Shown here: piece by piece, positions 1 to 64,000 of the stretch
How positions within the stretch are numbered: position 1 is the first letter of the stretch
Layout: each line of letters opens with the position of its first letter
Origin: Bradyrhizobium lupini
GTDB taxonomy: Bacteria > Pseudomonadota > Alphaproteobacteria > Rhizobiales > Xanthobacteraceae
DNA length: 64,000 nt
NCBI RefSeq assembly: GCF_040939785.1
Contig: NZ_CP162553.1
Coordinates: 2,604,001 to 2,668,000 of the forward strand
Direction: 5' to 3'
Position numbers and translations under genes: made by a program
Notes under the pieces: generated by a model
Told to the model about the DNA's origin: nothing
The model's input: only the letters and a program-made list of their open reading frames with translations
Database searches by the model: none

Positions 1-140
1 TTCCCAAGCGCAAACAGCTGCTCCGAGGGCGCCGCCCGAACTGTCGATGCGGTCTGCGCCGCCGTCGACGAAGCCATGACAGCATCCCCCCGAAAAATGC
101 GCGAACTAGCTCGAAAATACAGGCTATCGAACTAATGCCG

Positions 141-560
141 TCACGCTTTAGTCGGAGCCGGGCTGAAACCACGCTCCCAACTGTCAGAGATCAAGCTTCG
201 AGAATCGCGACGATTCGTCCGGCCGGAGAATTCGGCGTCAATGGTATCATCGCGCCGCTCGGCTATTGCACGTTCCGCGCATGGACCTGGCAAGCGTTTT
301 CGTTGGCATTTCGATTCCAGCGCCGACTGCGCCAGCACCTGCTTGCGCTCGACGACCTCCTTGAAATGCGGCGTCTCCGCGAGTTTCAGACGCACGATGA
401 AGCCGACGCCGACGAGCAGGATGCTGATCAGAAACGGCACGCGCCAGCCCCAGCTCAGGAAGTCCGCTTCGGGCAGCTGCGTCATGAGACCAAAATGCCG
501 GTGGACGCGGCGACGCGGACAGGGAAACCGATCTGCACCAGGCTGCGTAGAAGCTGCGGC
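141..560 (-). pseudogene. remnant of an MHS-type MFS transporter
   Basis: Only an internal piece of a metabolite:H+ symporter (MHS family, ShiA/ProP-like) remains. One frame reads LVQIGFPVRVAASTGILV and then stops near 483. The next frame continues directly with MTQLPEADFLSWGWRVPF, a transmembrane segment and KLAETPHFKEVVERKQ, which are typical of the middle of this family. The junction fits loss of one C in GTCCTCATG. Similarity ends near 300, so both ends are gone. No function is expected. Confidence 0.6.
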
Positions 561-1607
561 GATTGCCGGCGTGCTCTCGAAGGTGTAATGTCACTTGCGC
601 TATGATGAAGATCCCGGTGCATTGCAAATATGTATGACCGCCGTATCGTGCCGTAGGATGCTCGCCCGGTCTCCTTTTGCGACGCGGTAGCTTGACTCGA
701 TCGAACTAGCTGAACACCGGCCTCGGTGGCGCTCAATGCTTTCGTTGACAATCTCACCCGGACTTTTTTGCTCGGGATAAGAAGCAAAGTGCAATTGGTG
801 TTCGTAGACCGCTCTGCTCATTCTAGTGGCACGGCTGACACCTCGGGGTCCTCCACTCCAGTACGACCGATGCTGCCGGCGTGAAGAGGATGACCGTAAT
901 GGACTGCTTCAAGATCGTCCCAATGAGTGCCGCGAGCCGAACAGTGATCGCATCCTCGCTCCCCGAGTCTGCGTTCGCGCGCTTTTTCATCGCTTACTTG
1001 CACATAACGCGCAAAATCGCCGCTTTCATCTGTTTAGTATCCTTTGCAGTCGATGCTTGAGGCGAGAAAGTGTTTGTGCGACCATTCGTCGAAACAGGAC
1101 CGAAACAACGAACATTCTATCGTTCGGTCGCGCGAATTCTTGCTCTCTGACGAGACGAGCCGATGTGCGGTGACTCAGGATGTTCGTCTGAGGGTTGGCT
1201 TATGAAATCGCACCTCGTCTGACTATCATTCAATATTGACGCGGTAGGTGACGGGTAGCAGTTGCTGAATCATCGCCGGTGAGCGAGTTATGTCAGACAT
1301 CACAACGGCGGATTCTATTCAGGCGATTCGAGCCGCCGCCTCCGATCGACTGAGTGACGCTTCTACTTCCATCAAGTGGCTAAGGCGCGGCAGATCGCCG
1401 CCTTTTGGCCCGCTGGTCCGAGAGGCGGCGCTTCGCCGCACGCGTTAGGAATGAGTCAATTTCCGGTACATCCCGAAAATCCAGCATCGACGATTTAGAT
1501 TGCCGCGGGGCAGACGCGTTTGAAAACGCTCTTGGTCACCACAGGCGGCCGACGCTAGGTGACAGAGTCAATTTGGTCTAGACGTCTGGGAGGTAAGCTA
1601 AAACGAT
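561..1607. other. about 1 kb with no supported gene
   Basis: I see no convincing gene here. A minus-strand reading frame at about 830-993 could encode a roughly 55-residue peptide beginning MKKRANADSGSED, but it has no recognisable domain or ribosome site. The stretch lies between a transporter remnant and the intact MFS gene, and probably contains decayed sequence plus the promoter of that gene. Confidence 0.4.
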
Positions 1608-3293
1608 ATGACGGACATCCCCAAGCCCCGGACGTTCAACGCCGACGGTATCACCGCGCCTTTCCTACATGCCACCTTCCGCCGTATCTGGCTCGCAAGT
1701 CTGCTGTCCAATCTTGGCGCTTTGATCCGGGGAGTCGGCGCAGCTTGGGCGATGACGCAGATGACATCGTCAGCGGACATGGTGGCACTTGTACAGACCG
1801 CGCTGATGCTGCCGGTTATGCTAATCTCGATGCCGGCCGGAGCGATCGCCGACATGTATGACCGGCGCAGGATTATCCTGTATTCGCTTGGGATCGCGTT
1901 GACGGGCGCGAGTGCGTTGACAACGCTCGCCTGGCTTGATCTCGTGACGCCAACTCTCTTGCTGGCACTGTGCTTTCTGGTAGGTTGCGCTGTGGCGCTA
2001 TTGGACCCCGCCTGGCAGTCGTCCGTAAGCGAGCAAGTCCCCTCTGACGCTTTACCCGCGGCGATAGCGTTAAACGGCATCAGCTACAACCTCGCGCGAA
2101 GCGTTGGGCCTGCGCTCGGAGGGATTGTCGTGGCAGCCGCCGGTACAGTGGCTGCGTTTGCTATTAACGCCCTGTTGTATCTGCCATTGATGTTTGCTCT
2201 ATTTCTGTGGAAGCGCGCCCCTGAGCCATCGCGTTTGCCACCTGAAAGCCTCCATCGCGCTATCGTTTCGGGCGTTCGCTACATCATGAATGCGCCATCG
2301 ATTAAGATTGTGTTGACTCGCGCCATGGCGATGGGCTTGTTCGGGGGCGCAATCATTGCTCTGATGCCGCTGGTCGCCCGCGATCTCCTGCACGGGGGTG
2401 CCGAAACCTATGGCATTATTCTCAGTGCCTTTGGTCTGGGCGCGGTGATCGGTGCGTTCAGCGTCACAGAGGTTCGCAAGCGTATGACGGGAGAGGCCGC
2501 CATTCGGGCCTGCGCACTTTCGATGGGCGGTGCTCTCGTGGCGGTAGCGATAAGCCGCGAGCCACTTCTGACGGCCGTCGCGCTCGTTTTGGCTGGCGCG
2601 GTATGGATGATGGCATGGGTACTTTTCAGCATTGGTGTGCAATTGTCAGCGCCGCGCTGGGTAACAGGGCGAGCGCTTGCGGCCTACCAGGCGGCCAGTT
2701 CCGGCGGGATCGCCGTCGGAAGCTGGGCGTGGGGCCATGTGACTGACGTCGCCGGAGTAAATGTTGCGCTCTTACTGGCGGCCGCTTTGCTGGCTGTCTC
2801 TCCGCTGCTCGGGTTTTGGTTGCCCATGCCACGCGTCAGCGCACGGGGCGAAGAACCTGAGATGCTAGACGATCCGAAAGTGCGTCTGGCACTGAGCGGA
2901 CGCAGTGGGCCGCTTGTCGTAGAGATAGAATATCGGGTCGGGCAGGAGAACGCCCGCTCTTTCCATAATTTGATGCAGGACATTCAACTCTTCCGTCAGC
3001 GCAACGGAGCCTATGGCTGGTCGATCGCCCGAGATATTGCAGATCCGGAACTGTGGACAGAGCGTTATCACTGTCCAACGTGGCTCGACTATTTGCGCCA
3101 GCGCAACCGTGCGACTAAATCGGAGCGCGCGCTGGATCAGCGGGCAACGGCCTTCCACATCGGTCCAGAGCCTGTGCGTGTGCGACGCATGCTCGAGCGC
3201 CCATTCGGATCCGTACGCTGGAAGGAAGAGGCGCCCGATCGCGCTGCGGCCAAGGACTTAGACAGCAAGCACGAGCACGGTGCGGTGAGCTAG
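1608..3293 (+). CDS. MFS exporter (EntS/MFS_3 type) with soluble C-terminal domain
   Basis: This is a major facilitator protein of the enterobactin-exporter-like MFS_3 group, expected in the inner membrane as a proton-driven drug or metabolite exporter. Residues 1-405 contain about 12 hydrophobic segments. The loop motif GAIADMYDRRR after the second membrane segment is the family's intracellular signature. Residues from about 425 to 561 are soluble and start with GPLVVEIEYRVGQENARSF, resembling the ABM-like (antibiotic biosynthesis monooxygenase fold) extension seen on some members of this group. The substrate cannot be told from the sequence. The gene stands alone, with alanine dehydrogenase convergent downstream. 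The start ATG follows GGGAGG. Confidence 0.85.
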   Translation: MTDIPKPRTFNADGITAPFLHATFRRIWLASLLSNLGALIRGVGAAWAMTQMTSSADMVALVQTALMLPVMLISMPAGAIADMYDRRRIILYSLGIALTGASALTTLAWLDLVTPTLLLALCFLVGCAVALLDPAWQSSVSEQVPSDALPAAIALNGISYNLARSVGPALGGIVVAAAGTVAAFAINALLYLPLMFALFLWKRAPEPSRLPPESLHRAIVSGVRYIMNAPSIKIVLTRAMAMGLFGGAIIALMPLVARDLLHGGAETYGIILSAFGLGAVIGAFSVTEVRKRMTGEAAIRACALSMGGALVAVAISREPLLTAVALVLAGAVWMMAWVLFSIGVQLSAPRWVTGRALAAYQAASSGGIAVGSWAWGHVTDVAGVNVALLLAAALLAVSPLLGFWLPMPRVSARGEEPEMLDDPKVRLALSGRSGPLVVEIEYRVGQENARSFHNLMQDIQLFRQRNGAYGWSIARDIADPELWTERYHCPTWLDYLRQRNRATKSERALDQRATAFHIGPEPVRVRRMLERPFGSVRWKEEAPDRAAAKDLDSKHEHGAVS

Positions 3294-3494
3294 TTGCAAG
3301 TAACATATCCGCGGCGCTGCAGAGATGGCATCAGCCCAGTCCCGATCTGCTCCGGCCGCATACCACGAACTCCTGCAGGAGCGAGGCGGCCCAGTAGCTG
3401 AAAAGAGCAAAGGATGAACTTATCAGAAGGAAGCGCTCGATTGCGCTCCCTGGGCCACAGTCAACTTCGCCTGCCGAACCGCACAGGGGTTCTG

Positions 3495-3524
3495 AAAAAG
3501 GGGCCACCCCCGAAGGAGTGGCCC
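3495..3524 (-). terminator. rho-independent terminator of ald
   Basis: Read on the minus strand, the arms GGGCCAC and GTGGCCC form a stem with extra G-C pairs around a TTCG loop, followed by a run of five T. It lies about 40 bp past the ald stop codon. It could also slow transcription coming from the MFS gene on the other strand. Confidence 0.8.
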
Positions 3525-3566
3525 GCCAAGTCAGGGAGGAAATGCCCCCATGGGAGGCCTCGGGGA

Positions 3567-4679
3567 TCAGGCCGCAGCCTGAACGATCGGTGAGTATGGC
3601 AGGCCAAGACTTTCGGCCACGGCCTTGTAAGTTAGCCGGCCACCATAGACGTTCAGGCCCGCTCGCAGATGATGGTTCTCAAGGACGGCTGCAAATCCCT
3701 TGTTGGCGAGAGCCAGTCCAAACGGCAGTGTGGCGTTATTCAGAGCGTGGCTCGAGGTGAGCGGGACAGCCCCGGGCATGTTGGCGACGCAGTAATGAAT
3801 TACTCCGTCTATCTCATAGGTTGGTTCGGCGTGTGTCGTCGGACGAGATGTCTCGAAGCATCCGCCTTGATCGATCGCAACGTCAACGATGACGGCCCCC
3901 TTTCGCATCGCGCTCAACATCTTGCGACTAACCAGCCTAGGTGCGCTCGCTCCAGGAATGAGCACCGCCCCGACTACGACGTCCGCGGCAAATACCTCTT
4001 CCTCAACAGCCTCTATCGTCGAAAACCTGGTACGAACCCGCCCATCGAACAGCTCATCCAGTTGGCGAAGGCGAGCAATCGACCGGTCAAGCATTGTAAC
4101 CTCAGCTCCCAAGCCGACGGCCATGCGGGCGGCATGGGTACCGACAACACCGCCTCCGATGACCACGATGCGCGCCGGCTGAACACCGGGAACACCGCCG
4201 ACCAGGAGGCCACGGCCACCTGCATACCGCTTCAGGGCCGCACTGGCTGCCTCAATTGAAAGCCTACCTGCAACCTCACTCATCGGCGCAAGCAATGGAA
4301 GCCCCCCATTTGCATCAGTCACCGTTTCGTAGGCGATTGCGGTACATCCAGATTTCAAAAGGCCGTTAGCCTGCTCAGGGTCCGGCGCCAAGTGCAGGTA
4401 CGTGAACAGAATCTGATTCTCTCGAAGCTGCGTCCATTCGGAAGGCTGGGGTTCTTTAACCTTTACGATCATCTCGCTAGACCCAAATACCTCGCGAGCG
4501 GAGCCCAGGAGTGTTGCACCAGCTTTGCGATACTCTTCGTCGCTAGCGCCGATGCCAGCCCCTGCATTGGTCTCGACCGCTACGCTGTGGCCGGCGGCAA
4601 CATACTCGCGGACAGCTCCGGGCGTCAGACCCACGCGATACTCATGAGTCTTGATTTCCTTGGGAACGCCGACCTTCAT
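3567..4679 (-). CDS. ald: alanine dehydrogenase
   Basis: This NAD-dependent enzyme interconverts L-alanine with pyruvate and ammonia in the cytoplasm. The 370-residue length is standard for the family. The N-terminus MKVGVPKEIKTHEYRVGLTP is diagnostic. The substrate-site region VKVKEPQ and the catalytic His in YLHLAPD are present, as is the Rossmann dinucleotide motif GGGVVGTHAA near residue 175. I chose this start because AAGGAGAT precedes it by the right distance and the protein then begins exactly as the family does. The open frame extends 88 codons further upstream without similarity. It is divergent from the LuxR-type gene and is followed by a strong terminator. Confidence 0.96.
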   Translation of the reverse strand: MKVGVPKEIKTHEYRVGLTPGAVREYVAAGHSVAVETNAGAGIGASDEEYRKAGATLLGSAREVFGSSEMIVKVKEPQPSEWTQLRENQILFTYLHLAPDPEQANGLLKSGCTAIAYETVTDANGGLPLLAPMSEVAGRLSIEAASAALKRYAGGRGLLVGGVPGVQPARIVVIGGGVVGTHAARMAVGLGAEVTMLDRSIARLRQLDELFDGRVRTRFSTIEAVEEEVFAADVVVGAVLIPGASAPRLVSRKMLSAMRKGAVIVDVAIDQGGCFETSRPTTHAEPTYEIDGVIHYCVANMPGAVPLTSSHALNNATLPFGLALANKGFAAVLENHHLRAGLNVYGGRLTYKAVAESLGLPYSPIVQAAA

Positions 4680-5000
4680 TGCAATCTCCTTCGTGAGCGG
4701 CTCTTTGTAGTCGGAAGAGCGGTACGAACCTGCAACCCGGAAAGCCAAACAGCGCAGTAATCCGGCGATCTTCTGGGCACCATCGCAGGATTTCGAACAG
4801 TGGACCAGGATAGCCCGAGTTGCCAGGATACCAGAGTGACGGCGGCGAGTTCGCCTGATCCCAGTTGTCAGGCCGCTTGCAATCAGGATGGATCCACGCT
4901 CGAATGCGCCGACTTCTCCGTTGTTTTGCCCCATTCGCAGCAATGCTCGTTCCGATAATGCGAGTAGCGCTTATGAGGGAGGCCCGCGGGTTCATCAACG

Positions 5001-5741
5001 ATGGATCGGGTTTTTCAGAAGTTCGCTGAGCGATTGACCGAAAGCTCACACCGAAATGAAGCTCAGCAGAGCATGGCCGATGTCACCGCTGCGCTCAGTT
5101 TGTCATGCTTCGCATATCTTGCGCTGCCCAGCAGGCCCGGTGGTGTCCCGAACCTAATTTCGACGTACCCATCCTCCTGGACCGCTCTTTATTTGCAGCG
5201 TGGGTACGATTCCGTCGATCCGGTGGTACGTCGGGCGATCCGCGATCCTAAACCGTTCCGCTGGGGGCTTGGAATCGGGCCGCGAATGCGATCGGATTCA
5301 GAACGCACGCTGTTCGAAGAAGCCGCGAAATTCGGAATTCGCTGCGGATTCACATTCCCAATCCACGATGACCAGGGCGCGATCGCCGCGCTGAGCTTTG
5401 CTGCCGACGAGCATCAAACGGGTTTTGAGCGCTCGTTACTTGAGCACGCCCAGACCCTGCGACTAATCGCAAGCTTTTTCCATGCACACGCAAAGCGCTT
5501 TTGGACGAATGATCGAATGGTCGGTGGGGTGGTGCTGTCTCCTCGCGAGCATGAATGTCTCGGATGGTCCGCGCGCGGCAAATCAGCCGGGGAGATCGGG
5601 ATCATTCTCGGGATCAGCGAGCGAACGGCGGGATTTCACCTGGACAACGCCCGTGCGAAGCTCGGTGTCAGCTCGCTTCGTCAAGCCATCGTGCTGCTAG
5701 CCGAATCAAACTCTCGAAAATGCAGCGCCGGCCCGCCATAA
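5001..5741 (+). CDS. LuxR-family acyl-homoserine-lactone receptor/regulator
   Basis: This is a quorum-sensing transcription factor of 246 residues. The N-terminal autoinducer-binding domain occupies roughly residues 10-165 and includes the region WTALYLQRGYDSVDPVVRRA, where the family's ligand-pocket W, Y and D residues fall. The C-terminal LuxR helix-turn-helix is at about 175-238 (LSPREHECLGW, then ISERTAGFHLDNARAKL). It lies directly upstream of a LuxI-type synthase with a lux-box palindrome between them, so it probably activates the synthase when bound to the signal. On rhizobial ICEs such pairs (TraR-type) control conjugation, which fits the trb operon nearby. The exact ligand is unknown. 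Confidence 0.93.
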   Translation: MDRVFQKFAERLTESSHRNEAQQSMADVTAALSLSCFAYLALPSRPGGVPNLISTYPSSWTALYLQRGYDSVDPVVRRAIRDPKPFRWGLGIGPRMRSDSERTLFEEAAKFGIRCGFTFPIHDDQGAIAALSFAADEHQTGFERSLLEHAQTLRLIASFFHAHAKRFWTNDRMVGGVVLSPREHECLGWSARGKSAGEIGIILGISERTAGFHLDNARAKLGVSSLRQAIVLLAESNSRKCSAGPP

Positions 5742-5744
5742 ACA

Positions 5745-5762
5745 CCTGTGCAACTGCACAGG
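5745..5762. promoter_or_regulatory. lux box
   Basis: The 18-bp palindrome CCTGTGCAACTGCACAGG has perfect 8-bp arms around a 2-bp centre, the form of a LuxR-family operator. It starts 3 bp after the stop of the LuxR-type gene and ends about 54 bp before the synthase ATG, a good position for activation of the synthase promoter. This would give the usual positive feedback loop. Confidence 0.85.
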
Positions 5763-5816
5763 ATGCGCTTGCCTAAATCTCTGTGCTTAGTTGCCGAACA
5801 AAGCAGGGAGGCAAGA

Positions 5817-6449
5817 ATGATGCAGCTCATCACGCCGGAGTGCTACGGCGAGTTCGTTCACGATCTCGCCGAGATGCACCGGCTGCGCTATTGCGTTTTC
5901 AAACAGCGCCTGGACTGGAACGTTGACGTCAGCGGTGACATGGAGATCGACGAGTTCGATGTCCTTAGACCCGTGCATCTCCTGAACCGCTCGACCGCTG
6001 GACGCATTCAGGGCTGCGTCCGGCTCTTGCCTTCAACCGGCCCGACCATGCTGAGGGACACCTTCCCAATCCTTTTGGACGGGCAGCCCACGCCACGAAG
6101 CGATCGCATCTGGGAGAGCAGCCGATTTGCGCTTGATGTTCCTCCGGATGCTCCGAAGGCGAGTGGAGGACTTGCTGCCGCGACTTACGAGCTGTTTGCA
6201 GGCATGATTGAGTTCGGCCTTTCCATCGAGTTGACCGAAATCGTCACTGTCACGGACGTCCGGATGGAGCGCATTCTTAGGCGCGCAGGCTGGCCCCTCC
6301 GCCCGATCGGAAAAGCTCGTCCTGTCGGAAACACCACGGCCATTGCTGGATATTTGGAGGTCTCGCCCAATGCGTTGCATCGCATCCGCAAAGCGGGACA
6401 CATCTCAGGTCCGGTGCTCTGGGCTCCAGTCATCCGAGCGGCCGCCTAG
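5817..6449 (+). CDS. acyl-homoserine-lactone synthase (LuxI family)
   Basis: This enzyme makes an N-acyl-homoserine lactone signal from S-adenosylmethionine and an acyl thioester. The protein is 210 residues. Family features include the LRYCVFKQRLDW segment near residue 25, the acidic DEFD, the GCVRLLPSTGPTMLRDTFP block and WESSRFAL. The start at 5817 is preceded by GGGAGGCAAGA. A second ATG follows immediately, and the frame is open further upstream through the lux box without similarity. Synthases of this group in bradyrhizobia can use unusual acyl groups such as branched or aryl chains, so the product should not be assumed to be a straight-chain lactone. Confidence 0.93.
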   Translation: MMQLITPECYGEFVHDLAEMHRLRYCVFKQRLDWNVDVSGDMEIDEFDVLRPVHLLNRSTAGRIQGCVRLLPSTGPTMLRDTFPILLDGQPTPRSDRIWESSRFALDVPPDAPKASGGLAAATYELFAGMIEFGLSIELTEIVTVTDVRMERILRRAGWPLRPIGKARPVGNTTAIAGYLEVSPNALHRIRKAGHISGPVLWAPVIRAAA

Positions 6450-6515
6450 AATCTCGAATGCAATCTCGGCATCGCTGCACATTGGAGCGGAAAGCCCATC
6501 TGACCAAGATTTACG

Positions 6516-7469
6516 ATGCACAAACCACGTCGATCAAGACCCTCCCTTCAAGCCAGCAAGGCAATCGAACTGAAACACCTGAAGTCGGCTGTTGCTGCCG
6601 CCGACTGCGGCAGCATCCGCGGAGCCGCGGAGTTGTTGAGGTCGCAACAATCGAGTCTCAGCCGAAGAATCGATGAAATCGAGCACCACTTGGGCATCGC
6701 AATCTTCGAGCGCTACAGCGGAGGCGTGCGACCGACGCGGGCCGGCCACGACGTGCTTCGGCTGGCAAGGAGCATTCTGGAAGAATTCGACGCGCTCCTC
6801 GCCACCGCGATATCTGTCCATAACAGCGAAACCGGCCGCCTGACCATCGGATTTTGCACCTCACTTTCGGCAGGCAATCTGCAGACGTCGCTACTCGCGT
6901 TCAAAGAGCAATTTCCGCAGATCGAACTTGTGACGGTCGAACGATCACGGACGCGTTTGGCCGCGGCGCTTCGAAGCGGCTCGGTCGATGTGCTGATCGT
7001 AACAGGAAGGCTTCAATTGTTGAACACCGAAGAAATGCCGCTTTGGAGCGAGCGCGTTCTGGTGGCCCTGCCCCACGATCATCCGCTCGCTGGGGGAGAG
7101 ACTGTGTGCTGGAGCGACCTGCGCGGCCAGACAGTGCTGCTCAGCCATTATGACCCAGGAAAGGAACTCGAAGATCTTCTGATTTCCAAGCTCCTCTCGC
7201 CCGAGCATCGCCCCAAGATCGAGCGCCACGACGTCAGTCGTGGCATCATCAAGAGCCTAATCAGCATGAGCACGGGGATAAGCCTGGTGCTCGAGTCCGA
7301 TATGGGGGCAAATTTTGCGGGCCTTGTCTACCGAGAGCTACGGGATGGCACGGGGCCCAGCCGCTTCGACTTTTCGGCCACTTGGCGCCCCGACAATGAA
7401 AACCCGGCCCTGCGGGAATTCCTGAAGCTGCTCACAGCGCGCTACCGTTCGCCTCCGATTGGAGGCTGA
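6516..7469 (+). CDS. LysR-family transcriptional regulator
   Basis: This 317-residue protein has the LysR winged helix-turn-helix at about residues 20-80 (LKSAVAAADCGSIRGAAELL, then SSLSRRIDEIEHHLGIAIFERY) and a periplasmic-binding-protein-like effector domain from about 105. The inducer is unknown. A LysR gene in this position, convergent with the last genes of the trb operon (its end overlaps the DUF2274 gene by 28 bp), is a recurrent arrangement on rhizobial ICEs. It may regulate transfer or cargo genes. It is transcribed in the same direction as the quorum genes and could be cotranscribed with them. Confidence 0.92.
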   Translation: MHKPRRSRPSLQASKAIELKHLKSAVAAADCGSIRGAAELLRSQQSSLSRRIDEIEHHLGIAIFERYSGGVRPTRAGHDVLRLARSILEEFDALLATAISVHNSETGRLTIGFCTSLSAGNLQTSLLAFKEQFPQIELVTVERSRTRLAAALRSGSVDVLIVTGRLQLLNTEEMPLWSERVLVALPHDHPLAGGETVCWSDLRGQTVLLSHYDPGKELEDLLISKLLSPEHRPKIERHDVSRGIIKSLISMSTGISLVLESDMGANFAGLVYRELRDGTGPSRFDFSATWRPDNENPALREFLKLLTARYRSPPIGG

Positions 7470-7693
7470 CGAGCCCGGCGAGCTTTCCGAAAGCTCCTGT
7501 CGGCAGCCATGAACCGCGCCAGCATCGGTGCAATGAGTTTCGATGGATCCTGGATTGGCTGGCCAGTCTCCTGGGCGAGGATTTCAGCGTATGACACGAG
7601 ATCGCGGTGCACGCTCGCAGGTAGTTCGTGTGTCACCTTGATGGGCTTATCGTCTTCTAAGGCTCCGAGTTTGAGTTTTGACATCGTCCTCAT
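7442..7693 (-). CDS. DUF2274 protein of the trb operon
   Basis: This small 83-residue protein is of unknown function (DUF2274), typically the last gene of trb operons on alphaproteobacterial ICEs. Its sequence KLGALEDDKPIKVTHELPA is characteristic. The first ATG overlaps the trbI stop (ATGA), and a second ATG three codons later (7684) has a better-spaced GAGGATGAGG upstream and is equally likely to be the true start. The association with TrbI suggests an accessory or regulatory role in mating-pair formation, but this is inference. Confidence 0.85.
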   Translation of the reverse strand: MRTMSKLKLGALEDDKPIKVTHELPASVHRDLVSYAEILAQETGQPIQDPSKLIAPMLARFMAADRSFRKARRARQPPIGGER

Positions 7694-8895
7694 CCTCTGT
7701 ACGGTTCGAGCACCAGGTCACGGTTGACGATCACCCGCAGGGGAAATCCCGGACGAATCGTCAAGGTCGGCTGGATGTTGAGATTGCGGCGGACCACCTG
7801 CTGGCCCGTCTGGTTCATCGAGTCCCCCGCCCCGCGGCGGAGCGCAGCGATGAGGTCGCTGTTGGTACTACCCGTATCCGATCCGGAATTCACCTCGGTG
7901 CCGACGGCCAGCAGCGTCGAAAGCGCAGCGGCCCCCAACAGCTCCTTCCAATGGTTGTCGACCTCATCCTCAAGCCCAGAGTAGCCCGCGACATCTGCGC
8001 CCGGCTGACGCTCCAGGACGATCGACCGCCCATTTGGCATGATGAGGCGCGTCCACACCAGGAGCACGCGCGATTGGCCAAATGCGACTTGGCTATCATA
8101 CGTCCCGATCAACCGGGCTCCTTGCGGGATAAGGCGAGCTCGCCCGGTTGGGGAATCGTATACCGCCTCTGTGACTTGGGCCGTGATCTGCCCAGGCAGG
8201 TCGGACCGAATCCCCGTGATAAGAGCGGCCGGAATGACCGTTCCCGCCTGGACCACAAAGGGAGAGACCGGTCTTGCCAGGCGATCGGGACTGGTGGTTC
8301 GACGGTCAACGGAAGCACTGACGAACGCAAGTTTTCGGTCCTGGCCATTCTGGGCAAATGCTTCGTCGGATGATGGCGCTGCATTTGATGGGGCTTCACT
8401 TGGCGATGTGACAGTGGCCTTTGCGCGGACGTTCGTGCTGGCAAACACCTTGCTGGTGCGTGCCGCCTCGCTCTCCTGATTGACGCGCTGCTGTTCGGCG
8501 TCAACACCGAGCGCGCTGGGCGTCGAAGAGCCCTGTGCTGCAACGATCGGCCGGCCAAGATCGCCGGGTAAAGGTGGTCCAAGACGCGGCACCTCCTTCG
8601 GGATCTCAGTGTAATCCTTCGGCAAGGTTGCAAGCTGATCGGCGACATTGTGGTGGTCGGTCGCGTAAAGCTCCTCGGCGGCCGACGTGCGTGATCGTTT
8701 CTCCTGCAGAGCCCAGAAGACCGCACCAGAGATCAGCACCAGCAAAAGGGCGCTGCCACCCGCAAGCACCTTGCGCGATAGGCGGGTCACTTGCGGCCGA
8801 TCTGGCCGGAGCCGAAGGGTTTCGGCGATATTTTCCGGCGGCTTAACCCGAGGGGCGTCCTTGGGTGTGTCATTCGGCTGGCCAGTCTCTGTCAC
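7690..8895 (-). CDS. trbI: TrbI, T4SS outer-to-inner membrane scaffold (VirB10 type)
   Basis: TrbI is the VirB10 homologue that spans the envelope and forms the outer core with TrbG and TrbF/TrbH-type proteins. The 401-residue protein has a cytoplasmic proline-rich N-terminus, one membrane segment near residues 44-65, a long linker, and the conserved C-terminal TrbI domain from about 215 (FVVQAGTVIPAALITGIRSD, GQITAQVTEAVYD). It overlaps the start of DUF2274 and the end of trbG by 4 bp each, which indicates translational coupling. Confidence 0.95.
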   Translation of the reverse strand: MTETGQPNDTPKDAPRVKPPENIAETLRLRPDRPQVTRLSRKVLAGGSALLLVLISGAVFWALQEKRSRTSAAEELYATDHHNVADQLATLPKDYTEIPKEVPRLGPPLPGDLGRPIVAAQGSSTPSALGVDAEQQRVNQESEAARTSKVFASTNVRAKATVTSPSEAPSNAAPSSDEAFAQNGQDRKLAFVSASVDRRTTSPDRLARPVSPFVVQAGTVIPAALITGIRSDLPGQITAQVTEAVYDSPTGRARLIPQGARLIGTYDSQVAFGQSRVLLVWTRLIMPNGRSIVLERQPGADVAGYSGLEDEVDNHWKELLGAAALSTLLAVGTEVNSGSDTGSTNSDLIAALRRGAGDSMNQTGQQVVRRNLNIQPTLTIRPGFPLRVIVNRDLVLEPYRG

Positions 8896-9866
8896 AGCGA
8901 CCTCCCGTCGGTTCGGACGATTCTGACCTTCTGCTGGTGCTCCTCGCCCAGCTTCAGTTCCGCGGCCGCGAACAGCCGGTCGACAATCAGCACATTGCCG
9001 TAAGCGCGATAGTTGACGAGCCCGGTCTTGCCATCAGGCCCGATCACGAACAGCGGCGGCATCTCGCCCTGGCCGACGCCGGGCGAAAACTCGATGTAGA
9101 CCTTGCGCCCATCGTCATAGGCATTGACAGGACGCCAGGGTGGGCTGTCTCCCTCGATCGCGTAGCGGTAACGGCGCTGCGCCTGATCCGGGATGACGGG
9201 TGTGGGCGGCAGAGCTCGACCACGCGCGGTCCGGTCCTCCGGATAGAACCACGCGACCTGTGGCATGTAGGGCTTTTCACGGGAGCGGAGTTCGATGAGG
9301 TAAGTGCGCCGATCCGTGTTGACGACGAGATTGGTCTCGATCGCCGGACGTGTCGGCTTCACCATGATGTGCACACGTCGCGTGTCGCCGCTGCCGCTTT
9401 CGGTGTCGCCGACCACCCAACGCACGGTATCACCCGCGGCAACTGGTCCCGACCCGATCAGCTGCTCGCCGGGCTCCAAGGCGACGTCGGTGATCTGCCC
9501 CGGCGCGGCATAGACCTGATAGAGAGCGCCCGGACTATACGAGAACACCTGCACCGCATTGAAGTAGCCAGCCTTTCGCGGCTGCACACGTGCGGCGTCA
9601 TTCGCAGTCTCAATCCGCTCGACGGGCTCTTTGGCTTCCGCGTTCTTGCCGCCGCGCGCCGCCTTCCAGGCCGGTGGCACATGCAGCGGGCGCGGCCGAT
9701 CGTCGGCAAGCGCCGGCAGATCTGGAGCCGGCGGGACATTGCTATCGTAACTGATTTGCGGCGGCTTGAACGTGGTGCACCCGCCAAGGGTGGACACACC
9801 AATAATAAGAGCCAGAGCCAGGCTCGGGCGGCCCCTCTGTGACGCAATAACGAGACCTGACGGCAT
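8892..9866 (-). CDS. trbG: TrbG, T4SS outer-membrane core protein (VirB9 type)
   Basis: TrbG is the VirB9-like partner of TrbI. The start at 9866 gives a 324-residue protein beginning MPSGLVIASQRG with a lipoprotein signal whose lipobox is LGGC (the Cys is acylated). Upstream in-frame residues lie inside trbF and are not similar to the family. The VirB9/CagX fold follows, with blocks VQVFSYSPGALYQVYAAPGQ and YRYAIEGDSPPWRPVNAYDD, the latter being a family signature. The start lies 3 bp below the trbF stop on the transcribed strand. Confidence 0.93.
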   Translation of the reverse strand: MPSGLVIASQRGRPSLALALIIGVSTLGGCTTFKPPQISYDSNVPPAPDLPALADDRPRPLHVPPAWKAARGGKNAEAKEPVERIETANDAARVQPRKAGYFNAVQVFSYSPGALYQVYAAPGQITDVALEPGEQLIGSGPVAAGDTVRWVVGDTESGSGDTRRVHIMVKPTRPAIETNLVVNTDRRTYLIELRSREKPYMPQVAWFYPEDRTARGRALPPTPVIPDQAQRRYRYAIEGDSPPWRPVNAYDDGRKVYIEFSPGVGQGEMPPLFVIGPDGKTGLVNYRAYGNVLIVDRLFAAAELKLGEEHQQKVRIVRTDGRSL

Positions 9867-9868
9867 TT

Positions 9869-10549
9869 CTAACCCAGCTCCTTCGACCAGTTGATGGCGT
9901 TGACGTAGATGCCAAGCGGATTCTTGCGGAGGCGATCGAGATCGCGAGGCGTCTCCACGATGATGCTGACGATCGCGCTCCACCGCTCGGTTGCGGCAAG
10001 CTGACCGTTGTCGTAGCGGCGCTCGACCCAGGCGAGGCGAAAGCTCTCAGGGGATGCCCGGATGACGCTCGAGAGCTCGATCGCCACTTGCGTCTTGCCG
10101 AGCTTGGCGAACGGATCGTTATTGCGGGCGTAGTCATTCAGTGCGGCCGCACCGCGATCGCTTGTAAAGTCGTAGGCGCGCAGCCAGTTTTCGCGAAGGA
10201 CGATGGCGTCCATCGGCAGGCCACGCACATGCTCGATGAAGCGCGCCAGGTGAAAGGCTACTTGCGGATCGGTCGGTTGATAGCTGGCGTTTGCCGGAGC
10301 AACAGCTTTGGCTTCCCCCAACTGATCGACCTCGACCACCCAGGGCGTGATCGTTCCGTGGGCGGATTGCCAGACCAGGGCGCCGGCGAAACCAGCGGAT
10401 AAGAAGAGGCAGCCAAAGGCCATCAGGCGCCAATTCCTGGCCTGCACGCGCGCAGATCCAATGCGATCATCCCAGACCTGGGCTGCGCGTTGATAGGGAG
10501 TGACGGGCTCCGGCGTGCGGCCATAGTGAACAGCCGATCGTTTGAACAT
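9869..10549 (-). CDS. trbF: TrbF, T4SS inner-membrane protein (VirB8 type)
   Basis: TrbF is the VirB8-like bitopic assembly factor. The 226-residue protein has a short cytoplasmic N-terminus with the family motif PYQRAAQVWDDRIGSARVQ, a membrane segment near residues 42-62 (LMAFGCLFLSAGFAGALVW), and a periplasmic NTF2-like domain. The C-terminal DRLRKNPLGIYVNAINWSKE is strongly conserved in TrbF. It sits between trbL and trbG in the standard order. Confidence 0.95.
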   Translation of the reverse strand: MFKRSAVHYGRTPEPVTPYQRAAQVWDDRIGSARVQARNWRLMAFGCLFLSAGFAGALVWQSAHGTITPWVVEVDQLGEAKAVAPANASYQPTDPQVAFHLARFIEHVRGLPMDAIVLRENWLRAYDFTSDRGAAALNDYARNNDPFAKLGKTQVAIELSSVIRASPESFRLAWVERRYDNGQLAATERWSAIVSIIVETPRDLDRLRKNPLGIYVNAINWSKELG

Positions 10550-10599
10550 TGCTTGACCTCAGGAGATGGCAGGGAACCGAATTCGAAAGAAAGGAGGCG

Positions 10600-11835
10600 T
10601 CAGTGATCCTCTTGCGAAAGGTCGACAGATCCGCCGCCGCCTCCGTGATCACCTGAGCGGATCGCGTGGGTTGCCGCTGATGCGCCATGACTGATCGTCT
10701 GCGCCCGCTTCATCCGCCGCACCCATGCGGGCGCACTGTCGGAAGCTCTCGAGGAATCGCCTTCCCCCTTACCGGCATCGCTGGCCGCTCCACCAAGACC
10801 AGCTGCGACCGAGCGCAAGGGACTTGCAGCACCGGACGCGCTCGCCTCGGAGCCGGACTGACTCCCCGCCCGAAACACGCTCATGGTTCCACTTGCAATC
10901 GCGCTTCCACCGCGTGCGGCACCTGCAATTGCGCCGCCAGCGAGACCGGCAGCGCCGGCCGCAAGGCTAGCGCCAGCCGCAACGACACCACCGGCGGCAA
11001 GTCCTGTCCCGACGGCGCTGCCTGCGCCGAGCTGCGGACCCCCGGAGACGATGCCGTTGGCAATGCCGGGTCCGAAAATGCCGAGGCCCAACAAGGCGAG
11101 AGCGCCGAGCACCAGCGCCATCGCGTTCTCGATGGTCGGCTGGTTGCCGCCGAAGCCTGCCGTGAACTGCGAGAATAAGGTCGATCCAATGCCGACGATG
11201 ACGGCGAGGACCAAAACCTTGACGCCGGAGGAGATGACGTTGCCCAGCACCCGTTCGGCCGCAAAGGCGGTCTTGCCGAACAGACCGAAGGGGATCAGGA
11301 CGAAACCTGCAAGCGTCGTCAGCTTGAACTCGATCAGCGTGACGAAGAGCTGGATGGCGAGAATAAAGAAGGCGAGCAGCACCACGATCCAGGCGAACAG
11401 CAGGACCGCGATCTGGACGAAATTTTCGAAGAAGCTGACATACCCCATCAGGCCCGAGATGGAGTCCAGGATCGGACGGCCGGCATCGAGCCCCACTTGC
11501 GCGATCCGGCCTGGCCGCAAGAAATCTGCCGATGACAGGCTCGTGCCCGAGGCCTTGAGGCCAAGACCTGCAAAGCTCTCGAAGACGATGCGGGCAAGGC
11601 TATTCCAATTACCGATCAGGTACGCAAAGACACCGACAAACAAGGTTTTCTTGACCAGCCGGGCAAGAATCTCCTCATCACTTCCGAAGGACCAGAACAG
11701 GCCCGCAAGCGTGAGGTCGATTGCAGCTAACGTCGTGGCGAGATATCCGACTTCGCCCCCGACCAGGCCAAATCCGGAATCGATGTAGCGGGTGAAGGTT
11801 TCCAGAAACTGGTCGATGACGGAGGTGCCACCCAT
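10600..11835 (-). CDS. trbL: TrbL, polytopic T4SS membrane protein (VirB6 type)
   Basis: TrbL is the polytopic inner-membrane channel component equivalent to VirB6. The 411-residue protein starts MGGTSVIDQFLETFTRYIDS and has at least five hydrophobic segments in residues 25-250. A Gly/Ala-rich stretch (about 255-320) and a hydrophilic Ser-rich tail follow, as is usual for the family. It lies 3 bp after trbK-alt, and a 50-bp gap separates it from trbF. Confidence 0.95.
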   Translation of the reverse strand: MGGTSVIDQFLETFTRYIDSGFGLVGGEVGYLATTLAAIDLTLAGLFWSFGSDEEILARLVKKTLFVGVFAYLIGNWNSLARIVFESFAGLGLKASGTSLSSADFLRPGRIAQVGLDAGRPILDSISGLMGYVSFFENFVQIAVLLFAWIVVLLAFFILAIQLFVTLIEFKLTTLAGFVLIPFGLFGKTAFAAERVLGNVISSGVKVLVLAVIVGIGSTLFSQFTAGFGGNQPTIENAMALVLGALALLGLGIFGPGIANGIVSGGPQLGAGSAVGTGLAAGGVVAAGASLAAGAAGLAGGAIAGAARGGSAIASGTMSVFRAGSQSGSEASASGAASPLRSVAAGLGGAASDAGKGEGDSSRASDSAPAWVRRMKRAQTISHGASAATHAIRSGDHGGGGGSVDLSQEDH

Positions 11836-11838
11836 TGC

Positions 11839-12213
11839 TCACTCGCTTTGGCTTGGAATGGAGGGTGAGAGCGACGGCAGGCGGCTTTCGTCCTTACGCG
11901 GCCGCGGGGAGGAAAATGGCGCCGTGCCCGCATTGCTATCCGAACCGTTTACCGATCCGGTTTTTCCCAAGAACTGGCTGCGCCGTTCCGCCCAGATCCT
12001 CTCGCATTCGAGAAGAGCCTCTTTCTGCTCGTAGGTGACGGTGCGGCATTGCTCGAGCTTTGCCGCCGCCGGATCGGGCTTCGCAGCGAGCGAGGCGGAA
12101 GATTTGGTCGCACTGTCGTCGCCGCGCAGGCGAATGGCGTAGGCGGCGACGACCAGGACTATGAGGCTAACTGCCACCGTCATCGGCAGCCGTTCAAATC
12201 TGTTCTTCATCAT
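11839..12213 (-). CDS. TrbK-alt, putative entry-exclusion protein
   Basis: This 124-residue protein has one N-terminal membrane anchor (about 10-28) and the conserved EQCRTVTYEQKEALLECERIW segment, whose paired Cys residues mark the TrbK-alt family. Entry exclusion would stop a donor from receiving a second copy of the same element. It is in the usual place between trbJ and trbL and its start overlaps the trbJ stop codon by one base. Confidence 0.9.
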   Translation of the reverse strand: MMKNRFERLPMTVAVSLIVLVVAAYAIRLRGDDSATKSSASLAAKPDPAAAKLEQCRTVTYEQKEALLECERIWAERRSQFLGKTGSVNGSDSNAGTAPFSSPRPRKDESRLPSLSPSIPSQSE

Positions 12214-12947
12214 CAGTGAAACATCTGCACGGTTGTCGGTTGATAGCCCTGACCTTGCGTCAGAAAGCGCCGCAGCTGCTCCCTCCCCTGATCCTGGGCT
12301 ACTGCTCTTTGCGCGGCTTCGAGCGTTTGCGCGCGCCCCTGCGCGGCCACGGTCGCGGTGAGATCAGCAAGCTGCTGGGCTTGCAGTGCAAGGAGCTGGT
12401 TGCCGGCCTGACTTGCCTGCAGAGCACCTGACGCGCCCTGGCTCGCCGTGACCAGGGCCGACATCTGGGTGCGGTTGGTATCGAGATTGCCGACGACGGT
12501 TGCCTGCACCCGCATGGCGTCCTGCAGGCCGGCAACCGCATTCTGCCAGCGGGTCTGGGCGTTGGCGACGAGGAGCCCATTGGACATGCTCGCGGATGCC
12601 GGAGCATAAGTTGTCGAGAACGCGCGATCGATCTGCTGGACATCGTAGGCAATGCGCTGCGCTTGACTGAGCAGCTGCTGCGTGCGCTGGATCGATTGCT
12701 CGAGCTGCTGCAACGACGAATACGGCAGGCTCGCCAGGTTCTTCGCCTGATTGATCAACATCTGCGCTTCGTTTTGCAGCGAGGTGATCTGGTTGTTGAT
12801 CTGTTGCAGCTCGCGCGCGGCCGTCAGCACATTTTGCACGTAGTTGTTGGGATCGAACACGATCCACTGTGCCTTTCCTTCCCGGGGCGCTTGGGTCAGG
12901 CTAATTGCGATGATGCTTGCTGCCAGCAGCGGACGGAGACGTTTCAT
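12213..12947 (-). CDS. trbJ: TrbJ, T4SS pilus-tip/adhesin-like protein (VirB5 type)
   Basis: TrbJ is the periplasmic VirB5-like component. The 244-residue protein has a signal peptide (MKRLRPLLAASIIAISLTQA) and then the signature WIVFDPNNYVQNVLTAAREL. Long amphipathic, Gln-rich helices likely form coiled coils at about 45-110 and 135-215. It is coupled to trbE upstream by a 4-bp overlap. Confidence 0.94.
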   Translation of the reverse strand: MKRLRPLLAASIIAISLTQAPREGKAQWIVFDPNNYVQNVLTAARELQQINNQITSLQNEAQMLINQAKNLASLPYSSLQQLEQSIQRTQQLLSQAQRIAYDVQQIDRAFSTTYAPASASMSNGLLVANAQTRWQNAVAGLQDAMRVQATVVGNLDTNRTQMSALVTASQGASGALQASQAGNQLLALQAQQLADLTATVAAQGRAQTLEAAQRAVAQDQGREQLRRFLTQGQGYQPTTVQMFH

Positions 12948-15385
12948 GACAAGCCACCTTCCTTGGCAAGCTGCGGAATGAGATTGCAGGCCCAGCTGAG
13001 GTCGCGCGCCTCGAGCCAGCCGGTGACGAAATCGTCTCGTCCGTGCTCTTCAAGAACCCGCTCGATGAGAGCCTGGTCGGTCTTGGACGACGCGGCCGCA
13101 AAGGTGAGCGCGATTTCGCCAAGACCAAGCTCGAACAGGCGGTTGCCCCGGCGCGACTGGCAGTAGTAGTCGCGCTTTGGCGTCGCGCGGGCGAGGATCT
13201 CGATCTGCCGGTCATTCAGTCCAAAGCGCCGGTAGACCGCCATGATTTGCGGCTCGATCGCGCGGTCATTGGGAAGCAGGATCCGGGTCGGGCAGCTCTC
13301 GATAATGGCGGGCGCAATTGCGGAGCCATCGATATCGGCCAGCGACTGGGTCGCAAACACGACGGAGGCGTTCTTCTTGCGCAGCGTCTTCAGCCATTCG
13401 CGGAGCTTACCGGCAAAATCGGCATCGTCCAGCGCAAGCCAGCCCTCATCGATGATGAGAAGGGTCGGACGGCCGTCGAAGCGATCCTCAATCCGGTGGA
13501 ACAAATAGGAGAGAACCGCCGGCGCGACACCGGTCCCGATCAACCCGTCAGTCTCAAACACCTGGACGGAGGTCTCTCCCAGCCGTTCACCTTCGGCATC
13601 CAGCAGCCGCTCAAACGGCCCGCCGAGGCAATAGGGTTGCAGCGCGCGCTTCAAGGCATTGGATTGCAGAAGAACGGACAAGCCCGTCAGCGTCCGCTCC
13701 CGAACTGGCGCCGAGGCGAGCGAGGTCAAGGCCGACCAGACATGATCCTTGGTCTCGGGCGTGACCTCGATGCGCTCGCGCGTAAGGATCGAAGCAATCC
13801 AATCGGCTGCCCAACCGCGCTCACCGATATCCTCGATATGCGCAAGCGGCTGGAGCGCCACGAATTCTGCCGAGTCTCCACCAACTGCACCGCCGAGATC
13901 ATGCCAGTCGCCACCCATGGCGATCGCCGCCGCACGGATCGACCCACCGAAATCGAAGGCAAAGATCTGAGCGGCCGGATATCGCCGGAACTGCAGCGCC
14001 ATCAGCGCGAGCAGCACCGATTTGCCGGCGCCCGTCGGCCCAATCACCAAGGTATGTCCGACATCCCCGACATGGAGCGAGAAGCGGAAAGGGGTCGATC
14101 CTTCCGTCTTGCCGAAGAACAGCGGAGGCGCCTTGAAATGATGGTCCCTCACCTCTCCCGCCCAGACCGCAGAGAGCGGGATCATGTGGGCGAGATTTAG
14201 CGTCGACACCGGCGGCTGGCGCACGTTTGCATAGACCTGACCCGGCAGGCTGCCGAGCCAGGCCTCAACGGCATTCACTGTCTCGGTCATGGAGGTAAAG
14301 TCCCGGCCCTGGATCACCTTTTCAACGAGGCGGAGCTTTTCGTCCGCCGCGTGCGGATCCCTGTCCCAGACCGTGACGGTTGCCGTCACAAAGGCCTCTC
14401 CAATCTGATCCGAGCCGAGTTCCTGGAGCGCGTGATCTGCATCCATCGCCTTGTTGTGGGCATCGGTATCCAGAAGCGTGGACGCCTCGTTGGTCATCAC
14501 CTCCTTCAGGATCGCGGTAATCGACTTGCGCTTGGCAAACCATTGCCGCCTGATCCTGGTCAGGAGCTTGAGAGCATCCGTCTTGTCGATCATGATCGCC
14601 CGCGTCGACCAGCGGTACGGGAATGCGAGGCGGTTGAGATCATCGAGGATCCCGGGCGTCGTCGTCGTGGGAAACCCCACAACCGTCAGGACACGCAGAT
14701 GCGCGTCACCCAGCATCGGCTCAAGCCCGCCTGTCAGCGGCTGATCGGCAAGCAGCGCATCGAGATACATCGGGATTTCCGGCACCCGAACGCGATGCCG
14801 CTTGGTCGAGACCGTCGAGTGCAGGTAGGTGAGCGTTGCCTCGTCATCGAGCCAGCCGCATTCCGGCATAAAGCCCTCAACGAGCTGCAGCACGCGGTTG
14901 GTCCGGTCGACGAAGCCACTCAGCACCTCGCGCGCATCCGCTCCCGCGCTGCGATGGCCGCCCTCGTACAGCAGACGCTCTGCCACAGCTGCACTCTCTG
15001 CAGGCGGCAGATAAAGGAAGGTCAGGTAGTAGCTCGATTCATAATGGCTGCCGGCCTCCTCGAATTGCGCTTTCCGCTCCGCATCCACCAAGGCGGATGC
15101 GACATCCGGGAATGTGTCGGGCGGATAGCGCCCTGCCGAATGCCGTTGCGCCTCGACGAAAACCGCCCAGCCCGATCCGAGACGCCGGAGCGCATTGTTC
15201 AGCCGGCTTGCGACCGCAACAAGCTCAGCCGGCACGGAACTGTCGAGGTCCGGTCCCCTGAACCGCGCCGTCCGCTGAAGTGAGCCGTCCTTGTTCAATA
15301 CAATTCCCTCGTCGACCAGAGCAGCCCAGGGCAGGAAATCAGCAAGGCGCGTATTCGAGCGGCGGTATTCGGCAAGATTCATCAT
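12944..15385 (-). CDS. trbE: TrbE, T4SS ATPase (VirB4 type)
   Basis: TrbE is the VirB4-like ATPase that powers pilus biogenesis and DNA translocation at the inner membrane. The start MMNLAEYRRSNTRLADFLPW at 15385 gives 813 residues, and upstream frame extension enters trbD without similarity. The CagE/TrbE N-terminal domain occupies about the first 430 residues. Walker A is GPTGAGKSVL and Walker B is LLIIDEGWLAL. The C-terminal RecA-like core includes FATQSLADIDGS. The frame is intact. Confidence 0.96.
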   Translation of the reverse strand: MMNLAEYRRSNTRLADFLPWAALVDEGIVLNKDGSLQRTARFRGPDLDSSVPAELVAVASRLNNALRRLGSGWAVFVEAQRHSAGRYPPDTFPDVASALVDAERKAQFEEAGSHYESSYYLTFLYLPPAESAAVAERLLYEGGHRSAGADAREVLSGFVDRTNRVLQLVEGFMPECGWLDDEATLTYLHSTVSTKRHRVRVPEIPMYLDALLADQPLTGGLEPMLGDAHLRVLTVVGFPTTTTPGILDDLNRLAFPYRWSTRAIMIDKTDALKLLTRIRRQWFAKRKSITAILKEVMTNEASTLLDTDAHNKAMDADHALQELGSDQIGEAFVTATVTVWDRDPHAADEKLRLVEKVIQGRDFTSMTETVNAVEAWLGSLPGQVYANVRQPPVSTLNLAHMIPLSAVWAGEVRDHHFKAPPLFFGKTEGSTPFRFSLHVGDVGHTLVIGPTGAGKSVLLALMALQFRRYPAAQIFAFDFGGSIRAAAIAMGGDWHDLGGAVGGDSAEFVALQPLAHIEDIGERGWAADWIASILTRERIEVTPETKDHVWSALTSLASAPVRERTLTGLSVLLQSNALKRALQPYCLGGPFERLLDAEGERLGETSVQVFETDGLIGTGVAPAVLSYLFHRIEDRFDGRPTLLIIDEGWLALDDADFAGKLREWLKTLRKKNASVVFATQSLADIDGSAIAPAIIESCPTRILLPNDRAIEPQIMAVYRRFGLNDRQIEILARATPKRDYYCQSRRGNRLFELGLGEIALTFAAASSKTDQALIERVLEEHGRDDFVTGWLEARDLSWACNLIPQLAKEGGLS

Positions 15386-15395
15386 GGGACTATTC

Positions 15396-15659
15396 TCAAG
15401 CGCTGAGGTGACCGGGAACACGAACGTGCCGGCGCACGACTTGGACGAATTCCGGATCGCGTTTTGCGGCCCAGACCGCGGCCATGTGGCCGATGAACGC
15501 CAGCAGAAGGCCTGCCAGCCACAAGCGCAGACCAAGGCCCAGCGCTGCAGCCAATGTGCCGTTGAGAATGGCAACCGATCGCGGTGCACCGCCCATCAGG
15601 ATCGGCTCGGTCAGCGCACGGTGGACAGGCGCGACAAAGCCCGGGACTGGCTCATCCAT
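15396..15659 (-). CDS. trbD: TrbD, small T4SS membrane protein (VirB3 type)
   Basis: TrbD is the 87-residue VirB3-like inner-membrane protein that acts with TrbE. The motif PGFVAPVHRALTEPILMGGA at the N-terminus is characteristic, followed by two adjacent hydrophobic segments (about 29-62). Its start overlaps the last base of the trbC stop, and trbE begins 11 bp after its end. Confidence 0.94.
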   Translation of the reverse strand: MDEPVPGFVAPVHRALTEPILMGGAPRSVAILNGTLAAALGLGLRLWLAGLLLAFIGHMAAVWAAKRDPEFVQVVRRHVRVPGHLSA

Positions 15660-15985
15660 CAGATCACCACCCCGCCGCCGAACGAGAAGAACGACAGGAA
15701 GAAGCTCGAGGCGGCAAATGCGATCGACAGACCAAACACGATCTGGATCAGTCGCCGGAAGCCGCCCGAGGTGTCGCCGAATGCGAGCGAGAGACCGGTC
15801 ACGATGATGATGATGACCGCGATGATCTTGGCGACGGGTCCTTCGACCGATTGCAGGATCTGGTTGAGCGGCTGCTCCCAGGGCATGTTCGAACCGGCGG
15901 CCCAGGCTGGGCTACTCACCAGGTACAGACAAGCGAATGCCGCAACTGATGCGAAACCTCGCCCGGAAGATGATCGTACGTTCAT
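15659..15985 (-). CDS. trbC: TrbC, conjugative prepilin (VirB2 type)
   Basis: TrbC is the pilin precursor of the conjugative pilus. The 108-residue protein has a long signal segment (MNVRSSSGRGFASVAAFACL onward, with likely cleavage after SPAWA). The mature sequence has two hydrophobic helices, LNQILQSVEGPVAKIIAVII and the region around AFAASSFFLSFFSFGGG. In the RP4 system TrbC is processed and cyclised by the TraF peptidase, and a TraF-like gene lies at 26749-27255. It overlaps trbB by 4 bp. Confidence 0.94.
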   Translation of the reverse strand: MNVRSSSGRGFASVAAFACLYLVSSPAWAAGSNMPWEQPLNQILQSVEGPVAKIIAVIIIIVTGLSLAFGDTSGGFRRLIQIVFGLSIAFAASSFFLSFFSFGGGVVI

Positions 15986-16949
15986 GACTGATCTCCGATT
16001 TTCGAAAGGGTGTAGTCGCCTGATGACCCAAGCCCGGTGACAGAAGCGAGTTCGCTCAAACCCCGTTCGGCACCACGGCCAGAGAGCACGGCGATGACGT
16101 TGATGGTCTCGGCGATCAGCGCGCGCGGGACCGTGACGACGGCCTCCTGGATCAGCTGCTCGAGCCGGCGGAGCGCGCCAAGCGCGGTGCCGGCGTGGAT
16201 CGTGCCGATTCCGCCCGGATGTCCAGTCCCCCAGGCTTTGAGCAGATCGAGCGCCTCGGCTCCGCGCACCTCGCCAATCGGGATACGATCAGGGCGCAGG
16301 CGAAGCGACGAGCGCACAAGTTCGGACAGCGAGACGACGCCATCCTTGGTCCGCAGCGCCACGAGGTTCGGCGCCGTGCACTGAAGCTCCCGCGTATCTT
16401 CGATGAGAACGACGCGGTCCGAACCTTTGGCCACCTCCGCCAGAAGCGCGTTCGTCAGCGTCGTCTTGCCCGTCGATGTGCCGCCCGCGACCAGGATGTT
16501 CTTGCGTGTAGCGACCGCATCGCGGAGCGCGTTCGCCTGCTCAAGTTCAGGATGCCGGCAGCGACATAGTCGTCCAGCCCAAACACGGCGACCGCAGGTT
16601 TACGGATCGCGAAGGCCGGCGCGGCGACGACCGGCGGCAGCAGGCCTTCGAAGCGTTCCCCGGTTTCCGGCAGCTCAGCCGAGATTCGGGGCGAGCCGGC
16701 ATGAACCTCAGCGCCCACATAGTGCGCGACCAGCCGCACAATTCGCTCGCCGTCGGCAGCTGATAGACTCTCGCCGGTATCGATAAGGCCGCTCGACAGC
16801 CGATCGATCCACAGCCGGCCATCGGGGTTCAGCATCACCTCAACGATCGACGGATCTTCCAGAAAGCCTGCGATGGCAGGCCCCAGCGCTGTGCGGAGCA
16901 TGCGCGCTCCGCGCAAGTCGGCTTCCGAATGAAATGAATGGATCACCAC
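15982..16949 (-). pseudogene. trbB: TrbB, T4SS ATPase (VirB11 type), frameshifted
   Basis: TrbB is the hexameric VirB11-like traffic ATPase. The first frame (16949 to about 16455) carries the N-terminal domain through [20 protein letters not shown]. The reading then moves by one base near 16543-16547. The other frame, without its own proper start, reads NALRDAVATRKNILVAGG with Walker A GGTSTGKTT, then the Asp box LIEDTREL and the His box GTIHAGTA, and runs to 15982. Joining the frames gives the normal length of about 320 residues, so one base appears lost. Without correction no active ATPase would be made. A sequencing error and a true mutation cannot be told apart here. Confidence 0.88.
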
Positions 16950-17147
16950 GACAGCCCCCCAGTTGAGTGAGGCAGCTAGCGTCTAGCCGCCTCACATGAG
17001 GACAACTAGAAAAAGCAGAACCTGCGCGACAGCAACAATGAGACCATGTCAATCGTAGTCTGGCGTAGAAGAAGAAAGATTAGGGACGATCGCTTCTGAC
17101 GCGCCGAATATCATGAACCGGGACATCAGCCCGGCGACAGGCTGGCT

Positions 17148-18521
17148 TCACCATTCCGCGTGATCGTCCGCCTCCAGGATGGCGAGCTCGGCTGGTGGAA
17201 TAACGGCCTCAACCGAGTTCCAGCCTCCCGCCGGTTGACGTGTGGCCGAAGCGCCAGCCTTCCATTTCCGGCCGTCGAGCCACGGGATGGCGAACCAGAC
17301 CAGCGCTGCCACCTGCAGCAAAACGTTCACACCGAAGGCGGTCTGATAGGCCGTTAAAGGATAATGGCCTGCCTGTAGAGGCCATTGCTCCAGAATCAGT
17401 CCCGTCCCGTACTGCACGACGAAAGCCCAGCCAAACTGCAGGACATTCAGGCCGCCATTGGCGCGCGCAACTAGCTCGGCTGGGAAATAATCCGCTATCA
17501 TGGCGTAGGCCAGAGCAGTGGCTGATCCGGCCATCGACAGCACGCACCACGGCAGGAGTGATGGCCAGGGCGGATGCAGGATCAGTACAAGCTCCGCCAC
17601 AATCGACACCGCCGCGACCGAGCCAAACAGAGCCTCGCTCTTCTTGGCCCGGCGGCGCACCCAGTTGGCAAGGACGCCCAAGACCAGAGCGCCGAGACTC
17701 AGAGCGACCGCCATCACGAACAATTCGTTGACGAGTCTCATTCGATCCAGCCGCTCCACATCGGAAAGCCACGGCGCCGCCCATAAGGATTGCAGTGCCC
17801 AAGCGGACCCGATGCAGGTCGCTGATAAGGGCGCCATTCTCCAGAACCGCGCATCGGAATAGACTGTTTTCAGAGTGGCGGGCGTCCTGCTTCTCTGTGG
17901 CCCAGTGGTTCGTTCAGGAACCACGAGATAGATCAAAATTGCAGCAAGCGCGCTTGCGGCGCCCAGCACGCCGAATAGACCCCGCCATCCGATCCAGTCC
18001 AGCAGCGCCTCGGCAGGAGCCGTTGCGGTAACGGCCCCCAATGAGCCCAGCATGATCATATAGCCATTGATGAGGGCCATTCGTTCTCTTGGAAACCAGA
18101 GGACGATGATTTTCAGCCCCGACATCAGGGCTGCTGCACACCCAAGGCCGACCATCGCCCGCGCAAAAAGAAGCGACAGGAACCCCGTCGATAGTCCAAA
18201 GAGCGCGGCACCCGCGGCAGCAACAGCCAAGAGCACGCTCTGGACCCGGCGCGGCCCGAAGCGATCAAGTAACACGCCGATCGGAATCTGGGCCGCCATA
18301 ACGACCAGGAAATAGATTGACGTGAGCAGCCCGACATCGGCAGCGCCAAGCCCGAGATCAGTGGCGAGGCGCCCAGCGATGAGCGTATTGATGGTCCGGA
18401 ACAGGTACGAAAGGTAGTACCCGGCCGCGAAGGGAAGAAACACGCACGCGATGAGCCGCCACACAGGAACTGGCTCAACTCGTGCCACCGGCAATATTTG
18501 CGACCCAAGCTCCTTCCGCAC
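17148..18521 (-). CDS. MFS transporter inserted in the trb region
   Basis: This is a 12-helix major facilitator protein with the motif IPIGVLLDRFGPRRVQ after helix 2 and ISxYLSYLFRTINTLIAGRL-like helix 1, resembling the nitrate/oxalate or NarK-like sugar-acid branch. The substrate is unknown. The open frame begins at 18698 inside the upstream ribbon-helix-helix gene. I chose GTG 18521, the first plausible start after that gene ends, but no strong ribosome site is seen and the start is uncertain. An MFS gene between trbB and the traG-linked regulator is not part of the usual trb layout, so it is probably cargo. Confidence 0.82.
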   Translation of the reverse strand: MRKELGSQILPVARVEPVPVWRLIACVFLPFAAGYYLSYLFRTINTLIAGRLATDLGLGAADVGLLTSIYFLVVMAAQIPIGVLLDRFGPRRVQSVLLAVAAAGAALFGLSTGFLSLLFARAMVGLGCAAALMSGLKIIVLWFPRERMALINGYMIMLGSLGAVTATAPAEALLDWIGWRGLFGVLGAASALAAILIYLVVPERTTGPQRSRTPATLKTVYSDARFWRMAPLSATCIGSAWALQSLWAAPWLSDVERLDRMRLVNELFVMAVALSLGALVLGVLANWVRRRAKKSEALFGSVAAVSIVAELVLILHPPWPSLLPWCVLSMAGSATALAYAMIADYFPAELVARANGGLNVLQFGWAFVVQYGTGLILEQWPLQAGHYPLTAYQTAFGVNVLLQVAALVWFAIPWLDGRKWKAGASATRQPAGGWNSVEAVIPPAELAILEADDHAEW

Positions 18522-18537
18522 GTTTCTGGCGGCCGGC

Positions 18538-19377
18538 TTAGCAAAAGGAGTTGGGCAGGTTTCGAAAGTTTGGAGCGCTGCCGCCCTCCGCGGCGGCAGC
18601 GCTCGGCTCGGAGTTTCCATCCGCCGCGACTGCGGACAGACCTTCCTTTCTCGGCTGTTCTTCTGCCGCGCGCTGTGACGCGCCGCCATGAGCTTCACTG
18701 GCAGATCGACTGCCCTTGCCCAGCCGATCGATCGTCTCCCGGATCAATGGCTGACCGAGCCGTACCCGCCGTTCGACCTGCTCCGCCAATACCTTGAAGC
18801 GTTGCTGCCCGAGCAGGCACGCCTCCCGCTGCCCGGATGGCAGTATGGGCGGCGTCACGGTGAGGTGATAGCGCGCATGCAGGGCTACGGTCTCGGCGAT
18901 GATCGCGATCTCGTGCTCCAGCCTGGCCATCTGGTTACTTATCCGGTCCAGAGCCTCATGAACGCGCCCCTCGATGGGCGGTGCAGGACTCAGGAATCGT
19001 TCAAGCGCCGTCTCGACGACCATGCTCTTGCCGAGCCCCGGGCGTTCGGTCGCAACTTCAAGCCGCTGAAACATGCTCTCGGAGAGCTGAACGGTAACCT
19101 TCTTGGTTCGCGCTCCTTCGTTCGGGCTCGGCTGCGCATCGCTTTCGGCTTGATTCACAATCGAGTTGGGCTGGCCTCCAAGCTCTCCATCGACTTGCAC
19201 TGCTTGTTCACTCCCAATTTGCGGCCGCGACCTGCCCGCGCACCGCGGCACGCGCGGCGTCGATTTCGGAATCGAAACGGCTGAATCGCCCCCAGCGATG
19301 ATGGACTTGACACAAGGGCCAAATCCAAACGTCACTTCAACCGCACCGACATCTGCGTCGCAGTCTGGCGTAGCCAA
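18538..19377 (-). CDS. ribbon-helix-helix-like protein, long form
   Basis: The central part (about residues 92-150: KKVTVQLSESMFQRLEVATE, then SMVVETALERFLSP and a heptad-like LDRISNQMARLEHEIAIIAE) matches the organisation of the CopG-like protein just upstream at 19590-20012. It looks like a diverged paralogue with an unrelated, low-complexity N-terminus and an Ala/Ser-rich tail. The first 80 or so residues may not be translated, and the true start may be closer to the domain. It may bind DNA and regulate the adjacent transporter or trb genes. It overlaps no neighbour if the MFS gene starts at 18521. Confidence 0.6.
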   Translation of the reverse strand: MATPDCDADVGAVEVTFGFGPCVKSIIAGGDSAVSIPKSTPRVPRCAGRSRPQIGSEQAVQVDGELGGQPNSIVNQAESDAQPSPNEGARTKKVTVQLSESMFQRLEVATERPGLGKSMVVETALERFLSPAPPIEGRVHEALDRISNQMARLEHEIAIIAETVALHARYHLTVTPPILPSGQREACLLGQQRFKVLAEQVERRVRLGQPLIRETIDRLGKGSRSASEAHGGASQRAAEEQPRKEGLSAVAADGNSEPSAAAAEGGSAPNFRNLPNSFC

Positions 19378-19589
19378 AGAAAGACAAGGCGGTCTCAGAA
19401 GAGCGGGATTTGTAAGCCTGTGTCATTCGCGGGCAGCCAACGACCTGTTGCAGCGGGGCCAGGCGCCTTGAGTGACGAGCCCATCGCTTGTTGCTTCGTG
19501 GCGTACTGCCGACCTGCAGTCTGGTTATCTGATTCAGCGCCGCACCCATCGCCAGGAGCTGCCAGGGCGCATTGGGGCGCGCGTACTGA

Positions 19590-20012
19590 TTACTCGGGCT
19601 TCTCAGAGGCCTGCATGTCGATGCTCACCTCTTTCAGGACGGTGGATCCGCTTGCAAGCCGCCGTCCGAGCGCCTCAACAAAGCGATCGTAACGTTCCGC
19701 GCCCTTGGCGCGCGCGGCGGGCGTCGAATGTTCGGGGAGCGCCGGCGTTGAGGTCAGCCAGAAACGGATGAAGAGCGCGACGGTCTCGAGCGTGACGCCA
19801 TCATTGCGCTCGAGGCGCTCAAGCAGGCGCGCGATCCGGTCCAGCCGCTTGGCGATCGCCGCCTCGCGGCGGTCGGAGTCATCGGGAGAAAGAAAGGCGG
19901 CAATCGCTGCCTCGGCGACCAGGGACTTGGGCTGACCCCGGCGTTGTGCGAAGGCCTCGATGGTTTTGAAGGTTTCCGGATCGAGATAGATGCTAAGCTG
20001 AGTCTTTTTCAC
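19590..20012 (-). CDS. CopG-type ribbon-helix-helix regulator next to traG
   Basis: This 140-residue protein begins MKKTQLSIYLDPETFKTIEA, the beta strand and first helix of a ribbon-helix-helix domain. A helix LVAEAAIAAFL and a coiled-coil RLDRIARLLERLERND follow. It lies 9 bp after traG and is the gene normally found between traG and trbB on these elements, where it probably acts as an autoregulator of the transfer operon. The 212 bp between it and the longer paralogue contain no gene. Confidence 0.88.
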   Translation of the reverse strand: MKKTQLSIYLDPETFKTIEAFAQRRGQPKSLVAEAAIAAFLSPDDSDRREAAIAKRLDRIARLLERLERNDGVTLETVALFIRFWLTSTPALPEHSTPAARAKGAERYDRFVEALGRRLASGSTVLKEVSIDMQASEKPE

Positions 20013-20021
20013 GCTGCCCGC

Positions 20022-21998
20022 TCACAGATCCATCCCATCGTCCGCGTCGAGGCTGACGGTCCGCGCAACACCCTGCATCGAGCGACTTAGAGCTTGTGCC
20101 TGGACGGCATCGGCATCACCCTCATCGAGGTCGGTGTCGAACTCGTGTTCGCCGAGCGGCGCCTTGACCTCGATCTCCTCATGTTCCGGCAATTCCGGCT
20201 CGCGACGCAAACCACCGTTCGCCTCGTCACTCCTGCGCTTGCGTCTGGTCAGTAGCTCGACTGATGGCGGAATTGGGGCGCCGGCTGACCAGTCGTCCGG
20301 TCCTGCGGACATGGTACGCGGATCGAAGCGGGCTGGCTTCAGCACACGTCGCTGGAACTGCGGATCCTCATAGTAGCGGGCTTTCGTAGCGCGCACCGGG
20401 TGCACCCCGGAGATCATCACGATTGCCTCTTTAGGCGAGAGTTGCATGATCTCGCCTGGCGTCAGCAGCGGCCGCGAGGTCTCCTGACGGCTCACCATCA
20501 GGTGTCCGAGCCAGGGGCTCAAACGGTGACCGGCATAGTTCTTCATTGCACGCAACTCGGTCGCAGTTCCGAGTGCGTCGGATACGCGCTTGGCGGTACG
20601 CTCATCATTGGTCGAGAAGGCGATCCGGACGTGGCAATTGTCGAGGATGGCATGGTTCGGCCCATAGGCGCGTTCGAGCTGATTGAGGCTCTGGGTGATC
20701 AGAAAGCTGCGGATGCCATAGCCTGCCATGAACGCGAGCTGGCTCTCGAAGAAGTCGAGCCGGCCGAGCGCTGCAAATTCATCGAGCATCAGAAGGAGTT
20801 TTTGCCGGCGCCGGTCTGGATCCAGGCTTTCGGTCAACCGCCGGCCGATCTGGTTGAGCATGAGCCGCATCAAGGGTTTGGTGCGGACGATGTCGGATGG
20901 AGGCACCACGAGATAGAGTGAGACGGGCTCGGCGCCGTCGACGAGGTCGCGGATGCGCCAATTGCTTCGCGCGGTGATCTTGGCAACCACCGGATCGCGA
21001 TAGAGCCCCAGGAAGCTCATCGCGGTTGAGAGCACGCCGGAGCGCTCGTTCTCGCTCTTGTTGAGAAGCTCGCGCGCAGCCGAAGCGACAACGGGATGAA
21101 CGCTACCTCCAAGATGCGGGGTTGCGAGCATTGCGGTGAGTGTAGCGTCGATCGGGCGGGAGGGATCGGACAGGAAATTGGCGACGCCTGCGAGGGTCTT
21201 GTCAGCTTCGGCGTACAGGACATGGAGGATTGCGCCGACAAGGAGAGAGTGGCTGGTCTTTTCCCAGTGGTTGCGGCGTTCGAGTGCCCCTTCCGGGTCG
21301 ACAAGGATATCGGCGATATTTTGGGCATCTCGCACCTCGCAATCACCACGACGGATCTCGAGAAGCGGGTTGTAGGCGGCGCTGGCCGGATTGGTCGGGT
21401 CGAATAAGAGCACTGGCCCAAATCGCGCGCGCCAGCCGGATGTCAGCTGGAAGTTCTCGCCCTTGATGTCATGAACGATCGTGGAAGCCGGCCAGGTCAA
21501 AAGAGTCGGTATGACGAGGCCAACGCCCTTGCCCGAGCGCGTGGGAGCAAAGCAGAGCACGTGCTCAGGCCCGTCATGCCGCAGATAATGGCCCTCAAGC
21601 CGGCCGAGCACGATGCCGTCAGATCCCAAGAGACCCGCCCGCCTGACCTCGCGCGCATCCGCCCAGCGTGCCGAGCCATAGGTGGTGACGTCCCTCGCCT
21701 CTTGCGCCCGCAGGACGGAGAGCATCATCGCTAGCGCAATTGCTGCGATGCCACCGCTCGCGGCAATGGCGCCGCCCTCCAGGAAGATCAATGGTGCGTA
21801 AGCGTCGAATTTGAACCACCAAGCGAAGAAGGCCGCCGGCTGGTAAATCGGCCAATGCCCAATCCTGAACCAGGCTGGTCCAAGCTGCGGTTGGAAGGCG
21901 AGCCGCCATGCCGTCCATTCGGTAGCCGCCCAAAGAAAGGCGAGTACGACGAGACAAACCAGGATGACCTGATGCCATATGATCTTTGTTGCGGACAT
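20022..21998 (-). CDS. traG: TraG, conjugative coupling protein (VirD4 type)
   Basis: TraG is the hexameric inner-membrane ATPase that recruits the relaxosome to the T4SS. The start MSATKIIWHQVILV at 21998 gives 658 residues; an in-frame ATG 21 bp earlier is possible. Membrane segments lie near residues 8-28 and 60-90. Walker A is APTRSGKGVGLVIPTLL, Walker B is LLLMLDEFAALGRL, and the NTPase-domain block ITQSLNQLERAYG is typical. The C-terminal 80 residues are acidic, as in other T4CPs that bind relaxase. The frame is intact. Confidence 0.96.
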   Translation of the reverse strand: MSATKIIWHQVILVCLVVLAFLWAATEWTAWRLAFQPQLGPAWFRIGHWPIYQPAAFFAWWFKFDAYAPLIFLEGGAIAASGGIAAIALAMMLSVLRAQEARDVTTYGSARWADAREVRRAGLLGSDGIVLGRLEGHYLRHDGPEHVLCFAPTRSGKGVGLVIPTLLTWPASTIVHDIKGENFQLTSGWRARFGPVLLFDPTNPASAAYNPLLEIRRGDCEVRDAQNIADILVDPEGALERRNHWEKTSHSLLVGAILHVLYAEADKTLAGVANFLSDPSRPIDATLTAMLATPHLGGSVHPVVASAARELLNKSENERSGVLSTAMSFLGLYRDPVVAKITARSNWRIRDLVDGAEPVSLYLVVPPSDIVRTKPLMRLMLNQIGRRLTESLDPDRRRQKLLLMLDEFAALGRLDFFESQLAFMAGYGIRSFLITQSLNQLERAYGPNHAILDNCHVRIAFSTNDERTAKRVSDALGTATELRAMKNYAGHRLSPWLGHLMVSRQETSRPLLTPGEIMQLSPKEAIVMISGVHPVRATKARYYEDPQFQRRVLKPARFDPRTMSAGPDDWSAGAPIPPSVELLTRRKRRSDEANGGLRREPELPEHEEIEVKAPLGEHEFDTDLDEGDADAVQAQALSRSMQGVARTVSLDADDGMDL

Positions 21999-22580
21999 GG
22001 ATTGGAGATGTGGAGGCATTCATGGGGCGCGCACAAGCGGTGGCGCCCGTGAATCGTACTCGCGCGCGTCATGGCGCAGAAATCAGCGGGTCAGGCGAAC
22101 GGTCGCATTCGTGAATGAAGATCCCCAACGGTCCGGAACATACCGGTGATATTAGCCACAACATACAATGATCCATGTCGCGCTCCGAAAACGACTGAAA
22201 GAGCCGGCGATTATCCCATCGTTGCGTGACCGTCGCGGCTACGGCGTCAGACGTTACCCAACGTTTGCTCGATATGGCGGATTCGCCCTTGCTCCGATCA
22301 ATTGGTGCTGGTGGCGTTCTCTTTCGGAAGTTGTCGTGCTCGACACGAGCGACTTGGCGAGCTGTCGACTATGCCCAAGGTCGGGCCAGGATGCTTCCCC
22401 GCAGAGAGGGCACAGAAATAAGTTTAGTCATTAAAAGAACGCAGCGTTCATCTCATCAGCCGGGGCCTAACGACGCTTTTTGGCCCGATATGCCATTGAT
22501 GCGCAGAAATCCCGCTAGCGACATCGAATATCGTACGGCGCGCACGGGTTTGCGCAGCAAGCAAAGTCGCGCCGAGGGCG
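21999..22580. other. divergent intergenic region, traG / deacetylase
   Basis: This 580-bp stretch separates divergently transcribed traG and the deacetylase gene and must hold both promoters. A plus-strand open frame across 22226-22663 has no recognisable content and I treat it as chance. No terminator or strong palindrome stood out. Confidence 0.4.
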
Positions 22581-23390
22581 ATGGCAAACAGGCGTTTGAA
22601 CAGATTGGCATCATGGCTTGCCGGCCCTGCGGCCGTGGTGTTTGCCTGCAATGGCATCGCTAGCGCAGCCGACTGCCTGCGGCAGGACGCATTGGGAACG
22701 TCGCGCGTACTTGCTGTCGATCCGAAGGCCTATCCGCGCGTGGGATCGAATGAGTTTCCGAAAACCCTTCCTATGGCAGATCACGAGGTCGTCCTCACCT
22801 TCGATGATGGTCCGAGGCCGCCGAACACACAAAAGGTGCTGGAAGCGCTCGCGCAGGAATGCGTGCGGGCCACCTTCTTCCTTGTCGGCAGATCCTCGGC
22901 AGAATTTCCCGAGCTCGTCCGCCGCATCGCCTCACAGGGCCACAGCATTGCGCACCATAGCTGGTCGCACCAGATGATGTCCAAGATGCCGTTCGAGCAG
23001 GCAATGGACGATATCCATCGCGGCATTGCGGCTGATGAGCTCGCACTCGAGGGCGTGTCGACCAACGTCCCTTCGACGCCATTCTTCCGCTTTCCCCATT
23101 TCGACTCGTCGCCTGCAATGCTGGACGCGTTGCAGTCGCGCGGGATCGTCGTGTTCGGAACCGACCTTTGGGCGAACGATTGGGAAGACATTAGCCCAGA
23201 CCAAGAGCTCATGAACGTGATCGCGCAGCTAGAGAGCACGAGAAAGGGCATCATCCTCCTGCACGATGCCCAAGCCCGCACTGCCGCGATGATGCCGGCG
23301 TTGCTGCGATATCTGCACAAGAACGGTTATCGAGTCGTGCATTTGGTATCGGCTGCCCAGGCCGAGAAGAAGGCTGAGACGCGCCATTAG
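22581..23390 (+). CDS. secreted polysaccharide deacetylase (NodB/CE4 fold)
   Basis: This 269-residue protein has a signal peptide (about 1-29, ending ASAAD) and a NodB homology domain from about 68. Metal and catalytic residues are visible: TFDDGP (Asp75, Asp76) and HHSWSH with the His126-x3-His130 pair. A C-terminal ILLHD supplies the motif 4/5 His-Asp. It should remove acetyl groups from peptidoglycan, chitin-like oligomers or exopolysaccharide in the periplasm or outside. It is not canonical NodB, which is cytoplasmic and shorter. It stands alone, on the opposite strand to the conjugation genes on either side, so it is likely cargo. Confidence 0.9.
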   Translation: MANRRLNRLASWLAGPAAVVFACNGIASAADCLRQDALGTSRVLAVDPKAYPRVGSNEFPKTLPMADHEVVLTFDDGPRPPNTQKVLEALAQECVRATFFLVGRSSAEFPELVRRIASQGHSIAHHSWSHQMMSKMPFEQAMDDIHRGIAADELALEGVSTNVPSTPFFRFPHFDSSPAMLDALQSRGIVVFGTDLWANDWEDISPDQELMNVIAQLESTRKGIILLHDAQARTAAMMPALLRYLHKNGYRVVHLVSAAQAEKKAETRH

Positions 23391-23878
23391 CATGCGCCTT
23401 TTCGACATCACCTGTGGCAGCTTCCTGATGATGTCCCTTTTGAGTTCGCTGCAGGCTGGTGATGGCCGAGAGTGGAAGCTGCTCGATTTCCGATCCTAAG
23501 GGGGATTCGAATCTCAATTGGTGCAATGCATGCTGAGTTGACAGCTAGATCCTGCGTCCGAATGGCAATATCCGTTGCATTCTAGCTGGTGGGCTGATGT
23601 CGGCGTGTACAAGGGTTGGCCTAAGGTCGTCGGCCTACATTCCACTGTTACGACTTGATGAAGCCAACCGCCTCAACATTGAACGGGTAGGATGGTCTCA
23701 AAACCTCATGAACTCTGCCAGCTCTCGTTGAGAAATGGAGATCCAGTCGTCACGCCGGACCCTCAAGATTGCCCCTTTGACGCGAACAGGGTTCGGGTTG
23801 AATAGGAACGATGTGCGGCTCAATGATAGCCCGTCGTGCCCAGCAACTGCCGGCGGCCCCAAAGCAGAAATCGACGGG
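23391..23878. other. intergenic region next to the relaxase gene
   Basis: There are 488 bp between the deacetylase gene and the 3' end of the relaxase gene. No gene is supported. An origin of transfer could lie here or upstream of the relaxase, but I cannot identify a nick site or clear inverted repeats, so none is claimed. Confidence 0.35.
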
Positions 23879-25607
23879 TCAGAGCGCGAGCCCCCGTTTG
23901 CGTCCAAAGCTCCACTCGACATTGGCCGGTCCCGCGATGCCGCTTACTTGTTTTCCCAGTTGGTGCTCAAGTGAAGGCGTCCACGGCACGAGCTGGAAAC
24001 CAAGCCCATTGTCGATCATGGCGAAACGCCCAGAGGCCAACGATAGGCGCCGGCGATAGACCCCCCGAAATCTGCTCACCTGCCTCAGTGGGCAAATGCG
24101 CAAGCCCTGATTCCTCGGCCAGACGTCGTCCGACGGCTGCCAACTCACGGCGGCGAAGGGTCTCGACCAGGTTACGACCGAGCGTGACCTTTTCGCCGTT
24201 ACGGCGGGCGAGTCCCTGCTCTGCCAGGACGTCGATCCGCCGCTCGAGCGCGGTCCGCACCTCGGCGCCAAAGCCAGCGCGTGAGAGATCGGTAGGCTCG
24301 CGTGCCACAAGCTGTCGGTCGAGCCAGGTCGCTCCCTCCGCCGAGACCTGCTGCTCCAGCGCCACGTCCGAGCGCACAGCGAGCGCGATCCGTGCTCGAC
24401 CGCGCGCATCGTCAAAGCGCCGGACCTCCACAATGGCGCCGATCGGCCCGTTGCCAGCCGACTCGATATCGGGGAGTTTCAGGTGATGCACGCGCCCGTC
24501 GATCCCGTCGATGATGGCAAACGCCGTGCCCTTGAGCTCGTCGTCGAGCCCACGCGCCATAAGACGCCCGATGACCGGTTCGCCATGGCGTTCGCCTTCG
24601 AGTGCCCAGGACGAGGGCGCGCGTGCCGTGCCCTCTTTCGCGATTGTATTGTGCAGCCGCTTGATGATGTCGCCGCGCTCACCGAGCGCACGCAGCCGCG
24701 GCTGGGCGTCTGCGGCCAATACCCACTGCGCAGGACCGGCGGGCGCGGCTACGCCGAGCCGCTCGAGTGTCCGCATCCGCCCAATGCGAATCTCCCCTAA
24801 CGGGTCGTCCCCGGCAATCCCGTCCGGCCTCAGATCGATCACCCCGTCCGCCGCACCCGCTTCCCGGGCAAGCGCCCGGTCGAGCCTGGTCCAGCGTTCT
24901 GCCGTCACCTCCGCTTCAAGGGCGTGGCGGATCTCGAGCTCCGATCGCGGGCCAAGCTCGCGCGTGACGAGATCGCCGGCCCGGGCGCGCAAGCCTGTCG
25001 AGATATAGTCACGGCTGATGACGAGGTCATTTCCGTCATCCACGCGGCCGCGCACCAGGATGTGGACATGCGGGTGCTCGGTGTTCCAATGATCGACCGC
25101 AACCCAATCGAGCCGGGTGCCGAGGTCGCGCGAGGCCTGATCCATCAACTCCCGGGTAAAGATCCGCAAGTTCGCGAGCTCGCCAGCATCGTCGGGCGAG
25201 ACGATGAACCGAAAGTGATGCCGGTCGCCCTCGCAGCGCTCGGCGAACGCGCGGCCGTCGGCGTCATCGCCCGCGGCGTCAAAGAGCTTGCCCGGTGTCC
25301 CTTGGCGGGTGACCCCGTCGCGCTGGAGATAACCGATATGCGCGCGCAGCGCGCCCGGCGAACGCATTCGGCGCACGACCCGCGCCTTGACCATGGCGGA
25401 TCGCGCACGGTTGTTGAGGAGCCGCGTCGCGGCAAGGCTCGCCGCGCGACCGCGCCCAAACTTGCTGCCACGGCTGCGGCTGCCCCGCGAGAGACCGCCG
25501 GCCTTCTGAGCAGCCTTGAGCGCCTGCGCCAAGAACGGCTTTGTCCGAGGCGCGCGCGTCGAACGGATGCGGCCTGGGCGGATGCGGAAATCGTCGTGAC
25601 CGGTCAT
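23879..25607 (-). pseudogene. VirD2/DUF3363-type relaxase, frameshifted near the C-terminus
   Basis: This is the conjugative relaxase that would nick oriT and pilot the strand. The start MTGHDDFRIRPGRIRSTR at 25607 is standard for the family. The relaxase domain has the metal motif HPHVHILVRG, and an earlier Tyr in HIGYLQRDGV is a candidate catalytic residue. The DUF3363 region follows. At 24061-24066 a run of six G (minus strand) puts the frame off: as written it reads ISGGLSPAP and ends at 23967. With five G it reads ISGVYRRRLSLASGRFAMID and continues 60 residues to the conserved end FGRKRGLAL at 23879. The catalytic domain is unaffected. Confidence 0.9.
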
Positions 25608-25848
25608 CGTGCCGGCTGCAACCTGTCGAAAACCGAGCGACAACGGGGAGTTGCCGCAAATCGCAAGTTGCGTCGGCCATTCGCAATGTTTTCCGGATCA
25701 TTGAAATCGATGCAATTTCGCCCACAACCGACCGGCCGCACCTTGCGGCTTTTATCCTGCCCTCCCCGGTCGCTCACTCCCAGCTCTCTGCCGACCACTC
25801 TCAACGTTGCGACTGGCTTCGACATCATGCGACGAAATGCGATTGCGA

Positions 25849-26745
25849 TCATCGGGACCGCACCTCGTCTGATCGCCGCACAAACAGCCCCATCGCACGA
25901 GGGACGAGTGCAGTCGTACCCGCCTTAGGCGCTGCTTTCGACGAATTCGTTGTGCGGACGCCAGATGCCGAGTTGCCGTCAGGGAATAAGCTCTCGGACC
26001 GCTCAACAAGGACTGGCGCTTGCTGCCACGTGGCGAAGCGTCTGGCACCCGAACCACTACTGTTGCGCTGCTCAATACCGATCAATGGTGCAAGTCGAGC
26101 GATGTAGATCTGTGTTTCATCCGGAAGCGCTCGACCGGTGGCCAGATGCTCCTCGTACCGTCTTGGTCCAGCATTGTAGGCTGCAAGAAACCCTTCCGAT
26201 CCGAAACGATCGAGCATCTCGCGAAGGTATGCTGCCCCAGCCATAATATTGTCGTGAGGATCAAACGGATCGATACCGAGATCGTAACGAACGCTCAGCT
26301 CGACCCAGGTCGCGGGCATGATTTGCATTAACCCGAGCGCTCCGCGAGGTGATATGGAGTGCGCATTACCGCCGCTTTCGGCCTGCATGACAGTACGGAT
26401 CCAACGCGCCGGGACCGCGAACCGATGCGAGGCTTCGGTCACGAACGCGGCGTATGCACGGCCTGGAAGCAGGTTTGACGAGCGCGCAGCTTGTGCGCGC
26501 GGTCCAACCTCCGCTCTGCCGGCCGATGGTGCTCCGAACGTCAGCAGACTTGCCAAAAAGCAAGCAGCGCATTGAGATAGCAATGTGCGGACAGCTGCCA
26601 AGGACAGAGCTCTTCTCGGCCGGCCCTGAGGCGGCGCGAGATGGCGGCCGCGCCAGCCGTTTGCCGACAATTCGGCCGGGATGAAGGAATGACAGTGCGA
26701 TCGGTCGACTAGAGAGACCGCAATCCAGTGGAGCAATGCCGGCAT
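25849..26745 (-). CDS. lytic transglycosylase (SLT/VirB1 type)
   Basis: This is a periplasmic murein hydrolase that would open the peptidoglycan for the conjugation machine. The 298-residue protein has a long N-terminal extension with a signal segment near 52-78 and the SLT domain at about 98-225. The catalytic Glu is in MQAESGGNAHS (Glu123), followed by SPRGALGLMQIMPATW and AAYNAGPRRY. It starts 3 bp after the TraF-like peptidase gene, so the two are in one operon with DUF2840, a usual trio on these ICEs. The true start may be internal, because residues 1-50 look unlike a normal leader. Confidence 0.9.
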   Translation of the reverse strand: MPALLHWIAVSLVDRSHCHSFIPAELSANGWRGRHLAPPQGRPRRALSLAAVRTLLSQCAACFLASLLTFGAPSAGRAEVGPRAQAARSSNLLPGRAYAAFVTEASHRFAVPARWIRTVMQAESGGNAHSISPRGALGLMQIMPATWVELSVRYDLGIDPFDPHDNIMAGAAYLREMLDRFGSEGFLAAYNAGPRRYEEHLATGRALPDETQIYIARLAPLIGIEQRNSSGSGARRFATWQQAPVLVERSESLFPDGNSASGVRTTNSSKAAPKAGTTALVPRAMGLFVRRSDEVRSR

Positions 26746-26748
26746 TTG

Positions 26749-27255
26749 TCAGTCCTCCCTGGTCCACACCGATACCGCCTGCCCGATGACGGCCGATCTC
26801 GGGAGCGGTCCGAAATATCTGCCGTCAAAGGACACCGCCGACTGCCAGTTCATGAGGAAGACCTCGTCCTCAGCGACGACCCGGCAGCCCTGCCAGGCCG
26901 GCAATGGCCTGCCACGGCGATCGCGCTCGCGTGCCTGGCCCATTTCGATGCCGTCGACGACGATTGTGACTCCCGTTCTGCAGACGGTCTGTCCGGGCAA
27001 CGCCAGCACGCGCTTGAGCATCGGAAGGCCGCTTGGCAAATAGCCGTTGTAGTCGAGGAAGCTCGCAAGCGGCTCTGGTGCCCGAACGGCCACGAGCTCA
27101 GTGATGTGCAATCGTGCGGTCTCTTGCAAACGGTAGAGGCCGATCGGCACACTTTCGGAAGCGTTCCAGATGTACGACAATGAGGTGTCGTTGACCGGCC
27201 AAAGGACGAGCGTTGTGGCCCCACACATCGCAAGAATGATCCTGAGCCGCCCCAT
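26749..27255 (-). CDS. traF: TraF-like S26 signal peptidase
   Basis: This 168-residue inner-membrane serine protease of the TraF/LepB family would mature the TrbC pilin. The start MGRLRIILAMCG at 27255 overlaps the DUF2840 stop (TGATG); the open frame goes further upstream without similarity. The catalytic Ser is in SESVPIGLY (about Ser35) and the general-base Lys in MLKRVLALPGQ (about Lys81). The C-terminal block FDGRYFGPLPRSAVIGQA is conserved in the family. Confidence 0.9.
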   Translation of the reverse strand: MGRLRIILAMCGATTLVLWPVNDTSLSYIWNASESVPIGLYRLQETARLHITELVAVRAPEPLASFLDYNGYLPSGLPMLKRVLALPGQTVCRTGVTIVVDGIEMGQARERDRRGRPLPAWQGCRVVAEDEVFLMNWQSAVSFDGRYFGPLPRSAVIGQAVSVWTRED

Positions 27256-27719
27256 CAGAACACCATCCTGCGCCGGCGGAGCCACGCCTGGTGGCGCGCA
27301 CGCGTATAAGGTCGTGGCGTTTCGTTGACAGAAAGACGGTTGTGGACGTGATGCCAATACTCGGGCGCTGCATCGGCTGGATCGATGCCGAGTGACTCCA
27401 CGGCGTCGATCAACTGGAGAACGCGCTCGACCCTTCGCCAGCCAGCCAATCGCAGCAGGCTTTCGCCGCCGGGGCTGACCCAAGGCACGGTCGAATACCG
27501 CTGCCCCGGTGTGATCGAGCGCAGAATGTCGATGCGAGACAGGATGGTTCCGAAATCATTGGACGTCCAGCGCACGAACGCGAAGATGCTGCCGGGCACA
27601 AACGAGAGAATGCGCCGGTGATGGTCAATGATCTTTTCCGATGCAGGCTTGCCGAACCGGATTCGGTTCTCGATCCGCTTCTCGAGCCACAAGAGTTCAA
27701 CAGTTGTGAGGTCGCTCAC
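27255..27719 (-). CDS. DUF2840 protein
   Basis: This 154-residue ICE-conserved protein is of unknown function. The start is GTG 27719, 9 bp after GGAGCGG; it gives the usual family N-terminus V(M)SDLTTVELLWLEKRIENR. Other conserved blocks are SFVPGSIFAFVRWTSNDFGT and PEYWHHVHNRLSVNE. It is translationally coupled to the TraF-like gene and may assist pilin maturation or transfer, but nothing in the sequence shows a mechanism. Confidence 0.88.
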   Translation of the reverse strand: MSDLTTVELLWLEKRIENRIRFGKPASEKIIDHHRRILSFVPGSIFAFVRWTSNDFGTILSRIDILRSITPGQRYSTVPWVSPGGESLLRLAGWRRVERVLQLIDAVESLGIDPADAAPEYWHHVHNRLSVNETPRPYTRARHQAWLRRRRMVF

Positions 27720-28042
27720 CTGGCCGCTCCATAGTTGCGGGAGGAATTTTGGACATGCCAACGGGTACGCTGTCGCCAGCGCATCGACGTCAGAGCGGTG
27801 GTTTCGGCAGAACGGCCGTGATGAAGCGTCGATGATCGGCGTTGTCGAAGCGCCGCAGCGTTCCTGCTGCTGCCGAGAATCGCAGCCGAGTAGCTCCAAT
27901 TCGTTAGAAGGATGCCGAAGGATTCCAGGTTAGCCGGGATACTGACCGGTGCCCCATCGCCGGTCGCATTGCGACGATGATGCCTCGCGACGATTCGCGA
28001 ACGGAACGCGCGGTGCGTTCCGGCGGTCGGCAGCGGAGGCGC

Positions 28043-29023
28043 ATGATGGACTTCTATGCAGGGCTCGACGCGTCGCTGGAGGCGACGAATATTTCTGTGG
28101 TCGACGGCGATGGCAAGGTCATCTGAGAGGCGAAGCTGGACACCGATCCGGACGCGATCGAAGAGTTGCTGGCGGAGTGGGGAATTCATCTCAAGCGCGT
28201 CGGCCTGGAAGCGCTCTCGTTCAGCGCCTGGCTGTTCGCGGCGGTTGCCGAAAAGGGCCTCCCGATGATCTGCATCGAGAGCCGGCACGCCAAAGCGGCG
28301 CTGAACGCGGTGCTGAACAAGACCGCCCGCAACGACGCCAAAGGCATTGCGCAGATGATGCGCACTGGCTGGTTCCGTGCGGTTCACGTCAAGTCGGAGC
28401 GCGCACAGACGTTGCGGGCGCTGCTGGTCGCGCGCAAGGTGATGCTCGGCAAGGTGCTGGACATGGAGAACATGGTCCGCGGCCTGTTGCGACCGTTCAG
28501 CTTCAAAGTCGGCGAGATCTCGGTCCGCCGTTTTGACGCGCGGGTGCGCGATCTCTTTGCCGGGAAGAAGGAACTGGAGGCGATCGTCGCGCCGCTGTTG
28601 GACGCCCGCAGCGTCATGCGGCAGCAGTTGGCAAAACTGAACCGCGTGGCGCTGACGTTTCGCGCCACCGTCGATGATCCGCCGCGATTCAAGAAGACCA
28701 CGAACGTCGGCGCCCGTCTCGGGCTGTCGCCGCGGCGCTATCAATCCGGCCAGACCTGCCGGATCGGCAGCATCTCCAAATGCGGCGATGAGCTGACGCG
28801 AGCGATGCTGTACGAGGCCGCGATCGCGATCCTCACGCGCATTCCGAAGACCTTCAAGCTGCGGCTGTGGGACGTGCGGCTGGCCAGGAAGAACGATCTG
28901 ATGCGCGCGGCGATCCCCGTAACGCGCGCGCTCGCCGTGCTGCTGCGCAAGTTCTGGACCAATGGCACCACCTTCCGGTTTGGCGCCGGCGGCGAGCGCG
29001 GCCGGGTCGCTGAGGCGGCTTAA
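28043..29023 (+). pseudogene. IS110-family transposase, inactivated
   Basis: The frame starts MMDFYAGLDASLEATNISVV, the DEDD-type N-terminus of IS110 transposases. It is broken by a TGA at 28124-28126 and then continues in the same frame to the TAA at 29023. The C-terminal transposase_20 block GARLGLSPRRYQSGQ followed by GSISKCGDELTRAMLYEAA is present. About 40 residues that normally lie between the two domains (the segment ending in a PGVG-like motif) are missing, so there is also an internal deletion. IS110 elements often lack terminal inverted repeats and none were identified. It separates the DUF2840 operon from repA. Confidence 0.9.
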
Positions 29024-29538
29024 GGGCCTCCTCGACCCGGCCGCTTCCACGCGCGCCTTCTCCTTCCGCCACGGCGGAGCGGCGTCTTCCGCGACGGGGA
29101 TGTGGGTGAGATCGCAACTTTTCTTGCCGGCGACTTCATGACGACGTTTGAAGCCATCAAGCACGGCGCTGGTTAGCCTGACCGCCCTTTCCTCAGATTC
29201 CGGCATGTGGTGGCCTTCGTGCCAACCACGGACGTCAGCGAGTTCTCCTCGACGAGCGAGCTGCCGCAAGGGAAAGCGACGATCGTGATGCGGCGCTGCC
29301 GATGCTGGTGATTGCGTGGTTTTCCGCGCGATCGCGCACGCACGCGCATCTTGGAGAACGGATTCGCATTGCAGGAAGGTCTTGCGCGTGACAGTATAAG
29401 CGCATGAGGCATCCTCGTTGCACGCACGACCGACTTGTTCACAACGCACTGATTCACAACAAGAAGTTAGTGTCAGTATGTTAGTAAAGTTACGGGAGCA
29501 AAAAGTCTCGATGCCGCGGAAACTTAGCTCTGATTCCG
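29024..29538. other. intergenic, IS110 flank to repA 3' side
   Basis: I see no gene in these 515 bp. The part next to the transposase may be the end of the insertion sequence. The rest is flanking DNA leading into the repeat cluster downstream of repA. Confidence 0.4.
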
Positions 29539-29602
29539 GTCCCCGATAGCACGAGCATCGCGTCCCCGATGGCACGAGGGTTCTGGTCGCTGATAGCACG
29601 AG
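29539..29602 (+). repeat. three iteron-like direct repeats next to repA
   Basis: Three 17-bp direct repeats have the consensus GTCCCCGATAGCACGAG: 29539-29555 is exact, 29562-29578 has one change and 29586-29602 has two. Their starts are 23 and 24 bp apart, which puts them on nearly the same helix face. They lie immediately after the repA stop codon. Spacing and position suggest binding sites for the RepA-type initiator, that is, a candidate replication origin, but they could also serve in autoregulation or as a terminator-proximal element. Confidence 0.7.
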
Positions 29603-29607
29603 CGAAT

Positions 29608-30510
29608 TCACAGCTTATCCCCAGCAGGAAGGACGAGGCCGCGCTTGAGCAGTCGCTTGCTCAACGGGCCGATGGGGACTGGTGCGAAATTCAATCGCTC
29701 TGCGCCATTCGCATGACGCGTGATGATGAGTCGATAGCCCGGCAATGTCTGACGACGGACGATCTGACGCAGGTCGTAGGCGAAGTGTTTGAACGGCGAC
29801 AGGCTCCCGGACTTCGCATGCAAGTGCACAAGATCGAAGCTCCAGCCGCCATTCTGACGGCCGCCGTGCTTGCGGACGAGGCGATAGAGCCAGCGCTCCA
29901 ATCCACCGGTTAGATCGAAATAGGCTCGGTCAATCGTCAGCACGAGCGCTTCATCGAGAACGCCCGTGTAGAACCAATCGGGCAGGATCAGCTCGATTCC
30001 ACGGGCATGCCCGTGCAGATCGGCTGTCTCTTTCCATTCGTTGATCCAGGAGAAGCGATGCCGCCGCCGTTCGCTCGGCTGGCGGATCGATGTCATCACA
30101 GTGGTCGATTGCAGCCGGTCGAGCGCAGCCTTCAGGCGGTCGTAGTCCCGCACGCTGGTGCCGCGGCCGACGAAGGCCAGGATCTCGTAAGGGGTCGCTG
30201 CCATCAGCCGGGACGTTTTCAGGCCGGCATCGCGGGCTTCGACAATCTGCGAGGCAGCCCAGATCAGAACGTCCGCGTCCCAGATAGTCGCCATTCCATG
30301 TTCCGGCACGGCTTCGACACGAATGGTGATGGTGCCTGCGCGGAAATCGATGGGAACAATGCGCCTCGACTTTGCCAGCGAAAAGAACGGATACGCCATC
30401 AGGTCTTGCGCGTCCCGTGGCGCCAGATCGCCCGGGAGGGCGCGAAACAGATCGAGTTGGTCGCGCTCTGATCGCCGCATCCTGCTTGCAGTGGAGTTGC
30501 TGTCCGGCAT
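29608..30510 (-). CDS. repA: replication initiator protein A (RepA/RPA family)
   Basis: This 300-residue protein is of the RPA family found on alphaproteobacterial plasmids and ICEs. Diagnostic blocks are LMAYPFFSLAKSRRIVPIDF and the central winged-helix region TPYEILAFVGRGTSVRDYDR, then LDRLQSTTVMTSIR. The end, SKRLLKRGLVLPAGDKL, is typical. It probably binds the adjacent iteron-like repeats and may start replication of the excised circular element. It lies 3 bp after the AlpA-like gene, so the two form one transcription unit. Confidence 0.92.
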   Translation of the reverse strand: MPDSNSTASRMRRSERDQLDLFRALPGDLAPRDAQDLMAYPFFSLAKSRRIVPIDFRAGTITIRVEAVPEHGMATIWDADVLIWAASQIVEARDAGLKTSRLMAATPYEILAFVGRGTSVRDYDRLKAALDRLQSTTVMTSIRQPSERRRHRFSWINEWKETADLHGHARGIELILPDWFYTGVLDEALVLTIDRAYFDLTGGLERWLYRLVRKHGGRQNGGWSFDLVHLHAKSGSLSPFKHFAYDLRQIVRRQTLPGYRLIITRHANGAERLNFAPVPIGPLSKRLLKRGLVLPAGDKL

Positions 30511-30513
30511 GGG

Positions 30514-30792
30514 TCAGCGCCGCTCCTTGCCGGCATACGGAACGCGTGTGTGCCGTTTCGCGGGCAGGACCGTGCCTGTGCCGGGATCGCTGGTGGACGT
30601 TTTGGCGCCGCGGTCAACCCACGCCTTTAGGTCCTCGATCGCATACACAACGCGACCGCCGAGCTTGCGGTAGGTCGGGCCTGTCCCATAGGTACGGTGC
30701 TTTTCCAGGGTTCGGCCGGAGAGTCCGAGAAAGCGCGCCGCTTCGGGCGTGCGCAGGTATCGCGGCGGCAGGCCGGCGTTCGGATCGGGCAT
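30514..30792 (-). CDS. AlpA/excisionase-like helix-turn-helix protein
   Basis: This 92-residue protein has a winged-helix HTH_17 domain at residues 10-60 (RYLRTPEAARFLGLSGRTLE, then YRKLGGRVVYAIEDLKAWVD). Such proteins act as excisionases (recombination directionality factors) or small activators on ICEs. Its position directly upstream of repA is conserved on related elements and suggests control of excision or replication. Confidence 0.88.
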   Translation of the reverse strand: MPDPNAGLPPRYLRTPEAARFLGLSGRTLEKHRTYGTGPTYRKLGGRVVYAIEDLKAWVDRGAKTSTSDPGTGTVLPAKRHTRVPYAGKERR

Positions 30793-30916
30793 TTGCGAGG
30801 CTCCGTGGTCGTCTGGAGCGCGGCCGGCTCGGCCCGCGCGTCGACGGTCACGATGGCGCAGTCAGCGTGCCTAGGGGGATGCCGAAGATCGAGCGATGAT
30901 TTTCGGCACCCCTGCT

Positions 30917-31679
30917 CTATTCCTTGCGAGATGAAGGACGTAGCAATGCGCGATAGCCGCCGCGCATCAGAGCCAAGCCAGCCTGCACGAGGCGGATGGT
31001 CCGGCTGCGCAATTCGTGGGTTTTCCAGGCGCGCTCAGGGATGCGTTTTCGGCCGAACAGCACCTCGGCGATGACGCGATAGGAAGCACCCTCCATGTGT
31101 CCATCGAGCGCTCGCAGCGCCAAGACGAGTCGTTCGCGCCGCTGCCCCGAAAGCTGATGAAGGGGAGGTCCCGGCGGGCGGCCGTTGATTGCGCGCCACA
31201 GCCGATGTGAGGCGTGGGCGCGGATCTCAAAGTCCGCATCGAGCGGCAGTTCGGCCGCATAAGAAACACCAAACTGCGGCGCCTCTTTCAGCCAAAGATG
31301 ATGCTGTGCCCCTTGAAGGCGCAATACGGCATGCCAGCCGTCAGATGCCTGTCTGATGGCGCCCGATGAAAGGTCGGCAAGCTGCAGCCCCGCGCCGACC
31401 GCTTTTGAGCCGGACGCGCTGCGAACGACCGGCACCACCGTCGGCAACGCCTCAGGAGCCCAGAAGATAGTCTGTTGGTGAAAGGACCCCTGCGGGTCAT
31501 GGGCGAAAGCAGATGCCCCATTTCCTTCGGAATTCGGAGGTCATCTGCGATCGATTTTCACGATAGGAAGCCCGATAGTTGGAGCTGCGCCGCAGTGACT
31601 CCCAGGCGAAATCCTCCATCTCGCCCGACTTGATAGCGTGCTGATACGCCTCTGGTGAGCGCCAGTCGAACTCGGACAT
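30917..31679 (-). pseudogene. DUF6499-DUF2285 protein, frameshifted
   Basis: The N-terminal part (start 31679) reads MSEFDWRSPEAYQHAIKSGE and WGICFR, the DUF6499 domain, then meets a stop just after CGCCCATGA. If one C of the CCC at 31501-31503 (minus strand) is removed, the frame passes into HDPQGSFHQQTIFWAPEALP and continues through the DUF2285 region (LVLALRALDGHMEGASYRVI, MRGGYRALLR) to 30917. The combined protein would be about 253 residues, normal for the family. Function is unknown; it is a regulator-like ICE core gene. The downstream part could start independently but would then lack DUF6499. Confidence 0.82.
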
Positions 31680-31837
31680 TGCTGTGATCCCCTGCTGTAA
31701 GACGATTGCGGCGCAATGTCTATGAAGCTTGGGATTGTTGTGGAAGTCGCCAATTATGCATTGCGTGATGCCTGCAGGCGATCACGCGTCAGCGGGGAAA
31801 TCTGTTCTCGGGTACGAATTCTTCATGACAGATTTTG

Positions 31838-32116
31838 CTATTTAGGCGCGCCGCCGCGAAGCAAGTCGCGGTAGCCGTGGTCTGCCATCCATTTTGCGCG
31901 GGCCAGATGACTATCAAACGCATTGCGAGCGCGATCCGGTTCACGATCGGGATCGATGTGCAACACGATCCGGGTCACTTCTTCCCAGTCCGCGCCATCG
32001 GCTTCGGCATCAAGAAGTCGCCAATACGTCACGAGGTGCTGCTCATCATAGGTCGTCAGCACCGGCTCATGCGGCGCGACATCGGCGACATCAGGATCTA
32101 GCTGCGGCTTCGTCAT
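31838..32116 (-). CDS. short DUF2285-like protein
   Basis: This is a 92-residue protein (start MTKPQLDPDVADVAPHEPVL; an ATG two codons earlier is also possible). It has the ICE-conserved block YDEQHLVTYWRLLDAEADGA and ends in MADHGYRDLLR, which mirrors the end of the DUF2285 domain in the neighbouring gene. It is probably a small DNA-binding or structural relative. It is divergent from the XRE gene and shares the 160-bp region that contains the palindrome at 32227-32258. Confidence 0.75.
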   Translation of the reverse strand: MTKPQLDPDVADVAPHEPVLTTYDEQHLVTYWRLLDAEADGADWEEVTRIVLHIDPDREPDRARNAFDSHLARAKWMADHGYRDLLRGGAPK

Positions 32117-32226
32117 GACCATCCCAGCAAACAGCGAATGATTCTAACCTCTCTGAACGGCCGAAATTGTTTAAGCGTCCAATTTAGCCCCATTCCGGGC
32201 CGGCCGGCCAGCGAGGACCGAGAAAT

Positions 32227-32258
32227 ACATACTATAGGAGATAAACCTCGTAGTATGT
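32227..32258. promoter_or_regulatory. palindromic operator upstream of the XRE gene
   Basis: The arms ACATACTATAGGAG and CCTCGTAGTATGT are near-perfect inverted repeats around ATAAA. It ends 19 bp before the ATG of the XRE-type regulator. Such a site is expected for autoregulation by the regulator and could also control the divergent DUF2285-like gene. A second small palindrome, CGCAATTTGCG (32264-32274), lies between it and the start codon. No ribosome site is visible before the XRE ATG, so a short or leaderless transcript is possible. Confidence 0.7.
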
Positions 32259-32277
32259 AAAGACGCAATTTGCGCTA

Positions 32278-32529
32278 ATGGACATGCGCAAGCTGGTCGG
32301 CCGAAATTTCGCAAGACTGCGGAAGCAGAAGCGCTTCACGCAGGAGAAATTCGCCGAAAACTCCGGTTTCACCCAACAGTATATCAGTGACCTGGAACGT
32401 GGGCGCCGCAATCCAACCGTAGTAACCTTGTTTGAACTCGCCAGCACGTTGGGCATTAGCCACGTTGATCTCGTCCTCCCGGACGAAGAGGCGCGAAACG
32501 AGCGATCGAAGCCTGCCAAGCGAAAGTAA
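32278..32529 (+). CDS. XRE-family helix-turn-helix regulator
   Basis: This 83-residue Cro/cI-type DNA-binding protein is nearly all HTH_3: GRNFARLRKQKRFTQEKFAE then GFTQQYISDLERGRRNPTVV. It resembles small controller proteins of ICEs and plasmids. It is the only plus-strand gene in this block and is preceded by a palindrome that is its likely operator. It may act as a switch for element maintenance or transfer. Confidence 0.92.
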   Translation: MDMRKLVGRNFARLRKQKRFTQEKFAENSGFTQQYISDLERGRRNPTVVTLFELASTLGISHVDLVLPDEEARNERSKPAKRK

Positions 32530-32705
32530 TCAGGCCGCAAGAGTTGATTCGGCCAAACGAGACCGGCACCTTCGCAAATCGCGCCTCAGAGATGACGCGC
32601 CGGCCTCTCATCAAATGTAGTTGCCCGTCAGCTGCGCAGCAATCAAACCTAGCACAATGGCGCAACGGCCTGTCGGTCGATGCGCGCACTGGGTAGGAGT
32701 TTAGG

Positions 32706-32735
32706 AAGCCCCGCCCGGCGGACCGGACGGGGCTT
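32706..32735 (-). terminator. GC-rich hairpin after DUF736
   Basis: Arms AAGCCCCG and CGGGGCTT with additional inner pairs form a strong hairpin 13 bp past the stop of the DUF736 gene. No T-run follows, so it may be a transcript-stabilising or weak terminating structure rather than a classic terminator. Confidence 0.5.
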
Positions 32736-32747
32736 GGTGGAGCGATC

Positions 32748-33068
32748 TTACTCGCCGTTCTTGCGGGGCCGCGACCAGAGCAAGGTGTAGCCTTCGCCGC
32801 CTTCCTCATCGAACAGGTTCGCGTAGATCGGCGCGTTGAACGAGGGGTCGTCGAGCTTGAGCGAGAGGTAGTCGCGTCCCTCTTCGGAGCGCTTCGACCA
32901 GGCTGCCCCGATCTCAGCCCGGCCCACGTAGATGCGGTGGCTGGGAGCGTTATCGTTGGATCGATTGGTCTCGGCGACGATACGGACGCCCTTGGCCTGC
33001 AGGCTCAGGGTGACGATCTCGCCCTGGAAGTCGTTGCCGACCTTCTTGAAAGAACCGATGTTAGCCAT
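32748..33068 (-). CDS. DUF736 protein
   Basis: This 106-residue ICE/plasmid core protein starts MANIGSFKKVGNDFQGEIVT at 33068, after AGGAG. Conserved blocks are HRIYVGRAEIGAAW and RDYLSLKLDDPSFNAPIYAN. The function is not established; its small beta-rich form suggests nucleic-acid or single-strand binding, but this is inference. It has a long noncoding leader related to that of the DUF2493 gene (see the repeat entries). Confidence 0.92.
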   Translation of the reverse strand: MANIGSFKKVGNDFQGEIVTLSLQAKGVRIVAETNRSNDNAPSHRIYVGRAEIGAAWSKRSEEGRDYLSLKLDDPSFNAPIYANLFDEEGGEGYTLLWSRPRKNGE

Positions 33069-33098
33069 GTCACTTCTCCTGTTGTGCTTCGAGCCCGC

Positions 33099-33212
33099 GA
33101 CCACCACGGCCTCGATGGCGATCTAGAGGTCGAAGACGATCGGCGACGCACCCGCTCGCGGGCCGAAGCGCAGCGGAGGACGTTGTTGCGGCGACTTTCT
33201 TGTCTCGCGAGG
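33099..33212 (-). repeat. conserved noncoding leader, copy A (before DUF736)
   Basis: This leader shares long blocks with 35195-35310. Read on the plus strand these include GCGACCANCNCGGCC, then GTGGCGATC (copy A: ATGGCGATC), then GGGCCGAAGCG followed by CAGCGGAGGA, then CGACT before a T-rich stretch and CTCGCGA or TTCGCGA. Both copies lie about 30 bp upstream of an ICE core gene on the minus strand. The shared region is about 115 bp and has no open frame. It could be a common promoter/leader or a structured RNA. Confidence 0.55.
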
Positions 33213-33353
33213 AATGGGCGAAGCCCAGGGGAAGAAAGTCGCAGCAACGGCGTTGCGGCTCAGACGATCGAGGCGCAGCCGGTCTTCGGCCAGATCAAGC
33301 CATCAAAGAGGTCACGTGGTCCGCGTGCTGAACCGCAATCTTGAGGAGAAGAC

Positions 33354-33600
33354 TTGGCGAAACTCGATTCTGCTGGACAAGGGGTTGGTACGTTCGGCGC
33401 AGAAGGAGAAACAATTTGCCGCAAAGGGCAGTATCGTCCCGGATGGCATGATCGAGCGTGGCGCGCCGCTCCACCGCAGCTATGTGGGCCAGACAGAAAT
33501 TGGTATGGCTTGCTTAAAGCGCTCCCAGGAGAAGCGCGGCTACCTCTCGCTCAAGCTCGGCGTATCCCCTGTTCAACGTGCCGCCCTGTGCGACCTTGCT
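33354..33600 (+). pseudogene. decayed second DUF736 gene, inverted
   Basis: After AGGAGAAG, a frame begins with TTG at 33354 (TTGGCGAAACTC, perhaps a mutated ATG). Similarity then passes to another frame, which reads LHRSYVGQTEIGMACLKRSQ and EKRGYLSLKLG. These match HRIYVGRAEIGAAWSKRSEE and RDYLSLKLDD of the intact DUF736 protein on the other strand. The 5' flank (about 33230-33340, AAGAAAGTCGCAGCAACGG) also resembles the leader of the intact gene, so gene and leader are an inverted, diverged duplicate. No product is expected. Confidence 0.65.
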
Positions 33601-33623
33601 CGACCGACGATGGCAACGAAGCG

Positions 33624-34106
33624 TCATCGCTCATGCGTGGTGGCTGTGAGAACTGATCGAGATATATTCTCCACCACCCGGCCCGACTCCAACGGGCGGG
33701 TCTCCGCAAACACGGTCAAGCGCGTCCATGCCGTGCCGCCGATGCAAACCGCACCTCCGCAAGCGAAGGCCTCGCGCCAGGCCAGCGAAGGCACTCCGAT
33801 CTGCGACAAGGCAAACACCACATGATAGCCAGCGATTGCCGTAGGGACCGCGAATGCGGCTGCGATCGCGACGCGCAAGGTCAAGGACCGACTGACGGCG
33901 ACGGCGACCTGACCAGCGGCAAGCGTCAGCGCGCCAGAAGCAATTCCGATAAGCAGTGCGCCGAAGACGCCCGCGCCATGACGAAATGCCAACATCCCGA
34001 CACTCAGTGCGACGAAAAATGGCAAAGCGTACACCGCGAGCGCAAAGATGGCCCAGCAAAACAAACCGATACCGAGTGTGTTGAGAACAAGCCCAATGGC
34101 GAGCAT
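33624..34106 (-). CDS. conserved ICE membrane protein
   Basis: This 160-residue protein is nearly all hydrophobic, with about four membrane segments (MLAIGLVLNTLGIGLFCWAI, ALPFFVALSVGMLAF, VFGALLIGIASGALTLAAGQ, RVAIAAAFAVPTAIAGYHVV) and a short cytoplasmic tail. I chose ATG 34106 because ATGGAGG lies 8 bp upstream; ATG 34127 is possible. Proteins of this kind recur beside DUF736 and DUF2493 genes on related elements. No function can be named. Confidence 0.8.
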   Translation of the reverse strand: MLAIGLVLNTLGIGLFCWAIFALAVYALPFFVALSVGMLAFRHGAGVFGALLIGIASGALTLAAGQVAVAVSRSLTLRVAIAAAFAVPTAIAGYHVVFALSQIGVPSLAWREAFACGGAVCIGGTAWTRLTVFAETRPLESGRVVENISRSVLTATTHER

Positions 34107-34245
34107 GGCGGTGGCCTCCATGTGCATGGATTTATCAATCGCGCCTTCCACCACCACCACGGCGCAGTTCTGGATGTAAAAACGAAACTGGGCGGAGTTG
34201 CGGCGTGCAACTCCGCTTTGACGCCGTGAGGCGGGAAGGCGGCGC

Positions 34246-35168
34246 TCATGCGCCGCCGAACTTCCAGACGGGAATGCCGAGCCGCTTCGCCTTGTCGGCG
34301 AGATTGTCCTGAATTCCCGTGCCCGGGAAATGCATGACGCCGATCGGCAGCAGTTCGAGGATGGCGTCGTTGCGCTTGAAGGGGGCTGCCTTGGCATGTT
34401 TCGTCCAGTCAGGCTTGAAGGCGATCTGAGGTACCTTGCGATTGGTCGCCCATTTCGCAGCGATCAGTTCAGCGCCTTTCGGGGAGCCGCCATGGAGGAG
34501 CACCATGTCGGGATGCTTGGCATGGACCTTGTCGAGCCGATCCCAGATCAGGTGATGATCGTTGAAATCGAGCCCGCCAGTGAGTGCGATCTTCGGCCCC
34601 GGCGGCAACATGACCTCAGTCTCGGCGCGGCGTTTTGCTGCGATGAAGTCGCGGAGTCGATCATTGCCGCGGTGAGCGTTCGGTGATTGACCAATGATCC
34701 CGACCGAGGACGCCAGGCCGAGCCGGTGTGGATCTCAAATCGCTCGATGGCCTGGTCGCGGAATAGCTCCAGGCAATTGCGGCGCTCGATCAGCGAGATG
34801 CCTTCGGCCGTCAGGCGCTCGAGTTCGACCGATCGCACTTCCGAGCCGTTCTGCTCGCGTTGGCTCTTACGCTGCGCTTGTTCGTTGTCATCGAGCAGTC
34901 GTTCGATGCGATCGAGGGCACGATGGAACAGGTTGACGGTCGACCAGAGCAGATTGTCAAGGTCCGGCTCAAGCCGCGTGTCGTTCAGGGTCGCAACCAG
35001 GGCGTCAAAGATATCGGCAACAGCGCCGGCGATCATCTTGCCCTCGGGCAGCGGCCGTGTATCGGGCTGGTCGTCGAAGGGACGATAGCCGAACAGCTGT
35101 AATTCGGTGAGGACGTGGTCGGTTGGAGAAGAGGCATGCGGCGGTTCGATGTCGTCATGGTCGGTCAT
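34246..35168 (-). pseudogene. DUF2493 protein (SLOG-like), frameshifted
   Basis: The N-terminal part starts MTDHDDIEPPHASSPTDHVL at 35168 and runs to SLVNHRTLTAAMIDS. The frame is then lost because GACTCCGCGACTTC lacks one C (near 34653). In the next frame RDFIAAKRRAETEVMLPPGP continues into the DUF2493 domain with KIALTGGLDFNDHHLIWDRL and MVLLHGGSPKGAELIA and ends IPVWKFGGA at 34246. The joined length of about 307 residues is standard. The Rossmann-like DUF2493 domain resembles nucleotide-ligand sensors of the SLOG superfamily. The gene's leader matches that of DUF736. Confidence 0.85.
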
Positions 35169-35194
35169 GGGAAGAGATCCTGTGCTGGATCGGC

Positions 35195-35310
35195 CGCGAC
35201 CATCGCGGCCTTCGTGGCGATCCTCTGACGGCGTGCGGACCGGGCCAGAACCCGATAGGGCCGAAGCGGCAGCGGAGGATGGCGGAGGCCGACTATTTTG
35301 CTTCGCGATG
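35195..35310 (-). repeat. conserved noncoding leader, copy B (before DUF2493)
   Basis: This is the second copy of the leader at 33099-33212. It includes GCGACCATCGCGGCC followed by TTCGTGGCGATC, and AGGGCCGAAGCGGCAGCGGA. It starts 27 bp upstream of the DUF2493 start codon. Confidence 0.55.
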
Positions 35311-35497
35311 CAAAGCGCGCGGCCAACCGCATGATGTGTCTTCACATGCCTGGCGCGCGGCGGAAAATAGCGGGACGCAGCCATTGCCGGCCCGGGCCGC
35401 TTGCCGTCCGATCGCCCTCTAGAAGGCCGAGGTCGCGTCCTCTTCCGGTATTGGCCTCACCTATGACCAGCCTATCAACGTCGATTCAAGACGGGAG

Positions 35498-36562
35498 CTA
35501 TTCCGCGGCCACCGTGGACGAATGCAGGAAGCGAGCGACGTCCTCTGGCACGAGCTGAAACCGCAAGGCTGCTCGGAGGGCATCGAGCCCGAAGATGTGC
35601 AGATCTTCGTTGAAGTCGCCCAACCGAGGCGACAGCGCGATCGCTTCAATGCCGGCGTCTGTCGCGCGCTGGGTAAGGATCGCCTGCACGGCATCTCCGG
35701 CGGCATCGGCGTCGCGGGCGATGTAGAGCCGGCGCAGGCTAGACGGCAGCGACATGGCTGCGAGGTGATGAGCCGAAAGCGCGGCCGCCATCGGCATCGT
35801 CGGTAGCACGTAGCGCAGCGACAGCATGGTCTCGATACCCTCCCCCGCAGCGAGCACATCACCCACCACACCGAACCGAACGGCGTTGCCGAGCAGGTCG
35901 CCCATCGCGCGTCGTGGCGTGTCGATCGGAGCCTTGCCGAGCCGCACGCGATCAAAGCCGTCCGGGTCAACCCAGGTGCGATGTACGCCAGTGATCCGCC
36001 CATCAGGGTCCGTGACGCAGGCAATCATCGCCGGCCAGGTCTCGGTCGGCAGATGGTCGTCCGACCGATAGTAGCAGCGTGGGTGGAAGCGCAGACTGCC
36101 ACCATGGTGGATGCGGTCTATTCCGCGACGCTGCAAGCACCTCTCGGCTACCGTCCCTTCAATCGGTCTGGACATCGCAAAGAGCCGACGAGCCGCCTCT
36201 TGTGATCCGGTCGGCGCAGGCGAACGAACGGGTTTCGCGGTCAGTTGCTGCTCAGAACGAGGAAGCTTGAGAAAGCGCCTCGCCTCCTCGGCTACCTCAC
36301 GAAAGTCTCGCAAGGCCAAGCTCTCGCGGATGATGTCAAGGAGATCACCATGCTCGCCGGTCGCAGCATCGGTCCACTTGCCGGCGGGGCCCTTCGGTGA
36401 GTCCTGAAGCCGCACGAACAACGAGCGGCCCGGGGTGTTATGGACGTCGCCGACCAACCAGTACCGCCCCGCCCGCTTACCATTGGAGAGATAGTATCGG
36501 CACACCGCCTCGACCTCGCGCGCGAGGCGGCATGCCAGCTCAGAGGCACCGCGGGACATCAC
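35498..36562 (-). CDS. toprim-domain (primase-like) protein of the ICE core
   Basis: This 354-residue protein has an N-terminal DNA-binding region with VGDVHNTPGRSLFVRL and GKWTDAATGEHGDLLDII, and a C-terminal toprim domain from about 230. The acidic motifs are VLAAGEGIETMLSL and LYIARDADAAGD. The arrangement matches the DUF7146-toprim proteins of ICEs and plasmids, which are thought to prime or process transferred single strands. It overlaps the strawberry-notch gene by 4 bp, so the two are cotranscribed and coupled. Confidence 0.9.
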   Translation of the reverse strand: MMSRGASELACRLAREVEAVCRYYLSNGKRAGRYWLVGDVHNTPGRSLFVRLQDSPKGPAGKWTDAATGEHGDLLDIIRESLALRDFREVAEEARRFLKLPRSEQQLTAKPVRSPAPTGSQEAARRLFAMSRPIEGTVAERCLQRRGIDRIHHGGSLRFHPRCYYRSDDHLPTETWPAMIACVTDPDGRITGVHRTWVDPDGFDRVRLGKAPIDTPRRAMGDLLGNAVRFGVVGDVLAAGEGIETMLSLRYVLPTMPMAAALSAHHLAAMSLPSSLRRLYIARDADAAGDAVQAILTQRATDAGIEAIALSPRLGDFNEDLHIFGLDALRAALRFQLVPEDVARFLHSSTVAAE

Positions 36563-39500
36563 GCGGCCTCCCGCTCAGCGATGCGCGCGACCGGATAGGT
36601 GTCGAGCACCTGCGACAGGATCTCGACGCCGCTCGCGTCCGTGGGCACGAACATGCGCAGCTTCCAGGAGATGATCTCTCCAAAGAGGCCGTAGGCCCGC
36701 AAACGGTCGCGCATCATGTCGTTGAACCCAGACAGTTCGATGCGGTGTGTGCCCATCACCCGGACGCGGCGGAGCTGGAGTCCTTCCGCAAGCTCGAGGA
36801 CGGTCCGTCCCTCCACGAGTGCGGCAAAGGCAGCGTCCGGCGTCAACGCCGGCACGTCAGCCGCAAGGGCGTTCGCGACCCAGGTCGCCGAGACCTTGCG
36901 GCCGATGATCCGCTCGCCCGCGTCGGTTTGAAGCCGATAGACGCGGGTCGATTCGTTCGGCAGCCGCTTCCAGATCGGGAGCAGCAAGCCCGCCACGACA
37001 TGGATCGTGCTGTCCGTGTACTCGGGCACGTCGGCAAGCTCGGCGAGCCAGGCCGCGGCGAAGCGTTCACGATCTGCCTCGACCCAATGGCTCTCTGCCA
37101 TGATGTTCAAGGGAACGTTGTGCTGCTCCATCGGCCGGATCAGGCGGACGCGCCGCTCGATCTCGCCGTCGTCGAGCATGGTGCTCGGCGCCGCGACCTG
37201 CACGGCGGCTCGTGCCGAGCGCTCATTGACCAGCAGGACGGAATTGCGATCGGAAAGAGGACCAAGAGCATCATCGAGGCTCACGGGATGATTACGCTGG
37301 CGCTGGGTGATCGTGAGCAGCCGGGTTTCGGCGCCAGTACCGGGATGGACATAAATCGTCCGCCGGTCGGTAAGGACAAAGCTCTCGGCGCGGAGCGTTT
37401 CCAACCCGACGTCATAGGTGCCTGAGGCAACCGCGCCCTCGATGCGAGCGGTCAAGAGCTGCTCGAAGACGGTGAACAGGATGTTCTGAAGCTCGATCGT
37501 GAGCGCCAGCAACCGGTTCAGGAACGTCGTGATCGGCGGCAGGTCATCCCTGAGACCGTTGGCGTCCGTCAGCTTCAGGCCGGTCGCATCCTCGAAGCTT
37601 TCGATCGAGCAGCCCTCGACCTTGCCGCGCGCCAGTAGCGTGTAGAGTTGGCACAGCGCATCGCGGCCGTACTGGCTTTCCAGATTGTCCTCGGGCCGGA
37701 ACAGGCCCTGCCCTCCGGTCTGGCGCTGGCCGCGGGTGATGGCGCCCAACGTGTCGAGCCGGCGCGCAATGGTGCTGAGAAAGCGCTTTTCGGCCTTGAC
37801 GTCGGTTGCAATGGGACGACACAGCGGCGGCTGCGCCTGGTTGGTCCGGTTGGTGCGGCCGAGCCCCTGGATCGCGGCGTCCGCCTTCCAGCCAGGCTCG
37901 AGCAAATAGTGGACCCGCAAGCGGCGATTCCGCGCCGACAGCTCGGCATGGTAGCTTCTCCCAGTGCCGCCCGCGTCGGAGAACACGAGGATCCGCTTGA
38001 CGTCATCCATAAAGGCCGACGTCTCGGCGAGGTTGGCCGAAGCGGCTCGGTTTTCGACGATCAGCCGGTCGCCCTTGCGAACGATGCGGCGCGAGCGGCC
38101 GGTCACTTCGGCGACCATATCGGTACCGAAACGCTGGACGACCTGGTCCAGCGCGCCAGGCACCGGCGGCAGCGAGGCAAGCTTCTCGATGAGGCGGTCG
38201 CGGCGGGCTACCGCCTCGCGGCTCTCGACCGGCTGCCCATCGCGATAAACAGGCCGGGAGCAGAGATTGCCCTCCGAGTCCGTGAAGGGCTCGTAGAGCT
38301 GGACCGGAAAGGAATGGGCGAGATAGTCGAGGACATATTCGCGCGGGGTGATGTCGACCTGGACGTCGCCCCAGTCCTCGGTGGGGATCTCGGCGAGACG
38401 GCGCTCCATCAGCGCTTCGCCCGTCGAGACGATCTGGATGACGGCGGCATGGCCAGCGTCGAGATCATGCTCGATCGAGCGGATCAACGACGGCGTTTTC
38501 ATTGAGGTCAGGAGGTGGCCAAAGAAGCGCTGCTTGGCGCTCTCAAAAGCGGATCGCGCGGCCGATTTAGCCTGGCCGTTCAGCGTGCCGGTCTCGCCGG
38601 TGATGTTGGCGGCCCGCAGTGCCGCATCGAGGTTGTTATGGATGACGCTAAACGCGCCGGCGTAGGCGTCGTAGATCCGAACCTGCTCGGGCGTAAGCTG
38701 GTGCTCGACGAGCTCGTACGCGACGCCCTCGTAGGATAGAGACCTCGCCGCGTAGAGACCGAGCGCCTTGAGGTCGCGCGCAAGCACCTCCATGGCCGCG
38801 ACGCCGCCCTCCTCGATTGCCTGGACGAACTCGGCCCGGGTCGCGAACGGGAAATCGGCGCCGCCCCACAATCCCAGCCGCTGAGCGTAAGCCAGATTGT
38901 GCACGGTCGTGGCACCCGTCGCCGAGACATAGACGACACGGGCATTCGGCAAGGCGTGCTGGAGCCTCAGGCCCGCACGCCCCTGCTGAGACGCAGCCTG
39001 GTCGCCGCGCTCGCCCTTCTGGCCTGCCGCGTTCTGCATGGCGTGGCTCTCGTCGAAGACGATTACTCCGTCGAAGTCGGAGCCCAACCATTCAACGATC
39101 TGCCGCACGCGCGAAAGCTTCTCGCCGCGCTCATCGGTGCGCAGCGTAGCGTAGGTGGTGAATAGGACGCCTTCCTCAAGCCGGATCGGTGTGCCCTGGC
39201 GGAAACGTGACAGCGGCGTCACGAGCAGCCGCTCCATGCCGAGCGCGGACCAGTCGCGCTGAGCGTCTTCGATCAGCTTGTCGGACTTGCTCATCCAGAC
39301 GGCACGGCGCCGACCCTTGAGCCAATTGTCGACAAGAATGCCGGCGACCTGCCGCCCCTTGCCCGCGCCGGTGCCGTCGCCCAAGAACCAGCCGCGGCGA
39401 AAACGCACGGCATTTTCTGCATCGTCGCGTGCAGCCGCCACACCGTCAAAGGTCGCATCCACCGTCCAGGAGCGCGCAAAAAACTCGGAATGCGCCTCGC

Positions 39501-40881
39501 CGGCATAGATGACGCTCTCAAGCTGGGCGTCGGACAGGATGCCGTCCGCCACGACATTGGCCGGCAGATGTGGCCGGTAAGACGGCTTCGGCGGCGCGAC
39601 CGAGGCCATCGCGGCGGACTGCACGAGTTTGGTCGGATGCGCATGCGCGTGCGGAATACGGATCGTCTGTAGCGCGTATTCCTCATAAAGCGCGTCGGTG
39701 AGCCGGGCGCATTCCGGAGGTGTCCACTCGACCGTCTCGTAGGTGAGTTCGATGCCCTCTGGAGCCCTCTCTCCCGACGTGGACGATCGGCGTGGTGCAA
39801 AGGCACCGATCGGCCGCGGCGTCGCGGGGCGCCTGTCGACGTCAACCGCGACGGGGGTCGCAAGCGGCAGCCGCGGGGGCACGTGCTGGCTCACCCAGTC
39901 GAGCAACGTGGCGACGTCGCCAGCCATGCCCTGCGCGGCCAGAAGGACTTTCGGATTTGCGGCAGGCTGCTTGTCGATCACCAGCAGTCGTGTGTCGGTC
40001 TGCGTTCCGTGTTTCGCGTAGACTGCGCCATCGATGGCGGCAGAAAATACCACCCGCCCGCTCTCCTGGAGGCGAACGAAGGCATCTCGCCACGCCGGAT
40101 TGTCCGGCGCAAGGCTCGCGCCGGTGATGGCGACCAGACGGCCACCGTCGCGAAGACGCGCCAAGGACGAGGCGATGTGCCGGAATGCCGCGTCCGTCAT
40201 CCATCGATCGACGTTCGCCAATGCCGAGAACGGCGGGTTCATCAGGATGACGCTCGGTACGACACGCGCATCGAGGTGATCATCGATCTGGGCGGCGTCG
40301 AACCGGGTGACCTTAACGTCGGGAAACAGTTGGTCGAGCAACGCCGCGCGGGTCTCGGCCAGCTCGTTCAGTACCAAGGCGCCGCCGGCGAACTCGGCAA
40401 AGATGGCGAGCAAGCCAGTCCCCGCGGAAGGCTCCAAAACCCGGTCGGACGACGTGATGCCGGCCGCGGTGGATGCGGCAAGCCCCAGCGGGATCGGCGT
40501 CGAGAATTGTTGAAGAGCTTGGCTATCCTCGGAGCGCCGCGTGTGGGTCGGCAGACAGCGCGCGATTCTCGCGAGCATCGGCAGCATCGCGGCCGTCGAG
40601 CCGGCCTTGACACGGATAGCCGGACCGAATTTGCGAAGGAACAGAACGGTGGCCACCTCGCAGACATCATAGCCGGTCTTCCAGTTCCAGGCGCCGGTGG
40701 CGTCGGAAGCGCCGAAGGCAGCTTCCATGGCGCTACGTAGGACAGCGGCATCGATACGATGGCCGCGCTCGAGATCGGTCGAGAGCTGTCGGGCGGCCCT
40801 GATGGCGGCGGAGGTGAGACTTGCAGCGGCACGCATCGAGAGCGGCGCGGCGGCAGCGCCGCCGGCGAGAGATTCGGTCAT
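36559..40881 (-). CDS. strawberry-notch-type helicase with N-terminal methyltransferase-like domain
   Basis: This is a very large protein (1440 residues from ATG 40881; an earlier in-frame start at 40920 is possible). Residues about 130-300 look like an adenine-type methyltransferase: LEPSAGTGLLAIFAEFAGG and the NPPF motif in VILMNPPFSALANV. From about 420 a superfamily 2 ATPase follows with GDGTGAGKGRQVAGILV (motif I) and VIVFDESHAM (motif II). The strawberry-notch helicase C part has FSDAGGTGRSYHAELSA and AIQGLGRTNRTNQAQPP. It probably remodels DNA during transfer or protects it (anti-restriction), but the role is not shown. The frame is intact throughout. Confidence 0.92.
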   Translation of the reverse strand: MTESLAGGAAAAPLSMRAAASLTSAAIRAARQLSTDLERGHRIDAAVLRSAMEAAFGASDATGAWNWKTGYDVCEVATVLFLRKFGPAIRVKAGSTAAMLPMLARIARCLPTHTRRSEDSQALQQFSTPIPLGLAASTAAGITSSDRVLEPSAGTGLLAIFAEFAGGALVLNELAETRAALLDQLFPDVKVTRFDAAQIDDHLDARVVPSVILMNPPFSALANVDRWMTDAAFRHIASSLARLRDGGRLVAITGASLAPDNPAWRDAFVRLQESGRVVFSAAIDGAVYAKHGTQTDTRLLVIDKQPAANPKVLLAAQGMAGDVATLLDWVSQHVPPRLPLATPVAVDVDRRPATPRPIGAFAPRRSSTSGERAPEGIELTYETVEWTPPECARLTDALYEEYALQTIRIPHAHAHPTKLVQSAAMASVAPPKPSYRPHLPANVVADGILSDAQLESVIYAGEAHSEFFARSWTVDATFDGVAAARDDAENAVRFRRGWFLGDGTGAGKGRQVAGILVDNWLKGRRRAVWMSKSDKLIEDAQRDWSALGMERLLVTPLSRFRQGTPIRLEEGVLFTTYATLRTDERGEKLSRVRQIVEWLGSDFDGVIVFDESHAMQNAAGQKGERGDQAASQQGRAGLRLQHALPNARVVYVSATGATTVHNLAYAQRLGLWGGADFPFATRAEFVQAIEEGGVAAMEVLARDLKALGLYAARSLSYEGVAYELVEHQLTPEQVRIYDAYAGAFSVIHNNLDAALRAANITGETGTLNGQAKSAARSAFESAKQRFFGHLLTSMKTPSLIRSIEHDLDAGHAAVIQIVSTGEALMERRLAEIPTEDWGDVQVDITPREYVLDYLAHSFPVQLYEPFTDSEGNLCSRPVYRDGQPVESREAVARRDRLIEKLASLPPVPGALDQVVQRFGTDMVAEVTGRSRRIVRKGDRLIVENRAASANLAETSAFMDDVKRILVFSDAGGTGRSYHAELSARNRRLRVHYLLEPGWKADAAIQGLGRTNRTNQAQPPLCRPIATDVKAEKRFLSTIARRLDTLGAITRGQRQTGGQGLFRPEDNLESQYGRDALCQLYTLLARGKVEGCSIESFEDATGLKLTDANGLRDDLPPITTFLNRLLALTIELQNILFTVFEQLLTARIEGAVASGTYDVGLETLRAESFVLTDRRTIYVHPGTGAETRLLTITQRQRNHPVSLDDALGPLSDRNSVLLVNERSARAAVQVAAPSTMLDDGEIERRVRLIRPMEQHNVPLNIMAESHWVEADRERFAAAWLAELADVPEYTDSTIHVVAGLLLPIWKRLPNESTRVYRLQTDAGERIIGRKVSATWVANALAADVPALTPDAAFAALVEGRTVLELAEGLQLRRVRVMGTHRIELSGFNDMMRDRLRAYGLFGEIISWKLRMFVPTDASGVEILSQVLDTYPVARIAEREAA

Positions 40882-40997
40882 GGCAGGGTTCTTTCGGAGA
40901 GCAGGAATGGGTCGAACCATCAGGCGCTCTCCTTAAGACCCGACGGCTCAAACCCTTCCCGGCCCGGCTCTCCCTCTCAGCCCTCGCCCATAAGAAT

Positions 40998-41024
40998 GGG
41001 GACCGGCGCGACACACCGGTCCCC
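40998..41024 (-). terminator. perfect GC hairpin downstream of parB-like gene
   Basis: Arms GGGGACCGG and CCGGTCCCC are perfectly complementary around nine bases. The hairpin lies 41 bp past the ParB stop. There is no clear T-run; the following ATTCTTATG is only mildly T-rich. It is a candidate terminator between the ParB and strawberry-notch genes. Confidence 0.5.
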
Positions 41025-41064
41025 AAGCAATTGCCGGACGGCCGGAGCCGTCCCTTCTACGATG

Positions 41065-43175
41065 TCACTCAGCCGCGTCGAGCTGTTGCGGATCATCGTC
41101 GGCCGCGTTGTCCCAATCCTCGTTATCGACGAGGAATTCGGGGAGCGGGCCCGCTTCACTCTCCTGCTCCCCTGACGCCGCATTGGGATCGACGAGACGC
41201 AGCGGCTCCGGCAACCAGCCCGAACCATCGAGAAGACGCTCAGCCTCCTTGGCCATGTCGGCCTTCTTCAGGTGGTCGATCAATTGTGCGGAGGATTCGC
41301 CTTTTGCTTCCCGCACTGCCTCCAGAATGCGAGGCTTGGTGACGCGGCCGAGATAGTTGTCGACGGAGGGTTTCCACCCCGCTTGAACCATGTCGAGGCC
41401 GACGGCACCTGCCAGCATATCGGCCTGGTCGAGCCGGGTGCGAACGCCCTGGACGGAGACGCGGCCCTGATGGTAGCGGTTGGCCGGCTCATAGACGGCG
41501 TTGACCGCAAATGACGCGCAGTGGGCGAACAGGGATGCCTGTGCGGTACCGTCAAGATCTGTGAGGGCATTCCAAAGATCATTCTCGCCGTCCGGCAACC
41601 ATGCCTTCCAGGATTCATGCCGCGCCTCGACGGCCTTCGCGGACGCGCTTTCCCTCAAGCCAGGAGCTTGAGCCGGAAAGGTCGGCGTGCGAAGTCGGAT
41701 CTCAAGGCAGCTTCCGGACGATGCGAACCGGTAAAAGGCCGTCAGCACGAAGTTGTGCAGCACCGCCTGGAACGCAATCGCAGGATTTTCTGCCAGCGCA
41801 TTCCGCAACGCCAGCGTGCGATGCGCTGTCAGCTCCGTGATCAGCCGATCCGGCAGAGGTTTCGTCCCATCCTCATCATCTTCTTCCGTATCAGTAGCGC
41901 CGCCGGCCACCGCGATGACCGCGCGCTGGACGCCAGCCGCCCTCCCCTCGATCGACTGTGTATCGGCGCCTTGCCCGACATCGGGCTCGGCTGCTGGCAA
42001 GTCGTCTCCCGGCCGGACGTAACCCCGATCGACCGAGAGGCGCCCTTCGGAATCGATGCTGACGAAGACGCCAGCGCCGGCAATCTCGGCCGGATCGTAG
42101 ATCATCGGCCGGTCTTCAAACGCCAACAGTGCCGCCTCGATTTCGCCGAGACGCTGATCGACCTCATCGGGCAATTCGTCGGCATCCTGATAGTCGGACT
42201 CAAGCTTGGCTTGCTCCGCGTTGAGTGCGTCGATGGTGGCCAGTTCCTCTGGGGAGAGATCCACAGGTTTGCCCTCGATTTCGCGCAGGGCCCTAGCGTG
42301 ATCGAAGGGGAACTCAACGGCGGCCGAAATCCACTTCCACCCCTCCGCAGCGATCGTCTCGGCCTCGGCCTTGAGCTTTTCTGTCACGAGACGATCAAGC
42401 AAAGCAACGTCCTGCAGCCAGCCGCCATCATCGTGCCCGAACAGATCCCGCAAAACGCCGCCGCCAGCCTGCTCGTAAGCATCCAGCCCAATGAACTGGA
42501 CGCGGCGATCGGACGCGCGCACGGTATTTTCCGTCAGCATTCGCCGGATCTGATAGGGCTCATCATAGCCGGATCGGCTGACGTTCTCCCAGACCTGCTC
42601 CTGCCTGGCGTGGTCGGCTGTTACAGAGAAGGCCATGAGTTGCTCGAGAGTCATGCCGTCTTCGGCATAGACGTCGTGGAGCTTTGGCGACACCGACGCC
42701 AATCGCAACCGTTGCTTCACGACCGCCGGGGTTACGAGGTGCCGAGCAGCGATATCCTCCTCGGACATGCCGGCGCCACTCAAGGTCCGGAAGGCTCGAA
42801 ACTGATCGAGCGGATGAAGCCCTACCCGCTCGTCATTCTCTGCAAGAGAATCATCTTCAGCGATGCCCCCTCGCGCACGACACAAGGAACGGCCTGGGCC
42901 TTTGCCATCCGCTTCTGCTTGACGAGAAGCTCCAGCGCCCGATAACGCCTGCCGCCGGCCGGCACCTCGAACATGCCGGTCTCATTGCCTTCGGCGTCCA
43001 CCACCGCCCGCAGGTTGAGACTCTGCAGGAGCGTACGCTTCGCGATGCTTTCGGCGAGTTGCTCGATGGAAATGCCCGCCTTCACGTGCCGGACGTTGGA
43101 CTGGCTCAGCACCAGCTTGTTGAACGGAATATCACATGAGGGGGACAGCGTGATCTTTTGGACAGCCTTCGTCAT
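41065..43175 (-). pseudogene. ParB/RepB/Spo0J-family protein, frameshifted
   Basis: The start MTKAVQKITLSPSCDIPFNK at 43175 leads into the ParB nuclease-like domain (NVRHVKAGISIEQLAESIAK; EVPAGGRRYRALELLVKQ). At 42866-42870 a run of five G on the minus strand shifts the frame after VPCVVREG. With six G the protein continues GGIAEDDSLAENDERVGLHP and AARHLVTPAVVKQRLRLASV (the HTH region), and on to the acidic C-terminus at 41065. Joined, it is about 700 residues, the normal size for the ICE ParB proteins, which are thought to help maintenance or act as nucleases. As written, no full-length protein is made. Confidence 0.88.
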
Positions 43176-43187
43176 ATCGATTCTCCA

Positions 43188-43229
43188 CGACGGGCAGCCG
43201 GGAGCCCTCTCTCGGCCTCCAACCCGTCG
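43188..43229 (-). repeat. hairpin leader before ParB gene
   Basis: An outer stem CGACGGG / CCCGTCG encloses an inner GGAGGCC-like stem with a GAGAGAG loop (minus strand). It ends 13 bp upstream of the ParB start codon. The ArdC gene has a matching element at the same distance (44252-44292), which suggests a shared translational or transcriptional control element. Confidence 0.6.
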
Positions 43230-43282
43230 CGAAAAGCGCCGCTGCCCTCTCACTCTGGTGCTCGCGGCGACGGAGGAGAACC

Positions 43283-44239
43283 TCACGCCGCTTCCTGATC
43301 CGCTCTCTCCGTGGTGATGTCGACAACCACTTCCGGCAGGAAGCCAAGGAGATAGTCCGCAACCTTGCTGGCCTGCGAAGCAGCTCGCACGATCGCACGA
43401 TTATCCTCTCGCAGGACCTCCAACCAGGAGCCAATATAATCGGCGTGCCGCACCGTGGGCACGATACCAAGCGACGCGCAACCGAACGCAGAGGCGATTT
43501 CAGCAACCAACTCCTCAAAGGCATACTTCTTGGTACCAAAGCTGCCCGACAAGTCGCGGTTGAGGCGTGACGGATGGCCGCTGGCATGCGCCAATTCATG
43601 CAGGGCCGTCCGGTGCCAATTGATCGGTTCGAAATAGGCTTGCGGTGGGGGCACCTGCACATAATCGTCCGCCGGCACATAAAAGGCGCGATTGCCGCCA
43701 ATGCGGAAGTCGATTCCGGTCGCCTTGATCAAGTCTTCAACCTGCGGCTCGATCAGCCCTGGCGGCGGAGGCGGCGCCGTTGTCGCGATCTCCGGAGGAA
43801 GCCTGTCGCATTGATCACAGTTGAAGACCCTGAAGCGCTTGAGGAACGGAATGGCCTGCGCGTCCTCACCGCTCTCGCTCGCGCGGCGCTTTTGCTCGGC
43901 CGGCACAAAGCGGTCGGCATAGACGACGGTCGTGCCGCGCTCGCCCTTGCGGACGTGACCACCGAGCGACAGCGCCTGGCGGAATGTAAGCCAGCTCTGC
44001 CCTGTAAATCCGTGTTCTGTCGCCGCTCCCCATAGAATTAAAATGTTTATGCCGCTGTATTGGCGGCCGGACGCCGCACTCTTCGGCAGCGCCAGCGGCG
44101 CCTTCGCCGCCGCGGTGCCCCAAGGCTGCACCCACGGCACGCGGCCGGCCTCCAGCTCGGCGATGATCTTGTTGGTGATGTCGTCATAAAGGCTTGCCCG
44201 GTCCTCACCGGTGCGCGCCCGAGGATGATGTCTGGACAT
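43283..44239 (-). CDS. ArdC-like antirestriction protein / zincin metallopeptidase
   Basis: This 318-residue protein has the ArdC N-terminal single-strand-DNA-binding domain (about 15-140: SLYDDITNKIIAELEAGRVP, GRQYSGINILILW) and a C-terminal zincin domain with HELAH (residues 214-218) and a downstream acidic motif EELVAEIAS. ArdC proteins protect entering DNA from host restriction during conjugation. It is intact and starts after GGAGATC. A hairpin leader shared with the ParB gene lies just upstream. Confidence 0.93.
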   Translation of the reverse strand: MSRHHPRARTGEDRASLYDDITNKIIAELEAGRVPWVQPWGTAAAKAPLALPKSAASGRQYSGINILILWGAATEHGFTGQSWLTFRQALSLGGHVRKGERGTTVVYADRFVPAEQKRRASESGEDAQAIPFLKRFRVFNCDQCDRLPPEIATTAPPPPPGLIEPQVEDLIKATGIDFRIGGNRAFYVPADDYVQVPPPQAYFEPINWHRTALHELAHASGHPSRLNRDLSGSFGTKKYAFEELVAEIASAFGCASLGIVPTVRHADYIGSWLEVLREDNRAIVRAASQASKVADYLLGFLPEVVVDITTERADQEAA

Positions 44240-44251
44240 CGCGGATCTCCG

Positions 44252-44292
44252 CGACGGGCGCCGCGAGCCTCTCTCGCAGCCTGTAACCCGTC
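44252..44292 (-). repeat. hairpin leader before ArdC gene
   Basis: Stem GACGGG / CCCGTC with inner GAGAGAGG, ending 13 bp before the ArdC start codon, parallel to the element before the ParB gene. The surrounding bases (to about 44330) also align between the two, including AACCCGTC and a CTCTGACTCT / CTCTCACTCT block on the plus strand. Confidence 0.6.
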
Positions 44293-44806
44293 ACGGCAAA
44301 ACCGCGCGACACTCTGACTCTCCCCTCTACCTGAGAGAATGCGAAATCTGCGACGCAGCCCGCCTTCCATCAGACGTTCATGTGAATTGCATTGAGCTAC
44401 CTAGGGCCGAAGGCCCGACCAGGCGTGCGCCAGGGCGCATCGCCTCGCGGGAAAATGGCACCCGGAGAGCGTGAGCATAGCGACCCGAAGGGGCACGCGG
44501 GTCCGAGTGCAGCGACGAGACCGGTTCAATAGCGGCACCCGGGAACGGGGCAGTGATAGCGATCGCCGCAGGCGAGCCCCTTTTTCCGAGTGCCCCCGGC
44601 GAGGAGCTCCGCATCCCCTGCGCGAGGGATCGACGCCGCACGGCCGAGACGCAACGCGGCTCGGTTCACGAGAGCCCGGTTCGGCGAAAGCCGCACGCGC
44701 GCAAACGGAAGAACTCCACAAAGAATTGAATCGAGGACCTAGATTTCTTCGGGCGTTTGTCTGCTTAGGGCGCCGATCGGCATTCGGACCCCACGCCGAA
44801 CAACAC
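44293..44806. other. junction between ICE core and cargo
   Basis: Apart from the remainder of the ArdC leader there is no supported gene in about 500 bp. The sequence is GC-rich and has small inverted repeats such as GGGCCGAAGGCCC (44403-44415). It marks the change from conserved core genes to cargo and could be an insertion hotspot. Confidence 0.4.
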
Positions 44807-45316
44807 TCAGGCGCCGGCCAGCGCGGCGGCTCTCGGAGTAATCGCCGCATCAACGGCCGAATGGAAGCATTCCCGCAACCTTCGGATATAGTCCGTTCGC
44901 TCGTGAACGGGCCGGCGCATCATGAAGGATGGATGCTCCAGCCGGATCAGCGTCGGTCCTGAGCGACAGCCGGCTTCGAAACGCGCGCTCTGGACCGTCT
45001 GGAGCGCCTGTCCGACGATTGCGCTCAGTCCGATCACCACGTCAGAACTGCCCAGGCGCCACAGGGCATGTCCCTCGAGTTCCGCCACGAGTTCGCCGCA
45101 ACTTGGGTAACGCTCACGGCCTTTCTTGTCGAAAAGAGCACGGGGAATGACGTTGTCGAAGCGCAGAATGACCTCGCCCGACGCCGCCGTCGCGTCAATC
45201 GCGTTTCGCAGAAACTTGCCCGAGCGAGAATTCGGCGAGAACGCGGGAAAGGGCTTGGACGTCGCCGGATCGAACTTCCGACATGGTCCCAAGAACAAAA
45301 TCGTCGTCCGCTTCAT
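44807..45316 (-). CDS. uracil-DNA-glycosylase-like protein
   Basis: This 169-residue protein starts MKRTTILFLGPCRKFD. A middle segment VILRFDNVIPRALFDKKGRE and a late motif RLEHPSFMMRRP, which resembles the His-Pro-Ser motif of uracil-DNA glycosylases, suggest a compact or diverged UDG-fold protein. The fold call is tentative: the water-activating first motif (GxDPG or similar) is replaced by LGPCRKFDP. It overlaps the radical SAM gene by 4 bp and is the last gene of the minus-strand operon. It may remove, sense or bind a modified base or nucleotide. Confidence 0.55.
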   Translation of the reverse strand: MKRTTILFLGPCRKFDPATSKPFPAFSPNSRSGKFLRNAIDATAASGEVILRFDNVIPRALFDKKGRERYPSCGELVAELEGHALWRLGSSDVVIGLSAIVGQALQTVQSARFEAGCRSGPTLIRLEHPSFMMRRPVHERTDYIRRLRECFHSAVDAAITPRAAALAGA

Positions 45317-46715
45317 CGCAATCGCTGCTCCCGCATGATCATCGCCAAATTGCGGCGAATGACATCGACCGGCACTTCGCCAAACTGCAAACCCGTCGAA
45401 AAGTTGAACTCATCCCGATCCGGTGGAAAGTCCGCGTCATCCATCCGGTCCGAGTAGTCCAACATGGCCGCCGGCAAGCGACCAGCATCAACCAGCCGCT
45501 GCCAGTCCGGTGTCCCCGGATAAGGCCGGTACTCGAAGACGCTGCAACGGAAACGCCCCGGCATCCCCTCCGTCAGGTCCCATAGGCGCCTGACCAGGCC
45601 CAAGGTCGCCTGATGTTCGCCGCGCGTCTCAGTAGGCAGTCCAAGGATGAAATAACCTTTAACATCGATCCCCACCCGGCAAAGTCTCGTCACTGCCCGC
45701 ACGGTCTGGGCCACCGTGATCTTCTTGTCCACGTACCTCAGGACGCGATCGCTTCCACTCTCGATCCCGAGGGCAACTTCGCGGCAGCCTGCAGTCACCA
45801 TGAGATCGAACAGTTCGTCTCGCGCTCCCGCCAGTACGTTGATCCGTCCCGTTGCGTCCCACCTCATGTCCAGACGAGCGTCGACAAAAGCCTTGAGCGT
45901 CGTGCGCATGAGGCGCTGGTTCGCCAAGAACAGGTCATCGACGAACCTGACCCGCTGCACGCCGAGCCGCGCCTTGAGATTGAGGATCTCCTCCATGATG
46001 CGCTCTGGCTTTCGCATCCGGACGGTCACGTCGGGATTGCTGCTTACGGCTGCACCGCAAAACGAACAATCAAAGGGGCATCCGCGCGAGGCGACCATCG
46101 CGGATTCAAGAACTCCGCCGTCCCAGTAAGGATCCTGGTCCAGATGGCTTCTGTCCAGCAACGGCATGGCATCGACGTCGGGCGCCAGCAGAAAAGGGTT
46201 CTTGCTGCGCACGACGGGCATCATCGGCTTTCCGCCATCGCGCCAAAAGACGCTTGGCAGCTCCACCCGGGTATTCACGTCCGTAAGTAGAATGGGAACC
46301 CGCGTCTCGGCTTCGCCAAGCACAAGTGCGTCAATTCGAGGAATACGCGAGTCCTCGAGTATGGCCCGCGGCATCGCTTTGGCCTGGTGGCCACCCAACA
46401 TCACCGATATCGAAGGATCAAGCAGTTGCAGAAGGTGAACGCTATGTGCGTAGGTCGGCGCCAGCAGGTTCAGGCCGACCCAGCGTGGGCGCGCTTCGTT
46501 GAGCATGGCGGCAACCTCGGAAAGGCCAAGGCCCCGTGCTTCGGCATCCAGCACCCGAACCGAAAAGCCGTTCTGGTTGGCACAGGTCGCAATATAAGCG
46601 AGCCCGAGGGTCGGTAGCGTGAAGTCGTTTCGCCGCACCGACTGGTCATAATCCTTCAGGGGGAGTTCACGAGGACGAGGTCGAGGTCGCTCTCGATCGC
46701 CCCTCCGCCCGTCAT
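45313..46715 (-). pseudogene. B12-binding-type radical SAM protein, frameshifted start
   Basis: The radical SAM cluster is RGCPFDCSFCGAA (CxxxCxxC), preceded by a Rossmann-like cobalamin-binding-type domain (LPTLGLAYIATCANQNGF, VGLNLLAPTYAHSVHLLQLL, VMLGGHQAKAMP). The classic DxHxxG cobalamin His is not seen. The main frame begins with GTG 46638, but family N-termini are longer. From ATG 46715, which overlaps the kinase stop (ATGA), another frame reads MTGGGAIESDLDLVLVNSP and joins LKDYDQSVRRNDFTLPTLG if the run of five C at 46659-46663 (minus strand) had six. Corrected length is about 467 residues. Chemistry may be methylation or another radical transfer; the substrate is unknown. Confidence 0.85.
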
Positions 46716-47335
46716 GACGCGCCGCTCCTCTGGAGAATCGGCGCTATCTCGGCGGCAAGCTGTGCCGCCAAAGTCACTTCGTCACCCGATGCATCCATCA
46801 CTCGCACGTCGTGACCGTTCGCAGTCAGTAATGCCGTAGCCTGATCGTAGAGTCCGACCTCCTCGTCAACCCCGAGCCGATCCTTGAACCAGTCCGGCTT
46901 GCGCGCTCGGCAGCCGCGCCGCGCAAGCAGTGGCGCCGCATCAACGCGCAAGACGAAGGTCACTGATGCCGCGAGCAAAGGGCGATTTGTTGCGTACAGG
47001 TACTCCAATGGCAGGCCGGCGAAACGCTGATAAACAAGTGTCGAGACGACGAAGCGATCGCAAAGCTGCGGCCGGTGCGCGCCTTCTCTCAGCTCGGCGC
47101 GGGCCGCGGCCGTCGCCAGCGCCAGGGTCAGAGGCCTGTCAGGCGCGCTGGCAAGCTCCCGGATGACCGTGCTCCAACGGCCGCTATCGTTGTTGCTGCA
47201 CTGCTCAAATCGGATCCCGTCTCGGATCAGACGGTCCGAGATCAGGTGAAGCAGCGTGGACTTCCCGATTCCGCTCGGTCCTTCGAGGGCGACAATAGGA
47301 AACCAGCTTGCAGTGCGGGGATCGTCTGCAAACAT
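46712..47335 (-). CDS. thymidylate-kinase-like P-loop kinase
   Basis: This 207-residue protein has Walker A GPSGIGKST (about residues 19-27) and the thymidylate-kinase-type DRx motif in CDRFVVSTLVYQRFAG. The usual LID residues are poorly conserved, and a RARKPDWFKDRLGVDEE segment may replace them. It is likely a nucleotide or small-molecule kinase, not the housekeeping Tmk. It is the first gene of the minus-strand operon, coupled to the radical SAM gene by ATGA. The start has only a weak ribosome site. Confidence 0.8.
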   Translation of the reverse strand: MFADDPRTASWFPIVALEGPSGIGKSTLLHLISDRLIRDGIRFEQCSNNDSGRWSTVIRELASAPDRPLTLALATAAARAELREGAHRPQLCDRFVVSTLVYQRFAGLPLEYLYATNRPLLAASVTFVLRVDAAPLLARRGCRARKPDWFKDRLGVDEEVGLYDQATALLTANGHDVRVMDASGDEVTLAAQLAAEIAPILQRSGAS

Positions 47336-47628
47336 CTTCTGAAAATCCGTTCTATTCGACGACCTTCAAAACCGTCATCGCGGCCCAGCCTAAAATACGC
47401 AATCCCTAGATGAACCCGCCGTATAATGGCTCCTATCGCGCGATTCGAACACCACGACTTTCCGCCTATTGGCGTCTTTTGCGTTTATGATTTGATGCCC
47501 GCGCACACGTGATCACGCTAGCCGTCTGACAGGCGCCGCCGGCGAAATTCTTCGCTGAGCTGCATTGCGGACGGAACAACCTGCCATATATAGTCAAATA
47601 CCATTCGTTTGTAGATAGAATCCCGCCA
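47336..47628. promoter_or_regulatory. shared divergent promoter region of the seven-gene cluster
   Basis: The 293 bp separate the kinase operon (minus) from the radical SAM operon (plus). The part near 47582-47620 is A+T-rich (CCATATATAGTCAAATACC) and could hold the plus-strand promoter. No strong operator palindrome was found. Confidence 0.45.
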
Positions 47629-48753
47629 TTGCCTGACAAAACCGTGCCAAGCCTTCGAATTGCCCCTTCCGATCTGCCGGCGTCACTCAAGAACGTGGTC
47701 GAGTATCGAAAATCCGGCCTCAGCCTGAACCACGTCGTAGGCTGCCCGCTGGACTGCGGCTACTGCGTCCGTCATCTGTTCCAGAACTTCGAGATGAAGC
47801 AGCCTCATTTGGTGGTGAGCGACCATGAGGCAGTCGATCTTCTGGTCGGCCATTGGGCGTTCCGGCCCGACACCACGCCCATTCAGATTTTCAATCGAGC
47901 GACCGACCCGTTCTTGCCGGGGGTCAAAGATCATCTGTTCGCGACCCTCGAGCTATTGGACGAAAGACACTTCACCAATCCCGTGCTGGTCATCAGCAGA
48001 TGGAAGATCGAGCCATCGGACGTCCATCGCTTCGACCGCTTGAAGCATTTGCGACTGACGATTCTCGTCACCTGGTCGGGCATTGACGATGATCGAATTG
48101 AGCCCGTGGACAGCGTTCACGCTGAAAACTCGCTGCGAGTCTTGCACGAGCACGCAAGGAGGACGAAGTCGATTTTGTATTGGCGACCACTGATCGCGGG
48201 GCTCAACGACAGCGATCAGCACATCGGCCGCGCACTGGCACTTTCTTCGCTCGCCGGTGCCACCGTCTTCACCGGGCTGTTCCATCGCGCTGAGATTCGC
48301 GAGCATCTTCGGCTTTCAGGCGTACCCGATGTCTATCCCGAGATCGCCCGTCGGAAGATCCTGCCGGCGGAGACGGAGAAACGCATCATCGATGCATTCG
48401 CGGGTCGGCCGCTCTTTCGAAAGACGTCCTGCGGGATCGCCTACGTCCTTCATCGCGCCGATTACAACGGGCACTATGGCATTCGAGAGATGTGCGATAT
48501 CTGTCCAGCTGAACAGGTCGCGCGATGCGCTCTGGTCCATCAAAAGCCGAAGGTCTCTCAGGTGACGGAACTCGCGGCGATCGCCAAGCTGGAGACGGAC
48601 CATATCTCGATCGATCATCGTCGAATTGAATTGAGCAACAGCTCTGAACAGCAGCGCTATTTCATTCAACACACGCTAAACTACCAGGTCCACGATCGGG
48701 ACCACCCTCACCGATTTGGACGGCATGGACGAGCGGAGCTGGGATGGGAGTAG
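47629..48753 (+). CDS. radical SAM protein of the spore-photoproduct-lyase-like group
   Basis: This 374-residue protein has the cluster motif GCPLDCGYCVRH (Cys39, Cys43, Cys46) followed by IQIFNRATDPFLPGV, which is characteristic of the SPL/Rv2578c-like radical SAM branch. A C-terminal set of cysteines (MCDICPAEQVARC) could hold a second cluster or zinc. DNA-photolesion repair is the best-known activity of relatives, but substrate assignment is not possible here. The start is TTG 47629; GTG 47644 is an alternative. It overlaps the exonuclease gene by 10 bp. Confidence 0.85.
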   Translation: MPDKTVPSLRIAPSDLPASLKNVVEYRKSGLSLNHVVGCPLDCGYCVRHLFQNFEMKQPHLVVSDHEAVDLLVGHWAFRPDTTPIQIFNRATDPFLPGVKDHLFATLELLDERHFTNPVLVISRWKIEPSDVHRFDRLKHLRLTILVTWSGIDDDRIEPVDSVHAENSLRVLHEHARRTKSILYWRPLIAGLNDSDQHIGRALALSSLAGATVFTGLFHRAEIREHLRLSGVPDVYPEIARRKILPAETEKRIIDAFAGRPLFRKTSCGIAYVLHRADYNGHYGIREMCDICPAEQVARCALVHQKPKVSQVTELAAIAKLETDHISIDHRRIELSNSSEQQRYFIQHTLNYQVHDRDHPHRFGRHGRAELGWE

Positions 48754-49333
48754 ACACTGACCAATTCTGGGTCGTGGACGTTGAAGGCAGCGGCGGAAGC
48801 CCGCCCGAAATCGTCGAGTTGGCCATGCTGGAGGTCAAGGATCTCGCATTGACCGACAACAAGCGCCACTGGTTCATTCGGCCCGACCGCGGGATCCAGC
48901 CAAGCGCAACGCGGATACATGGTCTGACAGACGATGACGTCGCAGACGCCCCCTCGATCGAGGATATCGCCGACGACGTCCTGATGTGGATCGGAGCCCC
49001 CCTATCGTCGGCCACAACGTCAAGATCGAAGTCGAGATTCTAAAGCGCTCAATGCCTGATTGGACGCCGCGAGCCGCGTTCGACACTCTGACGCTTGCAA
49101 AAGCGCTCAAGCCGGAACTGCCGTCTTACGGTCTGGCCAATCTGGGCGCCGAATTTGGGCTCGCTGACAAGGCTGCACAGCTCACCGGACAGCGCCATCA
49201 TTCGGCACTCTACGATGCGACCCTCACGGCCCTGATCCTTATCCATTTGCTCACGCCTCTGCCCAGTAGCGAGCGCGACAGGGCGCTGAGGGATGCAAAT
49301 ATCCTCGGCCCTCGACAAGGATCGCTGCTGTGA
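48744..49333 (+). pseudogene. DEDDh 3'-5' exonuclease (DnaQ-like), frameshifted
   Basis: The first frame has FWVVDVEGSGGSPPEIVELA (Exo I with D and E) and RIHGLTDDDVADAPSIEDI. It goes out of frame at the run of six C at 48997-49002. The second frame continues with PPIVGHNVKIEVEILKRSMP (Exo II), DTLTLAKALKPELPSYGLANL and HHSALYDATLTA (Exo III with the DEDDh His and Asp), ending at 49333. One extra C restores a protein of about 196 residues. It is a stand-alone epsilon-like nuclease. It overlaps both neighbours by a few bases. Confidence 0.85.
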
Positions 49334-49920
49334 GCTCGCCTCCAGTCAAGATCGGCATTACCGGGACGCATTCCACCGGCAAGTCGTCGTTCTTCGAAGC
49401 TTTGGAGGCAGAGCTAAAGCAGCTCAACTTGCGGGTCTGCCGCATCGGCGATTTTGCGATCAAGGCAGAGGCTCTGGGATTCCGGATCCTCAGGGATCAC
49501 ACCTTCGAAAGCACACTGTGGATTATGGCCGAATGCATGCGTCTGGAGGCTGAAGCGTCACTGTCCTCCGACGTTATTCTGGTCGATCGCCCGGTGCTCG
49601 ACGCCCTGGGTTATTTGCGGGCGGCGCTCGAATTGACCGGCCGAACAATCGGTGAGCGGCGCCAGGCCGCCCTGACAGCCATGGTGGCTGCGCACATGCC
49701 CGACTATGATGTATTCATCAAAACATCGCTCGATCCGAGAATTGAACTCGGTGCAGGGCGAGACAAGGACTCTGACTTTCGTAAAGCTGCCGCGCGCTGG
49801 ATCGAGCAGCTCGCTTACGTCCTTGCGCCGGTGCCTTTGACGTTGACGTCGTCAAATCAGGCCGAAATCCTCCGGACGGTTATCGACCGTGTCGCGACCC
49901 GTTTGTCCGCGTCCAAATAG
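49330..49920 (+). CDS. P-loop NTPase of the NadR/AAA_28 type
   Basis: This 196-residue protein has Walker A GTHSTGKSSFF (residues 12-22) and VILVDRPVLDALGYLRAALE, matching the NadR kinase-domain / AAA_28 group that phosphorylates nucleosides or related ligands. The start overlaps the exonuclease stop by 4 bp (GTGA) and the end is 3 bp from the aldo/keto reductase gene. A second kinase-like protein beside the thymidylate-kinase-like one suggests nucleotide chemistry for the cluster. Confidence 0.82.
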   Translation: MSSPPVKIGITGTHSTGKSSFFEALEAELKQLNLRVCRIGDFAIKAEALGFRILRDHTFESTLWIMAECMRLEAEASLSSDVILVDRPVLDALGYLRAALELTGRTIGERRQAALTAMVAAHMPDYDVFIKTSLDPRIELGAGRDKDSDFRKAAARWIEQLAYVLAPVPLTLTSSNQAEILRTVIDRVATRLSASK

Positions 49921-49923
49921 CTC

Positions 49924-50850
49924 ATGAGAAGCAATCCGTCTTCCTTGCGTCGCATCGGCCTTGGATGCATGCCGCTGAGCGGCATCTATGGACCTATCGC
50001 TCGCGACGAGGCCATCAAGATCATCCACGGTGCACTGGACCTTGGCATCACGCATTTCGACACGGCGGAGCTGTATGGGCCCTACCTGAACGAAGAATTG
50101 CTCGCCGACGCACTGGGTGCACACCGAACACGCGTGGAAATAGCTTCCAAGTTCGGCTATCGCTTGCGTGATGGCAAAATTGTCGGATTGGACAGCAGCC
50201 CCGGTTCAATCCGCCTGGCAGTGGATGGTTCGCTCCGGCGTTTGCGACGCGATCATTTGGACGTACTGTACCAACACCGCCCGGATCCAGCCGTGCCAAT
50301 TGAGGAGGTTGTTGGCACGATGTCGGACCTTGTCCGCCAAGGGAAAGTGTCGAGCCTTGGTTTGTCTGCAACGGACACCCACACCCTTCGTCGCGCCTCA
50401 GCCGTCCACCCGATCTCCTTCGTTCAAAACGAGTTCTCGCTGATCCAGCGCGCTGCCGAAACGACGCTTCTGCCCGACTTGCTGGGGACGTCGACCGAGT
50501 TTGTCTGTTACTCGCCGCTGGGCCGCGGAATGCTTGCCCGCCCTCTTCTGCCCAACGCCCAACGAGCGCCGTCTGACTATCGCAGCAAGGACGCACGCTA
50601 TCAGGCCGAACGCCTCGCTGAATTGGTCGACCGGTTGGCGCCACTCTGGCGCATCTCGGCGGCCCGGTCGGTCTCACCTGCGGCGATTGCGCTGGCCTGG
50701 CTGCTGGCCAAGACCCCCATCATTCATATCGTTCCGAGCGCAACGAGCGTGGAGCAATTGAAAGCCAATGTTCGTGCTGCGGATCTTGTCCTTTCAGGAA
50801 TGGAAATCAGCGACCTCGATCTGATCGGCGAGATGTCGGCACGGCAATAG
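49924..50850 (+). CDS. aldo/keto reductase
   Basis: This is an NADPH-dependent aldo/keto reductase, 308 residues. The catalytic tetrad is visible: Asp and Tyr in HFDTAELYGPYLNEEL, Lys in VEIASKFGY and His in LDVLYQHRPDP. The C-terminal NADP-binding loop region includes IHIVPSATSVEQLKANV. It is the last gene of the plus-strand operon. It may reduce a carbonyl intermediate formed by the radical SAM enzymes, but this is inference. Confidence 0.92.
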   Translation: MRSNPSSLRRIGLGCMPLSGIYGPIARDEAIKIIHGALDLGITHFDTAELYGPYLNEELLADALGAHRTRVEIASKFGYRLRDGKIVGLDSSPGSIRLAVDGSLRRLRRDHLDVLYQHRPDPAVPIEEVVGTMSDLVRQGKVSSLGLSATDTHTLRRASAVHPISFVQNEFSLIQRAAETTLLPDLLGTSTEFVCYSPLGRGMLARPLLPNAQRAPSDYRSKDARYQAERLAELVDRLAPLWRISAARSVSPAAIALAWLLAKTPIIHIVPSATSVEQLKANVRAADLVLSGMEISDLDLIGEMSARQ

Positions 50851-51093
50851 GCAACCCGGCAACTGGGCGCGGCTCCGTTGAACTCCATCTCAAGGACTTT
50901 CGCAGCGCGTGATTGGTGCCATGGCCTGGTGGGCGCGCCGGTCGCTGCGTCCGCACTGCGCTCGGCGCGTTCGGCTCTGCCCCAGCTCAACGAGTTGTCA
51001 CCTATGCGGCGGCATGACCGGCACCGAGGTCATTTTGGCAGCCACAATCTGTGATATATTTGATGAATTATCCCACTCGGGGGATGGGGTGAA
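50851..51093. other. intergenic, aldo/keto reductase to DUF2235
   Basis: These 243 bp contain no gene that I can support. An A+T-rich stretch at about 51045-51072 (TGTGATATATTTGATGAATTA) is a possible promoter for the DUF2235 gene. Confidence 0.4.
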
Positions 51094-52610
51094 ATGCCGA
51101 AGAATATTGTGATCTTCTCCGATGGCACCGGCCAGGCCGGCGGCATCAATTTCGATGAGGCTCGAACCAACGTCTATAAACTCTATCGAGCTTGTCGGGT
51201 CGGTCCTGATACCACGGTTGAGCCGTCGGCACAGGTGGCCTTCTACGATCCAGGCCTCGGATCGGCTTCCGACGGCGGCCATTTCAAAATTGGCTGGATG
51301 CGGTGGCTCTACAACCTGGCCAGCATGGCAACGGGCCTCGGGATCACCCGCAATATCGTCGATTGCTACGCGGCGATCATCTCGCTCTACGAAGAGGGCG
51401 ATCGCATCTATCTGATCGGCTTCAGCCGCGGCGCCTATACGGTTCGGTCCGTCGCTGGTGTGATGACCCACTGCGGCATCCCGCAACACCTGTCCGATGG
51501 TTCTCCCCTCAAACGCGACCCCAAAAGTATCAAGAAACTAGCCGAGCACGCAGTCAAGGATGTCTACCAATTCTGCCCCTCCTAAGCCGCAAGGACACCA
51601 GGGGTCACCGACTATTCCTGCTCGAAACGCGGGATGCCACCGCAGCGAAATTCCGGCAGGAGCACGGCAGTTCACAGATCGTTGGTCAGGTCGAACAGGC
51701 TAACGTGTTTCCGTATTTCATCGGCGTATTCGATACCGTCGCGGCTCTCGGGCACAAATATCTCGGCTCTGCGCTCGTGGCGCTTGGCATCGCGATCCTG
51801 GTCGGACTGCATTGGGGCGGCAGCGCGCTTGAGCCCTACTTTCCGTGGGCTGGATGGGCAGCGCGCATCCTGAGCTACCTCGGCATCGCAGCCGCATTGA
51901 TCGTCTTGCTGAAGAATTATCTCAAGGTCGCGCCGCCATTGCCGGGCTACAGTCTGGACAAGCGGCTCTTGACCCTGCACCTGGCGCCTCCCAAGCACAA
52001 ATTCTATGACACCACATTGAACCGCAATGTCGGCTACGCCAAACATGCGATTTCGATCGACGAGAACCGCGCCGATTTCAAACGGGTTCCCTGGTCGCCA
52101 ACTGCCGAGAAGCAGGACCAGCGCGATGCTCAAGGTAATCTCTATTTCGAGCAAGTTTGGTTTCCGGGCGTACACGCCGACATTGGTGGTGGCTATCTGG
52201 AGAACGAAGCGCGCCTGTCGGACGTGGCGCTGAAATGGATTGTGGCCGGGGCTTCGCTTATTCCGGATGGTTTAAAGCATGATGGCAGTGTCTTACGACT
52301 GTCTCCGGACCCGGCCGGACCGCAACACAACGAGCAAGCGGGCAGCTTCTTGAAGGCCGGTGTGCGACATCTTCCCGTCGATCCGGAGACCGGCGAGTCC
52401 GCCTCACCAATGCACAAATCCGTCTACAAGCGGTTCGAAACAGACCACGTCCTGCTTTACGATCGGACGGCACCATATCGGCCGGACAATATGCGCGTTC
52501 ACATCGATTTCCGGACTTATTTCGACCAGGGCACACCTCCAGCGCCAAAGTGCGTTGCAGACGATCTCGAGACGAAATGGGAGAAAGCCGACCATGTGGG
52601 CCGGTTATAG
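51094..52610 (+). pseudogene. DUF2235 alpha/beta-hydrolase (Tle1-like phospholipase family), frameshifted
   Basis: The N-terminal frame has NIVIFSDGTGQAGGINFDEA and the nucleophile elbow GFSRGAYT (Ser111), then stops after DVYQFCPS. In the next frame SRKDTRGHRLFLLETRDATA continues, so one base is missing in or near CCCC at 51576-51579. The second part has two hydrophobic segments (about 51770-51925), WFPGVHADIGGGYLENE, which carries the family's Asp/His region, and ends at 52610. Joined, about 505 residues. Relatives include T6SS phospholipase effectors (Tle1) and uncharacterised membrane-associated hydrolases; no VgrG or T6SS gene is nearby. Confidence 0.85.
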
Positions 52611-52621
52611 AGCTTGAGCCT

Positions 52622-53410
52622 TCACGTCCCTGTCGCCGGATAAGCCCCATCGACGCACGCACGGGTGCCCCCGTCCCGCTTGACCACCGCTCCTCCACTC
52701 GCTTCCCAGCGAACATTGGCCGCGACCGCGTCGGGAGCAATCGATATCGCACGAAACTCCGTGAACGGGAGTTGCGGATAAGGGGCGGTGGGCCCTGTGC
52801 CATAATATTCCAACGTTAGGACGCAATCGACCATCGGCGGCAGATTCTCCGCAGTCAGTTGCGTGGCGGGATAGCCGTCAAATTCGGCCGTGCAACTGAA
52901 CAGGCCATTGGTCTGGGTTTCAAGCGTCATGCGACCGACCACTACTGTGCCAGGAGCGACCTCTTCCCAATGCGTCGTGAACATCAGGTCGTCTGGACCT
53001 CCTACCCACAAGCTTGCAAGTCCCCAGGCGCTCGTGCAGCCACGGGCCGGAGAGCGCCCCCATTGAAGCACGGGCTGGACGATATGGTGACCCGTCGCAT
53101 CCTGCAGCCGGTTGAACAGGTAGATGGTCTGCCCATTCGCGGCCGCGGGCGGTACTGGGACCGTCCATTCGGCGACGAACGAGACAACGGGACTTTGAGT
53201 TTAGTTTGTCCAACTGGACCAGGATTGCCAACCTCCTCGGGCAGCTGCCTCGCCGACCTCTGGTTCGTGGTCGATCGAGCTCCAGGCGTCGGTCCCAAGC
53301 GCCTCAATCTGCCAACCACGATTGGTTGGCTGTACGCGCATTCCGCCGGCGACCTGCCGAATCTGCGAGCCCCTGCGTGGCACCAACGAAGTGAACAAGA
53401 TGTCGTTCAT
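52622..53410 (-). pseudogene. protein with EWTVP / LFNRLQD / TLEYYG motifs, in-frame stop
   Basis: The downstream part reads VSFVAEWTVPVPPAA, then QTIYLFNRLQDATGHHIVQP, LQWGRSPARG, TVVVGRMTLETQTNGLFSCT and MVDCVLTLEYYGTGPTAPYP. This pattern recurs in secreted bacterial proteins that resemble glutamic (G1-like) peptidases, but I am not certain of the family. The same frame continues upstream through WSSWTN, separated by a TAA at 53201-53203, to MRVQPTNRGWQIEALGTDAW. So it is either a nonsense-mutated gene or a gene starting downstream of the stop. Confidence 0.5.
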
Positions 53411-53432
53411 TGGTCGATCTCGATCACTACAG

Positions 53433-54239
53433 TCACCTCAGCGGACGAACCCCCGATAACTGGGTTGTCAGCTGATTGATATTGACCTGTTCGATGAGCC
53501 GATCCGCCTTGGCCCGACCGGACGCTCGGAACGGCGTTCCGGCCTTGTCGCCGCGTGCAAATGCGAATGTCAATTTGTCCGTGTTGACCTCCGAGAACGA
53601 TCCGAGATTGCTTCCGGGACCGGTAAAACTGGTGAGCGTCCAGGTTGGACCACCATTTACGCTCTTCGTAACGACAAAATTGACATAGCCGCCAAAGACG
53701 CCTCCGTCATCGGAAAGCTTCTTGTCCCACGCAACACTCTGCCCGGTAAGGGCAAGCTCGACTGTTTTCCTGAGTCCCAGTTCGCCCGCGAGATTGGTGT
53801 CCGTGGGCCAGCATTCCGCCAGATTGCCCCCGAGCTTCCTCACCTCCGCGGCCTGCTTCTGCAGAGCCCGGGTTGAGTAGTAGTACTTTTGCGTGAAGTT
53901 TTGCTCGCGCGATTGACTAAGCGTCCCGCCCAAGCCGAACGCAAAGGGCGCGTTGGTGTAAGTCAAAGAGGGGCTAAGTCCCCCTGTATCGTTGACTGTC
54001 AGGTTCAGCTGGACGGCAACGTCCATGTCGTCGCCGAGCAAGATGTCAGATACCGCCTCACCCCGCTCGATCAACTGCACCAGTTCGCAGCTCACGCGCC
54101 GCGACATCGAATGGATGGTCGGTCCGTAATGATCCGCCGGTATATCGAAATTGGGGACGACCGACGCACATCCGGACAGGATAACCGATGAAAGCGAGAT
54201 CCAGAGCGAGACTCTGCAACGACGCACAGCCTTGCTCAT
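53433..54239 (-). CDS. lipoprotein of unknown function
   Basis: This 268-residue protein has a lipoprotein signal peptide with lipobox LSGC (MSKAVRRCRVSLWISLSSVI, then LSGCASVVPNF). Recurrent features are TIHSMSRRVSCELVQLIERG near the start and NFTQKYYYSTRALQKQAAEV in the middle. It is predicted to be anchored in the outer membrane or periplasm. I do not recognise the family. It may be coexpressed with the short upstream gene, whose 3' part overlaps it. Confidence 0.75.
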   Translation of the reverse strand: MSKAVRRCRVSLWISLSSVILSGCASVVPNFDIPADHYGPTIHSMSRRVSCELVQLIERGEAVSDILLGDDMDVAVQLNLTVNDTGGLSPSLTYTNAPFAFGLGGTLSQSREQNFTQKYYYSTRALQKQAAEVRKLGGNLAECWPTDTNLAGELGLRKTVELALTGQSVAWDKKLSDDGGVFGGYVNFVVTKSVNGGPTWTLTSFTGPGSNLGSFSEVNTDKLTFAFARGDKAGTPFRASGRAKADRLIEQVNINQLTTQLSGVRPLR

Positions 54240-54522
54240 TTCGAGCCATCCGACACGCTTTTGCAGAAGCCGACGTGTGCGGGCTGGCGTTCACGTCGGG
54301 CCTGAGCTGGCCCATCGCCTCGCATGTCGATGTTCTTCTCGTCTTGCACTCGATGACGGTGGGCCCGGCCTTGACCAGGCAGTCGCACCATGGATCATCA
54401 GCTGCAATCGTGGCTTCGGTTTCGATCTTTTCGAAAGCCGCATCAATCTCGGCGGATGTCGGCGGGGTCCGGCCGAAGTAATACATCATGAAATAAAAGC
54501 GGCGTTGAATGCCCTGCCACAT
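54058..54522 (-). CDS. hypothetical protein upstream of the lipoprotein
   Basis: From ATG 54522, after a G-rich ribosome site (GGGGGGCACG), the protein begins MWQGIQRRFYFMMYYFGRTP, then an Asp/Glu-rich helix and a Cys-rich part (DDPWCDCLVKAGPTVIECKT). The last 60 residues overlap the lipoprotein gene in another frame and look unnatural, so the true 3' end may be near 54240 and a frameshift is possible. No family is recognised. Confidence 0.45.
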   Translation of the reverse strand: MWQGIQRRFYFMMYYFGRTPPTSAEIDAAFEKIETEATIAADDPWCDCLVKAGPTVIECKTRRTSTCEAMGQLRPDVNASPHTSASAKACRMARNEQGCASLQSLALDLAFIGYPVRMCVGRPQFRYTGGSLRTDHPFDVAARELRTGAVDRAG

Positions 54523-54855
54523 CGTGCCCCCCAAAAGAAAATGAACTTTGCCCAAAGCCGAAAAATGCCTGCATCCTTGGCGAGAAACAATATCCTGACG
54601 CTCGTCACAGTCGATTAATCTCACGAGAGCCCGGCGGTGTCCACGCCGTGTGCAATGCATGGATAAGCTGGCAAGTCACGATGCCATCCGCTCGCTGCGC
54701 GCAGCTTTTTCCGGGCGTCAGCGTCCCCGGTGAGGACGTCGGAGGGGTTGGGTTCGCCTCTGTCTTCCGGCGCCGCTCCCCTGGTCGTGCCAAGCTGGCG
54801 GGTTGTCGCGCCGGATTTTTCGTGATCTCGCTTTTCGCAGCAGGGAGTTCGCACC

Positions 54856-55531
54856 ATGACCGGATCCCAACGAGCGGGCGCGCCAGCCGCCACATACCAA
54901 GGCGCGACGACCGGCTTTGACGGCGAGGTCACCGAGTTCTCAGGCCACTGCGTCTATATCCGCACGATGGTCACGCTGACGGTCCGGATCTGGCGTAACT
55001 CCGATGACGAACGTGCCCTCATGGAGAAGGCCTCACCGTCCTTTTTCCTGGATATGGGGCAGGTTCTCGGCCGAATACCTCGTGCTGTCGGATTACCGTT
55101 CCCGCCAACAACGGCCAAAATTTCACCATCGAGTATTTGGTCGACAGCTTCTCGCCGCATTCGGCAACATTCCAACAGCTCGAGCAGCCTGAGCAAACCA
55201 TGTGCAGACTGCGGACTAAGATCAAGCCGGCTCGCAACAAGCTTGTGGCCCACGCCGACCGCGATGCGATCCGAAAGGGAACACCCCTTGGCTATGCGAC
55301 CTGGCAGGAAGGGGACGAATTCTGGACCGCCCTGAAGACGTTCGTCCGCGTGCTGAACGAAAAGTGCTTGGGACGTCCTTTGAAATCGACATTGCCGGAG
55401 TGCCGGGCGACGCTGAAATGCTTTTGAAGTCGCTGCAGCAAAGCAGTCACTTCGAGACGCTGCTTGCAAGCAAAGATAAAGCCGTTCAGGAAGCCTCGCT
55501 GGCCCTCCCTCCTACTGGGAGAGGGATTTGA
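54856..55531 (+). pseudogene. AbiU2-like HEPN protein, multiply frameshifted
   Basis: Three frames have to be joined. Frame 1 reads TGFDGEVTEFSGHCVYIRTM and SFFLDMGQVLG. After an extra C (near 55069), frame 2 gives EYLVLS. Frame 3 then reads RITVPANNGQNFTIEYLVDS, a coiled segment and the HEPN-type RNKLVAHADRD, followed by a further shift near 55365 to FEIDIAGVPGDAEMLLKSLQ and a stop at 55531. The pattern matches AbiU2-type HEPN proteins linked to abortive infection. At least three shifts make a functional product unlikely. The last 20 bp overlap the convergent gene. Confidence 0.65.
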
Positions 55532-56273
55532 AGCAGGCCTGCATGTCATCCTCAGCCTTGCGGATCTGATTGGCTATCGCTTTTGCGCGAATACCGACCG
55601 GATGCCTGTCAATGTTGTAGTCGTAAGCAGATAGGCTTTCACTCGACGTGACCCGCATCGCCGGCACTTGGATCACGACTGAATTCAAACTGCTACATTG
55701 CTGAACGAACTTGTCCAGGACCGTTTTGCCCATCGCCCGATCGGCTTCGCCAAGGTCCGCCATCTTTTTCTGGAGCGTCTTTAGGTACGATTGCCAGGGC
55801 CTGACCGTTTGCGCCGGCAGGCCCTTGTCGTACCAGTCGATCTGTATTTTTAGCCCCAACACGTCCAGCTCCGAGAGAAGTGTTGCCTTGCTGACCAGTA
55901 CCTTTTCGCGAACGAGCGAAAACGTCGTGCCGACGAGCTGTGCCCCGAGTTCCTGCACCTGCTTGGCGTAACCCTGCTGCGCCATCTCGAGATCGGCAAT
56001 CTGACCTTCCAGCCTGACTTTCTGTTCGGTCAAGCTGCTCAAGCTGACTTGGCTTTCCGCAATCGAGCGCTGCAGGTCCTTTTCGGTCTGCTCCAGGCTC
56101 GTTATGCGGATATTGCGCAATGCCAACTCCGATTGGAGGTAGCTCACGAATGCCTGCGAGGTCTTTGAAAACAAGAACCCGTAGATGGCCAGAATAGCCA
56201 GCGCCAAGGCACAGAGCGCAGATACGATTTGTGAAATGTTTCCCCATTCGGGGCGATGTGTCTCCTGGCCCAA
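55512..56273 (-). CDS. membrane-anchored coiled-coil protein
   Basis: This 253-residue protein has one N-terminal membrane segment (about 13-36, IVSALCALALAILAIYGFLF). A long heptad-rich coiled coil (about 40-120, including LTEQKVRLEGQIADLEMAQQ) and a soluble C-terminal domain with a Cys pair follow. I do not recognise the family. The gene below (56277-56498) ends 3 bp before it, so they form an operon. A structural or sensor role at the membrane is possible. Confidence 0.72.
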   Translation of the reverse strand: MGQETHRPEWGNISQIVSALCALALAILAIYGFLFSKTSQAFVSYLQSELALRNIRITSLEQTEKDLQRSIAESQVSLSSLTEQKVRLEGQIADLEMAQQGYAKQVQELGAQLVGTTFSLVREKVLVSKATLLSELDVLGLKIQIDWYDKGLPAQTVRPWQSYLKTLQKKMADLGEADRAMGKTVLDKFVQQCSSLNSVVIQVPAMRVTSSESLSAYDYNIDRHPVGIRAKAIANQIRKAEDDMQACFKSLSQ

Positions 56274-56276
56274 GCC

Positions 56277-56498
56277 TTACCTCCGCCAATTCTGGCCAAG
56301 TTCATCGTCGAACCACATCTCGGCATCGTAGTCGGCTCCCATGCGGGAACGGAAATGCAAGTAGTGCGAGTAGTGGTTGTTCGAAAGCCACGTTTTGAAT
56401 TCGGAGAAGCTCGGATGCTCCCGCCTCTCTTCGGCAAGCGTGTCATACCACGTCGTTGCCAAAGCTCGGATCGCGCGCTCTGATTCGGCCTTTGCCAT
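56277..56498 (-). CDS. small hypothetical protein
   Basis: This is a 73-residue protein from ATG 56498 (MAKAESERAIRALATTWYDT); the frame also has a start at 56513. It is rich in aromatic and acidic residues (EFKTWLSNNHYSHYLHFRSR, ending WFDDELGQNWRR). No family is recognised. It is cotranscribed with the coiled-coil protein. Confidence 0.62.
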   Translation of the reverse strand: MAKAESERAIRALATTWYDTLAEERREHPSFSEFKTWLSNNHYSHYLHFRSRMGADYDAEMWFDDELGQNWRR

Positions 56499-56564
56499 GA
56501 ACCATCTTAGCAAACTGGATGCAGGCCGATCGAGCCTGAGCGTCCGGTCGCCACACCCGTAACC

Positions 56565-56755
56565 CTACGGTGCATTCACATCCCGGGCGGCCTGCACAGC
56601 CGCATCGAAAATCTCGACTCGCAGCATGGGAAATCGACGCTTCAAATCCTTGGCCCCGATCTCCACGCCGTCCTTGTGGCGAACTCGGTTTTCACAAGAC
56701 CGTCGACGATGATCGCATACGCGCTCGTGGGCAGATTTCGGCCTCGTTTCGACAT
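56565..56755 (-). pseudogene. small conserved-looking protein, frameshifted
   Basis: From ATG 56755 one frame reads MSKRGRNLPTSAYAIIVDGL and VKTEFA. The next frame, entered if one base is restored at the GG at 56679-56680, reads HKDGVEIGAKDLKRRFPMLR and ends VQAARDVNAP at 56565. The joined product would be 63 residues. Family and function are unknown. It follows the M41-like gene on the same strand and may have been cotranscribed with it. Confidence 0.5.
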
Positions 56756-56791
56756 CTTCAGATCGCCACGAATTGCACTCTCTTTCGTTGC

Positions 56792-57208
56792 TTAGAGTGA
56801 GTCTCCCTGTGGGAGCACCCCCTCGGCGTCTTCTTGCGGAAGCCAAGTAGCCGTCCTTGTCATCTTCCAAGTGGACGCCTTCTGTGACGAGTTCCTTTGC
56901 CCAGCAGTCGTCATAAAGCATCGCCCTGATCATGAGCGCGCCCCGGAAATTCGATGTCGTGCGCGATCGTGCCCGCGACCTCGATCAAAACGCGTCCGAA
57001 TATATTTCTTCTTTCGCTCGGACTCATCGAAATGGCGAAAACCGCCCGGAGGGGCATCCTGCTCAAATTCCGTCTTGTCCACGGCGCCCTTGACGTCCGC
57101 CACGATCGACACCGAAATCGGAAGACGTTCAAGCAAGCAGCCCATAACCGCATGTCCCGCTTCGTGACAGGCCGTCTCTATCTTAATTTCTTCCATTTCA
57201 TCCGACAC
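56792..57208 (-). pseudogene. small M41-like (FtsH-protease-domain) metallopeptidase, frameshifted
   Basis: Residues 1-30 contain IETACHEAGHAVMGCLLERL, with the HEAGH zinc site typical of the FtsH peptidase (M41) fold. No AAA ATPase domain is present. The reading then changes frame at least twice: VLIEVAGTIAHDIEFPGRAH lies in one frame, and CWAKELVTEGVHLEDDKDGY in another. The joined protein would be about 135 residues. Stand-alone M41-like proteins of this size occur in mobile elements. As written it is inactive. Confidence 0.65.
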
Positions 57209-57368
57209 GGTCGCGTTTCTGCCAGTTGGCCTGCGAGACCATTGTAACCTGCGACCATCCTTGAAAACAGCCGGCTCGCGAGCCTGAGCGGCTGCGTTTT
57301 ACTGCGCGTCCACATCCACCAGCCTCCGCTTCCAATCGTTGTTGCGGCGTGGTGACTCAGGCCAAAAT

Positions 57369-58124
57369 CTACGCGATCGCCTGCCGTGGCAGCGTGAGCA
57401 CCGTGAGGATCTCGTCGTCCGGCAGAAGGAACGACTGCTCTTCTACCTCGTGCCGATCGCATCCCTTGAAATCGAACCAGGCATCCGCCGGATTCTTTCG
57501 GGGGAAGTTTTGTTCGTCGGCGCCCCGGAGCAGCATGTCGGCGGCGAACGTCTGATCGTCCAATGCCCTGACGGGCCGCCACCATTCCGCGATCATCGGC
57601 GACGTCTTGTACCAGACGCGATTCCGCCTGTTGTGGCAAACAATGACCATGGGGAAATGGTTCAACGCGGTCATCTTCACAAGGGTGGCCGTGAGACTGA
57701 CGTCGAACTCATCGGCCAACTCCCTGGACGCCGCCAAAGTGAGGCGCTTCATCTTCCAAAGTCGCGGAAGAACCATAAAAATAGGAAGAATCAGATCGGA
57801 GGCGAAGTCGTCGGCACGCCGCTCCGGACTAAGCGCGTCATGCCTGAAATTGCAGACGTCGTTCTTGCCGCAGAAGAGAACCTTTCCGCGATCGTAGTGC
57901 CAATGCCCAAGCTCGTGTCCAAGGGAGAAGCGGCGACGCTGTCGCATGCTGAGGCTATTGACCGCGATGACGGCGCGCTTCTTCGATCCCAAGATCGTGG
58001 CTTCGCAGTTGTCGATCGGCCTGTAATTGACCACTGCGCCTTGCGTCCATCCGATGGCATCGAGGTCGATATCCTTGGGCTCCGCGATCCCGAGCCCGAC
58101 GAGCAGGCGCTCTGCCGGGGTCAT
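57369..58124 (-). CDS. ImmA/IrrE-family metallo-endopeptidase
   Basis: This 251-residue gluzincin-like protease has HELGH (His70, Glu71, His74) and a third ligand in ERRADDFASDLILP (about Glu101), the COG2856 pattern. The C-terminal half after 125 is a separate domain (LADEFDVSLTATLVKMTALN). Family members cleave or inactivate repressors in ICEBs1, Deinococcus IrrE, and in CBASS the CapP protein. It is the last gene of a three-gene operon, overlapping the coiled-coil gene by 4 bp. Given its position next to a CBASS operon, a CapP-like role in induction is a reasonable hypothesis. Confidence 0.92.
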   Translation of the reverse strand: MTPAERLLVGLGIAEPKDIDLDAIGWTQGAVVNYRPIDNCEATILGSKKRAVIAVNSLSMRQRRRFSLGHELGHWHYDRGKVLFCGKNDVCNFRHDALSPERRADDFASDLILPIFMVLPRLWKMKRLTLAASRELADEFDVSLTATLVKMTALNHFPMVIVCHNRRNRVWYKTSPMIAEWWRPVRALDDQTFAADMLLRGADEQNFPRKNPADAWFDFKGCDRHEVEEQSFLLPDDEILTVLTLPRQAIA

Positions 58125-58546
58125 TCTTCCCCTTCTTCCTTGTCCTCGTTTTCAAGCGCCTCGAGCTGCGCCAGATCCTTCAACAGGTTTTCCTCATCAC
58201 GCTCAGAAAGTTTGCCACCCTTGCGTGCGGCCATCATTGAATCAGCGACCTCACCGGATCGCATCCCATCGAAACGACGACGCGCTTTCGCAAGGTCGAA
58301 GCTCTTGACGTTCTCCTGCTCACGGTATGCCTTCGATTCATCCTGAGCCCGCTCGAAACGCATCCGAGCGGCACGCGCCCTCGCCTGCTCCAAAGCGCGG
58401 CCGGCGCGGGCCACCGCCTTCTCGAAATCGTCACCCGCTTCCTTGAAGTCTTCGCGCAGATCGGCTTCCGAGGCTTCAAGTATGCTGTCGTCGATGGCCC
58501 GGTCGAGCTTCGACAATTTCTCGCGGTCTGTCGGATCTCTGCTCAT
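58121..58546 (-). CDS. acidic coiled-coil protein between sigma-like and ImmA genes
   Basis: This 141-residue protein starts MSRDPTDREKLSKLDRAIDD at 58546, where the ATG overlaps the sigma-like gene stop (ATGA). It is charged and almost entirely helical (AVARAGRALEQARARAARMR) and ends in an acidic tail (LENEDKEEGEE). There is no Cys or membrane segment. Its size and placement suggest a binding partner of the sigma-like protein, for example an anti-sigma factor, or the substrate of the ImmA-type protease. No family is recognised. Confidence 0.75.
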   Translation of the reverse strand: MSRDPTDREKLSKLDRAIDDSILEASEADLREDFKEAGDDFEKAVARAGRALEQARARAARMRFERAQDESKAYREQENVKSFDLAKARRRFDGMRSGEVADSMMAARKGGKLSERDEENLLKDLAQLEALENEDKEEGEE

Positions 58547-59151
58547 CGCCACCATCCCTTCGGATACTCCCGACGGGCGAAGCGCCGGATTTTCTTGATC
58601 ACGTAGTCCAGGCGCGCCTGGTCGACGCCCAGAAAATCCCGCAGCGTCTCGCCCCTCATGTCATTCTCCCAGCCGAGTAGCACCATGCTCATCTCCTCGT
58701 CGGCGCCGTAGTGCACGTTCAGTGCCGCACAAACCTCCGATGCCGCCCGATCCTGTTCCGCCCGGATTGCCGCATCCTCCGGGCTCGGTCCCGACGCTTT
58801 CAATTCGAACTTCGACTTGCGCTCGCCGGTCGTCACGTCCTCTATCGGAACCTGCTGCTGCAGACGATCGCGCCGGTGGCCGGCGATGTTCCGCATCGAC
58901 TGGACCAGGAAGACTATGAACCTGGTGATGCGCGGGCAGCGCTTCTCCTGGAAGAGCGCGGAACACATCGCCTCCTGCAATAGGTCGCCCTCGGCGAAGT
59001 CGGTCCCACCAAGGTAACGGCGTTCGATGGCGTCCAGACGAGCGAGGTCGAGCGGCGTCAGCCCGTCCAGCGCCGACGCCACCTCATCGTATGTGAGGTG
59101 CTCGGTCGCGGAGGCCGATACTTCGGGAGGCGGCACGCTGATGTCGTCCAT
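58543..59151 (-). CDS. sigma-70-like RNA polymerase factor
   Basis: The 202-residue protein from ATG 59151 (MDDISVPPPEVSASATEHLT) has a sigma region-2-like helix pair, AEGDLLQEAMCSALFQEKRC and ITRFIVFLVQSMRNIAGHRR. A C-terminal region-4-like part follows (LLGWENDMRGETLRDFLGVD, LDYVIKKIRRFARREYPKGW). Such ECF-like proteins direct transcription of a few promoters. It is the first gene of the operon and is divergent from the CBASS genes, with a concentric palindrome beginning 16 bp upstream of its ATG. The ribosome site is weak (AGGA). The frame continues upstream through the CBASS side without similarity. Confidence 0.8.
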   Translation of the reverse strand: MDDISVPPPEVSASATEHLTYDEVASALDGLTPLDLARLDAIERRYLGGTDFAEGDLLQEAMCSALFQEKRCPRITRFIVFLVQSMRNIAGHRRDRLQQQVPIEDVTTGERKSKFELKASGPSPEDAAIRAEQDRAASEVCAALNVHYGADEEMSMVLLGWENDMRGETLRDFLGVDQARLDYVIKKIRRFARREYPKGWWR

Positions 59152-59166
59152 AGCTTCACGTATCCT

Positions 59167-59229
59167 ATGCCGGCCAAAAATCTCTTTCGGACAAAAAAAT
59201 CGAGTCCGAAACGCGCAGCTGGCCGGCAT
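59167..59229. promoter_or_regulatory. concentric double palindrome in the CBASS/sigma divergent promoter
   Basis: Outer arms ATGCCGGCCA (59167-59176) and TGGCCGGCAT (59220-59229) and inner arms TTTCGGAC (59185-59192) and GTCCGAAA (59204-59211) are both perfect and share the same centre (59198). The spacers between arms are 8 bp on both sides. The site occupies the 144-bp gap between sigma-like and CD-NTase start codons. It may be a two-dimer operator, a cruciform, or an RNA hairpin in either leader. Confidence 0.75.
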
Positions 59230-59295
59230 GCAGATGTAGAGGCGACCGGTTTCGATGGGACCGGGGGCAATCATTTGAAAACCGGTGATAAAACA

Positions 59296-60495
59296 ATGAA
59301 TTACATAATAGAACGGGCGCAGCTGCGCCAGTCGCAGCTGGCCGACCTCATCGAGGAGGCCTGCCAGCATCTCGAGCCGTCGTCCTATCAGCGCGAGGTC
59401 GCGCAGCAGCGCTATGAAGGCGTCGGCGACTGGCTCTCCCAGTCCGACGACCCGCTGCTGGCCGAAATCGCCATCCGGCTCCAGGGCTCCGTGGCGATCG
59501 GCACGACGGTCAAGCCGATTGGCATCGCCGAGTACGACGTCGATCTGGTGGCGCACGTGCCGGATATCGACACCGCGATCTCGCCCGCGATGCTTAAGGC
59601 GCGCATTGGGGACCGTCTTCGGGCGAACGGCCACTACGCCCCCCTGCTGCTGGAGATGCCGCGCTGCTGGCGGCTCAACTATGCCAACGAATTCCACCTG
59701 GACATCACCCCCAGCATCCCCAATCCCGGCTGTACGCTCGGTGGCGAACTCGTCCCCGACAAGACATTGAAGTCCTGGAAGGCATCCAATCCCATGGGGT
59801 ACCGGGCGAAGTTCGAGCGTCGCGCCAAGCTGCGTGCCCGGATCCGCTCCGCCTTCGGACGGACCCTCGCCAGCACCATCGCGAAGGACTCGGTAGAGCC
59901 CTATCCTGAGCAAATGAAGCTGAAGGGCCTCTTGCGCCGGACCGTGCAGATCGCAAAGCGCCATCGTGATCTCGAATTTATCGGCGACGCCGACGGCGTG
60001 GCGCCGCTGTCGATCATTATCACGACGCTGACCTCGCGAGCCTACGAATTCTGCGTCGGCAACGTGGTGTACGACCACGAACTGGACCTGATCGTCGACT
60101 TGCTGCGCCGCATGCCGGACATGATCGAGACCCGTGTCACTGACGCCAGCGCGGAATGGTATCTCTGGAACCAGACCACGAAAGGCGAGAACTTTTGCGA
60201 AAAATGGAACAAGCACCCAGAGCGTGCGGTCGCGTTCTTCGAGTGGCACATCAAGCTCATCGCCGACATCGAGCGGCTCGCGGCGGCGGAGGGGCTCGAT
60301 GATGTGCGCCGACTGCTGGGCGACGTCGTCGGACGTACGCCGGCAAATGCCGCGCTCGACGCGCTGACAGCGCGCCTCAGCACGGCCCGTACGGGCAACA
60401 AGCTTTCGGTCACCAAGCCAGCCGGTCTGATCTTGGGCACGACCGTCGGTGCTACGCCTGTCCGGAGCAACACGTTCTTCGGCGATGCGCGGTGA
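59296..60495 (+). CDS. CBASS CD-NTase (cyclic oligonucleotide synthase)
   Basis: This is a cGAS/DncV-like nucleotidyltransferase that would make a cyclic oligonucleotide signal on phage infection. The start MNYIIERAQLRQSQLADLIE at 59296 gives 399 residues. The catalytic site is visible: GS at 64-65 in RLQGSVAIGTTVKPI, metal Asp81 and Asp83 in EYDVDLVAHV, and Asp136 in FHLDITPSIP. The end, SNTFFGDAR, is short and exposed, as expected for a C-terminus joined by an E2-like protein. It is 5 bp from the E2-like gene, and the three CBASS genes form one operon. The product nucleotide cannot be told from the sequence. Confidence 0.93.
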   Translation: MNYIIERAQLRQSQLADLIEEACQHLEPSSYQREVAQQRYEGVGDWLSQSDDPLLAEIAIRLQGSVAIGTTVKPIGIAEYDVDLVAHVPDIDTAISPAMLKARIGDRLRANGHYAPLLLEMPRCWRLNYANEFHLDITPSIPNPGCTLGGELVPDKTLKSWKASNPMGYRAKFERRAKLRARIRSAFGRTLASTIAKDSVEPYPEQMKLKGLLRRTVQIAKRHRDLEFIGDADGVAPLSIIITTLTSRAYEFCVGNVVYDHELDLIVDLLRRMPDMIETRVTDASAEWYLWNQTTKGENFCEKWNKHPERAVAFFEWHIKLIADIERLAAAEGLDDVRRLLGDVVGRTPANAALDALTARLSTARTGNKLSVTKPAGLILGTTVGATPVRSNTFFGDAR

Positions 60496-60499
60496 CTGA

Positions 60500-60982
60500 A
60501 TGCGATTGGGGCGCCGGAAGCCGTTGACGGCAGCGCAGCAGTACGTGAACCTGAGAGCCAATCCGTTGAGCTTGGGCGCAGGAACGCTGCGGGCCGGCGC
60601 CTTTGTCTGGAGGTTCGATACCTCGCCCTCTCCTCTGAGCAGGATCTACCGCGTTCGCATCGAGATGGCGCAGGAGCGATCGCCGCGCACGTTCATCGAG
60701 ACGCCGGATCTCGCGCAGCTCGCCGGCGGACGCGACTTGCCCCATGTCTATCACAATCCGACGCGCCTGTGTCTCTATCTGCCTGGAACCTCAGAGTGGC
60801 AGGCATGGATCCGGATCGATCAGACCATCGTACCGTGGACCATGCTTTGGCTCTGGTATTTCGAGGACTGGCTTGCGTCAGACGAATGGAAGGGCGGAGG
60901 CGTCCATCGGTCGGGACACGATCAGGACCTTGGCCGCTCGCCGAGACTTCGGTTCATAGATCAAACCGGGGTGCACAAATGA
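60500..60982 (+). CDS. CBASS lone E2-like conjugating protein (short type II)
   Basis: This 160-residue protein resembles bacterial ubiquitin-conjugating (E2) proteins of short type II CBASS, which lack the E1 and JAB parts of Cap2/Cap3. The family signature is LPHVYHNPTRLCLYLPGTSE, with the expected catalytic Cys91 in RLCLYLP. Next come an aromatic block TIVPWTMLWLWYFEDWL and a Gly-rich end WKGGGVHRSGH. It would form a thioester with the CD-NTase C-terminus and attach it to a target, priming the enzyme. Its stop overlaps the patatin start by 4 bp. Confidence 0.85.
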   Translation: MRLGRRKPLTAAQQYVNLRANPLSLGAGTLRAGAFVWRFDTSPSPLSRIYRVRIEMAQERSPRTFIETPDLAQLAGGRDLPHVYHNPTRLCLYLPGTSEWQAWIRIDQTIVPWTMLWLWYFEDWLASDEWKGGGVHRSGHDQDLGRSPRLRFIDQTGVHK

Positions 60983-62018
60983 ACCACGACGAGTTGCCGA
61001 CCTACAAGATCCTGTCCATCGACGGAGGAGGTATCCTCGGTGCCTTTCCGGCTGCCTTCCTGGCGAAGCTCGAAGATCATCTCGACGCGCCGCTTGTCTC
61101 CTACTTCGACCTGATCGGAGGAACGTCCACCGGCGGCATCATCGCCATCGGACTCGGGCTCGGTCTGTCGGCGAAGGATATCCTCAAACTTTACGAAGAA
61201 CAGGGCCGCGCCATCTTCGGACAGCAGCACGGCGCCATCGCGAACTTCGTGTTGCAGCGCTGGAGGGGCGCGCGTCAACTCATCGCCTCGAAATATTCCT
61301 CCAAGCCGCTGCACGACGCGCTCGTGGGGGCGCTTGGCGATCGGCGGCTCGGCGAGAGCCAAACCCGCCTGGTCGTGCCAGCATGGCACCCCATGCTCGA
61401 ACGCGTCTACATATACAAGACCGCCCATCATCCGCGCCTCGAGACCGACTACAGAGTTTCTGCGGTCGATGCGGCGATGGCAACGGCGGCAGCTCCAACG
61501 TTCCTGAACCCACACACCACCGAGGATGCCATCGAGCTTGTCGACGGCGGCGTTTGGGCGAACAACCCGATCGGCGTCGCCTCGATCGAAGCCATCGGAA
61601 TGCTCGGCTGGCCTGCCGATCGGCTGAAGATCCTAAGCATAGGCACGATCAAGGACGTAAAGGCGCCGCCGCGGTGGAAAGGCAAGCTGCCCATGGCGAC
61701 ATCGATGGCACGCCTGTTTATGGCCGGACAGTCGCATAGCGCAATGAGTACGGCAAAGATCGTCACGGGCGACGTCCATCATCGGCAGGCAATCTGGCGG
61801 ATCGATCAAACGCTCCGTTGGGGCGGTACACCCTGGATAACGCCGGGCGCATTACCGAGATGAAAAACCGTGGCTTCACCGAGGCTCGCGAGCAGTTGCC
61901 GATTCTGCGGCGCCACTTCTTCGCTCAGCAGGCGAAGGAGTTTGTCCCCTGCCATTCGCTGAACTCCGAGAGCACCAATCTCGATCGCAACAAATCTGCG
62001 CTAGATCCAGCCGCATAA
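60979..62018 (+). pseudogene. capV: CBASS effector, patatin-like phospholipase (CapV type), C-terminal frameshift
   Basis: This effector would be switched on by the cyclic nucleotide and degrade the inner membrane. The start MNHDELPTYKILSIDGGGIL at 60979 shows the oxyanion loop DGGGILG, then the nucleophile GGTSTGG (Ser50) and the catalytic Asp189 in ELVDGGVWANNP. The catalytic domain is complete. Near 61811 the sequence ACGCTCCG appears to lack one base; as written the frame ends RWGGTPWITPGALPR at 61863. The restored frame reads PLGRYTLDNAGRITEMKNRG and continues to 62018, about 345 residues. The lost part may affect stability or nucleotide sensing. Confidence 0.88.
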
Positions 62019-62299
62019 CAGTCGCTATCTGCCCTTGACTGTCGTACTATTGAACAACGGATGCTATCGCATCATCATGCAACGCCGCTAGGCATTCTAT
62101 GGATTTCCATGAGCAATCAAACGATTTATCGCAATGGCGCGCGCTTGGCCTAGGGCCACCCGCGATACCGAAGGCGCTAGACTTCACGAGGTCTTGTCGG
62201 CCGCGACCGAACGCCGAGGTTCGGAGTTCATGGAGGAGGTCGTCGACGGCGCTCTTTGAAGAAAGCGTGACATCAACGCCACGCTCTCGCATTGATGTC
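62019..62299. other. intergenic, CBASS 3' end
   Basis: No gene is supported in these 281 bp. The plus-strand frame across 62099-62710 lies over the minus-strand secreted-protein gene and reads like a shadow of it. Confidence 0.4.
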
Positions 62300-62821
62300 T
62301 CAAGGCGCGGGACAGTTCTTCTCAGCCACGCATCTAACGCACTGGATCGCCCAAGACTTGATGTTCTCGGCCGCAGGCTGCCGAATGATCACTCCGCGAA
62401 TTCGAATGTTCTGCCACGCACGTCCTTCACCTGGTCCCTTGCCATCGCAGCTGATCGGCACAGTTACGGTTCGATTGTCCGCGGAGATCGACGGCTGACC
62501 ATACCTGCCGTTATTCTGGCTGATATTATCTACGCTGATCGCATCGATCGAACGATTTTGAATGATCGTCCCGGGAGGGGCCATGTAAGTCACCGCGCCG
62601 CTCCTGTCGTTGCGACGAATACGCGGCGGGAAGCCAACGACATCCCCCGCCGGGCAGGTTATCTCTCCCTCTTGCGTGAACTGTTGCGGGCTTTCATACG
62701 CGGCTTGTAGGTTTGTCATGCATTGGTCGATCTCGTCGGCCCAGACAACATCGGTCGAATAGGCCACGGTAAGCAACAATGCACCAATCGTTCTAGCGTG
62801 GCGCGCCAATGACGTCGGCAT
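62300..62821 (-). CDS. small secreted protein
   Basis: This 173-residue protein from ATG 62821 (MPTSLARHARTIGALLLTVA) has a signal peptide cleaved near VVWADE. The mature part has several Cys (DEIDQCMTNLQ, GEITCPAGDVVGFPPRIRR, PISCDGKG, WAIQCVRCVAEKNC) that could form disulfides. It resembles no family I can name. It lies 15 bp after the membrane-protein gene on the same strand, so both are likely in one operon. Confidence 0.7.
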   Translation of the reverse strand: MPTSLARHARTIGALLLTVAYSTDVVWADEIDQCMTNLQAAYESPQQFTQEGEITCPAGDVVGFPPRIRRNDRSGAVTYMAPPGTIIQNRSIDAISVDNISQNNGRYGQPSISADNRTVTVPISCDGKGPGEGRAWQNIRIRGVIIRQPAAENIKSWAIQCVRCVAEKNCPAP

Positions 62822-62835
62822 CTTGGTTACCCTCT

Positions 62836-63411
62836 TCACTTGCCTGCCTGCAGGCACTGGCGTGATTGAACGGTCACTTCAGCGACCGACAACTTTTCCT
62901 TATCGATCGCGTTCAGACACGCGTTGACGCGTGCCACGTCAACCTGAGGTCCTTGTCCGACGGGAGAGGCGGAAGGCGTGTCCGATCGTGGCACCGGCTG
63001 GACCACCGGGGGTGTTTGAGTCGGCTTCTCCAATTTGGCGACGGCCACCGATTGACCGAACGTGACTAGCTCTGCGAACGAACCTGGCCAGCGGAAGAAG
63101 AAGCAGCTGATGCACAAGCCCAAGACAACGCAGATGCTCAGCGTATAAGCCCAAACAATCACGAAAACCGGCAAACGGAGGATGGCAAACCCTTGGCGAT
63201 CACGCCCCAATATTCCCGCGATTGCAGATACGATCAGGAACAGGATGAGCAATATCAGTATGACGATTGCTCCAAGCGCAGCGACGCTCCAACTGATACG
63301 GAAGGACTCGATGATGGCCAGCACCGCAACAATGGCGATCGCCGGCCACACGATACGGGTGGCCGGGTACTCTCGATTTGCCTCCCGCAGGAGCTCAAGA
63401 GGCGAAACCAT
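62836..63411 (-). CDS. membrane protein with periplasmic Pro-rich tail
   Basis: This 191-residue protein has three or four membrane segments (IVWPAIAIVAVLAIIESFRI; ALGAIVILILLILFLIVSAI; LPVFVIVWAYTLSICVVLGL). A Pro-rich linker (KPTQTPPVVQPVPRSDTPSA) and a short C-terminal domain with two Cys (VNACLNAIDKEKLSVAEVTV, QCLQAGK) follow. The family is unknown. It is the first gene of the pair with the secreted protein. Confidence 0.72.
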   Translation of the reverse strand: MVSPLELLREANREYPATRIVWPAIAIVAVLAIIESFRISWSVAALGAIVILILLILFLIVSAIAGILGRDRQGFAILRLPVFVIVWAYTLSICVVLGLCISCFFFRWPGSFAELVTFGQSVAVAKLEKPTQTPPVVQPVPRSDTPSASPVGQGPQVDVARVNACLNAIDKEKLSVAEVTVQSRQCLQAGK

Positions 63412-63620
63412 GAAAACTCCTCAGTCAAAAAGCTACAGTGAATGATTCTTGGCAAAGACCTTACCGCTCGCCTTTCGCCACACGCCACACGTGGAAGACA
63501 CGCGCCCTTTAGAGCACGGTCGCAAGCGGCTACCTTGCTTACCGCGCAACCGCTTGAAATCGCTCGACCAAATAACTTTCACTCTACAATCTAGGGCTGT
63601 ACGCCGTTTGTCAAGATGAG
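63412..63620. other. intergenic at the right side
   Basis: These 209 bp contain the likely promoter of the membrane-protein gene. No gene or terminator is supported. Confidence 0.35.
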
Positions 63621-63989
63621 CTACGGGTCTAGTCGACACGCAATGAGCCGATCTTCAATCCTGACGAGGTCCATGACCCAAACCAACCGCCGGTCATCGT
63701 GGATTGGCTGTAGGAATGCGACGAAAGGTCGACCGGCGCTGCCAACGGCCTTATCCGTCTGGCAGCGCACGTCTGCCGAGGGGGCAAATGGGCATGGATC
63801 TCGAAGGCAGGGCTTCACCGAAGCATTTCGACGCTTGCGATCCAGAACTCTCCGGAAGTATGAGACCACCTCGCCTTCGCCCCTGAAAGAACGTCGATGA
63901 CTGATTTTAATTTCACGCTGGATACGTTCCTTGACCGCCGCGAGATGCGATCGCTGATCATCAACGATACGCGGCTTCAACCAGATCAT
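63621..63989 (-). CDS. possible hypothetical protein, low support
   Basis: A 122-residue minus-strand frame contains natural-looking text in its second half (VSYFRRVLDRKRRNASVKPC, FVAFLQPIHDDRRLVWVMDL). The first part lies over a plus-strand frame that also looks real (63897 onward), so the start is doubtful. No family is recognised. Confidence 0.3.
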   Translation of the reverse strand: MIWLKPRIVDDQRSHLAAVKERIQREIKISHRRSFRGEGEVVSYFRRVLDRKRRNASVKPCLRDPCPFAPSADVRCQTDKAVGSAGRPFVAFLQPIHDDRRLVWVMDLVRIEDRLIACRLDP

Positions 63990-64000
63990 TTCAAGTTTGA
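63897..64000 (+). CDS. possible gene start running off the window
   Basis: A plus-strand frame from ATG 63897 reads MTDFNFTLDTFLDRREMRSL and IINDTRLQPDHFKF, and stays open to the window end. The composition is protein-like, but there is only a weak upstream GAAAGAACG. It conflicts with the minus-strand frame 63621-63989 over the same bases. Only the next window can decide. Confidence 0.35.
   Translation, partial: MTDFNFTLDTFLDRREMRSLIINDTRLQPDHFKF

Follow-up and report, generated by a model that had tools for sequence, protein, structure and literature searches.

Prokaryotic viperins are radical SAM enzymes that make ddh-nucleotides, and a kinase gene is a trait of their operons. We analyzed a 64,000-nt stretch of Bradyrhizobium lupini DNA (contig NZ_CP162553.1; hereafter the window), in which a cluster at 44807..50850 comprises two divergent cassettes, here called minus and plus after their strands, each with a radical SAM gene. 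The plus cassette resembles viperin operons in having a kinase gene, found in 101 of 108 loci that contain its radical SAM gene. However, its radical SAM enzyme (the plus radical SAM) showed no homology to viperin: it matched no PDB sequence at E≤1 although viperin structures are in the PDB, and it carries four extra invariant C-terminal cysteines. Moreover, the cassettes here contain further enzymes: an exonuclease or a glycosylase, a reductase and, at certain loci, also a hydroxymethylase homologue. The latter, encoded upstream of actinobacterial plus cassettes, has a conserved cysteine and is homologous over its full length to CMP 5-hydroxymethylase (MilA of mildiomycin), but its setting is a mobile cassette of radical SAM, exonuclease and kinase genes.

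The first-pass annotation had called the plus radical SAM 'SPL-type'. It does have the CX3CX2C radical SAM motif seen in spore photoproduct lyase (SPL), and in fold comparisons SPL was tied with PFL-activating enzyme and NifB, so that what survives of the label is a fold-level resemblance common to other radical SAM enzymes. No sequence match to SPL was found, and no cysteine was invariant between C46 and C268; in solved SPL, the catalytic cysteine is C140, named in PDB titles. With 0 PDB matches at E≤1, true SPL identity was not supported.

The PADLOC candidate system PDC-M51, a term not found in the open-access literature searched, gave matches that were partial and weak: 37 bits for the B12-binding radical SAM of the minus cassette against M51A and 22 bits for the kinase of that cassette against M51B, with no curated cut-off for the models; the kinase of locus L053 scored 44 bits against M51B. 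The UDG-like protein of the minus cassette matched neither model, and the plus radical SAM matched no PADLOC model at all. Term searches of the open-access literature found no paper on either cassette, and the excerpted text of PMC10853773 describes neither. A possible further likeness is to Brig1 and Brig3, which the excerpted text of PMC13160076 presents as anti-phage DNA glycosylases in defence islands, whereas the predicted glycosylase here lies in a radical SAM/kinase operon.

Layout and independence of the two cassettes

The features of the cluster are as follows.

44807..45316, minus strand: UDG-fold protein of the minus cassette (from predicted structure)
45313..46715 (longest open frame 46638-45313), minus strand: B12-binding radical SAM of the minus cassette (PF04055, 83 bits; PF02310, 55 bits)
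46712..47335, minus strand: dTMP-kinase-like P-loop kinase of the minus cassette (PF02223, 40 bits; PHROG 761 thymidylate kinase, 49 bits)
47336..47628, no strand: divergent intergenic region of 293 bp separating the two cassettes
47629..48753, plus strand: radical SAM enzyme of the plus cassette (radical SAM barrel; TTG start as listed)
48744..49333 (pieces 48744-49043 and 48986-49333), plus strand: DEDDh-type 3'-5' exonuclease of the plus cassette (PF00929 in both pieces)
49330..49920, plus strand: NadR-like P-loop kinase of the plus cassette (PF13521, 36.6 bits; PHROG 2107 thymidylate kinase, 35 bits)
49924..50850, plus strand: aldo/keto reductase of the plus cassette (PF00248, 203 bits)

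The gene order, strands, coordinates and 293-bp divergent gap (47336-47628) of the first-pass annotation were all confirmed. Its labels for the B12 radical SAM, the thymidylate-kinase-like protein, the exonuclease (RNase_T), the AAA_28 kinase and the aldo/keto reductase are backed by Pfam; the UDG-like protein has no Pfam match, yet its predicted structure agrees with a UDG fold, which supports the label. The first-pass annotation had also stated that all internal junctions overlap or lie within 3 bp. This was so for four junctions, namely the overlaps of the B12 and UDG genes (4 nt, 45313-45316), of the plus radical SAM and exonuclease genes (10 nt, 48744-48753) and of the exonuclease and NadR-like kinase genes (4 nt, 49330-49333), and the 3-nt gap from that kinase to the reductase. 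The minus kinase and B12 genes overlap by 4 nt only if the latter starts at the ATG at 46715, and lie 73 nt apart if it is the longest open frame from 46638.

Such tight coupling had been taken to imply one pathway, and the divergent layout around a common 293-bp gap favors a single obligate system of seven genes, as do the remnants of both cassettes that genome G260 retains in the same order as the window. However, in a set of 265 Bradyrhizobium genomes the UDG-like gene was present in 8 and the plus radical SAM in 8, with 2 genomes carrying the two together, and each cassette is found alone elsewhere. Because the minus trio and the plus radical SAM mostly occur separately, a single pathway of seven genes fails; we regard such a system as extremely unlikely and rejected it, although coupling may still reflect one pathway inside each operon. 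In our preferred reading, the locus instead consists of two cassettes of a single kind that move independently of each other and here happen to be neighbors, back to back.

The minus trio occurs without the plus radical SAM, and in conserved order, in genomes G248, G002, G001 and G573, the last from another family. Conversely, among 108 loci with the plus radical SAM gene, a UDG-like gene lies nearby in the window and G260 and in none of the other 106; a Myceligenerans genome (G284, locus L053) has both cassettes. Outside Bradyrhizobium, a survey of 397 genomes of the order added one with the UDG-like gene (G573), and this gene was found neither on plasmids nor in viral_contigs; at E≤1e-60 the B12 enzyme was found only in G000 among 385 genomes of the class. 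The plus cassette has many Streptomyces hosts and also occurs in Alphaproteobacteria, Nostoc, Pseudomonas and Myxococcus. In viral_contigs, the plus radical SAM occurs at 9 loci, where other genes of the cassette adjoin it. A phage origin of the plus cassette was rejected, as neither the window protein nor that of locus L007 matched any of 50,697 phage records.

Relative to three relatives, the window copies of two genes are frameshifted: the B12 radical SAM gene near its 5' end, and the exonuclease gene, which is split into two overlapping frames each with part of PF00929. Both genes have intact relatives. Thus both window cassettes appear broken, and may not function in this B. lupini strain. 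Among ABC domains listed in the genome, 149 of 150 lack an internal stop and all have open frames of at least 224 aa, which argues against genome-wide frameshift errors, with the qualification that scoring covered 150 of 310 candidates and that such a listing favors intact domains. Genome completeness is 96.8%, compared with 99-100% in 27 other genomes listed. We favor decay of the island over sequencing error as the source of the frameshifts, without regarding this as proved.

Composition of the plus cassette

The plus cassette reads radical SAM, exonuclease, NadR-like kinase, aldo/keto reductase. When its content was surveyed by tblastn over the 108 loci that carry the plus radical SAM gene, the exonuclease accompanied this gene in 106 and the reductase was present in 67. 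The occupied kinase slots comprised 98 with a NadR-like enzyme and three with a dTMP-kinase-like enzyme (L053, L057 and L061); of the seven loci missing a kinase at the usual site, five had the NDK-like gene and one is itself a remnant. Upstream, 30 of the 108 loci have the CMP-5-hydroxymethylase homologue together with a double NDK. In the L007 copy of the homologue, which has 338 residues, positions 10-330 aligned with CMP 5-hydroxymethylase (E 8.8e-70, versus 9.4e-10 for the best thymidylate synthase), and when 28 copies were aligned at least 97% kept one cysteine. Because tblastn found neither hydroxymethylase-like nor NDK genes in the window or other Rhizobiales plus cassettes, the inference of a pyrimidine rests on the actinobacterial form. 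By eye, an HTH-like protein lies near 9 actinobacterial plus loci.

The plus radical SAM matched 2270 proteins at E≤0.001, and no Pfam, NCBIfam, PADLOC or PHROG model. The window copy is 52-57% identical to seven actinobacterial rows of a 34-row alignment, in all 34 rows of which C39, C43 and C46 (CX3CX2C) are invariant. In this and a 30-row alignment both these three and C268, C289, C292 and C300 are invariant, with no invariant cysteine between C46 and C268. The second motif of DEDDh exonucleases is expected to carry an Asp; in 101 copies of the cassette exonuclease the DxE, DTL and HxAxxD motifs are conserved, and the HN motif has no conserved Asp.

Another reading of the locus is a DNA repair island, in which the radical SAM enzymes would fix a lesion in DNA, with the exonuclease and glycosylases carrying the repair to completion. 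We consider this very unlikely: the plus radical SAM lacks both a PDB chain match at E≤1, whether searched as a single sequence or as a profile, and any invariant cysteine between C46 and C268, its occurrence in the genus is patchy (8 of 265), and kinases and a hydroxymethylase do not fit repair.

Two forms of the minus cassette and a kinase link

In Rhizobiales the minus cassette runs from the dTMP-kinase-like gene through the B12 radical SAM gene to the UDG-fold gene; the window kinase is 65-70% identical to three Bradyrhizobium copies and 47% identical to that of G573. Full-length copies of the B12 radical SAM, 49-52% identical, are carried by 12 Streptomyces/Kitasatospora plasmids. In all six copies examined for neighbors, a different order was found: an upstream protein, the B12 radical SAM and a dTMP kinase, followed by a NUDIX gene in five and a MazG-like gene in one. 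Scanned singly, three of the six upstream proteins had no Pfam match, but a profile of all six retrieved only 3-methyladenine DNA glycosylases from the PDB (10 of 10 matches at E≤0.1, best 1.8e-5), from which we predict that the upstream protein is an AlkA-type (HhH-GPD) glycosylase. Because the glycosylase gene closes the cassette in Rhizobiales and opens it in streptomycetes, this was not a like-for-like replacement in place.

The kinases link the two cassettes. The plus-cassette kinases of L053, L057 and L061 scored 117-153 bits against seven actinobacterial B12-cassette kinases and 48-76 bits against four host Tmk; the window minus kinase scored 46-62 and 26-33 bits, respectively. In a tree of 19 kinases the four host Tmk formed one group (support 100/100), and the forks joining the cassette kinases were weak, one of them (58/29) putting the L166 kinase on its host side. 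By these comparisons the plus-cassette dTMP-kinase-like enzymes are closest to actinobacterial B12-cassette kinases, and the cassettes are thereby linked in kind.

The use of either of two unrelated glycosylase folds in the minus cassette could also mean that the glycosylase or exonuclease is an effector against modified phage DNA, with the radical SAM enzyme and kinase converting or sensing the modified nucleotides of the phage. According to the excerpted text of PMC13160076, Brig3, believed by its authors to stem from uracil DNA glycosylases, defends against 5hmC phages and sits in a defence island with CBASS. The CMP-hydroxymethylase homologue likewise ties the cassettes to 5-hydroxymethyl-pyrimidines. 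However, this explanation does not account for a kinase, double NDK and hydroxymethylase within a host cassette, nor for the NUDIX and MazG partners, and we judge it unlikely.

Defence neighborhood and proposed mechanism

The 95 neighboring ORFs matched 201 PADLOC families at E≤1e-10 and 95 control ORFs matched 6, a contrast that counts families rather than proteins, in ORF sets that include false ORFs, with 19 of the neighbor ORFs from plasmid or viral records and the control from genome contigs only. No obvious defence-type gene was seen in three (L007, L091 and L092) of the 12 plasmid stretches that carry the plus cassette. Both cassettes are found in bacteria distant from one another, frequently close to antiviral genes, and the anti-phage role raised in the first-pass annotation gains circumstantial support, from neighboring genes only.

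The wealth of defence families among the neighbors also counts against the production of a nucleoside natural product, as in biosynthesis of the nucleoside antibiotic mildiomycin, by analogy with which the CMP-hydroxymethylase homology, the many Streptomyces hosts, the aldo/keto reductase and the HTH-like protein near 9 actinobacterial loci could be understood. By eye, no transporter was among the largest neighbor clusters, and the hosts extend to Alphaproteobacteria, Nostoc, Pseudomonas and Myxococcus; we consider such a product quite unlikely.

The earlier suggestion that the genes make, repair or degrade an unusual nucleotide fared better, supported by the kinase replacement, the CMP-hydroxymethylase homologue, the double NDK and the presence, next to one and the same B12 enzyme, of DNA glycosylases with two unrelated folds. 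From the observed gene content, conservation, gene replacements and neighborhood, we infer a substrate, a product, a defence function and a role for the editing enzyme, in a model that we give an even chance of being correct: each cassette would make a modified pyrimidine nucleotide, raise it to the triphosphate and supply an editing enzyme, for defence against invading DNA. Counting against the model are the absence of the plus radical SAM from the phage records, the seven loci with no kinase at the usual site, the lack of a conserved Asp in the exonuclease and the breaks in both window cassettes. The radical SAM enzyme would alter a pyrimidine (deoxy)nucleotide, and the P-loop nucleoside-monophosphate kinase would begin raising the product toward the triphosphate; in streptomycete plus cassettes, a 5-hydroxymethylated pyrimidine nucleotide may be the starting point and the double NDK the last step. 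The odd nucleotide would be cleared from DNA or the pool by the 3'-5' exonuclease in the plus cassette, and by the UDG-fold or AlkA-type glycosylase (with NUDIX or MazG in streptomycetes) in the minus cassette. The product would most likely hit invading replicons, as a chain terminator or as a base whose excision breaks DNA, and the editing enzyme would protect the host.

More tentatively, the cassettes may belong to a class of mobile cassettes for innate immunity, pairing a radical-SAM-made modified deoxynucleotide with its own antidote (exonuclease, UDG-fold or AlkA-type glycosylase, NUDIX or MazG), with at least two radical SAM families (B12-binding and non-B12) built into one plan and drawing on the same kinase family. 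If so, they would provide a second radical SAM route, besides viperin, to anti-invader nucleotides, coupled here to a DNA-editing enzyme. High conservation marks the plus radical SAM family, which extends over several phyla and plasmids and lies outside the models of Pfam, NCBIfam, PADLOC and PHROG. The reading would also supply a short list of intact operons for a direct search for substrate and product, such as the plus cassettes on a Gluconobacter albidus plasmid (L006) and in Streptomyces alboflavus (L007) and the minus cassettes L113 and L160. In phage records, the hydroxymethylase-like protein had partial matches in 10, none covering 80% of the query, and some of these records are annotated as pyrimidine hydroxymethylases.

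Separate distributions of two cassettes

All seven genes that the first-pass annotation had placed around the 293-bp gap were confirmed at their coordinates (7/7), arranged as two cassettes:

44807..47335, minus strand: dTMP-kinase-like protein, B12-binding radical SAM enzyme and UDG-fold (UDG-like) protein (minus cassette)
47629..50850, plus strand: radical SAM enzyme, DEDDh-type exonuclease, NadR-like kinase and aldo/keto reductase (plus cassette)

Their treatment as a single unit did not survive a search across the genus: of 265 genomes, eight had the UDG-like gene and eight had the plus radical SAM gene, and only two, that of the window and G260, had both. Elsewhere, three genomes (G248, G002 and G001) have a complete or nearly complete minus trio, G106 has part of it, and G197, G111 and G260 each retain a remnant; the plus quartet was found in five (G190, G078, G126, G012 and G050) and as a remnant in G260 and G189. 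The G260 remnants diverge in the same arrangement as the window cassettes, and the search revealed neither a kinase nor a B12 gene between them; the pairing of the cassettes is thus not unique to the window strain, but rare. Given seven other carriers of each cassette, one genome with both would be no more than chance readily gives.

Two of the seven genes are disrupted: that for the B12 radical SAM enzyme close to its 5′ end, and that for the exonuclease by a split over two frames. Relatives have intact copies of both. The window occupies bases 2,604,001–2,668,000 of a 7.83-Mb single-contig genome, and Bradyrhizobium provides the nearest named relatives of its proteins. This genome does not look frameshift-ridden, as 149 of 150 listed ABC-transporter domains (150 scored of 310 candidates) had no internal stop. 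Decay of the island is a likelier cause of both breaks than base-calling error, because nearby mobile genes look broken too. Mobile-element genes and split-looking genes in the window (the latter called from ORF lists) are:

7690–22019 and 36559–44239: conjugative-element genes (TrbI, TrbL, TrbE-like, T2SSE ATPase, coupling protein), ArdC anti-restriction protein and strawberry-notch-type helicase, left of the cassettes
15982–16949: split-looking T2SSE/TrbB-like ATPase
41065–43286: split-looking ParB-like protein
51094–52610: split-looking Tle1-like/DUF2235 protein

The conjugative, ArdC and helicase genes place the window inside or beside a mobile element. A suhB/mmgR small RNA match lies at 3486–3565 (43.6 bits; gathering score, 41).

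The minus cassette and its kinases in other lineages

Genome G573, which belongs to a different family within the order, has the same gene arrangement (kinase, B12 radical SAM, UDG-like), at 47%, 69% and 43% identity to the window, respectively; the UDG-like frame is 155 amino acids, and its profile match continues across stops. Type I restriction-like genes and a recombinase-like gene, recognized by eye among the ORFs, adjoin this cassette.

The B12 enzyme was also found on 12 Streptomyces and Kitasatospora plasmids (49–52% identity), and in the six copies examined it follows an unnamed ~270-amino-acid protein and precedes a dTMP kinase and then a NUDIX (five) or MazG-like (one) protein. Three of the six ~270-amino-acid proteins were scanned and had no Pfam match, and a profile of all six retrieved only 3-methyladenine DNA glycosylases from the PDB (10/10 hits at E ≤ 0.1). 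Plasmid records yielded no UDG-like gene. By these assignments, the partner of the B12 enzyme is a predicted DNA glycosylase with one of two unrelated folds, whose gene closes the operon in Rhizobiales and opens it in streptomycetes, suggesting that it is the function that is retained.

The kinases may link the two cassettes. In three actinobacterial plus cassettes (L053, L057 and L061; Myceligenerans and Antribacter), a dTMP-kinase-like enzyme replaces the NadR-like one; that of L053 passes the NCBIfam dTMP kinase model (104 bits; cut-off, 83). These three kinases scored 117–153 bits (40–48% identity) against seven actinobacterial B12-cassette kinases and 48–76 bits against four host Tmk. The window's minus-cassette kinase is distant from both sets and nearer the actinobacterial cassette kinases (28–33% identity, 46–62 bits) than host Tmk (26–33 bits). 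In a tree of 19 kinases, the four host Tmk formed one group (100/100), the forks uniting cassette kinases were weak, and the L166 kinase was placed with the hosts at 58/29. The genome of L053 (G284) has both cassettes, with AlkA-like, B12 radical SAM and kinase genes on one contig and the plus set on another, and four plus cassettes (L042, L132, L071 and L130, of which L071 and L130 are probably the same locus) have relatives of the B12-cassette NUDIX or MazG proteins adjacent or nearby. From these sequence relationships, the plus and minus cassettes may be of one kind.

Predicted chemistry and defence-related surroundings

Upstream of the actinobacterial plus cassette at L007 is a gene whose product is homologous to CMP 5-hydroxymethylase (MilA) across its length (E = 8.8e-70, versus 9.4e-10 for thymidylate synthases), followed by a protein with two NDK stretches. 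Together with the place of the kinase, these homologies point to a pyrimidine nucleotide as the predicted substrate, taken to the triphosphate. A ~190-amino-acid uncharacterised protein without a Pfam match follows the reductase (L007 10090–10656 and relatives) in 14 of the 108 loci surveyed, all with the upstream hydroxymethylase-like and NDK genes.

The data show gene content, gene replacements and gene neighbourhood; we infer that the cassettes would make a modified pyrimidine nucleotide acting on invading DNA, with the exonuclease or glycosylase serving as antidote rather than weapon. Viperin with its kinase is the nearest described logic, and PADLOC PDC-M51, weakly matched, the nearest catalogued candidate; term searches of an open-access library turned up no paper on either cassette.

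Twelve of 37 plasmid records with the plus cassette were inspected (L002–L009, L090–L092 and L136) and called from annotated names. In four stretches the names are suggestive of known defence genes:

L002, L005: ABC-three-component
L005: Shedu and 7-cyano-7-deazaguanine synthase
L003: anti-phage dGTPase and TIR protein
L136, 5108–9173: patatin/DncV-like/ThiF set, reading as CBASS, immediately upstream of the plus cassette of a Sinorhizobium meliloti pSymA plasmid

Five (L004, L006, L008, L009 and L090) had toxin-antitoxin, methylase or HNH genes only, and L007, L091 and L092 nothing obviously defence-like by name. The Nostoc plasmid locus L090, with radical SAM and kinase genes and no exonuclease found, is possibly a minimal form of the cassette.

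Across 94 loci, 95 neighbouring ORFs matched 201 PADLOC families at E ≤ 1e-10, versus 6 for 95 control ORFs, matched in length range and taken from 20 distant stretches in 14 of the same genomes, a contrast that counts families rather than proteins, includes some false ORFs in both sets, and draws 19 neighbour ORFs and no control ORFs from plasmid or viral records. CBASS E1-E2, GajB, HerA, LmuB and a DRT helicase are among the 25 families listed for neighbours.

A DUF3800 protein adjoins the plus cassette on the same strand in eight loci (L006, L013, L021, L023, L024, L025, L027 and L029), upstream in seven and downstream in one; that of L006 weakly matches PADLOC candidates PDC-S51 and PDC-M04A. 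An HTH-regulator-like protein, judged by eye, lies within ~2.7 kb of the plus cassette in nine actinobacterial loci (L050, L051, L053, L057, L058, L061, L065, L066 and L075).
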